Positions 1 through 64,000 of a stretch of 64,000 bases of DNA are shown here, piece by piece. The stretch comes from Cristatella mucedo. Its lineage: Eukaryota > Bryozoa > Phylactolaemata > Cristatellidae. A program made the position numbers and the translations under genes. The stretch covers positions 10,411,501 through 10,475,500 of the forward strand of contig WPIO01000004.1 of the NCBI GenBank assembly GCA_009760855.2, in the 5' to 3' direction. The notes below the pieces were generated by a model that did no database searches, was not told the DNA's origin, and saw only the letters and a program-made list of their open reading frames with translations. The first letter of the stretch is position 1. Each line of letters begins with the position of its first letter.

Positions 1-62
1 GAGCCCACGACCTCAGCCAGACCTTGGTCGGGGCGAACACCTTACCGTTGGCCCAAACCAGG
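1..62 (-). mobile_element. SINE-A head (tRNA-derived), cut by window edge
   Basis: On the minus strand this reads as a tRNA-like head: a box-A-like stretch (TTTGGGCCAACGG), then ACCAAGGTCTGGC, then a box-B-like GTGGGCTC. The same head recurs about a dozen times in the window. The LINE-like tail would lie beyond the left edge. The name SINE-A is local to this annotation. Confidence 0.75.
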
Positions 63-211
63 CAAGTCAGTCACATGCCAACTGGATGCTGAGATCTTAC
101 AAAAATTGCATCGAAAGTCTCCAGCAGAGCAAAAAATGTGATTATGAGCACATGCAACACAGACGCAAAATAGGTACTAGATAGATAAAAAATAGAAGTA
201 AGATACAAGAT

Positions 212-345
212 GCACGGGTCTTTGAGAAAGGGTAAGGCGCTTGCATTTCATGACTAACGTGAGGGGTTCGAGTCCCGTTGCAGAGAGAAATCCCTGAGTG
301 TCTCCTGCAAGCGGAGCGACAGCTGCAGAAGTTCCGAAGCTGCCG
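212..345 (+). mobile_element. SINE-B copy (second tRNA-derived family), diverged
   Basis: A tRNA-like promoter is visible: GGGTAAGGCGCTTGC followed by a perfect box B, GGTTCGAGTCC, at 265-275. A body of the type 'atCCCT...CTGCAAGC' follows, as in copies near 2.6, 38.9 and 49.1 kb. It is diverged and its end is uncertain. It could be a chance promoter-like sequence, but the repetition of the layout argues for a SINE. Confidence 0.45.
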
Positions 346-559
346 CTTAATCGACAAGGTCGTTGCATCAGCAGCGACCTTTACTTTTGTTTTACAGCTG
401 CAACGCAATAGACGTCGTCACAAAGCTCTGAAGGCGAAACTTAAAAGCGGTCGGTCAAGCGAGCATGTAGCGAGAGCGTCGGAGCTCCTACTACGGAACT
501 CCTACTACGTAACTCCTACTACGGACAGAGTAAGCAAGCCCCGATCGCCCAGTCCGCAG

Positions 560-1300
560 CGGCGGTAGCCTCCTCTGACCGGGCTACCGGGCCACACGGT
601 TATCAATTACTCCGGGCACGGCAGAAGAAGTGGATTCGCTCGAAGGACCAGCCAGCCAGCAGTCGAGCGGACGGGCTCGGACGATTGCAGGATGGTTAAG
701 AGCAAGAACGGTTAGATGCCGCCGCGCACCTGCCTCCTACGCTCGTTCGACCATCGGCAGTCGCCGCTCGTTGACGCGCACGGCTCTGCCCGCACTCAAG
801 CCGGCGAGAGTGCGTACGGTGCAGACAGGCAACGGCTGCGGCATGGCCGTTCCTCTGTCCGGTCGACTGGCACAAATGTCCGAGGGAGCGGAGGAGGAGC
901 GATCGGCGGGCGGAAAGCCTTCGGTCTGGGTCGCAGTAAGTAGTAGTTGTCCGACGCGAACAGCAGCGGCCGCGCAGAGCGACATCGGTCGATGGGAGCT
1001 CGGGCGATCGGTGGCTGCCTGCGGGAATTGTCTCCTGCACGAGCAGCCATCGATCGCTCGAGCCATCGATTGCTAACTTAGCAACCTACTAATACGGAGC
1101 GAGCGCTGCCAGGCAGCGGCCCGCGAAAGCAGCGATCTGCTCCGCTCCGCTCTCGAGGCGAGCGAGAGAACGCGGGAGTTGCCTCGGATGCCGCTCGAGC
1201 ACCAATGCCGCCAAAGGGGCCTTAGCGAAAATGGCGAGCACGCGAGAGCAGCCATCGCTCCGCGATGCTGCCTGAGCAGTGAGTAGCGACCCCCGTGCTT
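560..1300. other. CpG-rich stretch, no gene recognised
   Basis: GC- and CpG-rich DNA with many CGAGCG words and long stop-poor frames on both strands, which is what GC-rich sequence gives by chance. No domain, splice pattern or repeat is recognisable. It could be a CpG-island promoter or first exon of a gene outside the view. Confidence 0.4.
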
Positions 1301-1303
1301 CTC

Positions 1304-1329
1304 GGGGGGGGGGCGGGGCGGGGGCGGGC
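1304..1329 (+). other. G-quadruplex-forming motif
   Basis: Four or more G-runs of at least three, separated by single C residues, within 26 bases at the edge of the CpG-rich stretch. This satisfies the usual G3+N1-7 quadruplex pattern with very short loops, a type expected to be stable. Confidence 0.7.
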
Positions 1330-1654
1330 GAAAGACTAAATTACAAGGCCTGCGTGCACAGGTGAACGGGAGCGGAAGGAGCATAAATTCCTGAAAAGCC
1401 ACTACGTACTCGGCTGTCTCAGCGCCATCACGGTCCATTACCCCAGCGACGGTATGAGTGGCTCTAATGGCAAAAAGACACTCACAGAAACGTTTGCATG
1501 CATGCAAGATTGTGGTCAGGTCTTTACGTGGATGAGTGGCGTCTTTAAAAATTAATACTGTTAGAAGAATAAGTCAATTAAAAGCCTCATATCTAGAGCA
1601 CCATTCGAACCCATGTGGGTTTCACCTCGCTTGCAGCGGCCGACAAAAGTTGCT

Positions 1655-1728
1655 TGCAGTAGGACTCGAACCCAAATCTTGGGTCATGATGTGCGAGCAC
1701 ATTACCGCTTGGCGAAAACCAAACCAAA
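1655..1728 (-). mobile_element. SINE-A head fragment, diverged
   Basis: On the minus strand: TTTGGTTTTCGCCAAGCGGTAATGTGCTCGCACATCATGACCCAAGATTTGGGTTCGAGTCC in outline, which is a tRNA-like head with box B GGTTCGAGTCC. No tail can be seen. It is diverged from the other SINE-A copies and may belong to a sister subfamily. Confidence 0.5.
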
Positions 1729-1739
1729 ACCATGCAAGA

Positions 1740-2510
1740 ACGTTGTCAGGATGGACTTTGTGCGTCTTGGCCTCAAATCACTCTAGCTTCTTTAGATCAA
1801 AGTAACCAACTCAAGAATGCGACTCACCTATCATTGTAAGCACCTTCTATTCGAAAAGCTCAATTGATTAACGGCCGTCAATGGTTCGACTACCGACAGC
1901 GATTAGAATATTTTTTGTGCCAAACCATCTGAAGATCGCTGGAATATTGGCGTTTAGACGCGTTAGAAAACAGGTACACTCCATAAGTATTACCATAATA
2001 TCAGTCGCTACGATGTATCTCGTGACGCTGTCGCCACGGCCAGCTAAGCTCTATAATCAAGTAACTGCTTGGACATCTCTTCATTGTTCTAGCAAATCTA
2101 CCGAGCTCAAACAAGTCAAGCTCTTAACATGCAGAAAGCTACTTTCCTAAACATTGTGTAGGTATTCTTTACAACGCTGGCAGCGCAGAAGCCGCCACTC
2201 CCAAAGATATGCTATAAGCGTGTGTCTGAGCAGCTGTTTTGAAATCATGGCTGCCTGCACGAACGTATCCCGAGTTTGCCTAAGCTTTGGGTAGTAGGGG
2301 CTGTGCGGCATCAAGGTTGCATCCAATCCACCGAATTCTAAGACGATGAGGACAACACACAAAAACTCGGTTGCTCACCAAACGAAGATCTTGGTCTCAC
2401 TGTTGCTATATGCTGTTCGCTATGAATTACTGTACGCTCTGTATTCGTTTGCCTACCACGGCAGCGTTTGAATCGGACATAATTACTGAAGCAAGATACT
2501 CGTCGCCTCT
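1740..2510. other. No gene or repeat recognised
   Basis: AT-rich unique-looking sequence. Open frames are short (under 90 codons) and show no domain. Confidence 0.5.
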
Positions 2511-2690
2511 TCTGGCTCTTGGTCCAGGAGCCAGGTGCTCTCGAACTTCACAGCCCCGGGGGCGTGGGTTCGAGTCCTGCAGCGGGCGATCCTCAATCGA
2601 TAGCAGCGAGTCGGCGCTAGAGGGCGCTGGCGCTCTGCAGCAGCTCCGATTAACGAGGCATCCTTTGAATCAGCAGATCCTCCCAAGTGT
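2510..2690 (+). mobile_element. SINE-B copy
   Basis: tRNA-like head with box B GGTTCGAGTCC, then GGGCGATCCTCAAT and a tail ending near TTTGAATCAGCAG. The order of blocks matches the SINE-B copy at 38.84 kb (GGGCGATCCTTAATTGCAA). Confidence 0.5.
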
Positions 2691-2963
2691 TCGCGCGTAT
2701 CCCGCGTACGATGCACGGCACTAGTCGCGGAGGAAGGAAATCGCCTCTCGGAGGATAGCTTGACTAGCATATTTCTCCTAGTACATCCAGGCATCGAACG
2801 CGGAGAAGAGCGGCTCTTTTGCTGCTTGCGCTTAGGCAAAGGGAAGATGCTAGTCGGTCGTCTCGGAATTCTGTGACAAAGCATCAGCTACAATTTTGCT
2901 TTATTCTTCGCCGATAGCTACGCTCCAAACTCTGCATGGCAAAATGCCAGCCGACTTTATCAG

Positions 2964-3260
2964 CTACACCACGCTGTAAGCGATCGATGAATCGACGAAT
3001 CCGAAAGGCTGCCGAGGCAGGGCATCGCTATACAGAAAATACCGTCCTGCACTCAGTTTAGAGCGCTCTCGTACGCTAAGCGACGACGTCTGACGTCTCT
3101 CCGAGGCCGCTCCTCGAGCATCGGCTCGAGCTTCGAGCACTTCGTACCGAAGGCTTTTTACCAAAGGGAGCAGCGTGCACGAAGCGTGGTTCTGCATCCG
3201 GTTTGAGGCGGAATTCACCGGCTGGCGTTGCATTAACGACATTAACGTCTCCAAACACCG
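2964..3260 (-). pseudogene. Ty3/Gypsy-like pol remnant (start of RT)
   Basis: Minus-strand frames read VFGDV..., then FRLKPDAEPRF, then after a shift of frame LPLVKSLRYEVLEA. In Ty3/Gypsy polyproteins the reverse transcriptase begins with a 'KPDA.PRF.RARP.P.AL...VE.EL' segment preceded by a VFGD-type stretch, and the two frames together reproduce that order. Downstream similarity fades and no catalytic YxDD box is seen. No LTR or integrase was found. This is a short, frameshifted relic; the family call rests on motif memory and is moderate. Confidence 0.42.
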
Positions 3261-3871
3261 GATCTCGAAGAATAGTCTCCTTGTAAGCTGGGTTTTATCA
3301 GTCTCGTGCGCAGAGTAACTTTTCAGCTGAGGGAATATTTCTTGCCATGTGGCTACGTAGACTGGCAGCAGATAAATCGTCCATGATGCGTCTGACGCTC
3401 GCGGCGGCGAACATTTTGTCGATACCTCAAACGAGCATTGCGGCTAACATCGCTCGCTGCTCCTGTGTCATTTCGAGCTCCTTCGCGATGGAATGAGATC
3501 ACGAGTAGACGCAAGCGGAGGCTAGGCTCAACTGCCTTAGCTGACGGATGCTAGAAATCGCTAATAAAGCTTTAAATTAGTCTGTCTTGCAGTTTCATTC
3601 ACAGCCGAAACGCGTTTCTCAGTTCACGCTACGACATGTTCAATTAGCACTAGCTCTGCTGGAGAGCGATCTCAGACTGTACTCTTCAAATGAATCCTCT
3701 ATCTTCACTTCAGATCAGAATAAAACCTACCAAATACAATAAACCTAATAAAACCTACCATGCATGAATTAGTTTCGTTCATCAGTTTCATGCTGATCCA
3801 CAATTCCTGCAGATTGCCTCTGTATCGCTTCTGTTTAGCTACCGGAAAAGCTGCGTAAGAAACTCTCTCAG

Positions 3872-6735
3872 TGCATCTCCGTCCGTAACTCCACAAAGCC
3901 ACAAAAACTATGTGCGTGCTACGCATGACAGTTTTGCATAGCGAACTCACAGCCTAAGCGGCTTTCGGTACGCATTCCGTAGCCAACAGACTTCGTCTCA
4001 CGCAACAAAGAGAAAGTGGGAAGCTAGAAGAGTAAGGAGAGCAGTTGAGGTAGTGAGTAACATGGAATTAGCAACTCAGGACGGCTGGAAACGATGTGCC
4101 GTGGTCGGCAGCAGGAGAGCATCTGTTCCACAGTCTAGAACCTGCACCGAAAAAGCTTCTGTCACCAACGGTCTTTAAGAGGAGGAATGGAACAGCTAAT
4201 ATATTGTCCATACAGGACCTGAGGGCGCGAGGAGGCTGAAACTGGTGCAGCTGTTCAGCTAGGTATGGAGACGCCAAGCCGTGGCGGGCCTTGTAGGTCA
4301 GCTTAAAAACTTTGCTGTGTATCCGTTGATCAAAAGGCAGCCATCCAAGTTCTTCAAGCAAAGGAGACGCACGGTCAAACCTCCGGGATTTGAAAACTAG
4401 CCTTGCAGTCATATTCATAGCCAGCTGCAGTGGCCTAGTGGCTTTTTTGGTAGCCAAGCCAAAAGGGAATTACAATAATCTAGCCAAGACAGAACTAAAG
4501 AGCTAGTTAAATTTTTTGTTAGCCACCGTGGAGGACAGTTCCTAGTACTAGATAGAGATCGGACGTGATGGTTAGCAGTGGAAGCAGTCTTCTGAACGAA
4601 GCTCATAAAATCTAGGCAGTTTTCGTAGACGTCACCTAAATTCCGAGCATGTGGTAATGGTTACACAACAGCATTACCTATTTGACGAGCAAAGCCTTCT
4701 AGTCCAGCCACGCGCTAAGGGTTTCCTTTGAGCAGCAGTTCAGTTTCATCGTCGTTTAGTATCAAGAAATTTTCCGACATCCCGGATAAAATGTCGACAA
4801 GGCAAGCATTCAGTTTATCAGTTGCTGCAGCAGATTATGACGGTTTGAATGACAAATACAGCTGAGTATCTTCAGCATAAAAGTGAAATCCTATTCCATG
4901 GGCCTTACTCACTTTTACCAGAGGTTGAGCATAAATAGAGAACACCAACGGACTGAGGACGGACCCTTGAGGAACTCCACGTATGACTGGTCTAGTGAAT
5001 GAGATCTGACCCTCACACGACACGGATTGAACATGATCGGACAAGTGCGATTTAAATCACGCCAGTGCACAGTTTTCCAGACCAATCGTTGTTCTCAATC
5101 GTTCAAGTAGGACATCGTGATCAATGGTATAGAATGCAGCTGATTGATCTAGCAGCGCCAGGGCACGTGACACTCCCGTCTTCGTTGCTGCATTGGACGC
5201 CATTGGTAATACGTAGGAGAGCAGTTTCAGTGGAGTGCTGCCGCTTGAACCCCGATTGAAACTTTTCTGACATTTTATCCCTTTCAATGTGTGCTACCAG
5301 CTGCTTAGTGGCAATTATTTCAAGAATCTTTGAAAAGAAAGGAAGACGGGAAACTGGGCACGACAAGAACCTCTGTATCTAATCCAGGCTTTTTTAAGTA
5401 TCGATCTAACGATGGCCGATTTGAAGGACTTGGGTACAACCTCTTTTCCAGAGAAGCATTAAAAATCTCGGTTATGGCTGGGCTCAGTGTTTTGCCATTG
5501 AAGACCACAGAGATGATGGCATAGGGTCTTAAGGAGACGAGTTCTTGCAGACACCTCGGAAAATCTTTTAAGGAAGGTCACAAGTTGCGATTCAGAAATT
5601 ACTTTAGTCGGAGGGGGCTTTACGGAGGTACGAATGTGCACACAATATTTTTAGTGAAGAAGGCTGAAAACTTTTAGGCTGAGCCGTTGATATCTGGGGA
5701 GTGAGACCTGTAAGCATTGGCCAGCTAATTCCTTACAGTCTTATAAATCTGTTTTCGGTCTGACTGGCAGGACTTCAGTTTTTGAGTGAAAAAAGAAGCC
5801 GAGACTTTTCTAAGCTTACGGGTGTAGACTCGAAGGAAGTCTTTTAAATTGACTAGATCTTCATTGGACCCAGACTTCTTTAAATGGCGTTCAAGCCTGA
5901 GCTTAACGCGAAGCATCTTTTGAAGTTTTTTTTATAAATTGAAAGAAATCTTCACGACTCTGTACATGGACAGCATTTACGGGAGCATGGTTGTGAAGAG
6001 CACTCCTAAGTGTCATGTTCACTGCATCGCTGAGGGTATCGAGGATGTCGGTCGAGTCTAGGTGCAGATCAAGAAGACCTGCATCACATACAGATACCAA
6101 AAATTTGTCTTGGTCAATGCTTTTTTTTAAAGTTACGTCCCTGGAAAAACTCGACATTACCCTGTATGTACAACAGAGCAAGAACAGTAAACGAGACCGG
6201 ACAATTATCCAAGAGGGTCAGCTGGCACACCACAAGATCAGTGGGGCAGACATCCTTAGCGATAAAGAGATCTAGGATATGGCCACCGACGTGAGTGGTG
6301 TGATTAACGTGTTGGCTGTTGCTAGGGTTTTCAACGTGAATGTTGAAATCTCCTGCAATCACTACCGCCCTGTCACACACAAATATTTTAGAGAGAAACT
6401 CCAAAAAATCTTCTATAAACCAGTTAAGACAGCCAGTAGGAGGTCAGTATATCACAACAGTGAGAGGCACTGTCTTTGATGAGGACCTGATTTCAAATTA
6501 TACAAACGATGGTCCATGCAAAAAACAGCATATTTTACAGCCGTACGATTCACAAACAATAATTGCAACCCCGCCACCAATCTTGTCAGATCGCATGTAC
6601 TCTCAAACAGGCAACTTTCATGACTGTATGACCAATGAAGCGCACAATGTGGCAACCTCGAATAGTTTGATTGTGAAAGGGGCGTCGACCGAGTGCTGAA
6701 CATAATGCTGGCCACGGGAGTGAGCGTTGGGCTGA
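3872..6735 (-). mobile_element. LINE-B: degenerate, 5'-truncated non-LTR retrotransposon
   Basis: Read right to left on the minus strand. An apurinic-type endonuclease segment spans about 6.73-6.1 kb (GGGVAIIV, then VVIAGDFNIHVE, the EN GDFN motif). A linker spans 6.1-5.5 kb. Reverse transcriptase spans 5.5-4.8 kb: FQSGFKRQHSTETALL, then DQSAAFYTIDHDVLLERL, then GVPQGSVLSPLVFSIY, then the catalytic box as FYAEDTQLYLSF. The C-terminal part (4.6-4.07 kb) is followed by a 3' UTR ending near 3872. The gene is dead: several stops in EN, at least one frameshift in RT, and YADD changed to YAED. Two other copies of the 3' part, at 53.2 and 62.1 kb, end in an ATGTA-type tail. Sequence style is that of the CR1/L2/Jockey group; the exact clade is not settled. 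Confidence 0.85.
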
Positions 6736-6973
6736 GAAAACTTGCTGACGCATGTAGTTACTTTCCCCTTGTGTAGGCGGGGAGGTTTATAGGGTGGTCT
6801 CGCCGACTAAAGGCACCGCCTCCACAAAAAGCCACGAGCATATCCTTGGCATCTATCGATTCTTGTGCAAAATTTAGCAGGACGTATAGTCTGGCTCGAC
6901 GGCGTAGCTGCCCAATCACTGCCCAATCGCTTTCGTCTTAACAACACCGGCTCCTTATCTAACTTCGAATCGA

Positions 6974-6976
<3 letters not shown>

Positions 6977-7043
<67 letters not shown>
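6977..7043 (+). repeat. (CT)n microsatellite
   Basis: About 33 almost perfect CT units. Long apparent ORFs through it (poly Ser-Leu or Arg-Glu) are artefacts of the repeat. Confidence 0.97.
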
Positions 7044-7047
<4 letters not shown>

Positions 7048-7169
7048 GCTGGCACTAGCCTAACTCTCCGACCTCCTTGCAATGAGAGCTCTTCGACCTC
7101 CATGCACCTTCAGTGAGAGCTCGCGAACAACCCGCTTCCCAGCTTCCAGACGTCTTGACATTCCAAGCA

Positions 7170-7620
7170 CTAAATTCCAGTCTTTTGGTGACTCGGGTCT
7201 TTGGCTCGCATACTCCGAAAGGCTGGAAATCGCTTCCGGCGATTGTCACCACCGGCAATGACCTTGGATCAACTAAGCGTCAGCTAAAGATGCACCGATT
7301 CCGCTCTGCTTTCCCTGCGTCCCGGTCGCATTGTCTGTTGTTCGCTCCCGTGCGCTCTACGTGCTTAACTAATAAGCAGAAGTCATTCGCCAGAGGTCCT
7401 ACGAATAGGCGGTCCCCGATTGTCTTTTAGTGCGCTTTAGCTCGCGCCGGCATAACATGCATGACGCTTGCCTTTGCGGGCATGTCTAGCACGATACGTA
7501 GATATATTGCATTAACTTTTAGATAATTATTGATTACTTTACAGCGAGGTTTAAAGCGCCTGGATAGAGATTCGGTTCTATTACAACACTATGCAACTGA
7601 CCTATTATTATTATTATTGC
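7170..7620 (+). mobile_element. LINE-A 3' end, strongly diverged
   Basis: The translation FGSHTPKGWKSLP...DLGSTKRQLKMHRFRSAF aligns with the C-terminal end of LINE-A ORF2 (AFSSYAPTAWNSLP...DLTTFKRNLKTYLFRTAF at 30.84-30.96 kb). It is followed by a tail, TAAAGCGCCTGGATAGAGATTCGGTTCT, and an ATT-type run at 7601-7619. It is old, with several frame shifts. Confidence 0.6.
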
Positions 7621-7745
7621 TCTGTTCTGAGGGTGACATACCGCAACGAAATACGCGCTCAAAAGTAGTTGGTTTTAATGAGCGGAACAGAGCGCCAAGC
7701 TTCGGAGAGCGTATACACAGTCCGAGGTAGTTGGGTTTGCCGGGG

Positions 7746-7780
7746 CGGGCTGCTACTGCTGATTAGTAGTAGTAGCAGCC
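7746..7780. repeat. Inverted repeat (hairpin)
   Basis: GGGCTGCTACT pairs with AGTAGCAGCCC around a short loop, giving a perfect 11-bp stem. It sits directly before the 51-bp tandem repeat. Confidence 0.7.
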
Positions 7781-7798
7781 CAAACGGGCGGACTGCCC

Positions 7799-7899
7799 GT
7801 TGGGGTAACTCCCGAAGGCTTGCGGAGCCACCCCACGAGACGACGGCTCGTTCGGGTAACGCCCAAAGGCTTCGTCAGCCACCCGACGTAGCTGTGCGG
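7799..7899 (+). repeat. Two-copy tandem repeat, unit about 51 bp
   Basis: GTTGGGGTAACTCCCGAAGG and GTTCGGGTAACGCCCAAAGG start two adjacent GC-rich units that stay alignable (…GGCTT…AGCCACCC…). The units differ at many positions, so the duplication is not recent. Confidence 0.6.
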
Positions 7900-8208
7900 T
7901 AGTGGGCACTGCAACCACTACTATGATGACCTACAACTTATTGCCGTACTTCGGCTTCGTGTTGCTCGATACGAAGCACTAGCTGGTTCCTCCGCTCGCC
8001 TCGCTATATTATAACAGCCGCAGCTCTAGAGACACTTCACAGCTCTTGGCAACTAGATTACTTTGCTGTCTAACCACTGCAATCAATTTCCTGCGCGCGA
8101 GGCGACGCGAAGTCAAAGTCATGCGCGTTCCAAAGAGATGCTGCCAAGCTCCGCTCCTCTGCATTCGATCAACCGTTTTGGGCCTGGGTACCTGGGTGGG
8201 TCTCTCAC

Positions 8209-8343
8209 TTTAGCCATCCGAGCTGCGAAATCCGGTGCAAATCCTGCAGCAATGACGCCTTCTGCAAAATCCTCGATTGTTGGATTATCTTTAGTAGCTA
8301 ACAAGCGGCCCGTCTGAAGCGGCGTAGCGCCTCTAATGGTCAG
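8209..8343 (-). CDS. Orphan candidate exon, unknown protein
   Basis: A 135-base minus-strand block, 45 codons, phase 0 at both ends. A pyrimidine-containing acceptor (ctgtctgcttctgggtcag) precedes it and a gtgag donor follows. The encoded peptide looks protein-like rather than random (RLLATKDNPTIEDFAEGV, then IAAGFAPDFAARMAK). I do not recognise the family. No partner exon was identified within the window, and it lies 4.5 kb beyond the 3' end of the zinc-finger gene on the same strand, so it would belong to a different transcript. It could also be a chance open frame or an exon relic. Confidence 0.3.
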
Positions 8344-8754
8344 CTGACCCAGAAGCAGACAGCTTCCATGGCGACTCAGACATCGTTCCAGCACTCCCCC
8401 TCCTAGATTTATGACATCGTAAATCTTTCGATGACTCTGCTTTGCACAGAGAAGACTTTAAATTCCATGCATGCTGTAGAAAGTTAATCACATAGCAGCT
8501 TCTGTTTGTCTGCGTTTTCCCGCGTATTTGAGGCTGCTTGACGGATGGCTTTTAATTGCAAAAGCCGCTGCAGATTTTGGCAATAAATTCGACTGCACTC
8601 GCTGGCCGAAACCATGCTAAGTTAAGCCATTTTTATTTACTATCTCGTTTACACGTTTCATGGGTTCAGCAGCCTGCAAACTATTTATCGCCTCGGAAAT
8701 TATGTATGCGGAAATGTTTAGTAAGTATTCGATCGATGCCGCTTTGTCGAAGTC

Positions 8755-9860
8755 ACAAACGGGTCGTGGTGGTCCAGCTGAACTCATATATCAAAACTTC
8801 ACACCTTGCTAGTAAGTTCCAGTCTGGCTTTAGAGCTAATCACTCCACAGAGTCAGCATTGCTTAGGGTATACAATACCCTACTTAGGAATGCAGATATT
8901 GGTAGAGTGTCTGCTTGTTTTGCTCGATCTTTCGGCAGCTTTTGATACCATCGATCACAAAGTTCTTCTAGAGCGTCTCTTATCTCGCCTGGGCATCACT
9001 GGCACTGCTCTGCAATGGTTCAGGTCCTATCTCAGTGGGAGACTCCAGAGTATTGGCGTGAATAGACAAAGATCATCCGAGGTACCTCTGAAATATGAGG
9101 TACCTCAGGGCTCCGTGCTAGGTCCGGTTCTTTTCACGGTGTATACTCTCCCTCTTGCTGATGTGATTGCCAAGCACAATCTAGGCATTCACTTCTATGC
9201 GGATGACACTCAGTTGTACCTTTGCTTTGATCCCTCCAAGCCTTCGAGCACCTCAAATTCTCTCAACTCACTAGCTGCATGTATTGATGACATCCACACA
9301 TGGATGGCAGCAAATTTTCTAAAACTAAACGATAATAAAACTAACTTACTAGTTATGGGCAAACCCAGTGTGATTCAGAGATTGGAAAGGCTGACGCTCA
9401 AAATTGGCTCTGCCAGCATATCTCCTGCTGAATGAGCTCGAAATCTAGGTGTCATATTCCAAAGTGACCTCTCGTTAGACGACCACATCAGCTCCAAAGT
9501 CAAATCTGCCTACTTTCAGCTACATAACATTGCTAAAATTCGGGCTTGTTTAGATAAGGATACCACGTCCAAGTTGGTCCATGCATTCGTGACATCCTGT
9601 CTCGACTTCTGCAACTCACTGCTTGCTGGCCTACCGGCATGTGCGATCAGGCGATTGCAGCTGGTGCAAAACTCTGCAGCTAGGCTTGTCTGTCGTGAGC
9701 GTCGCAGTTGCCACATCACACCACTTCTCTCCGACCTGCACTGGCTACCAGTCAAGCAACGGATTGACTTCAAGGTTTTGTCACTCACTTTTAGGTCACT
9801 TCATTCTTTGGCTCCAGCCTATCTCTCAGATCTACTCCCAAGCATCTCAAGCATCAAACC
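8755..9860 (+). mobile_element. LINE-A: reverse transcriptase fragment, truncated at both ends
   Basis: The frame starts within ORF2 (VVVVQLNSYI, then SKFQSGFRANHSTESALLR), shifts frame near 8.91 kb, and continues LDLSAAFDTIDHKVLLERLL, VPQGSVLGPVLFTVYTLPLA, then the intact catalytic box FYADDTQLYLCF at about 9.2 kb. A TGA at 9433-9435 interrupts it; the same frame then resumes with RNLGVIFQSDLSLDDHIS and runs to LAPAYLSDLLPS before similarity ends near 9.86 kb. One frameshift and one nonsense codon make it a dead copy. The 3' UTR and tail are missing here but are present in other copies. It is of the L2/CR1 style. Confidence 0.9.
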
Positions 9861-10660
9861 AAAAAAGTACTGCCAGCATCTAAGAGCTCTCTTGCATGCC
9901 GTCGCAGGCTATGCAGAGCGAAACTCGAACTCACACTCGGGTCTCAGCAGTCAGCTCCCAATCTTCATCCGACCATTGCCTGTTTCAGCAGATACAAAAT
10001 TGCTGCATCGGTGCAACGGAGCTTAATCTTAATGCCAAGCTGGCGCTGCAGTTGCTACGTGCTCTGCCTCACTATCCCCCACCAAAGACTAAATGCCAAA
10101 CAACACCAGACACGGGGGGTCTACTTCATTGAACAAACCTACATGAACTTAACTCTACAGAGGACGACTCGATCGATATTTTCTTATTTCTCTCTCGATA
10201 CCATGTCCCCTGGCGTGTTTACAACTTTAATTCCGACTGACGGAACAGCTAGATATTTTTTAAGGAGTGACCTGCGTCAGGCACCATCTTTTCAGTTCAT
10301 CAGCATGCTACAGAAAACTAGTTCAAGGCATTCACTCAGAGCTTGAGAGGGAAAGTCTTAGCTGAACCTTGCGAATGAAATCTCAGCCCGAGCATCAGGG
10401 TTTTCTTAACTATTAGCGACTTAGCAGTCGTGAGATAGCGGCGATAGCTCAGATGAAAACCGGACGCCAAGCTAATGACAGGTAGCTATCTGCTCCTCTT
10501 AGTTGCTGGTGCCGACGAGTTGCCCAATGGCAATTCCGAGTGCTGAAGTCACATAAAGTCTCGAAATAACTGCTAGTTGCCTCGGGCACTCAATTCATCC
10601 ACATGCCAGCCACAGCATCAGCTAAGACACATCCACTTCTACATGCAAACAAGTTGCCAC

Positions 10661-10788
10661 CCTGGTTTGGCCCATTAGCAAGATGCTCCCCATTGAAGAC
10701 TAAGGTCGATGGCTCAAGGTCGTGGACTCCGGCTCTTGAGGTACCTGAATAGATTAAGTTTTCTTAAAGTGTCATTCAAATGAATCAC
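10661..10788 (+). mobile_element. SINE-A copy, diverged
   Basis: Head CCTGGTTTGGCCCATTAGCAAGATGCTC, box-B-like region GGTCGTGGACTCCGG, tail CCTGAATAGATTAAGTTTTCTTAAAGTGTCATTCAAATGAATCA. Full length head to tail but with many substitutions. Confidence 0.8.
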
Positions 10789-10975
10789 ATTAAATATTCA
10801 ATCAGACTGCACCGATGAAGCATCCTGTTTCACTGCGTGATAAAGCCGATTGCAGTCAGCATCAGAAGAGAGCAACAGCCCCGAGATTGGCTGCCACGAA
10901 TGGTGCCAACTGAATCACATGGTCAGCCAGCTTTACTGTAGCAGGTAGGTGTGGCGGCTGCATATTGTCCACCGA

Positions 10976-11180
10976 GATAATAATAATAGCACATTTGTTA
11001 GTGCCCTAGACAACTTAAGATCTCTTTCTCGGCATTTCCCATTTGCTGCAAAGGAAGCACGATCGAATGCTAAGTAGTGATAGCATGCTCAATGACCACA
11101 AGCATAACATGGTTATAGGTGTCACGCATGCATAAGGCCAGCATGCAAACATGGTTAGTGGCAGCATGCACGCACGGATG
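10976..11180 (-). mobile_element. LINE-A 3' UTR fragment
   Basis: The minus strand carries the LINE-A terminal sequence (GCATGCTGCCACTAACCATG, then GCATGCTGACC-like words and an end in TATTATTATTAT). It corresponds to the last 200 bases of the copies at 31.0-31.2 and 44.2-44.4 kb. Confidence 0.75.
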
Positions 11181-12813
11181 AGGCCCGAGTGACTACATCC
11201 TTGTATGCTTGCAACCCTCGTGAAAATTCCAGCAAATCTACTCTGCCTGTTCTGTTGAGTCAAAGGTTCCGAATATCGGTCGATAGAGCGTGTCGGTCGA
11301 CAGCTCGTCGGTACCACTCCCCAAGTTACACTCAAATGGAACGATTAGTGGTGGCGACTGCTGCAAGCTTGTCCGAGTGCGCACCTCAGTGCTATGCAGA
11401 GAAAGCAAGGCGTGGCAGCTCACAGCCGCCACGCTTCTATAAATTCTTCTGACATACCACGGCAGCCAATGGTTGCGTGGTTGCAACGAAAACAAACTGT
11501 CCTATTCAGCATCCATAGTTTGTCGCTTGAAGGCATTGTGAACAACAGTAGCAAGCTGCTCCCTCCTCACGCTTACACTGTCACTTGTAGGGTTGCTCGG
11601 TCGGTTCACAGTCATGCAGCCACAGACAGACGTCTCCCTTCCCTCCCTCCACGGGAAGGGGTCGCTGAACATCATCACATGGTGATTGGCGAACGCATAA
11701 GCAGAGACCTGCAAGCTACCGTCCACAGGCGGTGCGTTTTGCGATGGGCGTTTATTTACATAGTGCTAATAAGCAGGGCACTTCAGAGCCAAGTTCCTTA
11801 AGCAGGCACATTACAGCTCAGCCGACAAAAGGGCACTCAATGCACCTGCAGAGGACAACCAGTTGCAGCTACGCGCCAATCGAGAACAAAATGTATACCA
11901 GCACTAGCTTCGCTTGGCTGCACACACTGGTGACACAACTAAAGCATAGTTATTGGCAGGATCTGTTAAAACAATCCTCAGACAAGAGGGGGTATAGAAA
12001 AAAAGAGACTGCTCCTGTGATGCTATGCAGGTAGGGTAGACAGTGTACAGCATACTAAAAAAGAGAAGAGATTGATGGAAGAAGCTGTACAGCTGATTTG
12101 GTCAGACAAAAAAAAAAGCTCAGGTCAAACTTCTATAAATAAGAACCGCATTGCTGCTGCTGCAAACTGCTCTTAGTAGCCCAGCTTCAGTACGACTTTT
12201 TAATACTAGTAAAAATGTATAGAGGATCTAATAAATTAAAGACAACTAACAGCTTCGGCGATCACAACAGTGGACACCTTCGATTTTGCAGGCACCGAGT
12301 CCGTGATCGAATGCGCACTCGAGCGCCGACGCGCGATTAGAGAGGAGAGAGACTGGCTGAGGAGGAGAGACTGCGAGGTGCGCACCGCCGCCACCTCGCG
12401 TATGCGGCAAAGAGCAAGAGGGCGCCGAGCGCGCAAGAGAACCGCCTAAGTATCAACGTCGCCGCGTGCTCGCAGCATAGCACGACCCACTCTCACTAAG
12501 TTCGGCGCCGACTTCTTCGAGGACAGCTCGGTGAGCCAATGCACGACGAGCGCAGCAGTGACCGGGGAAGAGAGAGAGGTCGTCTCATCGGCGAGAGATC
12601 GAATCGCAAACATCGGGAGGAGGGGGTGTTGCGCGAGTAGCTGTGGGGAAGGGAACCTAGCGCCCGCGAGCACTGCAAAAGAAGCAGGCAGCGGGCGACG
12701 CCATGGGTTGGCCTTGACATACATAGCACACACATACAAAACGAGAGCAGACGAGGAGGAGCGGGCGGCTGCGGTCTGCCAGCGAGCGGCGCTCGAGCCA
12801 TGCTGACATGCTG
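11180..12813. other. 3' flank / 3' UTR of the zinc-finger gene
   Basis: No second gene recognised. The first 560 bases beyond the stop codon (12.25-12.81 kb) are GC-rich; the rest is mixed. Candidate minus-strand polyadenylation signals are ATTAAA at 12199-12204 and AATAAA at 11751-11756, giving 3' UTRs of about 0.6 or 1.1 kb. Confidence 0.4.
12199..12204 (-). promoter_or_regulatory. Candidate poly(A) signal ATTAAA
   Basis: First good hexamer downstream of the stop codon at 12814 on the minus strand. AATAAA at 11751-11756 is the alternative. Choice needs transcript ends. Confidence 0.3.
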
Positions 12814-13506
12814 CTAGTCGTCGTCGATGGAGCGAAGGGTGAGCGTCACCTGCACGCTGCCTTGCACCTTCCTGTAGACGGGCAGGCGCACACTCGCGAG
12901 AGCAAACTCCGGGCTGCCCTCCACTGCCTCAACGACGAACGGCTGCATTATGACTCCCCCCTGGTGCTCACCATCCACGGCCGCGCTCCGCCGGCCGCGG
13001 TGAGCGAGCGCGCCGGCCAGCGGCTGCGCTGACTCGTCGGGCGACAGCATCGCCAAGCAGCCGTTGGTCATCTGGTCGAGGTCGCCGTCGCCAGCCTCTT
13101 CCGCGGAGAGGTCTCCGCCGCCGGCGACGACGATCGACGATGCAGCCGCATCGGACGCGTCCTCCATAGGCTCATGTGCCGGCCCTGCGCAATCGTCGTC
13201 CACCGCCGCGTCCCGCATTGGGGCGGCCGCGTGCTTGACCACCTGGTGCGTGCGCAGGTTGCACAAAGTGCGGCACTTGAAGCCGCACCGGTCGCACGCG
13301 TACAGCTTGTAGCCGGTGGCACCGGCATGCATGACCGTGTACCCGTTACTACTGCCACTGCCGACGGCCGATGGCACTGCCATAGCACCGTGACTAGCAC
13401 GGATGTGCGACTGACAGAGAAACTTGTTGACGAACTGCTTGCTGCAGTACGGGCAGCGAGCTCGCTGGTGGCGGCGCGGCAAGGCCGCAGCTACACCGGG
13501 CGGATG
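12814..13506 (-). CDS. Zinc-finger gene, last coding exon 7 (fingers 9-10, C-terminus)
   Basis: 693 bases including stop TAG (12814-12816). Acceptor cctgttttctttttttttag. Fingers are RCPYCSKQFVNKFLCQSHIRASH and YACDRCGFKCRTLCNLRTHQ.VKH. An acidic tail follows (DAAVDDDCAG, then EEAGDGDLDQ), ending RSIDDD. In finger 10 the CxxCGFK core resembles that of finger 7 (CxxCDYK). Confidence 0.88.
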   Translation of the reverse strand, partial: HPPGVAAALPRRHQRARCPYCSKQFVNKFLCQSHIRASHGAMAVPSAVGSGSSNGYTVMHAGATGYKLYACDRCGFKCRTLCNLRTHQVVKHAAAPMRDAAVDDDCAGPAHEPMEDASDAAASSIVVAGGGDLSAEEAGDGDLDQMTNGCLAMLSPDESAQPLAGALAHRGRRSAAVDGEHQGGVIMQPFVVEAVEGSPEFALASVRLPVYRKVQGSVQVTLTLRSIDDD

Positions 13507-13571
13507 CTAAAAAAAAAGAAAACAGGCAACTGTCGGCCACGTGGAGCAGTGACAACCCTAACAGAGCGATC

Positions 13572-13656
<85 letters not shown>

Positions 13657-16600
13657 AGAGAGAGATGACACCACCGGCTACAGTGCATGCGACGAGGCCA
13701 GTGCTAACGGCGGGAATCCGCCTGAAAACTAAGCGCGAGCCACTAAGGAGGACACAACAACAGCACACTGGGAGCACACTGTTTTGCCGATACAGCTTGG
13801 AATCGGCTAGCCCAGTAGCAGAAATACATAAAACGTAAGTCAAAAAAAAACGTAGCACCGATTTCCCCGAATACGATCCACCCGGGTGATCACATCTGAA
13901 CGTAGTGCTCCGCACATGTGAAGGCACACCTACACATGCACAGTGATATTTTAGCTTACGAGACCTGCTGCAGAGAGCCTTCTGCACTTGCTAGATTTCC
14001 GGGAGCCTCTCTCTCCCTCCCTTCCTCTCTCTCTCTCTCTTTTACAAACTAAAGCACTGCACACCAATGTACAGTGCTGACACAAACACTGACTGCACCC
14101 CGGGAGTCAACACAAATCTTAAAACATTGCAGTACTTTACAAAAATCAAAGCGAAAGAGTACTACCACAAGATGACTAACTTGTTTGGCCGTTTCCACTG
14201 AGTTTGAAAACAGAGAAGCTTATTCAATAGCCTCATTTATGGAAGGTTGGCTTATTCAAGAGCCTCGTTGATAGGGGCAGAAGAGCCTCAGTGGCTATTA
14301 CGGCCTCTCAAAGTCGGCAATAAAGGATTGCCTACTGCATGACTCGAATCCACGACCTGGGCCGTGAAGAGTGAGCACCTTACGGGCTAACAATTGAGAT
14401 TTTTGAAGGATAACTTTTGGTGGCACTATCAGAACGAGGTGTAAGAAGACCTTTTGGATGCGCCACGTGCCCCACCCCCCTCAAATGCGCCGTCGGACAC
14501 GGGCTTCGTCAAGAATGGTCAAGGTTTAGGACATCCAATTTTTTGCATGCGTGGACAAAGGCCAGACCTGGTTCGAAACTAGGTACGAAATCGATAGGGC
14601 AGCTAGGGCGAGAAACCAACCGTTTCTTCTTCTAAGCCTCCAGATGAAAAAACGAGCTTCGGAACCGTATACAACTGCTTTAGAAGTCTTGGCAAACACC
14701 AGAGACACCATAGAATGATGATCTGTATATATTGAAGTGTTACTATTTAGATTACGAGGTTTTTAATCAAATTTTTAATCAAGTAGATACACTTGGCAAC
14801 CTGAGACTTAAAAAACCTAGCAGCAATAATAATAATAATAACACATCTGAAAAAGCGCCCTCAGAGAACTCAATTTCTTTCTAAACACTTTAGATTTGCT
14901 GCAAGGGAAGCACAATTGAATGGTTAGTGGTGGAATGCTCAATAAACAATAGTAACATGGTTAGTGGCAGCATGCACAGTGTCATCGCGCTTAAGAACGT
15001 GGAGTCCTGACCAATCAGCACGACGAACCACATGGACCCACTAAATGCTGCTATAAATAGGTACGTTTTTAGTTTCTTTTTAAAAGTGGTCATATCAGGA
15101 GATGTCGTGACACAAGTAGGGAGTGAGTTCCAGGCCTTGGGAGCTTACAGACAAAAAGCACGGTCTCCAAAGGATTTGAAGTTTGCACGAGGTTTAGGCA
15201 AACAGTTAAATTCCGAAAAGCTAGTGGTACTATGCTTAGCCTGGTGGCACAGTAGATTTGATAGGTAGGCTGAAGCCAAAGAATAAAGGGACCTGCAAGT
15301 GAGTGACAAAACCTTGAAGTCAATTGCTTGACTGGGAGCCAGTGCAGGTAGGCGAGAAGTGGTGTGATGTGGCAACTGCGACACTCACGACAGACAAGCC
15401 TAGCTGCAGAGTTTTGCACCAGCTATAAGCACCTGATTGCACATGCCATTAGGCCAGCAAGCAGTGAGTTACAGAAGTCACGAGCAAATGTCGGGAATGC
15501 ATGGACCAATATAGATGTGGTTTCCCTGTCGAAACAAGCCCGAATTTTAGCAATGTTATGTAGCTGAAAGTAGGGCAGACTTGACTGTGAAGCTGATGGG
15601 GTCGTCTAATGAGAGATCATTTTGGAACATGATACATAGATTTCGTGCAGATTCAACAGGAAATATGCTGGCAGAGCCGATTTTGAGCATTAGCCTTTCC
15701 AATTTCTGAATCACACTTGGTGTGCCCATAACTAAGTTAGTTTTATCATCACTCAATTTTAAAAATTTGCTGCCATTCATGTGCAGATGTAAGTTATTCA
15801 AAATAATTCTCTAGTTCCTTGTTTATCAGGAAACATGGTTGGGCAGTATTCCTTTCTACCGCATCCTCAATTTCCTGCATCATTCCGAATCATGTAAGGC
15901 CTACGGTTGTGCATGCTAAAAATAGCATGCTTCAAACCCTTGATGATTGCTGAGAAAACGCCCCACATGGCTGGGAAGATCCATTTTTGAGGATACTTGG
16001 TGACGGTAAATCTTATTTTAAAACGCCCAATTCTTCGAAAATGGGAGATTATGTTGGGTGAAGTTATTGTCTTGGCTCACAGGAATTGCAAAAGTTCTTG
16101 TGCCAGCATTGCGTACATCTTTTGATTCTGAACTTTAACAAGTTAATCTTATTGCATGTGAGTTTAACTACATTTGCTCCATCATAGAAAATCGGGGCAA
16201 CATCAGATGGCATCACGTGACCTCTAAAACACAGCATACATCGGTCTCAATTTATCGTGAACAATGGTGTTGATTTAAAAACGAATGGAACGGATATTGC
16301 ATCAATTAAGACCAGACTTCCTGTAGGCAAGCATGTGGCTATCGAGACTAGTTATCGAATTACCGCAAAAGGTCAACAAAGTATTTAGTCGGTCACCCAT
16401 TTGTTCTTAACGAGTGCCCTTAAACATTTGGGAATTTCATGCTTTCTGTATTACAGCCAGGGTAATTCTATCACCTGAAAAGACACTACACTACTACTAC
16501 TCGAAAAGAGCTACGGTCTCCACAGGATGCTGCCTGTCGATCCGCTGACAAGAGAGGATTTCCTCCTTCCTTTTTTCAGATTTATGCGATGGTCACTTTC

Positions 16601-19600
16601 GCCAAGTCTCCTCGGTGTAAGGGTAGGGGAGCAAGCTAAACACTGCTGACGTTCTCGGCCAGGCAAGCACAGATCGAGCTCCACTCAACCAGTGACCGAC
16701 CTACTGCAGGCAGGAGACATGGCAGGCAGGCAAACAGGCAGAACTGGGCAGCACGAAGGTGGGCTTAACTCGGCATCCGTGCAGGCCTCCAGCCTCCACT
16801 ACTTGCAACTAGCGTGTCCACCATGGCAACAGTGCTGCCGCAGCACGCACGGCAGCGCAAGCAGTACACGACGACCGGCCGGCAGCAGAGTGGGAGGCGG
16901 AGGCGGCGGGAGCGCTGCTTACCGTGCTGGCCACGATCACAGAGCCGCCGCTTCCGGCGCTGTTGTGGTAGTCGGCCATGTGGCGCATGAGCGAGTGCTC
17001 GTAGCTGAACGTGCGCAGGCAGACGGTGCACGTGAACGGCGTGGCGCCGCTCCCTCGAGCGCTCGCGCTGCCGCCGCCATGCTTGCGCTGCTCGTGCGAG
17101 TAGATGTTGGACAGCCACGGAGTCTTGTAGTCACATCGCGAGCAGCTGTACAACTTCTCGCCGGCGGCGGCGGACGGGCCACCGCCAGCGGCGGCCCGTC
17201 CGCCGCCTCGGCTTTTCCATTGGAACTTCTGCATCCCTAGCAGAGCGGCGTAAGGCAGAGTGCCGCTGCCGCCCTGGGTGAGCTAGAGAATGGCGAGAAG
17301 AAAGAGAAGACAGTCGCAAATGAGCGAGCGATAAATAACCGAGACGACACAGTGTCACAAGAATACGACAAGCACCAACCCACACCAGCCAATAAGGCTG
17401 AAGGGGGAATAATGCGAAGCAACACACACGAGGGCTGGCAGGGCGTGGGCTGTCGAGGGCACGAAGCAGCACGCGCACACACCTTCTGCTCCTCCGCCGT
17501 CGAGCCCTGAACGACTGTGCCACCGTCGCTGAGCAACAGCGGCACGCCATTGCTCGGTTCGCAAACGTGCGACATGGCGGTCTGCAAGTCGCTGAACTCC
17601 GTTCCGCACGAGCTGCAGACGCCAGCTTCGACCTTCACTCCCTGAATGGCCAGATGGGCTGCTGCGGCAGCAGCAGAGAAGGCAGCAGACCTGCCACCAC
17701 TGCTGCTGCCTAGGTCAGCCGGCGCTACCGGCTTAGGCGCCACGGTATCGCCGGCGCCAGCTTCCTCCGGCGACGTGCCCTCGCCACAGCTGACGTCGGT
17801 CGCCGTGCTGCTGCCACTCCGCTCGGACGACTGAAACCGCTCGGACGACTGAAACCGCTCAGCCTCGGCATCTCCAGAATTGGAGCACGATTCGTTTGCT
17901 CGCTCGCCGCCGGGCTCTCGGCTTGAGGCCGACAGACCGCTGGCATAGGCCATGTGGACCTGTGGACTTCCGCCTAGGCCATAAGGTGAAATGGTGACTG
18001 CAGTGGGTGCGGCTTCGCCGCCGTCGAGCGATGCGCTGATGCCGTGCTTCTTCAGCTTATGCGTCCGCAGGAAGTACTTGTTGCACAGCTCCTTGTTGCA
18101 GATGTCGCAGTACACGCGTGTCTGGTTGGCGTGCTCTTTCCAACGCCACTGCTTGTACTCGGTGACAACGGTGCCGTCGGCATTGACGCCGCCACTGCCT
18201 CCGGGCCGAAGAGCAGGCCCAAAGCCGACAGGGAACGGCAGGCCAGCGGCGCAGGCGATGTCGGGAACGCCGTGTGCCGGCTCGAACACGGCTGACTTGT
18301 CGGCCAAGTGTGATGTCTGCTTGTGAGCTTTCAGTGCGTGGAAACTGGTGAAGCTTTTCTGACATTGGTCACAGTTTACCGAAGCCTCCTCGGTGATTGA
18401 ATCTGCAAACCCACACACGGGCGCGCCGCTCGTAAAAAGGAGGAGCAGATATATTCGCCGTCTACAAATTAAGTTCCGGAAAACCGACCCTACCTTTTGC
18501 ATCAAATGACACTAGTTCCGGCGGAACCATTGATGGCAACAGCAGGGACACTTTGCTGCCCTCGACTCCGTCTGTAGAGCCAGCTCCAGCGGTTGCCATG
18601 GCAGCAGCGGCAGCAGAGGCACCGGGTCCGTGGTAAGACAAGGCAACGACAGTAGGCGGGACGTTGCCACTGGAAGACTGCGGACCGGGCCAGGCGGCAC
18701 CATCGGCTGGCCCGTGGCCTTGGGCCACGTGGGCCAGTGGCGCCGAGCCAGCATCGCCCATAGCGCCGCAGGGCTGGGCTAGCAAGGCTCCGCGGACGCG
18801 ACCCGACGATGCAGTCTCGAAAGGCAGATGACCGTGTCTCGGTGTCGAAGGACCCGACCAAACTTCGGCTGAAGGCGGCAGGTACGCGCCAGCTGCCATG
18901 CTTCCGCCAACGGCAGGGCCACGCTACAAAAGATCGGTCGGTGATAAATGCTGAGCTGCTCACATCACGAGCGGAAAAGCATGTGGTGTGGAGTAATTAT
19001 ATTGACAACAGTAATAACGATAACAGCACAACAATAGTAACACGCCTGCATAGCCCCCCATTAAAACTGGTTCTTTCTGACAACATTGCATAAGACTGCA
19101 AAGAAGCATGCCAACTGATTACTGTTAACATGCCCAATTTCAGCAAGCTTAAGGAAACACGAGACATTAAATAGTGAGACTGGGCAAATGTTGCACAGAA
19201 TGGGCAGGTTTTCTGTTTCCTAGAAATGTCGGTTCAGGTGATGCTGTGATGTCAGTCGGTAGCGAATTCCAGGCTTCGTGAGCATGCAAACTGAAGGTGT
19301 GGTCTCCAAAGGATTTCTGAGGTTCGCTAGAGGCACAGCTAGACGGCTTGAGCCGTTTGATGACCAGGGTGTGCATACGATGCGGAGCCTGCACTGGGTG
19401 CATTTGGGAAAACTAGGCAAGAGCAAGAGGATGAAGAGACCGAACGAAGTGAGTGGCAGAACCTAAGAGGCGATGCGCTCACTGCTTGATGAGGAGCCTC
19501 GAGTACGCATTCCGGAAGTCGGCATTCTGCAGCAGTTGCCAGCCCAGTTCACGACAGAGAGCCAGGTATGCAGGCGTCTTATCGTACGGGCAGGAAGGGA

Positions 19601-22600
19601 GGTATAGAGGAACGTGGCCAGGTTGTCTAAGACGCTCGGACTATCTACCTAGGCGGTGGTAACCTTATCTAAGCTAGCCAGAATGCTCATTGCCATGTTA
19701 CACGGCTGAAAGTCGGCCGACTTGGACACGTGGAGCGATGGGGGACACCTAGCGAGTGGCCATTTTAACTCCAAATACAGGCTACGTGAGATAAACTGGC
19801 CGAGCAAACTATGACGGGCTTTACTTTTCGAGTGACAAAAAAGACGCTTTTGGAAAGCAGCCTAGGGCAGCAGACGGCAGCGCTAGGGGAGGTGCTCCTG
19901 GACTTGCAGCAGCTTCTCGAGGCTGCCGCCGTGCGGACAGCCGTCGACTTCGGTGCCGCTCGCAGAACGAACGTGGCAGCACGCAATGGACGGCAGCACG
20001 GCACAGCCCCCTCCCCCATGGCACATCGCCGCCTGCCACAGTTTCGTCGCACACCGACCGCTTCCGTTTCCCTCGTGGCACCGGCCGAGCGACTAGCCAG
20101 CCTCACTGGAGACACCTCAAAATGTTAGCACGAGTTTTGGGCAGCATTCTCGTCAAGTCTACAAGTACCAGACACAACAAAGCCGGAGTCACTTAACCAA
20201 ACACAGCCACACAGACTAGACTGCCGCTACGCTCGAGAGCACTCAGAGCCTGACTTCCTTGGTGAGTGAGATCGAGGCCAGAGCGACTGTCTCCTTCGGT
20301 TCACGAAACCAGGAAAAAGCAATATGAAGCGACACCGACCGAGTCTGGAAGCGCTGCACAGAAGCGACAGTGCAGGACAGCACTCAGAAAGGCAGCGCTA
20401 GCAGCAGAAGCGATGCGATCGCTGAGAGAGCTTTGTGACAATCTTTAGGCGGAAGAACCGGTGGCTGGTTGGCTCGTAGATTGGCTGCTAGGACGGACCT
20501 AGACGCCCCTCATTCATGGATCATCGAAGCCTGGCCTCTTCAGACCGATAATTTGTGGCTACGCTTCGACTGCCGTGAGGCACAGGCGCTCGGCTGAAAC
20601 TGCAGACACAAGCATGAAGCAGATGACAGCTACGCAGTTATGCACAACCAATCGCTCGATCGAACACTATCCAGGTAGTGTGTGCGTGTGGCCCGGAGGC
20701 TGCAAAATTACAATAACCCAACTCTGCAGCTGCTTCAACTACTACCCGGTTGCGTAAACATCCTCCTCGAAGTAAGACTGGAGCTTTTGGGTAACAAAAG
20801 AGTAGTATTTACGATGCCAGGCATGCTTCTGTTATTTGCTGCTTGTGAAAATATTTATTGACAGCCCAAAAACATACACCCACAGGTAGGTGACGTCACC
20901 TACGATGACTATTAACTTGCTTACATGGCAAAGATTAGAGGCCACAGGCTTCTGTGCTGTCTCGGCTGCTAGAGCACATTACAGAGAACTGATATCAGCT
21001 CTCTGGAATTAATTTCTCTTGGAATTACTCTGGCCAATAAGCCACCACCACAGCAGCCACCTTGGCCTTATCGCCCCATCAACGTTATATGGGGTTCAGA
21101 TCAGGCGTCTGGCTGGGCCACTTCATCACACCAGATTCGTCGAAAAACTACTATACTCAAGCTATTGGTCAAGCAAGTCGGATTTCCAACCTTAAATTTC
21201 TGCTTCGTGCGTGGTCACATTGAGCAGCAAGTTACCGACCCTAAGCTACACTGCCAGGCCACCACAGCACAGCACTTGCTGACGAATCCTTGTGCGGTTC
21301 AGATACAGTGGCACAGCCAGCTGCCAGATTTGAACCCCACAGAACGACTGTGGAGCGATTTCGGCAGGCGGCTGAGGCATGGTGTTCAGCCTACACCAGT
21401 AGCCGACCTTTTCAGTAACTCAGGCACAACAGGAATGTGCCATGGCAGAAGAGACAACACGGGCTCTGATGGCCTCTATGCCTATCCAAACAATGGTCGG
21501 CAGAAAGACGTCACACTACATAGCCATACATACCAGCAGCATGCTTTTTTTTGGGCTGCCAATAAATATTTTCACTAGCATGGCATTGTAGAAAATCCTC
21601 TTAGGCTGCAGCAGCTGTAGCCATATTGCCAGGATTAATTTAACTAGTATAACATAATTATTTGTATAGCACCATAAGAGAACCTAATCTCTATTCAAGC
21701 ACTTCAAATATGTCACGGGGCTCGAGCCCACGACTTTGGTGAGCAAATACATTCACCTTGACCTTGGTTCGAAAAGAGCACCTTAACCACTGGGCCAAAC
21801 CAGAGCGGCATTATTTTGCAACTGTGTACACACTAGAGTGGTCAATAGGAAACCACGCTACCAGTCTCGAGTACATGAGCCAAGTGTCTGGGCGGTTGAA
21901 CCGACAGCAGGCATTCGAAGCTTTACAGCAATGCACCCATTGCGTATGGCACTCGGCTAGTGATGAAGGAAGACAGCACGACCCGACGGAGTCGCCGTGA
22001 GCCCTTGCCACATCACTTCCGCGCAGAATGTCACCGGGAGCCTGTCACTACGGCAGCCCGACGCAGCTGGCGAGTCACGGGTCTAGGACTAAACGGAAGT
22101 CGTCTACGCTGCACGTCCACAGGCCCACGGCGCCGTGCTGCAGCTGGCCTGCCCACCCACAGCATCAGCCCAGCACGGTGGTTCACAGGTGGGCAGATAG
22201 GTGGCACAGGCACCGGTGGGTCGACACCACCTGCGCAGAATCTATAGTGCGCTATTATTTTTGTGCCAAATTCTCGACGCTGACTAAGAGCACGCCTCCT
22301 CAGCCAGGTCGCAGGAGTTCAGCTGCTCATGAAGGAGCCCGCCTGCGCTCAACTGCAACCGAGGAACGGGACGTGGACACGTCGCCGATAGCACACTATT
22401 GCGGTCGGTCGGCTTCAGCGTCATCAGCATGAACGTCAGTTGCAACCGCCTCACTAACCCTCCGACTGCTTGGGCTTCGCACTGGTCCACGTGTCCGTGT
22501 CAGCATCGCTGCCCTCGGCAGCACTGCCGCCTAGCCGCCCCGCGACAGGGTACCTCTGGCAACGCGACTGCGCACGCGCAAGAAATGCCTCACAAAAATT

Positions 22601-25600
22601 CTTGCAATGGCCAAGTCCTAAACTGCCACGGTGGGAGGGTGGGTGGTTGGTGGCAGCGGCACCACCCACAGGCCACGACAGGGCAGCACGACGCGGATCC
22701 GCAAAAAGGCCAAAGGCCAAACATGGGGGCAGCGAAGGGTCGCGTCATCGGCAGGTTGGAGGGGGGAGGTTCGCTCTCGCGCATACCTTGTACACAGCGA
22801 CATACCTTGTACACAGCGACCGAGTCGCCGCCGGCTCGCTCGCTCCTCACACCAGCCGCTTCGGCGAGGGAGCTTGAAAGGCCAGCTCTGCTCACGGGCA
22901 GAGGTACGCCAATGGCGGAGCCGGCAGCGGCGGCTGCCGCGGCAGCAGCAGCCAGGTCACGGGCGTACACGCCGTGTGCGCTGGCTCTGTGGATCTTGAC
23001 GGCGTGCATGCTGGAGAATTTGCGGGTGCACATGTTGCACCCGACTAGGCAGTCCGTGTCCGACGTCACGAGCTCGGACAGCAATGAGCCATGCACCGCT
23101 GCTGCTGCGGCGGCAGCCACAGCGGCAGAAGGAACACTGTGCGACAGCCCGGCAGCATCGAGCGATGCACGCGGCGATGGCTGCATGGCGTCGGCAGCCG
23201 CGGCCTGGTACGCGGCGCCGGGCGCGAGGGGTGAAGCTGCTGTGGCGACGCCGTGCACGTGCAGCTTGTGCCTCTTGATGTAGTACTTGTTGCGGAACGG
23301 TTTCTGACAAATGTCGCAGATGTCACCACCGCTGCTGATGACACCCGAGTACATCTCTTTGCTGATGCCGCCCGCGCTCGAAGCAGCGACCGCACCGGCC
23401 ACGGGGGCTGCGATCGGCGAGACGGCAGCGGCGGCCGTCGCCGCCACGACCGCCGCGGCTCCAGCACCGGTGCGATCCGAGATGTGACCAGGCGGAGAGG
23501 CGTCCTTGGACGCCGAGGCGCCCACGCCGTCGTGGACGCCGTGAATGTTGGCTTTGTGGGTCTTCAGGAAGTACTTGTTGCAGAACTCGCGCTGGCATAT
23601 CTCGCAGTACGCCTCCGGATGGAAGATACCGGCCGCTGCCGGCAGCACTGCGCCGCCCTCGCCTCTGCTGCCCCCGTCGTCGGTCGACACGTCCATCATG
23701 CCGTGCTCCTCGTCGTGCCCACCGTCGGCGGCGTGCGTGGCGTGGTCCTCGGAGGAGGCGGCGTGCTGCACGAGCAGTTCGCTCGCCAGCCGATGGTACG
23801 CGGTGGGAAAGTCGCCCGACGCATCGGGCTGCTGCCCCGCTGCCTCGGCTCTGCAACGCAGCAACGGCGGCGCCACGAGTGGGCGTGCGTCGGCAGGACG
23901 ACGACGGCGCACGTGCGCTACGCCGCGCTCGGGCACAGGCCGAGATTCGACAGACACGAGGGATGCGCACGGCACAGGCTTCGGCCATCTCGCAGGGACA
24001 CTGCGCCAGCGCGGTTCGACCGAACAGAAATGCCGGCAGAGGGTCCGGCGCTCGGCTGGCTGCGACAATCATTCCTGACGATGCAAGCAAAAGACGACGA
24101 ACGGCACAGCCTAGCCAGTCTCGGCATTCGTCGTGTCCTCGCTAGCGACTTTGGTAACCCTTTGTCTGTTTTCGCTACTAGCCGGTCCAACCTTCGCGAC
24201 CAGCCTAAGAGGTTTGCACACAGCAAGTGCACAACTCGGTAGCAAGGTGCGCCCGTGCCTGACGTGAGCGACCAAACCGCCACATGAAGCCACTTCTCAT
24301 CAATCTGCACTGGCTAACCATCAAGCAGCGAGACGACTTACGAGTCCCTTCATTCTCTTGTGCCCATCTGCATGACATTTTTGCTAGTCAAACCTACCGT
24401 TGCGCCACCTGCTCCCATGACTCGGATCGGTGTGCGTCGAACCAAGTTCAAATCGCTCGGAGACCGTGTTTCCGTTCGCATGCTCCCATAGGCTGGAATT
24501 CACTCCCGACTGACATCCCGTCATCTGATTTGACAAACGACACTTGAAAAGAAGCTAGAAAACCTAGCCTTTGAGCTGCACGAACCATCCTTTGCGTGCT
24601 TGTGCGCTCTGACACCGTGCAGTGCTATAACAAACCAGTTGCCATTCTTAGTTTCAGCACACATAAAGTGCCCAGAAAAGAGATTCTGTTTCCTTGGGAT
24701 GCATGTCATTATTATTATTATCATTATTATTATCGGTAACTCCCTCTGGCTAGCAAATGCTAAGCGTTCCTAAGCTACCTGAAAGGCTCCACGACCACGG
24801 CCACCAAGTTACTGTTACGCAGCTCTCATTATCCATAGCCGACAAAAGATGCAGCCGTGGTTGTGCAACACCAGGAAGGCTACAAGCCTTCTCTATCTCT
24901 TCCCCCACCGGGAGGTGATCTGCCTGATTTCCTTTCCATATGACATCTCAAACGATTGCATCAGGGGCTCTAAATGTCAACTGGCATTTCAAAAGAAGCT
25001 TGACACTTGGCGATGGCATGAGTGGGCCTCATTGCGACGTTAGCCCATCTACCACCTACCTTCTTATTGACCCAACCAACAACTGCCTCTTTGTTTGGAG
25101 GGGATTCAAAACAAAGCAGTTACAGGAGTGCACGGGACCATCCAGCTGGCCACAGCAAGCTAAGGTAGCAAACCTGTCCAGCTTATTATTATTATTATTA
25201 TTATAATACAGCCTTGTGAATAATAACAACAATAGCCCATTTGCATAGTAACACACTTATTACAACCAGATCTCTGGCACTATGCACTTAGACAAGCAGC
25301 ACAGGAAGCATTATCAACTGACTAGTGATAATCTGATGTGCATACATTGCAGCATGCACATGTGCAAAGCAGTGCGATTCACATGGATGAAGTGTGAGCA
25401 GCCAGGTGAGGTGAATGCTGCACTGCAGACAGGACAGCTTCAGCGCAGCACAATGCAAAATGAGCAGAGCTGACTCTCGGGTAGATGGAGGAGGAGGAGG
25501 AAGGGGACATGGAGGCAGTGCAGGATGACCGGATGCTCTGGTTTCAGAGCCAATAGGCAGTCTTGCTTTGGTGGGTAACTTGGCAAGCATCTTCGATGCT

Positions 25601-27540
25601 GTCTTTTGCTACCTCAATGAAGCCGCGCCACACATCAGACTAATGAGTAACCTATGTCCATTCGGTGGATGAGCCATTGTGCATTATTCATCGCTCACGC
25701 AGGCCGGGCGGTGGGCTCAAGCTTCGGACGCTTACTTCAGGTGAACACAGCGTTCGTGCCGCTCCAGCGACTGCCTTGTGCCGAAGCCCAGGCCGCAGAG
25801 ATGACAGGCAAAGCCTGGCTGGGGCGCTCGGTCAATTGGATCGTGGGTCGCCGGCACTTCGGAGGCGACGCCATCCACGTCATCGTCGTCCTCGTGCTGT
25901 GCAGACGTCTGCGGCAGCTTGGCGTCGAGCTCCTGCGAGAGGAAGCCACGAGGCAGAAGATGACGATTCTGCGCCTGAAGCTCATCGAGGCCTTAGCAAG
26001 GGTGGCGGCGGGGGAAGGCATCGCGGCCCTCTGCAGCCGCTTCCGAAGCCTGAGCAGCCTGCCAGTTGCATGTCGTGCATTCGATGATAAGGCATGTAAC
26101 ATAGCAAGGCTGCGAACAATGTAGCGGAGGCAACACAAGTTGGGAGGTGAGCACGGTTTGACTAGCTAAGATGGGTGCAGTTTGACTAGCAAAGGTGGGT
26201 GCGGTTTGGCTAGTAAACCTGTGGCAAGTAGAACAAGGCTAAAACCATAAGCCAGAAATGAGGCAGACCGATCAGGCAATGGAAGCAGGCATCTGAAGTC
26301 ACTTAGCGGCGAGCAAGCATGACGAAACGAGTGATGCCATAGCCAAGAGGGCAAGCCATCACCCAGCCTTAAATTTAAAAAAGGGCCCAGCTAATCCAGC
26401 AGGCTGCTGACACCACTCCTGCAGATCAGCCAAGTGACCAGGGAGTAGCATAGCAAACCAAGTCTTAGGCTTGTGTCTACAGTTCAATTGGAAGCAATAA
26501 CGATTGCTTTTAAAGCACGATGCATGGCTCAAACACAGATTTTCTGTGACGAGATTCAAATGCTATTGAGCCGGTTAGAGACCTTTGGCACTGACCACTG
26601 AGTGTATAGCATTAGGATATTGTACGGCAAAAAATAAGACTAGCTCCAGTGCGTCTCACAGATTGATCGCCTTCCAGGCCGTTTCCAAGTTATCACCCGG
26701 GTTCCACAGCAAGCCTAACATGAGTGAAATATTAGCATCGGCCTGCCTCCAATCTTCCAATTTATTTTGGCTATCACTCCTGATTACAACGGGGGGGGGG
26801 GAGAGGAGGAGGAGGAGCAGGAGGAAAAATAAGGAAATGAATGCTGCAGATGTCACGGCCCAGCAGGCGGGTGCCTTGATTAGGGGGCAGGTTGGCTCAC
26901 AGGTTCAAATCACTTTCTCAGCAATTTCTCCGGCCCGACTGAAGCTAATGTGAGGGAAGGAACCCCACATCGATAACCAATGCACCACCACATTTCTACA
27001 GCCGGCTGACACAAGCCAGATTGGCAGAGCCTTGCACTAAAAGGCCACTGCAGCTAGCTAGCTCCTGCTCCACGTTAAAACACATGCTGAAGTGTCACAG
27101 TCAAACGCGATCAGGGTGATGCATAGATAAGTGCAGTACATTTGGGGGTCACCGCACAATCATTCAGTACAGTCAATGGCTCGCTAAAATTTCAACTACC
27201 CACGATACTACTCTACAAAGGACAGTCATAAAATGCACGGTCAGACAATGAATAGAATTCCGGCCGCTTTGATAGCACTTCATTGTCTGCGAGCAGCTGC
27301 AGACATCGCGACACGCAGCAAAGTCTGGGTGGAGTTACTTCATATTCAAACTTACAACAAAAAGGCTTGTGTTTACCGGCTAACAGGGTAGCTGCATGCC
27401 TTCCTCTTTCATTCGAGGGTGCGGCAGCAGCCCCGACCGATCCGACGAACCAATTTCCGCTAGCGGCATTTACAGAAACTGCAATTTGCTTCGGGAGCGA
27501 TTTTCGAGCGAATCAGGCTCTGCCAGTTATCGCAGGATTC

Positions 27541-27613
<73 letters not shown>

Positions 27614-28532
27614 CCCTCTTCCACCCCCCCCAAAGCAGCACCACATTGTCCACCGTGTCATGCAGCCTATGCAAGTCTTCAGCAGTCCTTATAACTGGCA
27701 GGGCAGCGGGAACAAGGATTGCAGCATCTCACGAGAAGACGTCATGATCAACCACACGGCGTCCGAAGGCCATTGGGCTGCCGCTGCAGTTTTGCTAAAG
27801 CTTGAGGGAGGGTTGAGGAGGCCGACGACTGTACAGATCTGCTTCTAGTCAAGCAGTAGAGCTCAAAAGGTGGCTTAGCCTGCAAGCAAATTCCAAAGGC
27901 AGCACTGAATAGGCCACTTAAACCACACAAATTCTTTGCTAATCAAACACGGCCCTCTGCAGACAGATAAAGCCCAATTTTGTTATAGCTCTTAACCAGG
28001 GTACTCGACAAAGCACAGGAAACGAAGCTGGCCACATTCACCGACCACAGAGAGGTGGGTGGGGGCCAAACCACCCGAAGCAGCAGCAAACCGGCTCACT
28101 TTATGTTGCAAAAGAAAGCTAAGCACCCGGCACTCCCACTCAAAGGAACGGCAAAACTCGTGTGCCTGCACACACTAGTATACAAATGCACAGCCGATGA
28201 CATACAACATGCACACATATGCCGGCATGTGTGAGCACGAATGCTATTCAGGCACGTTGTAATGGACGACGTTGCTGCACGGAGAGCTGGCACTTCAGGC
28301 AGGCTCTTTCTGACCACTGCTGCTGCTGCTTCCAGCGGCAGCAGGAGCCGGCAGGTCGGTCGTAGCTTTTTACCTTGGACTCGGTCAGCAGTGGCCTGTG
28401 CTGGCCTCCACCAGCAGCAGGCGGTGACAGGTCGACCAGGCTGACACGGTTTGGCTTCGATTGCTTCCGGCGGCTTCCCTTTGTTGGGTCCATGACCTTG
28501 GAAGTTTCCTCATCAAGCCGCATGATTACCAT
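12814..28532 (-). CDS. Ten-finger C2H2 zinc-finger protein with NuRD-recruiting N-terminus (seven coding exons)
   Basis: Model: complement of 12814-13506, 16923-17273, 17483-18402, 18494-18923, 22806-23850, 25736-25932 and 28374-28532. The total is 3795 bases, 1264 residues plus stop TAG. All six junctions are GT-AG and all phases agree (from the 5' end: 0, 2, 0, 1, 0, 0). N-terminal SRRKQSKP (residues 20-27) matches the SALL/BCL11/FOG motif known to bind RBBP4/7 of NuRD. C2H2 fingers lie at about 94-117, 200-223, 297-318, 390-411, 621-642, 709-730, 961-982, 999-1020, 1052-1073 and 1105-1126, plus a CxxC...HxC half finger at 873-891. Fingers are mostly single, set in Ala/Gly/Ser-rich linkers. 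Several share the unusual core NKYFLKTHK..HG. Inferred role: nuclear DNA-binding repressor. It has no SAL-box finger pairs, so it is not simply spalt; I cannot name the orthologue. Start: first ATG after an in-frame TAG; Met14 is an alternative. Confidence 0.85.
13575..13652 (+). repeat. (GA)n microsatellite close to a splice acceptor
   Basis: About 39 GA units, which are (CU)n in the zinc-finger transcript, ending 68 bases upstream of the exon 7 acceptor. Confidence 0.97.
14225..14400 (-). mobile_element. SINE-B copy
   Basis: On the minus strand: GTTAGCCCGTAAGGTGCTCAC, GGCCCAGGTCGTGGATTCGAGTC (box B), CAATCCTTTATTGCCGACTTT, then GAGGCTCTT and a TTGAATAAGCCAAC-like end. It has the same block order as the copies at 35.9, 38.8, 49.1 and 60.1 kb. 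Confidence 0.75.
14825..15800 (-). mobile_element. LINE-A copy, 3' end with RT C-terminus, in intron 6
   Basis: The minus strand matches the 9.3-9.85 kb and 30.7-31.2 kb copies: MGTPSVIQKLERLMLKIGSASI, RNLCIMFQNDLSLDD, NSAARLVCRECRSCHI, HWLPVKQ, then the 3' UTR and the terminal hairpin sequence with an ATT tail. 5'-truncated just after the FYADD box; the frame is broken in several places. Confidence 0.88.
16923..17273 (-). CDS. Zinc-finger gene, coding exon 6 (fingers 7-8)
   Basis: 351 bases, phase 0 at both ends, acceptor ttctctagctcacccag and donor ACG|gtaagc. Fingers YSCSRCDYKTPWLSNIYSHE..KH and FTCTVCLRTFSYEHSLMRHMADYH lie 16 residues apart. An alternative acceptor (gctctgctag) would shorten the exon by about 36 bases. 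Confidence 0.85.
17483..18402 (-). CDS. Zinc-finger gene, coding exon 5 (fingers 5-6 and half finger)
   Basis: 920 bases, acceptor gtgtgtgggtttgcag and donor CAGAAG|gtgtgt. Finger 5 is NCDQCQKSFTSFHALKAHKQTSH; finger 6 is YCDICNKELCNKYFLRTHKL.KH. A later CSSCGTEFSDLQTAMSHVC has the spacing of a finger that lacks its last histidine (C2HC-like). An 18-bp in-frame duplication at 17821-17856 encodes ERFQSS twice. Confidence 0.85.
17821..17856 (-). repeat. In-frame 18-bp tandem duplication in exon 5
   Basis: GCTCGGACGACTGAAACC occurs twice in perfect tandem, adding one extra ERFQSS hexapeptide to a Ser-rich linker. It keeps the frame and is likely length-variable between individuals. Confidence 0.9.
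18494..18923 (-). CDS. Zinc-finger gene, coding exon 4 (linker, no finger)
   Basis: 430 bases, acceptor atcttttgtag and donor AAAAG|gtaggg. It encodes a Gly/Ala/Ser/Pro-rich segment without a finger (RGPAVGGSMAAGAYLPPS ... VPPELVSFDAK). Entry in phase 0 and exit in phase 1 agree with donor 1 of exon 3 and with exon 5. It is separated from exon 5 by a 91-base intron. Confidence 0.75.
19195..19570 (-). mobile_element. LINE-A relic, C-terminal part of ORF2
   Basis: The minus-strand translation SFGDHTFSLHAHEAWNSLPTDITASPE matches the LINE-A C-terminal SFGDRAFSSYAPTAWNSLPT region, with frame breaks. The 3' UTR is not preserved. Confidence 0.65.
21060..21130 (-). pseudogene. Tc1 transposase C-terminal fragment, left arm
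   Basis: The minus-strand frame reads GVMKWPSQTPDLNPI and then a stop. PSQSPDLNPIE is the signature around the third catalytic acid of Tc1 transposases. No intact gene. Confidence 0.75.
21165..21578 (+). pseudogene. Tc1 transposase C-terminal fragment, right arm
   Basis: Open for 137 codons. It contains TAQHLLTNP, VQIQWHSQLPDLNPTERLWSDFGRRLR and a terminal NNGRQ segment, in the order expected for the last third of a Tc1 transposase (normal length about 340). The catalytic glutamate in PDLNPxE is kept. Confidence 0.75.
21655..21802 (-). mobile_element. SINE-A copy with internal insertion
   Basis: Complete from head (TGGTTTGGCCCAGTGGTTAAGGTGCTC) to tail (GAATAGAGATTAGGTTCTCTTATGGTGCTATACAAATAATTATG). 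The middle holds about 20 extra bases relative to the 57.9 kb copy. Lies in intron 3. Confidence 0.88.
22782..22819 (-). promoter_or_regulatory. Tandemly duplicated 5' splice site
   Basis: TCGCTGTGTACAAGGTATG occurs twice in perfect tandem (22801-22819, then 22782-22800 on the minus strand). Each copy holds AAG|GTATG. Donor 1 ends the exon at 22806 in phase 0, donor 2 at 22787 in phase 1. Exon 4 begins in phase 0 and exon 5 in phase 1, so donor 1 suits inclusion of exon 4 and donor 2 suits skipping it. Confidence 0.8.
22806..23850 (-). CDS. Zinc-finger gene, coding exon 3 (fingers 2-4)
   Basis: 1045 bases after acceptor ttgctgcgttgcag. It encodes three isolated fingers: CEICQREFCNKYFLKTHKANIH, CDICQKPFRNKYYIKRHKLHVH in outline, and CNMCTRKFSSMHAVKIHRAS.H, separated by Ala-rich linkers with runs of nine or more Ala. 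The end is one of two donors 19 bases apart; the upstream one (exon end 22806, phase 0) fits exon 4. Confidence 0.85.
23851..25735 (-). other. Intron 2 of the zinc-finger gene
   Basis: 1885 bases, donor gtaagc, acceptor ttgcag. Contains a LINE-A copy. At 24.8-25.2 kb an unassigned stretch ends in a TTA run (about 25187-25206), which hints at another retroposed copy, but no matching body was found. Confidence 0.65.
24281..24734 (+). mobile_element. LINE-A 3' end in intron 2
   Basis: Plus strand: PLLINLHWLTIKQRDDLRV, then a frame-broken WNSLPTDI segment, a short 3' UTR, AAAGTGCCCAGAAAAGAGATTCTGT and an ATT-rich tail. It lies antisense to the zinc-finger gene. Confidence 0.75.
25736..25932 (-). 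CDS. Zinc-finger gene, coding exon 2 (finger 1)
   Basis: 197 bases after a strong acceptor (cttctgcctcgtggcttcctctcgcag) and before donor gtaagc. It encodes an acidic stretch (EDDDDVDG) and finger 1, FACHLCGLGFGTRQSLERHE..VH. A TAA lies in frame upstream of the acceptor, which fixes the exon border. It ends with two bases of a Lys codon, completed by the first base of exon 3. Confidence 0.8.
26156..26227 (+). repeat. Three-copy tandem repeat, unit 24 bp
   Basis: GTTTGACTAGCTAAGATGGGTGCA, GTTTGACTAGCAAAGGTGGGTGCG and GTTTGGCTAGTAAACCTGTGGC follow one another. The third unit is the most diverged. Confidence 0.8.
27543..27611 (+). repeat. (CT)n microsatellite in intron 1
   Basis: About 34 CT units followed by C runs. 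Confidence 0.97.
28374..28532 (-). CDS. Zinc-finger gene, coding exon 1 (NuRD motif)
   Basis: 53 codons, ending TCC AAG|gtaaaa (phase 0). Three in-frame ATGs at 28532, 28523 and 28493 lie before SRRKQSKP; the ATG at 28493 puts the motif close to the N-terminus, as in SALL and BCL11 proteins. An in-frame TAG lies just upstream of the first ATG, so the coding region does not extend further in this exon. The rest is a polar Pro/Gly segment. The 5' UTR continues to the right; ctcttctgcag ending at 28616 is a possible acceptor for it. Confidence 0.75.
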
Positions 28533-30720
28533 AGCCTAGTCAGGCTCTCTCTCCTCCCAGTCCTGCCGACTTCGGCACCGACGACTTAGCAGCACGGGGA
28601 GGTCGGCGGCAGAGGCTGCAGAAGAGAGGCGCCAGACTGCTACTCAGCAAAAAGGTGGCACAGTGCTCACAGAGACACCTCACCGCCCGACGAAGCGCCC
28701 GACGAAGCGTGCGACAAACGACCGCAGCGCTGAAGCGCCACGTGCTCTCGACTCTTCCAGCTAGCAGCAGCCTGGTGTTTGCAAACGAGTCCAAAAGAAA
28801 AGACGAAAACGGACGATGCACTCCTTTCACCCGACCAGACAACCGTGGGGTGGGTGGGTGGTAGGCTCATCGAGTCACGAGGATGCTGTGCCGAGCTATT
28901 AATGCATGCAACACAATTTGCCGGCTTGCTCACTGCCCTACCTGCACATCAAAGCCCCAAACCGATGATGGCCACAAGCTGATAAAAGTGTGAAGAGAGC
29001 CTCCCCCCTGAGAGCAGTAAAATAAAAAGGCTAGCGCATCGGCACGACCGAGAAGCCAGTCAAGAGGTGACAGAGGTGCCGGTCGAAGCAACCGAGGTGC
29101 TGCCGACATGGCAGCCAGCCAGCGGCCGCAGGTTGGGCGGCCGGCAGCAGCGCTGCCAGAGCCGCTGCTTCCGGCACCTGCAGCGCTGCATGCACCTACG
29201 TAGGCAGGCACGCAGTGGCCATACCAAACTCACGACAGGCACTCGGCCACCTGAGAGACCGGATGTGCCACTATAGAACAACCGGGCTGGGCAGCACAGA
29301 AAAAGATAGACAAAACCAACAAGAACCGTGAGTCAAAGCTGCCGACACCGCCCTGCCCTCAATCGGACTCGGTCTGGCCCATCAGGCTGCTTGCGAACGT
29401 CTCCCGTCAGGCTGCAACGGGCCTCTGCACCCGATGCCTGCCTGCACCGGCTGCCACCACGTGACATGGAAGGGAGCAGCGGCCCGGCAGAGCAGCCAGA
29501 GAAGGTGCAGCCCGAGTCGGTCGCGCGACGCGAGCTCTGGGCTCCGACTGGTGAGCGTTGCTAAAACATAACTGCCGGGACAAGGTAGTGACAGGTGCCA
29601 GATGGCAAGCAAACGAAATGGGAGTGAAGAAAGCTTCTATAGAGCCGCTTGCCATGTGTCTCAAGAAATGGGAAAAAGTTGTCAACGACGACCATTGGGT
29701 GATCTTCTCTCCTCCTGCTGCCACGACACAGGCAGTGAAGCAAGCCTTTCCGGCCGGCCTGCACAGCTACTTCTGTGCTACTGCCTCGAATGTCAGTCCT
29801 ACTCGGCAACGCTTCTCACTTTCCCTTGTCACACAGGACTCTCTCGGCAATACGCTTGGGCCTTAGGGCATTATTACCAGAACACATAGATAACCGATAA
29901 ACCCAATCAAATGCAAGCTACATTCGAGTCACACACACGGCATTGTGTACGAAAACACCCATGGACATCAGCACGAAGTACAAAGTACTAGAACGTTCTA
30001 GAGTCTAGTTTCGGTTGAAAGTTCTAGAACGGCACACTAACAAGCCAAGACACATGTGAGATGCAGCTGCCACTAGGCAACCGCTTAACTGCAGAAGTGG
30101 CAAAAAACCAACAACGTGCGGGCATTACTTGAAAGAACAAAAGAACCGGCACACTGTAAGCAAGCATGTAAAGCCAGCGCAAAACAAGGTGAGTCACAGA
30201 CTTTTCCCAGCAGCTTCACCCTACTGGTAGTCACAAATCAGGGATAACAGAGCCCCCCCAGAGCATCTCTAGAAGAATATGTCGCTCGTGGAATGAGGAA
30301 CTGCTCTGGCCAAAGTGGGGGCACGATTGTTCTATCGGCCTGCAGGCAGGCCATGACCACAGCTCGGCTCACTGTAAGGTCTAGCTAGCTGCGAGGTTCG
30401 AAAATGAGGACCAGCTTTTTTGACAAATGGCACTAGACCTAGCTGTCAGACAGCCTAGAATCCAACAGTGCCGGTGCTGTACCGAACTGTCGTCGATGTG
30501 CTGCACCTACTAGCAGCAACAGCTGGTATACGACTACAAAACTTAAAAGTTATACGATCGACATGCGATCGATCCATGATAGATAAATTCCTCAACGGAG
30601 CACCAGCAACACTGACGTCGACAGACCAGTTTCGGCCCAGCGGCCTCCCAAAATAAGTCAGCTTATAAGCAGCACCTAAGTAAGGGGAACCAATTAAATC
30701 CTGCCGTTTCACACTAGTCA
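28533..30720. other. Upstream flank of the zinc-finger gene
   Basis: 28.53-28.85 kb is moderately GC-rich and probably 5' UTR. 29.0-29.6 kb is GC-rich with short frames on both strands but no domain. 29.6-30.72 kb shows nothing recognisable. Confidence 0.4.
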
Positions 30721-30722
30721 AA

Positions 30723-31187
30723 CCTCCAGCCTATCTTTCAGAGATACTACCCCATCAGGCAAAGCATCGTACCACTCGCTTTTCGGAATCCAACAGTCTA
30801 GAAATACCTCGTACAAACCTTAAATCCTTTGGAGACCGTGCATTTAGCTCGTATGCTCCCACAGCCTGGAACTCCCTCCCGACCTGCATCAGAACATCCC
30901 CTGACCTGACCACATTTAAAAGAAACTTAAAAACATACCTATTTAGGACAGCATTTAGTGGGTCCTTGTGATTTGTCCTCGATGTGCTTATGCGTGCTGA
31001 CACTGTTCATGCTGCCACTAACCACATTTGCATGCTGACCCAGTGCATGTAACCCCTAACCATGTTATTCATTTTGTTTGTTTTTCAAGCATGATTTTAC
31101 TTACTATTCTATTGCGTATCACTTTGCAGCAAATGTAAAGCGCCTAGAAAGAGATTAAGTTCTCTGAGGGCGCTTTATCAAGTGCAA

Positions 31188-31217
<30 letters not shown>
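30723..31217 (+). mobile_element. LINE-A 3' end, the cleanest copy
   Basis: Carries the C-terminal ORF2 frame (PPAYLSEILPHQAKHRTTRFSESNSL in outline, SFGDRAFSSYAPTAWNSLPT, FKRNLKTYLFRTAFSGSL). A 3' UTR with repeated GCATGCTGAC-like words follows, then the terminal AAAGCGCCTAGAAAGAGATTAAGTTCTCTGAGGGCGCTTTATCAAGTG and an ATT repeat (31187-31217). The terminal part folds: GCGCC with GGCGC outside, AGAGA with TCTCT inside. Confidence 0.9.
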
Positions 31218-31218
<1 letters not shown>

Positions 31219-31289
31219 AACTGGGCACACTAGTCAAACTGGGCACACGAGTTAAACTAGGCACACTAGTCAAACTGGGCACACGCAAA
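31218..31289 (+). repeat. Four-copy tandem repeat, unit 18 bp, abutting a LINE tail
   Basis: AAACTGGGCACACTAGTC-type units at 31218-31235, 31236-31253, 31254-31271 and 31272-31289 begin exactly where the ATT tail of the LINE-A copy ends. Confidence 0.88.
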
Positions 31290-31441
31290 CCGATGGGATG
31301 CCCTGCTGCTCCGGATGCCGGCATGATGGCAGGCAATGACCTGACGGCAACGAGAAACAAAAATCGCGGTGACGATGATGCACTAGCACAGCAGATTAGG
31401 AATGAGTCACGAGTGGTTGGTTGCATCTTAGCTTAGGCTAA

Positions 31442-31444
<3 letters not shown>

Positions 31445-31501
<57 letters not shown>
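31445..31501 (+). repeat. (GA)n microsatellite
   Basis: About 28 GA units. Confidence 0.97.
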
Positions 31502-31502
<1 letters not shown>

Positions 31503-31639
31503 CAATACGCAGCACAACGGCAACACGCGCAGAGATCGCGACATGAGCCCCTTTCAGCGACACGAGCGCTCCCTATCGATTACAAACTCTACGATTGTCC
31601 CCAGTGCCAAAACTCGCACAGTCAAAGCCAAGCCACTTT

Positions 31640-32310
31640 TCACGTATCCCGGCCTCGAGGAGGCCGTCGCCCGTCAACCGTGCGGCAGTGCGCCCGCAGA
31701 GCGAGCGACACTTAGAATAGACCGCGAGTCAAAACGAAGCATTCACGCTAGCGAGCGAGCGGACGGGCCAGCCGGCGGGCGCGCGCGCGAGCGAGCGACA
31801 TTCAAAATAGACATCGTGGAGAGACCGCAAGCCGCTGTCCGCACAAGCTTGACAGCGCCAGTACGCCAGAACGGACGCGAGCGCGCGCGCCGGGCCCGCG
31901 ACCGAACGCGTCGCGTCAGGGCAACCGAGGAGAGCAATGCGAGCGAGAGCGTACCTGCGCCTTCCGCCGACGACGCGAGGCCGGCCTTCGCGATCGGTCG
32001 TTGCGCTAGACGCAAGCGTCTGGCGTCGCGGCAGCCCTCGAGCGAGATGCTGCCCCACACGCGCTAGGTGTATAGCGCCGAACAAAGGCCGACAAGGACG
32101 CCACGCGAGAAGCACGCGCACCCGCCGGCGACCTCTGCGAGCTAGCGAGCTTCTTTTTACAGAGCCGCGACGCGACTACAACGTTAGAAATAAGCTGTCG
32201 AAGCTTAGAATTCGCGCAAACGATGTCACGAATATCGCGCGAAATGCTGCGACGGGCACCTAGCTAAACGGACGGCACCCGGCGTCGGGCCCGCATCGAG
32301 ACGGAGGCCG
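31640..32310. promoter_or_regulatory. CpG-rich island, possible promoter
   Basis: Dense CGCG and GCGAGCGAGC words, highest CpG density in the window together with 0.6-1.3 kb. Stop-poor frames occur on both strands and none has a recognisable domain. It lies 3.1 kb upstream of exon 1 of the zinc-finger gene and could be its promoter and non-coding first exon, or the start of a plus-strand gene. Confidence 0.35.
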
Positions 32311-32319
32311 GAATTTAAC

Positions 32320-33275
32320 GCTACCCGATATAGATAATAAAAGCTGCGCCATAAAATTTCCGCGCGCCATCTAGACTAACTAAACTATCTTTTTACATAG
32401 AGGGCAAGCCCAGACAAGACAGCAGAGACGCCGATCGCACGCAACGCCCCAATCAACTTCGTACCTCATCAGCCCCGTTTCGCCATCTTTATTTTAACAT
32501 AACACATATGCATGATGAACACAGCTTTTTAACTGGTTGGCCCGCCGTCGCGACTGCTAAACTTCAATATATAGGCATAAAAATAATAAACACTTTTCTG
32601 ACTGATTCTATGACGGGATTTATTTAAAAGAATGAATTGATCCTTATCCGATCTCTAACTTAGTCGAGGATCCGGCGTTACTGATTAGGTAAACATTGTA
32701 CTCGCTGGTTATTCACAACATGGCTGCTGTCGGCATACTCCGTCGCCCTCGCCAGCAAGGAACCTCGGCTCGGCGAGGTATTTCCGAACTCTTGTAATCG
32801 CGTGTGCCTTTTATGAATTAAGCGCTGGGATAAGGATGTTTTGAAAGTTCTTTGCGATTGGCTTCTGAATGCGCAGCGACGCGCGCGGTGCCGAAGCGCT
32901 GTTGGCTCGAAGAGCTCCTCTGTGTCTTTCACTTCGTCGGCGCTCTGGAGCCGTCCCGGGTCGCCAGTAGCTGCTCTTGCGGCGCCACTTGAAACTGACG
33001 TTGTCAGCCCCCGCCTTTTCGTTTTCCTTTTTTTCACTTTCGTTCGGGCAAACTTCGAATTTATTTAATAAATAAAGCCTATTTATTGGTGTATTTTTTA
33101 GCGCGGTCGGCTGGCGCTGCGAACTGCCGGAGAGCGCCGTGGGCGGATTGTTCGATGCTGGGAGAATCGTGGATGACGCTCCGCTTCAGCAGCGCCGTGC
33201 CGCCGCCTCGCCGAGGGCCTCCGCTGCCGTTCTCGTGCTTCGCGGAGGCGGCGTCGTGCTGCCCGAGAAGGCTTA
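32320..33275. other. No gene recognised
   Basis: AT-rich to 32.7 kb, then GC-rich at 32.8-33.27 kb. Short frames only. Confidence 0.4.
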
Positions 33276-33278
33276 TAT

Positions 33279-33407
33279 GAATTCATTTGTATAGCGCCTC
33301 AAGAGAACTTAAATCTCTTTAGGCGCTTCATATATGCCACGGGGCTTAAGCACGCGACTTCAGTCAAACCTTGGTCGGGCGAGCACCATAACCGCTGGAC
33401 CAAACCA
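33279..33407 (-). mobile_element. SINE-A copy
   Basis: Complete head to tail: TTGGTTTGGTCCAGCGGTTATGGTGCTCGCCC ... GAAGCGCCTAAAGAGATTTAAGTTCTCTTGAGGCGCTATACAAATGAATTC. Confidence 0.9.
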
Positions 33408-33695
33408 AGTTGATGCTTCGCCTGCCTTCTCTCGAACTGCTCGAAGAAATGTAGACTGCCAGCGCCAGCAGCGCTCAGCTATCGCGAGATGCCAGTTCTG
33501 GCTCGTAGCCTGACTCGTTCAAGGTTTTGTGGCTCAAGAGTGACCCCTCCCCCAATCCTAGCCAGAAGTTGACCTTCGGGTTCTTGTGTTTCGAAAGAAA
33601 GGGCAGTGGTGGTAGACACATTGTCACCTAGATACCTGCGTCGCCGTGCTCCATGGTCGCGTCGCTGTTGTGGATGCGACGATGCAGCAATGATA

Positions 33696-34167
33696 ATGTA
33701 ATAATAATGCACATGTATAGGTCCTCAGAACTACTTCTCTCTCAAGGCTTATTACATATGCTGTAAGGTAGGCATGTCAATATGGCTAGTGATAACATCC
33801 AGTAGAGCAGCACACCTAAGGGCATTAAGGATGTCGAGTCAGAGGATGTTGTAAAGTCAGTTGGATGTGAGCTCCAGGCTTTAGGAGCATACAAACTAAA
33901 GGCACGATCTCCATAGGATTCGTGGTTTGTTCGAGGCATTGCTAAGCGACTTAAGTCAGAAGAGCTGCTGATACGGTGCGTGGCCATACTGGAAAGTAGT
34001 TAAGTTAAGTTGTCTGTAGCCAGGGAGTTAAGTGACCTAAAAGTATGTTATAAAACCTTGAAATCGATGGGCTGCTTGATGGGGAGCCAGTGCAGGTCGA
34101 TACGAAGTGGTGCAGTATGGCAACTACGATGTTCTCGACAGACAAACCTAGCTGCTGAGTTTTGACC
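33696..34167 (-). mobile_element. LINE-A copy, 3' part
   Basis: The minus strand carries TAARFVCREHRSCHT-like, HWLPIKQPIDFKVL, RISSSSDLSRLAMPRTNHESYGDRAFSLYAPKAW and the 3' UTR, ending in a short ATT tail. It is a diverged subfamily; its 3' UTR is shorter than that of the 31 kb copy. Confidence 0.8.
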
Positions 34168-34216
34168 CAAATGCAACCACCTTATCCCAGCCTCCAACCC
34201 TCCCACCCTTCATTCC

Positions 34217-34217
34217 T

Positions 34218-34286
<69 letters not shown>

Positions 34287-34309
34287 TCTCTCTCTCCCTT
34301 TCTCTCTCA
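34217..34309 (+). repeat. (CT)n microsatellite, imperfect
   Basis: CT tract with C interruptions at both ends, directly next to the LINE-A fragment. Confidence 0.95.
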
Positions 34310-35183
34310 GTGCTGTTGTCCCTCGGTCTCTACGCCCTCTGCCATCACACTACCTCCTCGCTCGATACCTTCCTCTCTCCCACTATGTCTCTGTACATCA
34401 CTCTTCTCTGTGGTATTCTGTCTGCTCATGTCTCTCTGTCCTATCCTCTTGAGACCACGAAGTGTGAGAAAGGGCAGAGAAAGTGCACGCATCGTATCCT
34501 CTATCCCACCTTCCCTCAGCGTCCAGCTCTAGCTCCATCGGTCACTCATAGAGTCACTCACTGAGGTAGGCTGCAAAGCCACCCTACCTACACAAGGCAC
34601 CCGGTTTGTCAGAAGGGGGGTGGCCCGGGCTCGGTGGGCATTCCCTGTGGCGTGTACACGGAGCTGGAGTGCTCATTAGCAAACCTTCCTCCAGAAACTG
34701 ACAGGTGTATGTCACATGCAACAAGTCAGAATTACCATTTGTCTCATTCACCAACTTGAAAGCAATTTTGCTTGCAAAAAACGTTATTATGGCCTGAGTA
34801 GACATCTGCTGAAGTGAGATGAATAGAAACCCCCAGGTATGGTACTTCGAAGCAGTAGCATAGCTCATACAGCCACTGCGTTAAGGCTGAGGACTTGTCT
34901 GTGGCAGTCAGCATGGTCTGTAGGGGGTGGGGAAGCTGTACTAAACGATGTGGGCTATCCATCGTATAGGAACTTGTCAGCCCTGATTCTAGGCTTCGAT
35001 TCATTAGCAGAGCGGGTCTCACAACTTCTGGTGGGCAAACGACCTGTTTAGCTAAACACCATTAGCCTGCAAAACTTTATTTGATAGCCGTGCAGCTGTT
35101 AGCTTTTAATTTCTGTGTCTCGAAGGCAGCACTCAGCAGCCACCCTTCCACCGATGCACACCCTTGGTCCCCACAGGTTGCAA

Positions 35184-35254
35184 GTTGATTCAATTTCCAA
35201 TTAGCAGTTGAACTGGGGTCACACAAAATTCCTGGTTGATTCAATTTCCAATTA
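35184..35254 (+). repeat. Direct repeat GTTGATTCAATTTCCAATTA
   Basis: A 20-base word occurs at 35184-35203 and 35235-35254, 51 bases apart, with weaker similarity in between. It looks like a partial tandem duplication. Confidence 0.75.
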
Positions 35255-35339
35255 TCTGTAGAACCAAATGCACGGTAGGCATGCTTGTGCCCCCACTTTT
35301 GAAGTAGTGCTACTTGCCGGCAAACTGACAGATGCAAGC

Positions 35340-35900
35340 AAAAATCCCTAGGCTAGCTCGCGAAGTCGAGGCTCGGCTGCTGCGCCAGTCCGCGACCCTC
35401 AGGGCCCCCCACGGGGCAGCTCAAGGCAGCCGAGATCTGTAGCTTACGGCTGCGCAGCCCCGGATCTTAAGTCCTGCTCGTGCTCACGCTTTCGGGTCGG
35501 CGGCAGCAGCAGCGGGTCCATCAGCACTCGCTCGCTTGCTCGCCGCCGCCCCGAAGCTATCCTGAAGACCGGTGAGGCAGGACGTTTCGGTCTGCCAGTC
35601 CTTTGGAGTGAATCACGGCTCTCCCCTGCTACGTGTGCGCAGGTGTGTGTCGTGCACGTGCTCGGCGGCGCTCCTGTCTGCCGCATCGAGGTAGACGCGA
35701 TTCTGTGCAAAGTCGGCCGTTAGGGTGCAGCGTCGCCTCATTCTGATCAGGACAGGGGGTGTGTGCAGCCTCGAAGTGAGCATCCACCTGAGCTGCTGGT
35801 CAGCTGTCTGCTAGCTGCTGCGACCACTTGTCGAAATCTAGAATGAGGCTGTGAAGCGTGGATCTCAAGACTAGTCTTACGGATTAGGTCAAGTACAGGT
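35340..35900. other. No gene recognised
   Basis: GC-rich at 35.35-35.72 kb, with short frames and no domain. Confidence 0.4.
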
Positions 35901-35904
35901 TAGC

Positions 35905-36065
35905 TGATTTAACAGCCTCAGCAGAATGCCAACGTGCGCATAGGAGCAGAAGAGCCTAAGAGCTGCTGCTCACCGCCACTTGCTGTGAGCAATAAAGGAT
36001 TGCTCGCTGGCTTTGGAACTCGAAGCCACAATCCGGGTCGTGGTAAACTAACTAGCGCCAGTCCT
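35905..36065 (-). mobile_element. SINE-B copy
   Basis: The minus strand contains GATTGTGGCTTCGAGTTCC (box B), GCAATCCTTTATTGCTCACAG, TCTTAGGCTCTTCTGC and TGAGGCTGTTAAATCAGCTAAC. The last block is shared with the 38.8 kb copy and defines the family end. Confidence 0.78.
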
Positions 36066-36079
36066 ATTTTTTACCCTGA

Positions 36080-36140
36080 ATTAATAACAATAATAATAAT
36101 AAATTTCTATAGCATCCTCAGAGAACGTATAGGGTAAAGC
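36080..36140 (-). mobile_element. LINE-A/SINE-A tail fragment
   Basis: On the minus strand GCTTTACCCTATACGTTCTCTGAGGATGCTATAGAAATTTATTATTATTATTG resembles the shared terminal sequence. It is too short to say which family. Confidence 0.55.
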
Positions 36141-37240
36141 ACACACTACAGCAGCTTCACTGGCTTCAGTGCTGATGTACGAGTGTGCCAAGTTTGGAGG
36201 GGTACACCATGACCCCTTGAGCCCAAGGACGACGATTCGTCGGCAGCTGCGTGGTGAGTGCAGGGCGACATGCAGCTTGGTGGCAAGTGCTTCCAGTCGG
36301 TTCCAGCTCTGGGAGCTGAGATGCACAACTGAGCTGAGGTGACTTGCTCTGCGTGGAAACTAGACCCCAGACCTGTAGAAATTCCAAAAAGCCGGCTTTT
36401 ACGTTGTGGTAGCGTTGTGAGTGTCCTAGCCAGTAATCAAAGCACCAGCCAACAGCTTGAACTGTAACGAATCTTTGGTGCTGACTCAAAGCCAGTGAAA
36501 CTTTAGCTACTGGCCAGCTAGATGGCCCTAGTAAAAGTATCAAGATAGCTTAATTCTAATAATGCATGGGCATTTTGACTCCAATCCTGATAAAATCGCA
36601 ATACTCCTTTGTTAACAAGTATGACTAAGTGAAAAGCATTGCCCAAGTCTTGCCTCATATCAGGAACCGTGACTAGCAGGGGGGAGAGGGAGTTGAGATG
36701 TTGATCTGATGGAAGCTGCCGGCTCCCGCTCGGCCAGCATTGCCGGTCCGTCGTCGAGCGATAGCATGGCGTGTGCCGATGTGAAGCATTACCCAACTGA
36801 CCCAGCGTTACCCTCGAAGCGAGAATGCTGATGATGCTCGATAGTACTTGCTCCGAGCTACACGTTTTGCCTGCCGCAGAGCCTTAGGTCAGAGAAGGCC
36901 GTTCGTGTGGCTGCTGGGCACCCAGTACGTGCACTCTGCCTGGGTGGCCTAGATCCGCTGCTTGCATGTGACTTGGCACGTGACTTGGCCTGTTGCAGCT
37001 GCAGTCACTCCGTAAGCTTAAAAGCCGGACTCAGTGGATCCTGTAGGGTAGCGGATAGCACCCTCTCAAACTAGAGGCAAATATAGAGACACGTGATGAG
37101 AGCAGCTGCACCCACGAAAGGCTCTCACTCGATGCCAGCGGTGGCGCGCTGCAGTCACTGCCTTTGCTTTGCTAACGGTAGGGGGTAGTGCAGGGTGGGA
37201 GGGGGCAAGGCAAGGTGTTAGACCAGGTGATGCCATCCCC
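36140..37240. other. No gene or repeat recognised
   Basis: Open frames up to 125 codons on the minus strand have no recognisable domain. Confidence 0.4.
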
Positions 37241-37249
37241 TCTTAGTTC

Positions 37250-37345
37250 AGGGGTGAAGGTGCTTGCTCTTCATGACCCATGTCGTGGGTTTTGACGGCT
37301 GCAGTATACAAATGAGATTGCTCAATAAGCTAACCTATCAGCAGG
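37250..37345 (+). mobile_element. SINE-B copy, short
   Basis: AAGGTGCTTGCTCTTCATGACCCATGTCGTGGGTTTTGACGG, then directly the end block ATACAAATGAGATTGCTCAATAAGCTAACC; the middle is deleted. Confidence 0.55.
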
Positions 37346-38260
37346 CAGGAATGCCGTGAGGACAGAACGTAGAGGGTAAGACTGACTGAGCTGGCTCTAG
37401 CGGCAGCAGCAGCTAGCACCACACATGGATGGTTCAGCTTGATACTCTAGCTTAGACCCAGTTATTAAAAGCACATTTGAGTCCAGTAGCGATGCAGTGA
37501 AGCAGCAGCGTCGGGGAGATCGAGCTGCAGCGTCACTGTTGGACCGAGTTGATGACCGAGACCGACGACAACTTGTCATAACCCGGGTAGCTCCAGCAGC
37601 TGCACAGTAAGCAGGCAATTACCCAGGATCACTAGAGTGCCATTAGCCCTCGGTGGCCGGCTGCCAGAATGTCGGTGCCTCGGGTGCGCGCGCACACACA
37701 GCGCATGCATGCATGCACGCAGGCACGAGCATGCATACACACACACCAGTGCAATCAGATAAGCTTGCTGGATGCATCAGGATGCTTCGGACCTACTTGG
37801 TTTGCAGCCTGCCACTGGCCTTCCGTCTGGTGTTCTACTGCTTGCTTTTCGAGTTTTCGTGGTGAGGGCTGCGTGCAATTGCAGTGCTTCATTCAGATCC
37901 ATTCATCCCTATTGATTGTGGCCTGATCTACTTATTCTAATGGACCGTATAAACTGGTGCTTCACAGTATGTGCAGTGATCGGGGCTTGATTGGCTGGGC
38001 CACTCTAGAGGCGATGACGATGTGCTCGTTTTGATGATCCGGTTGTACTTTCCAGCAGCTAGTCATGCGAAAGCAGTGCCAAAAGAGAAATGTAACAGTG
38101 TACATTATTCATCAGAACACAATGTACAGATAACAGATTCCTTCACAGTCCAAAGCAGCCGACAGACAGGCCATCTTTGGCACTGAGAACAAAAATCCCA
38201 GAGAACTGAGTGGGAAAGACATTTGCTAGACAGCAGCTTCGTGCTTTTTCCACTGGCCAC

Positions 38261-38359
38261 TATGTATTTTATTGTTGCTATGTATATTCATGTATTTTGT
38301 TGTTGCTGTGTATATTCATGTATTTTGTTGTTGCTGCGTATATTCATGTATTTTGTTGC
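38261..38359 (+). repeat. Minisatellite, unit 28 bp, about 3.5 copies
   Basis: Units TATGTATATTCATGTATTTTGTTGTTGC at 38279-38306 and 38307-38334 differ by one or two bases. Partial units flank them. Confidence 0.92.
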
Positions 38360-38564
38360 ACTTAGGTACACTTTATGCTTTATCTGCTGAGTTCTTGTAC
38401 GATGCGAGCCTGGCCTGACTGCAGTGCAAGTCCAAGTCTCAGGTCAACTCTCCCAAAAAAGAAAGCAGCTCAACTTCAAGCTACCTACAATGACTTTATC
38501 CTTCAAGGGTAGTATAACCTGCCACAATCGTATCCATGGTGGGCCTGTGCTCAGATCTCGTGCG

Positions 38565-38693
<129 letters not shown>

Positions 38694-38839
38694 ATCTTTT
38701 CTCTAGCAGCAGCCGCTACCCAGTTCCATGTATATCGATATAGATTAAAACCATGGGCGAATCGGTTAGTTCATCAGCTTGCTCCGTCTTTACCAGACGA
38801 TCGTCTGAACTCTTATGGATTACCCCTTGCCAGATTTCT

Positions 38840-38990
38840 CTCCCAGGAGGTAAGGTGCTCGCCGTTCTCGACCGAGGTCATGGGCTCGAATCATGAAGTT
38901 GGGCGATCCTTAATTGCAAACTGCAAGCGATGATGATAGTCGATAAGGCTCTTCTGCTGCTATACAAATGAAGCTGTTAAATCAGCTAAG
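38840..38990 (+). mobile_element. SINE-B copy, reference-like
   Basis: Head GGTAAGGTGCTCGCCGTTCTCGACC, box B GGGCTCGAATC, body GGGCGATCCTTAATTGCAA, GATAAGGCTCTTCTGCTGC, end TACAAATGAAGCTGTTAAATCAGCTAA. Confidence 0.78.
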
Positions 38991-39517
38991 ATTTTTTTGG
39001 CAGCAGCCCAAAATGGCCAGGTCTTTGTCTTGCTTCATGATGTTAATGCCATCAGGAAAAACTAGATGATAACAAGACAGCCTCAGACACACTGCCGAAG
39101 CCCACTTGCAAAAGCGACCGTATTGACAGCTGCTGTACGACCTGAATCGGGATCTGATAGGTATGAAAACTGTAATGCAGCGGACTTGTTTGCAAATCAG
39201 CTATTCTTCTTCCACGTGTCGCCGGTCACCAATTTGCTTAGTTTGAAGTGATAAACGCCCCGACTCTCTCCTGCCCCCAGACTGAATCAGAAGATGGGTT
39301 GGAGCTCTGAAGGGGGTGGTGAGTAGGATAGATGAGGCATAGCCAGAACCAGGCCAACAGCCAAGCAGCCAGGGTACACATAGTTCACTCCGGCAGCCCC
39401 AAGAGGATTGTAAATGTGGCCTCTCGACCGTTAACTGGACAGCAGGGGCGGTAAAAAGACAGGATGATGCCTATCAAGGCACAATGGTATGATTATTTTA
39501 CTGCCGTCCCTTAGCTA

Positions 39518-40237
39518 GTGAGCCGACAGCTGGGTTTAATTTGCTTGGTTAGCATGGGCTCATTGAGCAGCCAGCTTCCTGCGAGCTGCTGCTGCTGGTT
39601 GATGCTTCCAGTACACTGCTCAGAGAGTTCAGTGCTAGGCAGGCTGAGTGTTGGCTGTGCCTGCAAGCATGGCCTGCTATTACTCAGCTCAGCTCTGACT
39701 CATGCACAGTTGCAAAGGAACCGTAGGGTTTTGAGTGGATTGGCCTCCATGTTATTACGACATAAGACTGACATGCACCTTAAACAGGCAGTGCACGAGC
39801 ACCTGTGCTCCGAATGCCATGGAAGAGCCTGCGCATTGGGTGGAAGCATTCCGTGTATGGACACTACTCTACTGGGGCAGTCAGTACCTGTGAGAACTAG
39901 CTGCAGTAGATCAGGCACCCTCCATTCCCCCGACCGCCCCCCCCCCCCAGTGGGGCAGCTAGGTATGATCACTGTGGAAATGCCCAATTCCCCTTCTCAT
40001 GAATCCCTGCTGCGGCAGCAACGGCGTCCTCAAACTGAGCCAGCTTCTACTAAGGCAAGGATGACATTGAATATGAATGGTCCTAATGTCCAACTAGCTG
40101 TACATGTACATACTGTCAGCAAAAAGGGCAGCCACGTGATTAGATCGGAAAATGGTCTGGGGAGTACTGCAGCAAGTGGTTGGGGCTCACCAGCAATTGT
40201 GCACAATTTTGCTGTTGGTTTTCTAGAAAACATGTAA
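39518..40237 (+). other. Unidentified open frame, 239 codons
   Basis: Open from a GTG at 39518 (first ATG near 39554) to TAA at about 40235. This is longer than expected by chance outside the GC-rich stretches. No domain recognised. The N-terminal third is Leu/Ser/Cys-rich. It has a second, shorter unexplained frame behind it (40306-40599). It may be an exon, a relic of a mobile element or chance. Confidence 0.2.
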
Positions 40238-40777
40238 ACGAAATGCCGTGAAATCTGGCATGACAGCTCTATTTAAAAAAACATCCATTTCTTTCGGGTT
40301 GGGAGGTGTGCAATGGACTTGAGACTTCGTGTCTCAAGCAACATCGCTTCTCATTCCCAATAAGTATAAGAGAGAAACAGGGTACTTTTGGCTGCTTCAA
40401 GCAATCTGAATTTCTAGAGCAGCATTTCCTGAGGGCACACCAGGCCAAGCACGAGTTGGTCCAGAGGGATGACCTAACCCATCGTGTTGCAGCTTGCGAT
40501 TATCAGCTTGGCTTTTCCTCTATCCAGATTAAAACAGCTCGATGGCTCGGTGGTCTCTCCGTGAGCAACTCGTTCGACACCCCTCCGTACCACTGCTAAG
40601 ACACGTTGTGGCTGTTGGCATGATCCTCTGCATCTAGCAGTCTCATAGCGTTTTTTGCAGCAGCCTTCCCCAGGTCGTCTGTATTTCTAGGTCTGCATGG
40701 CATTCTTGCAGTTGGCTCGTAAAAATACCAGCCTGGGCGAGTTTTTTGTCACAGTATAATGTCATTGTCATTGCCAC

Positions 40778-41107
40778 TTGAAATCAGCAGCCATCGATCA
40801 GCTCATAAGCTCTGCCCTGCACGGACCAGCTGTCTGCAGCCCCGAGAAGATTGCTAGCCTTCTAAGTGTAGGGCTTCACTTGCAAACCATCTATCCAAAC
40901 GTCCAGTCGAGTTTAAAGACGGCAATACTGCAACTTATGCACCGACTAAACTCATTACCGAAGACATCTCTCGGTGCTGCAGTGTGCAAGCACCGAGGCT
41001 ACACGTGCGTACAAGACCTGATGAGCTTGGCAGAGCTGCTCAGACGGCCTGTTGTCTTGTTATCGGTTTGCTCTCCGTGTAATTGTTCTCTTTGCCCTGC
41101 TGGTTAG
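40778..41107 (+). other. Unidentified open frame, protein-like
   Basis: 109 codons with helix-like spacing of hydrophobic residues (IASLLSVGLHLQTIYPNV, then LKTAILQLMHRLNSLP). An AG preceded by moderately pyrimidine-rich sequence lies near 40788. No family recognised. Low confidence that it is coding. Confidence 0.2.
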
Positions 41108-41109
41108 GG

Positions 41110-41962
41110 GGTGATGGTGTCACTTCCACGAAACACAGATGATGACTGCACAGCTGTGCATCATTGGTGCCGGTAGCTTTGAGGTCTGCTAGGCCCTGCG
41201 ACTACCGGCAGGAAAAATGAGGTCTCTGGCGCCACTACTCGGCATGCAGCCTAGCCAGGACACACTTAAATTAATGTCGCCTGCATATAGTCTTTCCGCG
41301 ATGAAATTAATGCAGGCAGCTGGCAGCAGCTAAACAAAAAGCTCTGGAACAGAAGTTCTGGGAGTGCAGAAGGGTCTGCCGTCGGTCACAACCAGTGTTA
41401 CTAATTTGACTACCGGCTCTCAATTGTTCGAATCGATGGCTCTCGGCACCTAGCATCTGGAATCAAGATTGTTAAATCAGCAAGCCATCGGCAAGCCGTG
41501 TGACTATCACTAATCACTTTACATGGCTCAGGAAACTGTAAGACGGTCTATCTCTATCCCTTAACACCTCTTCAGGTTGGGAAACCGTGCTCCATCTCAT
41601 TTTGTCTTGTTTGCCACGAGCAGGTCAGAGGATTTGAAAAGAATTCTAGTAAGCGTTCATCTTGGCCACACTTAGCTATAACAAAGCCGCTCATTCAACA
41701 TCCTGGTGTCAGGCATTTTGACCTAACAGTGTCTGACAATTTGATCTGGCACAACCTGGTTACCGCAATCGTAATCGGAGCAAGCGCCGTCTGTTGATAG
41801 GCAGCAGTGTGGCAATAAATTGAACTTAGTAAAAGCCAGTGAGGCACCATTGTTAGTTATGCTGCTTCACTGGACTCTGCCTTGCCGGTGCCCAAATAGA
41901 TATAAGATTGCAATGCACAAGAAAGTCTTAATTTTTTTATCTCTCCCTCCCTCTCTCTCCCT

Positions 41963-41999
<37 letters not shown>

Positions 42000-42610
42000 A
42001 TTAACAATTGTCATAGTAGTTTTTTCTTCCAAATTGCCCCCTGGCTTGCTCCCACCCAGGAAGCATGCACTCCTGAGATATAAATGTAGGAAATCACTCA
42101 ATATTTAGGCCTGAAATATGCTAAGATGCTGCTTATGCAAAGATCCTGCAATATGCTGCTTTTCATTTAAAAAATTGATTCTCTACTGTGAGCAGCACCT
42201 GTAGAGAATTCATGGCCACTCTCGGAAGCACCTCTGAGTGGCAATGATGACCTTGCCAGAGAGGTAAAGACTGAAGGGGGCGGTCCAAGGAGGTGTATTC
42301 GCTTGGCCTCTTCTCTACAGCCACAGAGTGCATTCGAAGGTGTGCCGGGGAGGGGGGAGGAGACTCAGCGGGGCTCGGGACTAGGACCCCCCCTCCAGTT
42401 CTCCTGTTGTCGACTCATCACTGCCATCCGACCTGTAGCAACTTCGGACTCTATCGTCCAGAGAAGGATTCTAAAGGGGCCTGGTTCGTGTGGTTTGTGT
42501 GCAAATCGTGGGCGGTCTGTTTGATAGATGAAAACTCCAAGGTGATGCTGCTGCTGCACACTTACGCTCTCTCGAGACAACGACCTTTGACTACCCTTGG
42601 TCGTCTTCTC
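41110..42610. other. No gene recognised; one (CA)n tract
   Basis: Mostly unique-looking sequence. A (CA)n tract is listed separately. Confidence 0.4.
41967..41997 (+). repeat. (CA)n microsatellite
   Basis: About 15 CA units behind a short CT-rich stretch. Confidence 0.95.
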
Positions 42611-42730
42611 ATGGTTTGGTCCAAGGTGCTGGCCCCAACTAAGGTCTGACTTAGGTCATGGGCTCGAGCCCGATGCATACGTGAAACGCCTGAATAGAGA
42701 TTCAGTTCTCTTGAGGCATTATAAACATGA
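42611..42730 (+). mobile_element. SINE-A copy
   Basis: ATGGTTTGGTCCAAGGTGCTGGCCCC ... GGTCATGGGCTCGAGCCCG ... GAAACGCCTGAATAGAGATTCAGTTCTCTTGAGGCATTATAAACATGAA. About 9 bases of the A-box region are deleted. Confidence 0.88.
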
Positions 42731-42995
42731 ACTAGATTTTAATTGATGGTCCTTGCTTTCTTCCTACCTTGCCTTGCACTCATTATTCCTTGTCTGTAAG
42801 TCACTCACCTCAGTCTCCCTCTCTCTTTCTCTAGTATCTGTACCGTTTTCTCGTTCGTCTGCCTAATCTGTTTTCACACTCTCTCCCTCTCAATCACTGC
42901 GGCTGGTTTAGGTTATCTAAGTATAGCTCGATGTTGAGCTCTCCAACCTATTCCCCCCACCCGGCAGCCCCGCTGCAGCTCGACTGCACCCATAC

Positions 42996-43022
42996 GTCAT
43001 CGAGTCACGATGACTCGATGAC
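42996..43022. repeat. Perfect 12-bp inverted repeat
   Basis: GTCATCGAGTCA and TGACTCGATGAC flank CGA, forming a perfect 12-bp stem. The half-site TGACTC resembles an AP-1 half, but a 3-base loop makes a hairpin more likely than a protein site. Confidence 0.75.
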
Positions 43023-43251
43023 GAGCGCTAATCTAGTCATCATGAGTAGATGAGCTCCGAAGTTCGAGCACTGCTGCCTTCGGCGGGCCGGTCGAGCGCA
43101 GCATGCAGTTCATGCTGCTCTCAGATATGCAAACGCAAGCACAAACAAGCAGTCTTGCCTACACACGCAAGCATACTTGCGCAGTCTTTGCATTCACATG
43201 CACATTCGTGCATACATACACAACCACACATGCATACATACACACATTAGC

Positions 43252-43256
<5 letters not shown>

Positions 43257-43285
<29 letters not shown>
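43257..43285 (+). repeat. (TG)n microsatellite
   Basis: About 14 TG units within a longer region of ACAT/GTAT words. Confidence 0.95.
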
Positions 43286-43289
<4 letters not shown>

Positions 43290-43635
43290 ATATTAGTATA
43301 CAGGCATATACAGTATTACAGGTGTGCAGGCATGTGTGCGTAAGTGCATGTGTACGGCCGTGCGTGTGAGTAAGTACATGTAAGTGACCTCACGAATGTA
43401 TGTACACTGTATGTGCCTCGAGGCTCTCGAAGCAATTCCCATGAGGATTCATTGGCTGTTGAGCTAAAGTTTTTCCAATAGCGATCTTTGAGCCTAAAGA
43501 GTTTTCGGCACACAATCGGTAGCCACTACTATACACTGTAAGAAAAACAACAGTACAGATCTCCTATAGGAAGCTGGTAAATAAAGCCGGATTAGACAAT
43601 AGTTAATAAAGCAAAGAGGAACCAGCAAAGGCCAT

Positions 43636-43707
43636 CAGGACAGGAGGCTGCGCTAGATTCAGGACACGAGGCTATGCTAAATTCAGGACAGGAGGCTGTA
43701 CTAGACC
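43636..43707 (+). repeat. Three-copy tandem repeat, unit 24 bp
   Basis: CAGGACAGGAGGCTGCGCTAGATT, CAGGACACGAGGCTATGCTAAATT and CAGGACAGGAGGCTGTACTAGACC are exactly adjacent. Confidence 0.9.
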
Positions 43708-44179
43708 GGAGAACAGACACCATCTTTTTCCACGAACTGTGGTGTCGAGTTCCACTGTCTGGGGACTTGCAGGGCACATGCTCTTCGCTAAAGTATGTAT
43801 TTTTTTCACGAATATCAATCGCGAGGCCGTGTGATTCCAACCCCCCCCCCCTAGAAGAGAAAGGGAACCCCTGGTCCTGTTACCCTATGCACGGTACCTC
43901 TTGTCATACCCAAGTGGAGCTGCCAATTTTCTAGTCAGATCAGAAGCCTGTGACCATCAAAGTAGTGTACCGATGTGCATATTCAAAGGGCAACACCCAC
44001 CTGACCACCCCCTGGTCTACAAAGAGAGCCTGCTTTAGCAGCTGCAATGCTGTCAGCTCAAATCAGAGTGGCCGGCAGGTGGCACGGCACGCTGGCTGGA
44101 GGGACTGAGCAGCTGATTGGACCAGCAGCAAAACTTTGTCTTAAGCCATGCGAATTCCGTTAGGCAAGGACTATGAAGG

Positions 44180-44447
44180 AAAACATGCCTATTTAGGATA
44201 GCATTTAGTGGGTCCCCGTGATTCGTCCTTCGTGTGCTTATGCGTGCTGACACTGTGCCGTGCTGCCACTAACCACACTTGCATGCTGACCCTGTCACCC
44301 CTAACTATGTTTTTCATGTTGTTTATCAAGCATGATATTACTCACCATTCAATCGGGTTTCCCTATGCAGCAAATGTAAAGCGCCTAGAGAGAGATTGAG
44401 TTCTCTGAGGGCGCTATATCAAGTGCATTGTTATTATTATTATTATA
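44180..44447 (+). mobile_element. LINE-A 3' UTR copy
   Basis: Begins within the last codons of ORF2 (CCTATTTAGGATAGCATTTAGTGGGTCC) and runs through the 3' UTR to AAAGCGCCTAGAGAGAGATTGAGTTCTCTGAGGGCGC and an ATT tail. It is among the copies closest to the 31 kb one. Confidence 0.9.
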
Positions 44448-44873
44448 AAGCAAACTCGGATTTTCGGCGGCAGTCCGGGAGCAGCCTTTCGCAGCAGGAG
44501 CTTGCTGTCGAAGCGATCGAAGTGGTCACCCTGCCAGCAGTGGACCGTGGCTGGCCGGCCACGACGATCCTATTCATGGTCCACTTCAGGCAGTATGTCC
44601 AGCTGCAGAAAAATTAAAGCCATTAAGCTGACCTGATCCAGCTCAAGACATCTAGTGATTAGTGGGCTGGGGGGCCCCAGGCAGGCCGGTGGTCCCTGTC
44701 GGCAGCAATAAAGGAAGTCTGATGTTTTACTTGCAATCCTCCTTGGCACGTGAGGGTCTGATTCCTACAACACTCTGAAACGCCCTATTTCCTCGTGGGC
44801 AGCAGCCGTTGTCTTTCTCGTCCGGCTGCAGATGCAGCCACTCAGGTCCTGCTGCCGGACACCCCTGCCATGC

Positions 44874-45178
<305 letters not shown>

Positions 45179-45328
45179 CAGTGCCCTGTGCCCTCCCTCC
45201 CACCGAGTCTAGGGCTGCTGCTGACACTGCTGCTCAGTCAAACGAGACACTGAACCAGTTCGCGATAGACCTCGATGGGGCTTGCCTTTTTGCCTCCCCC
45301 CCCCCGAAAAGGTTTAAGGCAGTCTTAA

Positions 45329-45480
45329 TGGTTTGGCCCAGTGGTTTAGGCGCAAGCCTAGACCAAGGTCAAAGTGAATGTATTTGACGACCGAGAAGGT
45401 GGCCTGAGCCCCGTGGCATGTGTGAAGCGCCCGAATAAAGATCAAGTTCTCTTAGGGCACTATACAAATGAATTGCATAT
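45329..45480 (+). mobile_element. SINE-A copy
   Basis: Head GGTTTGGCCCAGTGGTTTAGGCGCAAGCCTAGACCAAGG, an altered middle, then GTGAAGCGCCCGAATAAAGATCAAGTTCTCTTAGGGCACTATACAAATGAATTG. Confidence 0.88.
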
Positions 45481-45708
45481 TTATATTTAATGGCAAACAG
45501 GTTTCTTTGCGGATTTCCCACCCGCCTTGCTCTACCAGCGAGAGTGACCTTAGAGTGAAGAGCAATGAGCTGAGCATCATGTGCTTTTTGCATAATCATT
45601 TTGCTCAAAAGTGCAGTCTACTGTGAGCAGAAGCAGGTCCACTGTCTTGGTGGACTAATGTACTGCACCAACCAACTAGCATCAAGTACTCTTCCTTTCA
45701 GCCTACTT

Positions 45709-45762
45709 AAGGTGTCTAAAAAATATTCAGTCCTCTTTGGACACTGCAAAAAATGTTTTTAA
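45709..45762 (+). mobile_element. SINE-A/LINE-A tail remnant
   Basis: GGTGTCTAAAAAATATTCAGTCCTCTTTGGACACTGCAAAAAATG aligns loosely with the shared terminal hairpin. Weak. Confidence 0.35.
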
Positions 45763-45769
45763 TTATTAT

Positions 45770-48700
45770 CTCTATAATTAAACCAGTGCAAACATGCTAC
45801 ATGTTCTGAATGTTTCTGAGGCACAGAGATGGCACAGATTATCGTAAACATGGCATGAAAACCATACCACCCCCAGCCTGCCATACTCGAACCCAGGAGC
45901 ATAGCGTACTAGGCGGGGAGGGGGGGACTACTCTGCACTCCTGGGCTAGAGAAGGTACACCGTGGACACTGCTACAGGTTTGGCTGTCAAGATTCCCTAC
46001 CGAACCCTTTGGTCGACTTCTATCAAGTCCTGATACCTTGCCAGTTTTTCTACGCCTGTTAGGAAGTTACGCGATGGAATGCAGGTCGTAGCTACTTCTA
46101 AGTACTTCTGAGTGGACTGCCTAGATGGCCTGCAGCAGTCACTTGTCCACGTGCTTATTGGCTGCCATATAATGTTAGGAAAGGCAGCAAAGGCCACAAA
46201 TGAAAACCTATCAGCAAATATCTCCTACTCCCCGTGGGTGCAACTCTCCTTCCCAGACTAGGTCGCTCCTCAGCTGGTGGCATAGTGGCCGTGGTCACCG
46301 GGTTTCCGGCGAGGGCTCGGCGACACGGTCACTATAGGAGCCTGCGCCCAGTGACTGCTGTCTGTCGGCAGGCTGGCCTGGCAACTGACCGGTTAGATCA
46401 ACCAATTCGTCAGAGCATACACGACTGATCTGATAATGATACACCTGCATCAATGCAATAGTCTTGCACACAAAAGAACCAATCGGCTGCCAGGCCTTCG
46501 GTGCATTTCCTGCTCTGACCGTGCTCTGTTTGCTTTTAGATTGTGCAATGATGGGCTCAGCAAATTGCCTGCCGAGAAAGCGCCACCCCTCAGTAGGTCT
46601 GCAAGGCTCTAGACAAGATCTGGCAAAGTCTAGTGAGACATGCAGGCAAGCAGGCCTTCAACGGGCAGTCTGCATTGTCCTTGTCCTGTTGTCAATGCCT
46701 GCCTGGATGGAATTCGAACGGCCCTTTACGTGGTGGCAAATAGAAACCACTCGCTTCAACTGTCGACCAACAGTATCGGCAGAAGCGCGCGTTGCGCGTG
46801 TCTAGCTTGATGGCTGCGCACGTGCACGGTGTAGATCGTCCATGCGAAATGTAGTCGGTAGGTCTGCCTCTCTTACAGGTTGCCACGGAGATCGTGTACA
46901 GCACTGCATTCTGTATCGGAGGGGGTGCAGGACTCGACTGCCTCCTTTGAGACTCAGACTGAGTCATTACCATCATTTTGCCTTTGCAGCAAGCAGTTGC
47001 TGCTGCTGCCGCCATTGCTGCTGAACAAACGTACTTCAACGACCTAAACGAGCTAAGCGCTCCTCAAAGGATTCGCCTGAGAGTCTCACACCCTACGAGA
47101 CGACCGCCCAGATTCAAATGAGCAGCAATCTCCGTCGATCAGTCGCTGCTGTCGCTGCTGAGAGAGACCCCTGTTTTTCAGCACCAAGCTAGCAGTATCT
47201 TCTACTGAGCCCGGCCTTAAACAGCACAGCATCTGCCTCGGTACCGAGCAGCATCGAAGCAGCAGCAGCGGCAGGGCAAGTCGCATCCTAAGTCAGCACC
47301 TTATTGCACGAGACAGCTTAATCACAATAGGCCAATCAGACGACACCAGAGTGGCAGCTGGCCTAATGGCTTAGTAAGTGCTTGTTTTGAGTCACGAATA
47401 TGCTTCAAGGTTCCAAAGGACCTTGGCAGCTGGTTAACCGTGGTCGCTGGTCCAGTCCGAACCATCAGTCCAGCCACCATCAATCGGCTCCTGCTGGCAC
47501 CATCCGCCTCGGCTCAGCAGTGACTTCGGTATTAGCCTAGCTCTTCTTGAAATTACTATCAGACATCCCGAGGAGTCATGTGCAAAGATAAGATGCTCGG
47601 ACTTATAGCAATCCCACAATCCAATGCGTAGCACCGGCAGTGCAAGCTGCAGTAGCCGCAGCTGGCTGGCTGGCTGGTGCAGCACGCAGACACGTATTCT
47701 GACAGGGAACTTGCCACTGCAGATGCCCGACTGCATTCAGGACTGCTCCCCCTGCCCAACCCCACCCCCACCCCCGGCATCCAGAATCACATTCCGTCCT
47801 CAATCGGCATCAGCATGTTGGTGCTCTGCTGACATGCAGGGTTGTTGGGGGGCAGCCTCGTTCCCAATATCGATTGCACGAGCAAACCGTCTGCAGCAGT
47901 CAGTTGCTGGTTGCCAGCTCAGCTAGAAGCGTTTCCCGTCAGACTCCTGCCGGTAAGCCAGGGCTGCCTGCATGTAGGCACTGGAGCGCTCAGCACCGGC
48001 GTAGCTCTGCAGCACCGGCTCATAGCTGCAACGGAAGGAACGTTCGGCATTGGATACACGCCTAACGAACACCCGTGCATGCCACACCCATCCGATGATC
48101 TTCGCTCTGCACGGATTGCACACCAGGCAGGCCATGCAGGCGCTTGCAAAGGCCGAAAGCTACCGAAAGCACCGATCTTGTTCTCTCGTGATAAGCTTGA
48201 CACGTTGCATTTCTCGAGCATTTGTCGTGCATCGTCGCTTTGGTCCTTCGAAACCGGCGTCCCAAACGCCCAGCTGCACCTCATGCAGATGGCAAACTCA
48301 AATGTATGCGTGCCCCTTTGTTATTCCATTCACGACTCATTGCGGGAAAAAACGTTTCGGCGGGCAAAAGAGAAGTGCATTACTTATTCACCTTTGTCGT
48401 GCTACTGCTTGCAATGACACTTCGATCTGAATTGCGTATGATGGTTAAGTAGCTACGAACTCATTCGGAATGCACGTTAAAAATTGTGGTCTCAGTTGGC
48501 TAAACATTATGCCTAGTGCATGTACACCGCTTCTGGCTAGCACTTTTCCAAGGACCGATGCTGTCATGAATCGTAGTGAAGAAACGCCGGGCATTACACA
48601 CGCAGGTGACCTGTTCATGGTGCAAAGTCACACTCTGCAGGTACAGGTACCTGCATATGCATACGTGAATCAACAGCAATCACCGGCTGAAGGCTGTACG

Positions 48701-48900
48701 CTACGGATCTCCTGAGGTGTTTTAAGCCTCTTAAGCCTCGGCGAGCGATGAACGATAAGCAAGTGAGCCGACGTTATGTGCAGTGTCCTGTGCTGAGATG
48801 TTTTCGAGTAGGGCTCTGGGAAAGCTGCTATTAGATTTTCCATAGTAAGCATGTGTGCACTGTAAGGGTGAGAGGGGAGAGGAAGGAGGTTCGAGCTCTG
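45770..48900. other. No gene recognised
   Basis: Several overlapping stop-poor frames occur, especially 47.84-48.43 kb on both strands (up to 191 codons on the plus strand), but no domain, splice pattern or repeat family is recognisable. Confidence 0.4.
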
Positions 48901-48908
48901 GGGTCGAC

Positions 48909-49050
48909 CTGGTTTGGCCCAGCGGTTAAGGTGCATGCCCAGACCAAGGTCTGGGCCAGGTCGTGGGCTCGAGACCTGAGGCGTATGCAAAGTGCCTGAA
49001 TATAGATTGAGTTCTCTTAGGGCACGATACAAATGAATTATATTACATTA
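48909..49050 (+). mobile_element. SINE-A copy
   Basis: CTGGTTTGGCCCAGCGGTTAAGGTGCATGCCCAGACCAAGGTCTGGGCC ... GGTCGTGGGCTCGAGACC ... GTGCCTGAATATAGATTGAGTTCTCTTAGGGCACGATACAAATGAATTATATTA. Box A and box B are well kept. Confidence 0.92.
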
Positions 49051-49052
49051 TA

Positions 49053-49172
49053 TGGTGCTCACACGATCCAGGTCATGGGTTCGAGACCTGCCCTAGGCAA
49101 TCCTTTACTGTCTACAGCAAACCGGTTCATAGCCACCAAGGCTCATAAATGAGGCTTCTGAGTCAGCTAACC
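49053..49172 (+). mobile_element. SINE-B copy directly behind SINE-A
   Basis: Starts inside the head (GGTGCTCACACGATCCAGG), with box B GGGTTCGAGACC, CAATCCTTTACTGTCTACAG, CAAGGCTCATAAATGAGGCTTCTGAGTCAGCTAACC. The two SINEs lie in the same direction with two or three bases between them. Confidence 0.78.
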
Positions 49173-49655
49173 TTTACGTGTACTTTGCTTCCCTGTTGCT
49201 CAGTATATTATGACCACGCGCTTGCATTTAGTGAGCTTGTGAACGAATGTGTGTGCTAGCAATCTCAGCATGCATGCATGCATGCTGGAAAGGGGAACGT
49301 GGAAAAAATGAGCTGCCGGAGAAAGTAATCTGGGCATCAGGTAAAATAAAGATTATTAAGGATAACTCACTGGGGGGCTTGAACACACGTCCTGGCTAGG
49401 GCGCAAAGGCAAAGTTAGTTGTACGCACCCGGAAGCCAGTGCACTTGTGATTTATGTTTCTTAAGTCTGCCCATTATGTTCTGGAAATCAGAAGCACGAG
49501 AATACACTCATTGAGTTATCTGTTACCTCATTCGACTCGCACGAACGGGTGCTCGTGCGCACACACATACAAACACACACGCACAACGTTCGTGCTCCAG
49601 TTGGTTGAAGGCGCTCAGCCAACAATGGATGGGCGAACATGCACATCAACACTCT

Positions 49656-49658
<3 letters not shown>

Positions 49659-49701
<43 letters not shown>
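49659..49701 (+). repeat. (CT)n microsatellite
   Basis: About 21 CT units followed by a short C run. Confidence 0.96.
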
Positions 49702-49702
<1 letters not shown>

Positions 49703-50413
49703 CCTTCTTCTCTGTCCTCTGTTATTCTGTCGGCCACTAATGCAATACAGAAAGTGTGCAAACGACACCGTGGGACCAGCAGTCCTTAGTCCTGAAGCCA
49801 GTCGCTGGCTAAGATTAGAATCTGCTCTCTGAAGAGATTCCAGCTTCAAGGAAAGGCAGCAGCCGATCGCTAGGCGATGTCCAGAGACCATTTAATGAAT
49901 GAATCATGCCAAGGCTTATCTTAAAGCCTGCGACCCTAAGCCACCGAGTTAATATCATACCATCGGAGGTGACGACCGTGAATTTGTAACCGGAGATCGA
50001 CTGCTCCCAGCTTGCCTGTAGCCTGACATGAAGGGCTCACCCTCCCCTCTAGCCCTATTAAATCTCATTGAATGGCTCGCTGGAGCCGACGTTTGTTGCA
50101 AGTTGAAGCTTGGCTTATTAGTGTTGTGCAGACTGCCACCATCTATCTATCTGCTGGTTATCACCACCTCTCTGCTCATCGATAGCTGCAAGGTCAGACT
50201 GAAAAAAACTCGTCATAAATCAGGCGTTAAGGAGTGGTACCTAAAAATCTTCTCACAATTCTTTGACATACTCAGTGTAATTTATTGTTAGTGGTTTCCT
50301 GGGTCGAGAAGCATGTGACATGTCTGGCCCTCTCCACAGCCTTATTTGCATGTTGGCCAATTAAGATGGCTCAAAGGCTCTGGCCAGAGGTGATTGTGAG
50401 AACCTCGGTCTAC

Positions 50414-50855
<442 letters not shown>

Positions 50856-50865
<10 letters not shown>

Positions 50866-51362
50866 GTACAGCTATGATCCCCAGCATACCAGCATTAGCA
50901 TTGTCAAACGTATGGCCTGATTCAGGAACGGCATTGATATAGACATCTATTAAAAACCTCTCGTATAATCACCATTCCTATAAATATTAACTGATATGCT
51001 ACAATATATGAGCTACAAGTTCAAAAGCAACTAACCAAGTGATCTGCAGCCATATCCAAGACTTCAGACTTGTCTTTTGAGTCCAAAAATTTGGGTCTAA
51101 AACTTATCGTGTCGACCGATCTAGCAGAACACTGAAAATTTGCTTCATACTGGCAGAAACAATGGAAAGGTGGCGCCATAGCTGCATGCACTGTCATTTC
51201 GTTAGAAAATCTCAAATCGGCCAGCCTATGAACAGGAATATAGAAGTTTAGTGGCAGGCAGTAATAAAGCCAAAGGTTTCTGAAGCTGAAATGACTGGAA
51301 GCACTGCCTAATCGGTCGTGGAAGTGCTACTTTATAATTGGTTGTTCTCATGTACCCCAAGT
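50856..51362 (+). repeat. Left arm of inverted duplication
   Basis: The complement of this arm reappears as 53105-53237 plus 54099-54465. Shared anchors include CTCTGCTCTGCTAACGGTAC, CAGCATTAGCATTGTC-type sequence, AAGCAACTAACCAAGTGATC, GTCGACCGATCTAGC, CAGTAATAAAGCCAAAGGTTTC and TAATTGGTTGTTCTC. Identity by eye is roughly 85-90 percent. Confidence 0.9.
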
Positions 51363-51384
51363 ACCCTATGCACAGGCTTCATCA

Positions 51385-51500
51385 ATGCCATTCATTTACA
51401 TAGTGCCGTGTGAGAAGTTAATCGCTACCCGGGTGCTTTACATATGCTGCAGGCTCGATCTCATGGCCTCGGTCGTTAAGAGGCGATCCCCTTTACCCCT
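51385..51500 (-). mobile_element. SINE-A copy, diverged
   Basis: The minus strand shows CCATGAGATCGAGCC (box-B region), GTAAAGCACCCGGGTAGCGATTAACTTCTCACACGGCACTATGTAAATGAATG. The tail is recognisable, the head poor. Confidence 0.55.
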
Positions 51501-51509
51501 GGGCATGTT

Positions 51510-53104
51510 GCCACATGTGTTGCAGATTTCATTGTCTAGTTTGTCTAGTCTGTCCTGTCTTGGCCAGCCCCTCCCTTCCTGGGATAGCATTTCTGGCCAC
51601 TGGTATCAAAGGAGTCCACGTGCGACCGACAGAGCATGCCAATCCAAGTGTCTTGATGCCATACAGAAGTATCTTGCAGTCTCCCCGAGCCTCTCTCCCC
51701 TGCTCTGCTCTTTTCAGTGCACCAAACAGGCAAATATGCCTCAGAGAACAGGTCATCCCGTATTTAAAAAGAGACCACCTGCAAGGTCGGTGCCCATCTG
51801 CCACCTAAGCTATTCCCGGCCTACGTTATCCGGTGGCACTGCTAGCATAAGCAAACTAATTGTGCTCGAGGAGCGAGGAATGTGAATTTGTTGAATGCCA
51901 AGCTTGGCTGCAATGAGGCCGGCAGGGGCGCTATCACTTCGAGATGGCAGATGGAGTTGCAGGCAAGGCAGAGACCAAGGGGAAGGGCAGGGCCACTACA
52001 CATTGAGTAGAAGAACACTCGTGCAGATAGGGCCACTGAGGCCAGAATCACTTATTAGCAAGGATTAGGTAATAAACATTTATCTAACGCCCGGCTCACA
52101 TTTGCATCACCAAAAAGACGTTGCATCCAGGTCGGCGGGGACGAATGGTAAGCACTACTGCTGCTGTTGCTGATTGGCAAGCAAGCAGTGTGGACTGCTC
52201 TGCCAGCTGTCGAGGAGCTTCGCCGATATATGAATCAGTCTTGGGTCTTTTTCAAAGGCTTCCAGGCCTGGCTCGAGACGCAACACAACTCGAGCTCAAG
52301 CGACCACACTAAGCGCCAACCACCTCGACTCTGCCAATGGGGAGGGGGACGAGAGAGCTGCAGTTTGAAGTGGAAATCCATCATTGATCAACGAATGACG
52401 CTGGCCATCTCTCCCCGAACCGGGGCCCCCTAGACCCCAAACGATCTTGCTAGAGACCTGCTGGCAGCTACCAGAGTAGCTCAAGGGGCAGAGGCAGCAG
52501 CACGGTCACTTAGTAAATCACTACTCGAGGTTTGGCATTGCAAAAATTGCCGCTGCCCCGACCGGCCATACGGCAGTTACATCTGTTTACGGATGGCCGG
52601 GCGATCCGATCGTGTCTTTCGTGTCATCCATCACGCAGCCTTCAATCGCTGTCCTAAGAGCTCAAACTAGACGGCTTGTCGTGATGCAGGGAAAAGCTGA
52701 GCAAAGATTCAGCGCATTCACGGGCAGGTAGTATTTTAGGATTAACAGTGTCAACAAGTTGGAAAAACCACAGTTCTTGGAGGTCCAGCAAGCAGCAATC
52801 AACTTGGCTGCCAGTCAACCGGGGATCCACGGTGTCTACTTGCCTGGACAGCATAGCACTTTCCCACAGGCTACCATATCATACTTGCAAGGCATCATTA
52901 TTGGCAGCAACCCCTGCTCCACCCCCTCCTGCTGGGCAAGGTTCTGGCTCTACTCAAAAAACAAGGGAGCCAATTCCTAAGGTTTCATTCAGAGAGAAGA
53001 GACCATATTTTGTAGCCAACGAAGCAAGGTTTCGCTTTCCGAACCATCTTCAACGTTGCAATATTTTCCAAGCGAATTTTGGTCCTCAAAAACTGCTCAT
53101 ATGG
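51510..53104. other. Spacer of the inverted duplication, no gene recognised
   Basis: Open frames up to 134 codons have no recognisable domain. Confidence 0.4.
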
Positions 53105-53237
53105 AAATTGGGGTACACGAGAACAACCAATTATAGAGTAGCGCTCCCTTGAGCAATCATGCAGTGCAGTCATTTCAGCTCAAGAAACCTTTGGCTTTAT
53201 TACTGCCTGCCACTAAACTCTTATGTTCCTGTTCATA
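53105..53237 (-). repeat. Right arm of inverted duplication, first part
   Basis: TTGGGGTACACGAGAACAACCAATTATAGAGTAGCGC and CAAGAAACCTTTGGCTTTATTACTGCCTGCCACTAAACT match the complement of 51.22-51.36 kb. It stops at CCTGTTCATA, where the LINE-B insertion begins. Confidence 0.9.
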
Positions 53238-54098
53238 ATGTAATGTAATGTATCTCCGTCTGTAACTCCGCAAAGCCACAAAGACTATGAGGGTGTTACG
53301 CATGAGGGTTTTGTATAGCGCACTCACAGCCTAAGTGGCTTTCGGTACACATTCGGTAGCCAACAGACTTTGTCTCACTCAACAAAGAGAAAGTGGGAAG
53401 CATGGTAGAGTCAGGAGACCAGTTGAGGTAGTGAGTAGCATAGAAGTAGCAGCTCAGGACCGCTGAAAAAGATGAGCCATAGTCGGCAGCAGGAGAGTAG
53501 TCGTTGTCTAAGAACTGTGGAAGTGAGTTCCACAGTCTAGGACATGCAGAGCTAAAGCTTCTGTTGCCAATAGTCTGTAAGCGGTGGAATGGAACAGCTA
53601 ATTTATTGTCCACACAGTACCTGAGGGCGTGAAGAGGCTGAAACTGGTACAGCAGTTCAGCTAGGTATGAAGGAGCCTAGCCGTGGAGGGCCTTGTGGGT
53701 CAGCCTAAGAACTGTGCTTTGTATCCTTTGCTCAACTGGCAACCATCCTAGCCTTTTTAGCAAAGGAGACACGTACTCAAACCTCTGGGACTTGAAGACT
53801 AGCCTTGCAGCCATATTCATAGTCAGCTGCAGTGGCCTAGTGCTTTCTTTGGTAGCCCAGCCAAAAAGGAATTACAATAATCAATCCGAGATAGAACTAT
53901 AAAGCTAGTTAAATTTGTTGCAAGCCGCTGTGGAACACAGCTCCTAATCTTGGATAGGGATCGGACGTGATGGCTAGCTGTAGAAGCAGTCTTCTGAATG
54001 AAGCTTTTAAAATTGAGGCAGCTGTCGAAAACGATACCTAAATTTCGAGCACGTGGTGATGGTCATACAACAGCATCACCTATTAGAAGAGCAAAGCC
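53238..54098 (-). mobile_element. LINE-B 3' end inserted into the right arm
   Basis: Begins with the tail ATGTAATGTAATGTATCTCCG and matches the 3.87-4.7 kb copy on the minus strand, including the C-terminal frame (KLAVPFHRLQTIGNRSF, PRLWNSLPQFL). It is 5'-truncated at GAGCAAAGCC. About 12 bases of the host sequence (GGCTGGCCGATT) are missing at the site and no target-site duplication is evident. Confidence 0.9.
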
Positions 54099-54455
54099 TG
54101 AGATTTTTTAAATGACAGTGCATGCAGCTATAGGCACCACATTGCCACAATTTCTGCCAAATGAAGCAAATCTTCAGAATTTTGCTAGATCGGTCGACAC
54201 GATAAGCTTTAAACCCAAATTTTCTGACTCAAAGACAAGTCTGAAGTCTCGGATATGGCTACAGATCACTTGGTTAGTTGCTTTTGAATGTGTAACTAAT
54301 ATATTGTAGCATAGCAGTTAATACTTAAAGGAATGGTGATTATATGAGAAGTTTTTAATAGATGTCTATATCAATGCCGTTCCTGAACCATGCAAAACGT
54401 TTGACAATGCTAATGCTGGTATGCTGGTTCATAGCTCTACCATTAGCAGAGCAGA

Positions 54456-54465
<10 letters not shown>
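54099..54465 (-). repeat. Right arm of inverted duplication, second part
   Basis: Continues the complement of the left arm from about 51.21 to 50.86 kb: GACAGTGCATGCAGC, GATCGGTCGACACGATAAG, GATCACTTGGTTAGTTGCTTTTG, TTTTTAATAGATGTCTATATC and ACCATTAGCAGAGCAGAGAG. Confidence 0.9.
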
Positions 54466-54808
<343 letters not shown>

Positions 54809-55168
54809 GCAGAGGGGGAGTGATTGAAGGAAATGAATCAACTGAACCGTTGACAAAAAGGACAGCCGGACCTGAAGACGTTGTAGCACGATGGTGCATG
54901 CATTTGGGCACCATGCAAAAGCATGCTAGCTTAGCCAAGCACTGCCTGTGCATTCACGTTGGCAGGTCCTAGCAGTTTTGGTGGGTCCTGGTCCGGTAAC
55001 AACCTAGAGCCACGGTCAATTCTCTTCTAGAAAATGGCTGCAGCTGGCCTGCCAGTCCGAACATATGCTCCTGCGGCACGAGAACGAGTAGAAGTGGGAA
55101 GCAGAAGTGACACAAAGCTCAGTGGGTCGCCTTAGGTTCAGCGCCAGCAGCGAATTGCATATAAAAAT

Positions 55169-55302
55169 ATAATTCATTTGCATAGCAACTCAGGAGAACT
55201 TAATCTCTATTCAGGCGCTTCACATATGTCTCAGGGCTCGAGCCCACGACCTCAGCCAGACCTTGGTCGGGGTGAGCACCTTAACTACTGGACCAAACCA
55301 GC
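55169..55302 (-). mobile_element. SINE-A copy, well preserved
   Basis: Full length: CTGGTTTGGTCCAGTAGTTAAGGTGCTCACCCCGACCAAGGTCTGGCTGAGGTCGTGGGCTCGAGCCC ... GTGAAGCGCCTGAATAGAGATTAAGTTCTCCTGAGTTGCTATGCAAATGAATTATA. Confidence 0.94.
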
Positions 55303-55304
55303 TG

Positions 55305-57255
55305 CATAGCCGACTCTTGCCGAAGGTGCACTACTTGTGGCTGTACTTGCTGCGATTGCCCTATTTAGCACCAACAGTAGATGCTCAATTGTGTTTCTCA
55401 GCCACCCTACCCACACTGAGTAATAGCAGTCAAGCCTATGCAGGGCCAGGGAGCTGGTACGACCCGATTTGCCATGGCGTCGAAGTAGGCTATCCATGAT
55501 CCTGAACAGAGACGAGTATGAGTACGACCGGCTGTGGAGGTATTCTGATTCAACCCTTTATGCTCAGTCCCGGCAGTCAGGAAGCACTTACTGACTGCAT
55601 CCCCGAGGCATTGTGGCAACTCCAATTGAAAGAATACAATCTCATTGATTCCAGCTGTGTGTACCGAGTTTCCTGTAGCTGAGTTCGGATTTATCCTCAC
55701 GCAGTCATTCAGAAATCGCTGCTTCCCTCCAACTCTGCCGGAATCAAATCAGAGAGCGTTTGATTTTATTTACGATATCCACCTTTCACGGCTGGAGGCC
55801 TGCACGCCAGCACAAAATCAGGGAGGAATATCCTTTCTGAATCCAAAGAAAGTTAGTAAAGGCCTCCTCGACGGTTTCACTCCTACTCCACGAGCCTGCT
55901 GGCTGGTGGCAGCACCTCACCTGCTATTAATTGCCTGGTTTCGCCCGGCTGTACGGTGTAGAGAGAAAATAGCCTGCATAACACCGAGCCCACGCTCTCC
56001 TTCCTCTTTGGGCAACAAGAACTAGAACACTAAAGCTGGTTCATTCTTTGTTGCTAAATACCACGATCGAGAGACATCGATTCCATTATTCCTAGACACG
56101 GCGATTGGCTAGGATGACCGATTAAGGAGGCCACTGGCTTGCCGAACACTCTCTTGTGTCTTAGCAGGCCACCCACGTAGCAACTCTTTTTGTCTGATCC
56201 TTAGCTGGCAGCCACAGACCTGTCACATAGCTAGCCAGGCGATGTAGGCCTGCAGGTGTCATAGCAACAGGCCCTCAAATGTCATTTCACATTGTTCATC
56301 CGATGGCTGTGACTGTCACGAGGAAAGAACAGGTGCTGATGATCCTCTGCGACCAAGTGAAGGAAGGGAAATGGACAGGAATAGCTGCGCTTTCAGAACA
56401 GCAAGAGTGTGAACGTGTGAACAGAGATTCCGGCGCCACACTCCGTCGCAAAATTCGTGCAAAGGCAATACCAACTGTCGACAGCAGATGCATGCCCAAC
56501 AAAAGGCACTTCAACCAGGGCACTTTCTGTTGCACCTTTGTATCTGGTTCAATCTTCAGCAGACCAGCCGATGATCGGGGTTGGCATCGAGCCCTCTCTC
56601 AACTCGCCTTCAACTACCTTGCCTGTTTGTTTTGTGCAGCTATCCTGCTGGCGGGCAGCTCCTTGATGCTGTCCTCTACATCCGGCCGGTCGATGCACAC
56701 GCCACAGATGCCTCTGCCGAGGGCCTATAACCGCCCTCGTGTGCTGCCGCACTCACAGATGGTATCTGCTGCCTACTGCCAAGGGTGTCCCTACAACCGG
56801 TACCGCCTAAACTTGGCCTTTATGCATGCATTGGACTGTTTCTGCCCTGTTAAATCAGTGACTAGAAAAGAGCTGCCAGTAGCTACAAGAAGCAGGAAGT
56901 GGGGCCATCAGTTATTCGCGATGCAAAGCGAGGACTCGTGATGCTAAATTGGCTTGAACTGGGTAACCAGAAGACAGTAGATGAGCCTGTTTTAGCCTAC
57001 AGAGACAATTTTTTATCAACATGCTACAATCAACTGATGCAAATTCCAGTAGCAAATATCACCCAGACCTGCCACAGAAAGGCTGGGGCTACTGACCGTA
57101 ATCAAGTCGATCTTCGACAACAATTGTGATTGTTTTGCTTGCTTGCTACTTAACATGATGAACCAAAATGGGGGGCTTATTGATCTGAAAAATTGCCGAG
57201 GACTGCCAGTGTTTTCGGGTGGCTTATTAGATTCGGAAGCAAGTTCGTGGAATGC
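55305..57255. other. No gene recognised; one 220-codon frame
   Basis: A plus-strand frame at 56279-56941 is open for 220 codons, with no recognisable domain, signal peptide or splice context. It may be chance. Confidence 0.3.
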
Positions 57256-57257
57256 AT

Positions 57258-57274
57258 CATATATAATATATAAT

Positions 57275-57310
<36 letters not shown>
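57258..57310. repeat. (TA)n microsatellite
   Basis: TA repeat with TAA steps, immediately at the tail of a SINE-A copy, so it may have grown from the SINE tail or its target site. Confidence 0.95.
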
Positions 57311-57312
<2 letters not shown>

Positions 57313-57443
57313 ATCCATTTATATAACGCCCCAAGAGAACTTAATCTCTATTCAGGCGCTTCACATATGCCTCGGGGCTTGAGCCCACGACCTCAGTTAG
57401 ACCTTAGTCGGGGCGAGCACCTTAACCGCTAGACCAAACCAGC
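57311..57443 (-). mobile_element. SINE-A copy, young
   Basis: Differs from the 57949-58082 copy at only about six to eight positions over 134 bases. Head, boxes and terminal hairpin are all intact. Confidence 0.95.
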
Positions 57444-57649
57444 TCGATGATGGTTGTCATATGGATGCTGGATTAATATTAGATCCAGCAAGAACGAATT
57501 AACTGTATTAGTGCTAATAATGTGGGGATCATTGAGCATTAATAATCATTATAATTCACAACGAAAAGACACGAGAAAGAAATCAAGAATTTAGCTCATG
57601 GCACCATACTACAACAAAGACCTTGCATGTCACAACAACAACAACAAGC

Positions 57650-57800
57650 AGAATGCTACATTTACGTAGCGCCCGGGAGGACCACGTCTCTTTCTAGGCA
57701 CTTAATGTATGCCGAAAAGTAAGCATGTCAATTGGGTAGTCAAAGCAAACCAATGCAGAATGTATAGCTGCATAGATTACTGAGGGAGCAGCCAAGGTCA
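57650..57800 (-). mobile_element. LINE-A-like 3' end, diverged subfamily
   Basis: The minus strand has CATACATTAAGTGCCTAGAAAGAGACGTGGTCCTCCCGGGCGCTACGTAAATGTAG preceded by AATTGACATGCTTACTTTTCGG, which resembles the 3' end of the 33.7 kb LINE copy (ATTGACATGCCTACCTTACAGC). Confidence 0.6.
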
Positions 57801-57948
57801 TTTGCCTGCAGACACAAGAGCTTATGAGCAAAGCCTACGGGGGTCGGCAAAAACGCTTGAAAAAGATGCCTAGCAGCAGATGCTTATCGAGCCGAATGAG
57901 GATGCCAGCTTGATGCATCCATAGCACGATGTGCGCATAATAAATAAA

Positions 57949-58082
57949 TAATTCATTTATATAGCGCCCCAAGAGAACTTAATCTCTATTCAGGCGCTTC
58001 ACATATGCCACGGGGCTCGAGCCCACGACCTCAGTCAGACCTTGGTCGGGGCGAGCACCTTAACCGCTAGACCAAACCAGCT
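57949..58082 (-). mobile_element. SINE-A copy, young
   Basis: Nearly identical to the copy 640 bases to the left. Box A TGGTCTAGCGG, box B GGGCTCGAGCC, terminal GAAGCGCCTGAATAGAGATTAAGTTCTCTTGGGGCGCTATATAAATGAATTATTTATTTATTA. Confidence 0.95.
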
Positions 58083-58089
58083 CGGCAGC

Positions 58090-58630
58090 CTTAGGAAACT
58101 CGAAGGCAAGACCAGGCCACAGGCAGTGAACTGTTGTGAAACTCGTGTACAAGTCCCAATAAATACAGGATAAGGATGCAGCCACTTTCAAGAGCTTCAT
58201 TAAATGAAAAACGTACACTCAAACAGTTGCAAGTGGCACACAGTTAGCACCATGGCACCGCCTGTTAATAGGAGCCACTTGTTATCAAGAGTTTGTGTGC
58301 TGCTTACAGACAAGCCTTGACTGTATATCCTAGGATATGTTAACACTTCATCAATCCCTCCAGAAGGAGTCCATTTACCACGATGCTTTCGGTCAACGGT
58401 GCCTACACAATGGCAAGTAAGCTGTATAAATTTGCATAGCATAAGGAACTGCCAGTAGATGCCAAAATGGAAAAAAGCAAATACCGAGCCCAAGTACGTC
58501 TATTGAGCTCAACGAATCTAGCAATCTATCAGTAAGTGCTCACTCACAGCTGTGAACCAGGAGGAGACAATGTTGGTACACCTCACACACCAAGGTGGGT
58601 ATCAAGACGGCAGTTAATGGCAGCAACACA
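58090..58630. other. No gene recognised
   Basis: Short frames only (up to 97 codons) with no recognisable domain. Confidence 0.4.
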
Positions 58631-58637
58631 GGGATCG

Positions 58638-58639
<2 letters not shown>

Positions 58640-58693
<54 letters not shown>

Positions 58694-58716
58694 ATGCATG
58701 CATGTGTGCATGTGTT

Positions 58717-58771
<55 letters not shown>
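58640..58771 (+). repeat. Two (TG)n microsatellites with a GCATG-rich spacer
   Basis: TG runs at about 58640-58691 and 58720-58771. The spacer carries GCATGCATGCATG. Confidence 0.96.
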
Positions 58772-58774
<3 letters not shown>

Positions 58775-58779
58775 TGCTA

Positions 58780-59570
58780 GCAGCAGACCTAGCCTTTCAC
58801 GTTCTGAGCAACCTTGTTGATCTGATTAGGTCTGGCTTGGCGTTCGGTATTTGCACTTGCAGCAGCTACCCTGATTGATGCCGTGAGCTGGTAATAACCT
58901 TCACCTTTACTACACTGCAGGTTCGAACAACTCGGCCCGTGCATTGAAACTGTTTGCAGCATGGCATAATGCAGCAGACACTCCTACTAGCTGAAGCTGC
59001 ATCCAAGTCTTGCGACTCTATTCATTTGCGAATGCCTCGGCGAATGCCTCTTGTTAACATTTTTAAGCATTAAAAAGCAGAGCTATGAACGAGTAGGGGC
59101 TATGCCAACTGACCAGCCACTTGCAGTGTGATAGCTATGTGTCGCCCTTCCATGCCTTTGCCGATTTTCTGCAGTGGTACCGAGTGGTTATTCTTCAGAT
59201 ACAAAAACCGATGGTTGACTGCTCATGCCTAGACTAGGTGTGAGTGGAACAAAGCAGTCTGGAGGCCACAGCAGCAGCACAGACTGCTGCCTAGCATGAC
59301 CCCTACTGCAGAGCTCCGGTGCTGCGACCATATTTAGACAAGGAGAGTTTGAGGAAAACCACTATTGACTTTACCGACCACATCGAGCTGCTGGAGGAGA
59401 ATCATTGTGTTCGTCCGACAAAGCTCCGCCCCTAATTCAGTAAACAAGTTTGAGTTACAGCATAAGTAGATAGCTTGGGCACCAGTTGCATGAATTTATG
59501 GTCTAGGGTTCACAAAAACAGGCAAGTTGAGCCGGATGAGCTACTTCTGCCCTCCCAATCCTTCCCTCCC
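58780..59570. other. No gene or repeat recognised
   Basis: Unique-looking sequence between microsatellites. Confidence 0.4.
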
Positions 59571-59576
59571 CTTGCA

Positions 59577-59580
<4 letters not shown>

Positions 59581-59637
<57 letters not shown>

Positions 59638-59734
59638 CCTCCCCCTCTCTCCTTCTCTCTCTCCCTCTCTCTCCTTTCCTTTCCTTTACTCTCTCACTCG
59701 ACTCTTCAGATGTGTCCATAGGCGTGTGTATGCA

Positions 59735-59819
<85 letters not shown>

Positions 59820-59850
59820 ATGTGTGTGTGTGTGTGTGTGTCTGTGGGTG
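59581..59850 (+). repeat. (CT)n then (TG)n microsatellites
   Basis: A CT tract at 59581-59700 with C and T interruptions is followed after about 35 bases by TG runs to 59850 with a TATATATA break near 59760. Confidence 0.96.
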
Positions 59851-60039
59851 TGTCTGTGGGTGTGTATAAGTGTGTGCAAACATGCACGTGAGCCTGTATT
59901 CTCTTTCTCTTCCACCATTTGCTAGATCATCCACTCAAGAAGTTAAACGTCTCTTACCAAATTAAAATCCAACACGTGCTGTCTGCTCCATTGAATAAAT
60001 GAACTTTCACTTGTATAACAATATTTACACGCGATCAGC

Positions 60040-60190
60040 TGACTCAGCTGCTTCCTTCGTTTAGCTGTGGAAGACCCTCAGCGGCTTTCAGCATGCTATC
60101 AGCAGTCAATAAAGTAATTGCTTTCTGCAGAACTCTAATCCGTGGTCTGGGTCGAGAAGTGCAAGCACCTTAACCACTGGGCTAAGTAAG
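60040..60190 (-). mobile_element. SINE-B copy
   Basis: On the minus strand: CTTAGCCCAGTGGTTAAGGTGCTTGCAC, CCCAGACCACGGATTAGAGTTC, GCAATTACTTTATTGACTGC, GAGGGTCTTCCAC, and the end block CAGCTGAGTCAGCTGATC. Here the head still looks very like SINE-A (CCCAGTGGTTAAGGTGCT), which suggests the two families share a tRNA ancestor. Confidence 0.75.
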
Positions 60191-60194
60191 ACTC

Positions 60195-62095
60195 AACAAG
60201 AAGCCCATTAAGACCCGATGATCCTAGATCGAGTGGTAGTACACTTTGACGTAAGTTGTCTATTGAAGCTTTCCAGACATTATGGAGTTAATAGTCCTTT
60301 GATGGTCTTCTTTTATCAAAGACAGCCAATTTCATAGGGAGGGGCCTTAAAAAGGGTTGTCAAGGCGATTTATCTTCCCCGATGACAAACACGTGACAGC
60401 TGCCATCGTGGCAAAAAAGCACACACCACGCCCGTGTGTGTTGTCAGTGACTTCAACTGCTCCTGTTTTTAAGATTTATTAGCGACTGAAAAGTATCTGA
60501 GTTCGATCATTTGAATCGGAAACTTTGCGCTTGCTCTAAGAATGGCATTAATCAATAATGGCTTCCAGGCCAACCTTAAGAGCAGAGCCACATCACTTGA
60601 TCCAGGCAGCCACCAACAATGCTGCACGGCATACTAGACTTCCGCTCAATATCTTGAAGATGCTGCCACCGTGTTTAGTATGGACCGACTTGGTGGTACT
60701 TAAACAACTTCAAGCAAGCAGAATAACCAGACCGATGAAGCCCTCTACGACTCGGCAGCGTAACCTGCAATGTTCAATGTGCACACGATCGGTTTTCCAG
60801 ACTTCTTGGAAGCCCATCTAGGTTGACGTCATCTACCTATGAACCAGTGAATGTACATTTTCAGGAAGCTATTGTAGGTACTGTCCTAGCGACTATTCAG
60901 GGTATGATGCCCAACAAGGTGACTCACACCCACTACCGTCGAAGTAGTGCCTTCAGCAAAGCAGTATTGCTTACAATGTGTTACATCCCTTCCACTGATG
61001 GGTTGAACGGCAGAGCTTGCTCACCAATCAGCTCAACAGCGTTTGGCGCTGATCCCTAAGTCAGCCTATGCAAGTGCCACAACAGTCCACTGCTCTGCAT
61101 CAAAACGGATACACTCAAAAGGAAAATTCCCGAGTAAGAAAACGTCGAATCCAATGCACTCAAATCCGGCTGCACCTAACCGGCCGGCTGCAGCCCCCCT
61201 AAAGCCGACATTGAGAGGGGCGTGCCCTGCGGCATGCCCCTCCCAGTCAGCCTCCACTGCGATTACTCGGCCTTAGCAAAGTCATGGTTCAGCCAACATT
61301 CAACACGCATACAACCCCCCACCCTCCCTGTAGAAATTGAATGGCTATGTCCATTGAAATCCGGCGGCCTATTATTGTTTGAGCATCTGTAGGAAGCTGC
61401 TGCGTAGACAGCAACTGACACAAAGGCAGGCAACAGAGTCCAGCTGTGTTCGACAAGATGATTCCTTAGTGGATACGGCTTTCTTAGCAGATACATAGAA
61501 GCTGTAACCCACATTGTCGAAGATTTTTTATCTTAGCATGACTCGACGGGGGTTGCTCATAGCCTTTTGCAAGGCAGTGGTGTCTGCTGGTGAGGCACGG
61601 TGAAGGTTTGAGGTGTGCTGAGGCTGAGTTTGCCAAACAAATAAATGCCTGGGTTGAACCTACACCTGGTAGCAACGATGGCCTTAATCAGTCAACAATC
61701 TCGAAAGCGCTCAAAACAACAGCACGAACTGGGAATGCAACAAAAAAGGGGGACAAAACGAGCACAAACAACCATTGCCAGTCTCATGCACTTTTGTGGC
61801 CGGGTTATTTTTTCTCTAAGTCTGATTGGCTTGCCTCCGAACTAGCCATACATTGCCTTTACACGAGTGCAGTCAGATCGGCAGGGGCGACGTGGCAAAC
61901 AATAGGATGGTGCATAGTACTTGAAACTAGATGATGCTGTGCAGGCATGGTGAGCAAGACTCCATATATATTTGCCTGCATATCCGTCTGTTGAGCAATT
62001 TCGTAGAACCTCGAGAGTCCACGAAAGTATCCTCTAGAGCCAGCAGCAGCCAACTAGATGGGATAGTACTGAAGACCCCCAGCATCCCAGCTGGT
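60195..62095. other. No gene recognised
   Basis: Open frames up to 114 codons without domains. Confidence 0.4.
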
Positions 62096-62098
62096 ATT

Positions 62099-62383
62099 GT
62101 AATGTAATGTATCTTCGTCTGTAACTCCGCAAAGTCATAAAGACCACGTGGGTGTTACGCAGGAGAGTTTTGTATAGCACACTCACAGCCTAAGTGGCTT
62201 TCGGTATGCATTCGGTAGCCAACAGACTTCGTCTCATGCAACAAAGAGAAAGTGGGAAGCATAGCAGAGTCAGGAGAGCAGTTGAAGCAGTGAGTAGCAT
62301 GGAAGTAGCAGCTCAGGACCACTGAAAAGGATGAGCCATAGTCGGCAGTAGGAGAGTAGTTGTCGTTGCATAAGAATTGTGGT
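62099..62383 (-). mobile_element. LINE-B 3' end
   Basis: Tail TGTAATGTAATGTATCTTCG followed by the same 3' UTR and C-terminal frame as at 53.2 kb. Ends abruptly at GAATTGTGG. Confidence 0.9.
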
Positions 62384-62746
62384 ACCCTAACGCACGGGAC
62401 GATTGTGATGCCAGTGAGACTTCGAATCACTATGCATAGATAGGCATGCTTCAAGCACATATGGGCCAGATCCTATCCAAAGCTGCCCGAGCATTGCTGC
62501 AGAGCATTGTGTCCATTTGGAGCTTTCGCGTAAAACTGGTGGCTTCGCACCTGCCTTCTAACCCAGACGCGGCGAAGCAACTGGAAGCTGGAAGCTAAGA
62601 GTACTACAGGAGTACTGTTTTGAAGAAACGGTTGCAAAAGCAGGCCTATAGCTCTGCATCCCATAAAGCTGGAAGCTCATAGTCTGATAGATGGTGCTCT
62701 CTCTCTGGATAGGAGCATTCTTAAAATGAATGACGATAGGAACCAT

Positions 62747-63679
62747 ACCACTAGTTATGGGCAAACCAAGTGTGATTCAGAAATTGGAAAATGTAATGCT
62801 CAAATCAGCTCTGCGAGCATATGTTCTTTTGCATCGGTACGAAATCTAGGTGTCCTGCTACAGCATGACCTTTCATTAGACGACCACATTAGCTCCACAG
62901 TCGTCTGCCTACTTTCAGCTACATAGCATTGCATAAATACAGGCTTGCTTAAACAGAGTTACTGCATCTAAATTGGTCCATACATGTGTAACATTCCATC
63001 TCGACTTTTGTAACTCACTACTTGCTGGTCTACCGGCCTATGCACTCAGGGGCTTACAGCTGGTGCGTAACTCTGCAGCTAAGCTTGTATTTTGTGAGCG
63101 TAGTAGTTGCCACACTATGCCACTTCTTGCCAACTTGCCCTGGCTTTTAGTCAAGCAACGCATCGACTTCAAAGTTCTGTCACTCTCTTTTACGTCCATT
63201 CGGCTCCAGCCTACCTATCAGATCTACTCCCTCACTAGGCTAGGCATCGTGCAACCTGCTTTCTTGAATCAAATCATTTAGCTACACCTCGTGCGAACCT
63301 CAACTCCTTTCGAGACTTATACCTTTAGTTCGCATGCTCCCAAGCCTGGAACTCACTTCCGACTAACGTCACGACATTTCCTGACTTAAAAATATTTAAA
63401 AAGAAGCTCAAATGCATCTATTTATTACACATTTAGTGTGTCCATGTGATTCTTCCTTTGCATGCCTATGCATGCTGACACTGTGAATGCTGCCACTAAA
63501 CCACATTTTTGCATGTTGACCCTGTGCATGTCACCTCTCACCATGCTATGCTTGTTGACATTGAGCATGATACCCCTAACCATTCGATCTAGCTTGCTTT
63601 ACAGCATATGTAACATGGCTAGAAAGAGATTAAGTTCTCTGAGGGTGCTATACAAATGTATTATTATTATTATTATTAT
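62747..63679 (+). mobile_element. LINE-A copy, C-terminal ORF2 plus 3' UTR and tail
   Basis: Starts at LVMGKPSVIQKLE and runs through VRNLGVLLQHDLSLDDHIS, LDFCNSLLAGLPAYALRGLQLVRNSAAKLV, the 3' UTR with GCATGCTGACA words, GGCTAGAAAGAGATTAAGTTCTCTGAGGGTGCTATACAAATGTA and an ATT tail. The frame is broken by indels; 5'-truncated just after the RT catalytic box. It is the longest LINE-A copy with a preserved 3' end besides 14.8-15.8 kb. Confidence 0.9.
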
Positions 63680-64000
63680 CTCTCTCTGGGAGCTTTCTTT
63701 GTTACTTGAAGTTTGACGTAGCTTAGCTCGGAGTAGGCGTTGGCCACATAGGTGCGGTAGCCTCTGCCATAGTGTTCATCACTGTGCTCTGCAACAAGAA
63801 CACTGTGGCAGGGCACAAACTGATGCCGGCATGCAAGCTGCAGCCATTCCACGATGAGCTTTTAGACACGGACCGTGTCATTGTCTGCACCCTAGGCGGT
63901 CAGCGCTAAAACCAGCCAAGAGCCACCAAGGAAGTGTGGCAATATAAGCCGTTCAGATAATTTTTGACTTCCTATAGCAGATACCGCCCGGCAGTAGTAA
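63680..64000. other. No feature recognised
   Basis: Right edge of the window; no frame, repeat or RNA recognised. Confidence 0.4.

Follow-up and report, generated by a model that had tools for sequence, protein, structure and literature searches.

The question raised by this locus is whether a candidate NuRD-docking peptide and a set of dispersed zinc fingers encoded on the minus strand belong to a single gene, and whether that gene falls within the SALL, BCL11, or FOG families or stands apart from them. In the window (the whole stretch of 64,000 nucleotides that was analysed, on the contig designated C442 in our naming), seven minus-strand exons spanning positions 28532 to 12814 join into an open reading frame of 1267 amino acids that runs from a Met codon at 28532 to a stop codon. 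GT-AG borders were found at all six introns, with phases of 0, 2, 0, 1, 0, and 0. With these borders and the matching phases, the seven in-phase blocks described in the sequence-only reading held up, the 1264 residues given there corresponding to a start at Met4 and the 1267 residues to a start at Met1. A TAG codon lies in frame two codons 5' of Met1, and an upstream coding exon could be spliced just after it. We infer from the genomic sequence that the seven exons are spliced together.

The first coding exon (28374..28532; all exons are on the minus strand) encodes 53 amino acids, ends in AAG followed by gtaaaa in phase 0, and contains SRRKQSKP at residues 20 to 27 (28452..28475), a candidate peptide for docking on RBBP4 of NuRD according to the consensus forms given in the accessible text of PMC11602157. 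Ten C2H2 fingers (pattern C-x2-C-x12-H-x3,4-H) are distributed downstream. Exon 2 (25736..25932) encodes finger 1 (residues 96 to 117), and exon 3 (22806..23850) encodes a conserved FPTAYHRLAS segment, fingers 2 to 4 (residues 201, 297, and 390), and poly-Ala runs. Exon 4 (18494..18923) is a low-complexity linker without a finger. Fingers 5 and 6 (residues 621 and 709) are encoded by exon 5 (17483..18402), with YKQWRWKE preceding the NKYFL finger at residue 709; a degenerate CxxC...HxC sequence at residues 873 to 891 of the same exon does not have C2HC spacing and was left out of the finger count. Exon 6 (16923..17282) contributes fingers 7 and 8 (residues 964 and 1002), and exon 7 (12814..13506) contributes fingers 9 and 10 (residues 1055 and 1108), a partly conserved COOH-terminal tail (MQPF...LPVYRKV...VTLTLRS), and the stop codon.

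A search of the genome with the whole 1267-amino acid sequence gave 34 first-look candidates, all of which were scored, and yielded 13 matches at E values up to 0.01, seven on the window gene and six on a locus of contig C103. This locus (C103:334618-320852) is a paralogue encoding 1615 amino acids and ten fingers, with the seven-exon plan in the same order and intron phases identical to those of the window gene at 6 of 6 positions. Its first coding exon, the counterpart of exon 1 in the window, also encodes SRRKQSKP (residues 75 to 82 of 1615), its exon 3 is comparable to that of the window gene, and its exon 4 carries an extra NKYFL finger. The two genes have in common the peptide exon, FPTAYHRLAS, NKYFL-type fingers, YKQWRWKE, the KLYSCSRCDYKTPWLSN finger, an LPVYxKV tail, and the six intron phases, these family features having been defined from the same pair that was tested. 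In the surroundings of finger 7 (residues 955 to 987), 32 of 33 residues are identical between the two proteins. Given that the paralogue keeps the exon order, the intron phases, and the peptide on the first coding exon, it is very likely that the exon with the peptide and those with the fingers are parts of one gene, in agreement with the earlier proposal. Scanning of viral and bacterial/archaeal collections with conserved blocks detected no relatives, which is what one would expect of an animal gene. In our reading, a genuine animal gene of seven exons appears to lie here, and a second copy of it is present at another place in the genome.

We propose that the product is probably a nuclear zinc-finger co-repressor that serves as a FOG-like NuRD adaptor, and that it belongs to a small family (two copies found) apart from SALL, BCL11, and FOG. 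The internal SRRKQSKPxR peptide would dock on RBBP4/7 and bring in NuRD, with its remodelling and deacetylase activities. The isolated fingers dispersed along the protein, several of which have aromatic residues at base-contact positions, would contact other proteins, whether transcription factors or chromatin proteins, and a minority of the fingers may touch DNA. An RBBP4 gene is present in the genome; one of its exons is identical to PDB RBBP4 chain 9kof_H at 58 of 58 residues, and the same stretch also matches 2xu7_A (E = 1.6e-38). That the product of the window gene binds RBBP4, recruits NuRD, and acts as a repressor, and that its fingers bind protein, are all predictions from its sequence. 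A search of PDB returned 51 sequences that are, by their names, C2H2 proteins from other families, and a PDB search with the 24-residue peptide gave no match.

An invertebrate zinc-finger gene of this kind, NuRD peptide included, may already have been named, a possibility that we take seriously without favoring it. A name could exist in other phyla, the comparison here having covered viral and bacterial/archaeal sets and the genome itself. MEP-1, a NuRD-linked protein with scattered fingers, was considered and provisionally set aside. Six NKYFL-type core strings were absent from the literature searched, which argues weakly against an existing name given that papers seldom print such strings. 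Also against it, Ush and OAZ are the only Drosophila proteins named as having an N-terminal FOG motif in the accessible part of PMC7891773, although it was N-termini that were surveyed there.

The fingers are isolated and do not form SALL-type pairs, as described in the earlier reading, but the NKYFLKTHK core that it assigned to them fits only three of the ten: an NKY(F/Y)(L/I) core is found in the fingers at residues 201, 297, and 709, and a looser NKFLC in that at residue 1055. Helix positions 2 and 3 of C2H2 fingers are base-reading positions, and the standard linker between fingers is short (TGEKP). Both copies have Tyr at helix position 2 and Phe or Tyr at position 3 of their NKYFL-type fingers; as read from the sequence, the presence of these residues at base-reading positions therefore suggests that the NKYFL-type fingers bind protein. 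A repressor whose scattered fingers read DNA singly or together and whose peptide brings in NuRD, in the manner of SALL4, is possible but appears doubtful to us. Fingers 7 to 10 are indeed the most closely spaced, with linkers of 16, 31, and 31 residues, and the residues at helix positions -1, 2, 3, and 6 are T/Q/S/R in window finger 1 and Y/H/S/R in window finger 8. However, with the remaining linkers at 66 to 233 residues, none is of the short kind, and the aromatic residues at positions 2 and 3 of the NKYFL-type fingers, together with Leu at both positions in finger 1 of the paralogue, also argue against reading of DNA. Two profile hits were taken as generic finger matches: ZNF462 (Pfam PF23225) in the window protein, at 20.8 bits and below the cut-off of 27, and zf-CRD in the paralogue, at 27.5 bits and just over the cut-off of 26.3.

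The forms of RBBP4-binding peptide given in the accessible text of PMC11602157 are RRKQxxP and RK(x)xxPxK/R, the former being located at the N-terminus in FOG-1, SALL1/4, BCL11A, and ZNF827. In human ZNF512B, the motif consists of R421, R422, K423, Q424, P427, and K429, and is thus an internal RRKQxxPxK; the basic residue two positions after P is essential, and the affinity of this internal peptide for RBBP4 exceeds that of the FOG-1 peptide more than 60-fold (PMC11602157). The sequences RRKQSKPNR of the window protein and RRKQSKPSR of the paralogue each fit both RRKQxxP and RKxxxPx[K/R], with the N-R that follows SRRKQSKP in the window protein giving the fit to the second form. An internal RRKQxxPxK is therefore already known from ZNF512B, which likewise fits both forms and is, as far as the accessible text allows, the closest precedent among the proteins compared. 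Its motif occupies residues 421 to 429, compared with 21 to 29 in the window protein, and the peptide begins after 19 or 74 residues in the two copies here. The eight fingers of ZNF512B are treated as pairs in the accessible text of PMC11602157; the comparison made here between ZNF512B and the window protein is of the peptide. The earlier description of an N-terminal SRRKQSKP was right about the sequence of the peptide but not about its position, which is internal. In Drosophila, Ush-B binds NuRD through a FOG-type peptide, according to the accessible part of PMC7891773.

It seems improbable that the match to the peptide arose by chance or is vestigial and that the protein works without NuRD. 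The pattern SRRKQxKP matched the DNA of the 572-Mb genome 8 times compared with 4 times for reversed-pattern controls, a twofold excess that is not significant alone, and the internal position also fits such a reading. On the other hand, the eight residues and the following xRVS are kept in two diverged copies despite six synonymous codon changes, whereas the flanks drift. Between the first coding exons of the two genes, 12 of 15 residues are identical at positions 18 to 32 of the window protein, 6 of the 12 by changed codons, compared with 7 of 17 and 7 of 21 in the flanks, where the alignment has large gaps. Over 13 codons, a tiny sample, dS was 1.55 and dN 0.03. The peptide rises above chance because of the paralogue, in which the first coding exon also carries it and is followed by finger exons that are homologous to those of the window gene and have the same intron phases; on account of this copy, we reject a chance match. 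Among the other matches, no zinc-finger gene was seen by eye in same-strand frames over 20 kb near C111:5245254, C177, C332, or C671, nor in the frame around the site at C88. The SALL and BCL11 fingers in this genome lie 25 to 34 kb from the start codon, and a long first intron could therefore hide another such gene; of the five matches, C177 (SRRKQSKPRRI) is the likeliest candidate.

Elsewhere in the genome we found two SALL loci, one BCL11 locus, and a probable FOG locus, each with a same-strand Met-x-RRKQ start. SALL-type fingers are located on C111 and C310, and both loci have MPRRKQ. SALL resembles the window protein in combining an RRKQ peptide with a multi-finger repressor, repression by the window protein being predicted, but its RRKQ is at the extreme N-terminus and its fingers are of the CKMCGRAFTTKGNLKTH type and come in linked pairs, whereas the shortest linker in the window protein is that of 16 residues. 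BCL11 has a similar MSRRKQxKP-type peptide, but its early CCHC_BCL-11A finger (PF25491), matched in an exon on C657 (E = 3.5e-13), gave no match in the window protein at E values up to 0.1 or in the paralogue at E values up to 1. FOG/ZFPM proteins are defined by C2HC fingers, and FOG fingers are scattered and protein-binding. Drosophila Ush and the window protein are alike in an SRRKQ-type NuRD peptide and scattered fingers, with protein binding by the latter being putative in the window protein; the FOG peptide, however, lies directly behind Met. The best match of a FOG-finger query was on C419 (E = 8.6e-4), the separate probable FOG locus; the window gene was not among the 30 matches of this query at E values up to 1, and in the window protein no finger of the C2HC type was revealed by a looser pattern allowing a final Cys. 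Given that loci of these families, that of FOG being a probable one, were found separately in the same genome, the window gene is no orthologue of SALL, BCL11, or FOG, as the sequence-only reading had anticipated. A fast-evolved member of one of these families, with the SRRKQxKP peptide and nothing else in common, is largely contradicted by these loci and by the whole-protein search, which reached only the window gene and the C103 locus, and is very improbable. The accessible part of PMC12513265 makes no mention of NuRD or SALL.

We tentatively suggest that the pair might represent a previously undescribed NuRD-adaptor family of non-arthropod protostomes, in which an internal peptide that fits both consensus forms is combined with isolated, aromatic-faced fingers for protein contacts, the family having arisen in parallel to SALL, BCL11, and FOG. 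Two observations tentatively indicate that the DNA comes from a non-arthropod protostome: Chitin_bind_4 gave no match, although the control genomes likewise gave none, and a piece of mitochondrial COX1 is translated sensibly when ATA is taken as Met and AAA as Lys. The accessible part of PMC7891773 reports N-terminal motifs only (Ush and OAZ), and internal ones may therefore have been overlooked. If the peptide binds RBBP4, the NuRD-docking peptide would be attached to one more, differently built family of invertebrate zinc-finger proteins, in the internal form found in tight-binding human ZNF512B, as described in the accessible text of PMC11602157. Because the two diverged copies share the peptide but differ in its flanks, comparison between them offers a natural experiment on which residues are important.

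The gene lies on the minus strand of the window, from 28532 down to 12814, in seven blocks whose borders were located by sequence and whose lengths are, in order, 159, 197, 1045, 430, 920, 360 and 693 bases. Splice borders are GT-AG throughout the six introns (phases 0, 2, 0, 1, 0 and 0), and the reading frame is open over 1267 residues before a stop, with an in-frame stop two codons 5' of Met1. The blocks thus join in phase, as a sequence-only reading had proposed; the 1264 residues of that reading correspond to a start at the in-frame Met4. In Pfam, only the generic zf-C2H2 and zf-C2H2_4 scored above cut-off.

A search of the 572-Mb genome with the whole protein gave 13 matches at E ≤0.01, seven of them in the window gene and six at one locus on another contig, C103. 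This paralogue, read from frames and splice sites, comprises 1615 residues in seven exons, with all six intron phases as in the window gene; its borders were picked with the window gene in view, which makes the agreement in phase partly dependent, and the frames and GT/AG sites are present in the DNA. The first coding exon gives GSRRKQSKPSRVS in the C103 copy versus GSRRKQSKPNRVS in the window gene, exon 2 of the C103 copy carries a finger 1, and its later exons retain FPTAYHRLAS, NKYFL-type fingers (C2H2 fingers with an NKY(F/Y)(L/I) core), YKQWRWKE, the KLYSCSRCDYKTPWLSN finger and the LPVYxKV tail. From the coordinates, intron 1 measures 2441 bases in the window gene versus 2631 in the C103 copy. 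Each copy has one finger that the other lacks, located at 390 in the window protein and, for the C103 copy, an NKYFL finger at 716. We regard the paralogue as the decisive evidence for joining the window gene's exons.

The SRRKQSKP peptide is a candidate docking site for RBBP4, a subunit of the NuRD remodelling and deacetylase complex. Because DNA patterns for SRRKQxKP had eight genome matches versus four for reversed controls, the peptide alone would not be convincing. All eight translate to SRRKQxKP; they comprise the window gene, the C103 copy, one BCL11 and five others, at which no finger gene was seen within the limited stretch read. One of these five, an SRRKQSKP followed by RRI, lies inside a short open frame at C177:4925194-4925216, with no finger frames seen over the next 20 kb; it could reflect chance or mark where a further gene with a long intron begins.

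Between the two copies, 12 of 15 residues are identical at positions 18-32 of exon 1, six of them through changed codons, and the flanks show 7/17 and 7/21 identities. Over 13 codons of the peptide region, a small sample, dS was approximately 1.55 and dN 0.03; across 239 codons of conserved blocks, chosen by eye so that dN is biased low, the values were 0.81 and 0.18. From these comparisons the peptide looks to be under protein-level constraint. In small samples, dS between the copies was uneven: approximately 0.35-0.39 for fingers 7-8 (window 16923-17282) and the WRWKE finger (17483-18402), 1.0-1.9 for four further blocks among those chosen, and saturation for a 13-codon one. Possible causes are gene conversion, codon constraint or an overlapping signal.

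Broken pieces of HITPLL..LHWLPVKQ type, resembling the reverse transcriptase and tail of a non-LTR retrotransposon, lie at 8782-10023 (+), 15093-15810 (-), 30684-30968 (+) and 62937-63278 (+); similar pieces surround the C103 copy and occur in the RBBP4 locus. Upstream of exon 1, in approximately 28.5-64 kb of the window, no further gene was recognised by eye among frames of at least 130 codons. This region, which contains numerous GA/CT microsatellites, may be regulatory or the site of 5' non-coding exons. Weak indications in the genome favour a non-arthropod protostome as its source.

The proposal that the gene is not a SALL, BCL11 or FOG member was borne out by loci for these families on other contigs. 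The pattern MxRRKQxxP had 18 genome matches versus 8 in controls; eight of the 18 translate to MxRRKQ, and the other ten carry Ser codons, also permitted by the pattern. Four of the eight sit 5' of known-family fingers on the same strand, links that are given by strand and distance rather than by spliced models, and the remaining four showed no sign of such fingers. MPRRKQGRP at C111:14323976 and MPRRKQDNP at C310:74974 were each followed by SALL-type fingers (14349342-14351345 and 46910-45285, respectively), these places being the best five of at least 175 matches to a SALL query, with 150 of 732 candidates scored. On C657, MSRRKQEKPQH precedes a BCL-11A CCHC-domain exon by 33 kb (E 3.5e-13), and MSRRKQQNPKPL at C419:486686 lies 9 kb upstream of the best of 30 FOG finger query matches (E 8.6e-4), marking a probable FOG. 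By sequence, we conclude that the window gene is distinct from all three families. SALL and the window family each have two loci, and BCL11 and the probable FOG one; an older large-scale duplication is possible.

PMC11602157 sets an N-terminal form of the peptide, RRKQxxP, apart from an internal form, RK(x)xxPxK/R, whose basic residue at P+2 is essential in ZNF512B. RRKQSKPNR of the window gene and RRKQSKPSR of the C103 copy, in internal position (residue 20 and residue 75, respectively), satisfy both, as does ZNF512B by the residue numbers given there (R421, R422, K423, Q424, P427 and K429); for this reason we take the ZNF512B peptide to be the closest known form. Its affinity for RBBP4 is given there as >60-fold that of the FOG-1 peptide. 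According to PMC7891773, Drosophila Ush-B binds NuRD through such a peptide, and OAZ is a second Drosophila protein with an N-terminal motif. The putative target, an RBBP4 gene, is present on C122; one of its exons matches a solved RBBP4 chain, 9kof_H, with 58/58 residues identical, and 2xu7_A matched over equal length.

The sequence-only reading had described isolated fingers with an NKYFLKTHK core; the isolation held (linkers of 16-233 residues), but the NKYFL class accounts for only 3/10 fingers of the window protein, versus 4/10 in the C103 copy (one being SKYFL). None of six NKYFL-type core strings occurred in the paper collection searched; such strings are seldom printed. Fingers of the NKYFL class carry aromatic residues at helix positions 2 (Tyr) and 3 (Phe or Tyr), which suit protein contacts more than base reading. 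Fingers 7-10, which are nearer each other, could contact DNA. Given the isolated fingers and their aromatic helix positions, we favour a predicted FOG-like adaptor, whose peptide would recruit NuRD to partner factors.
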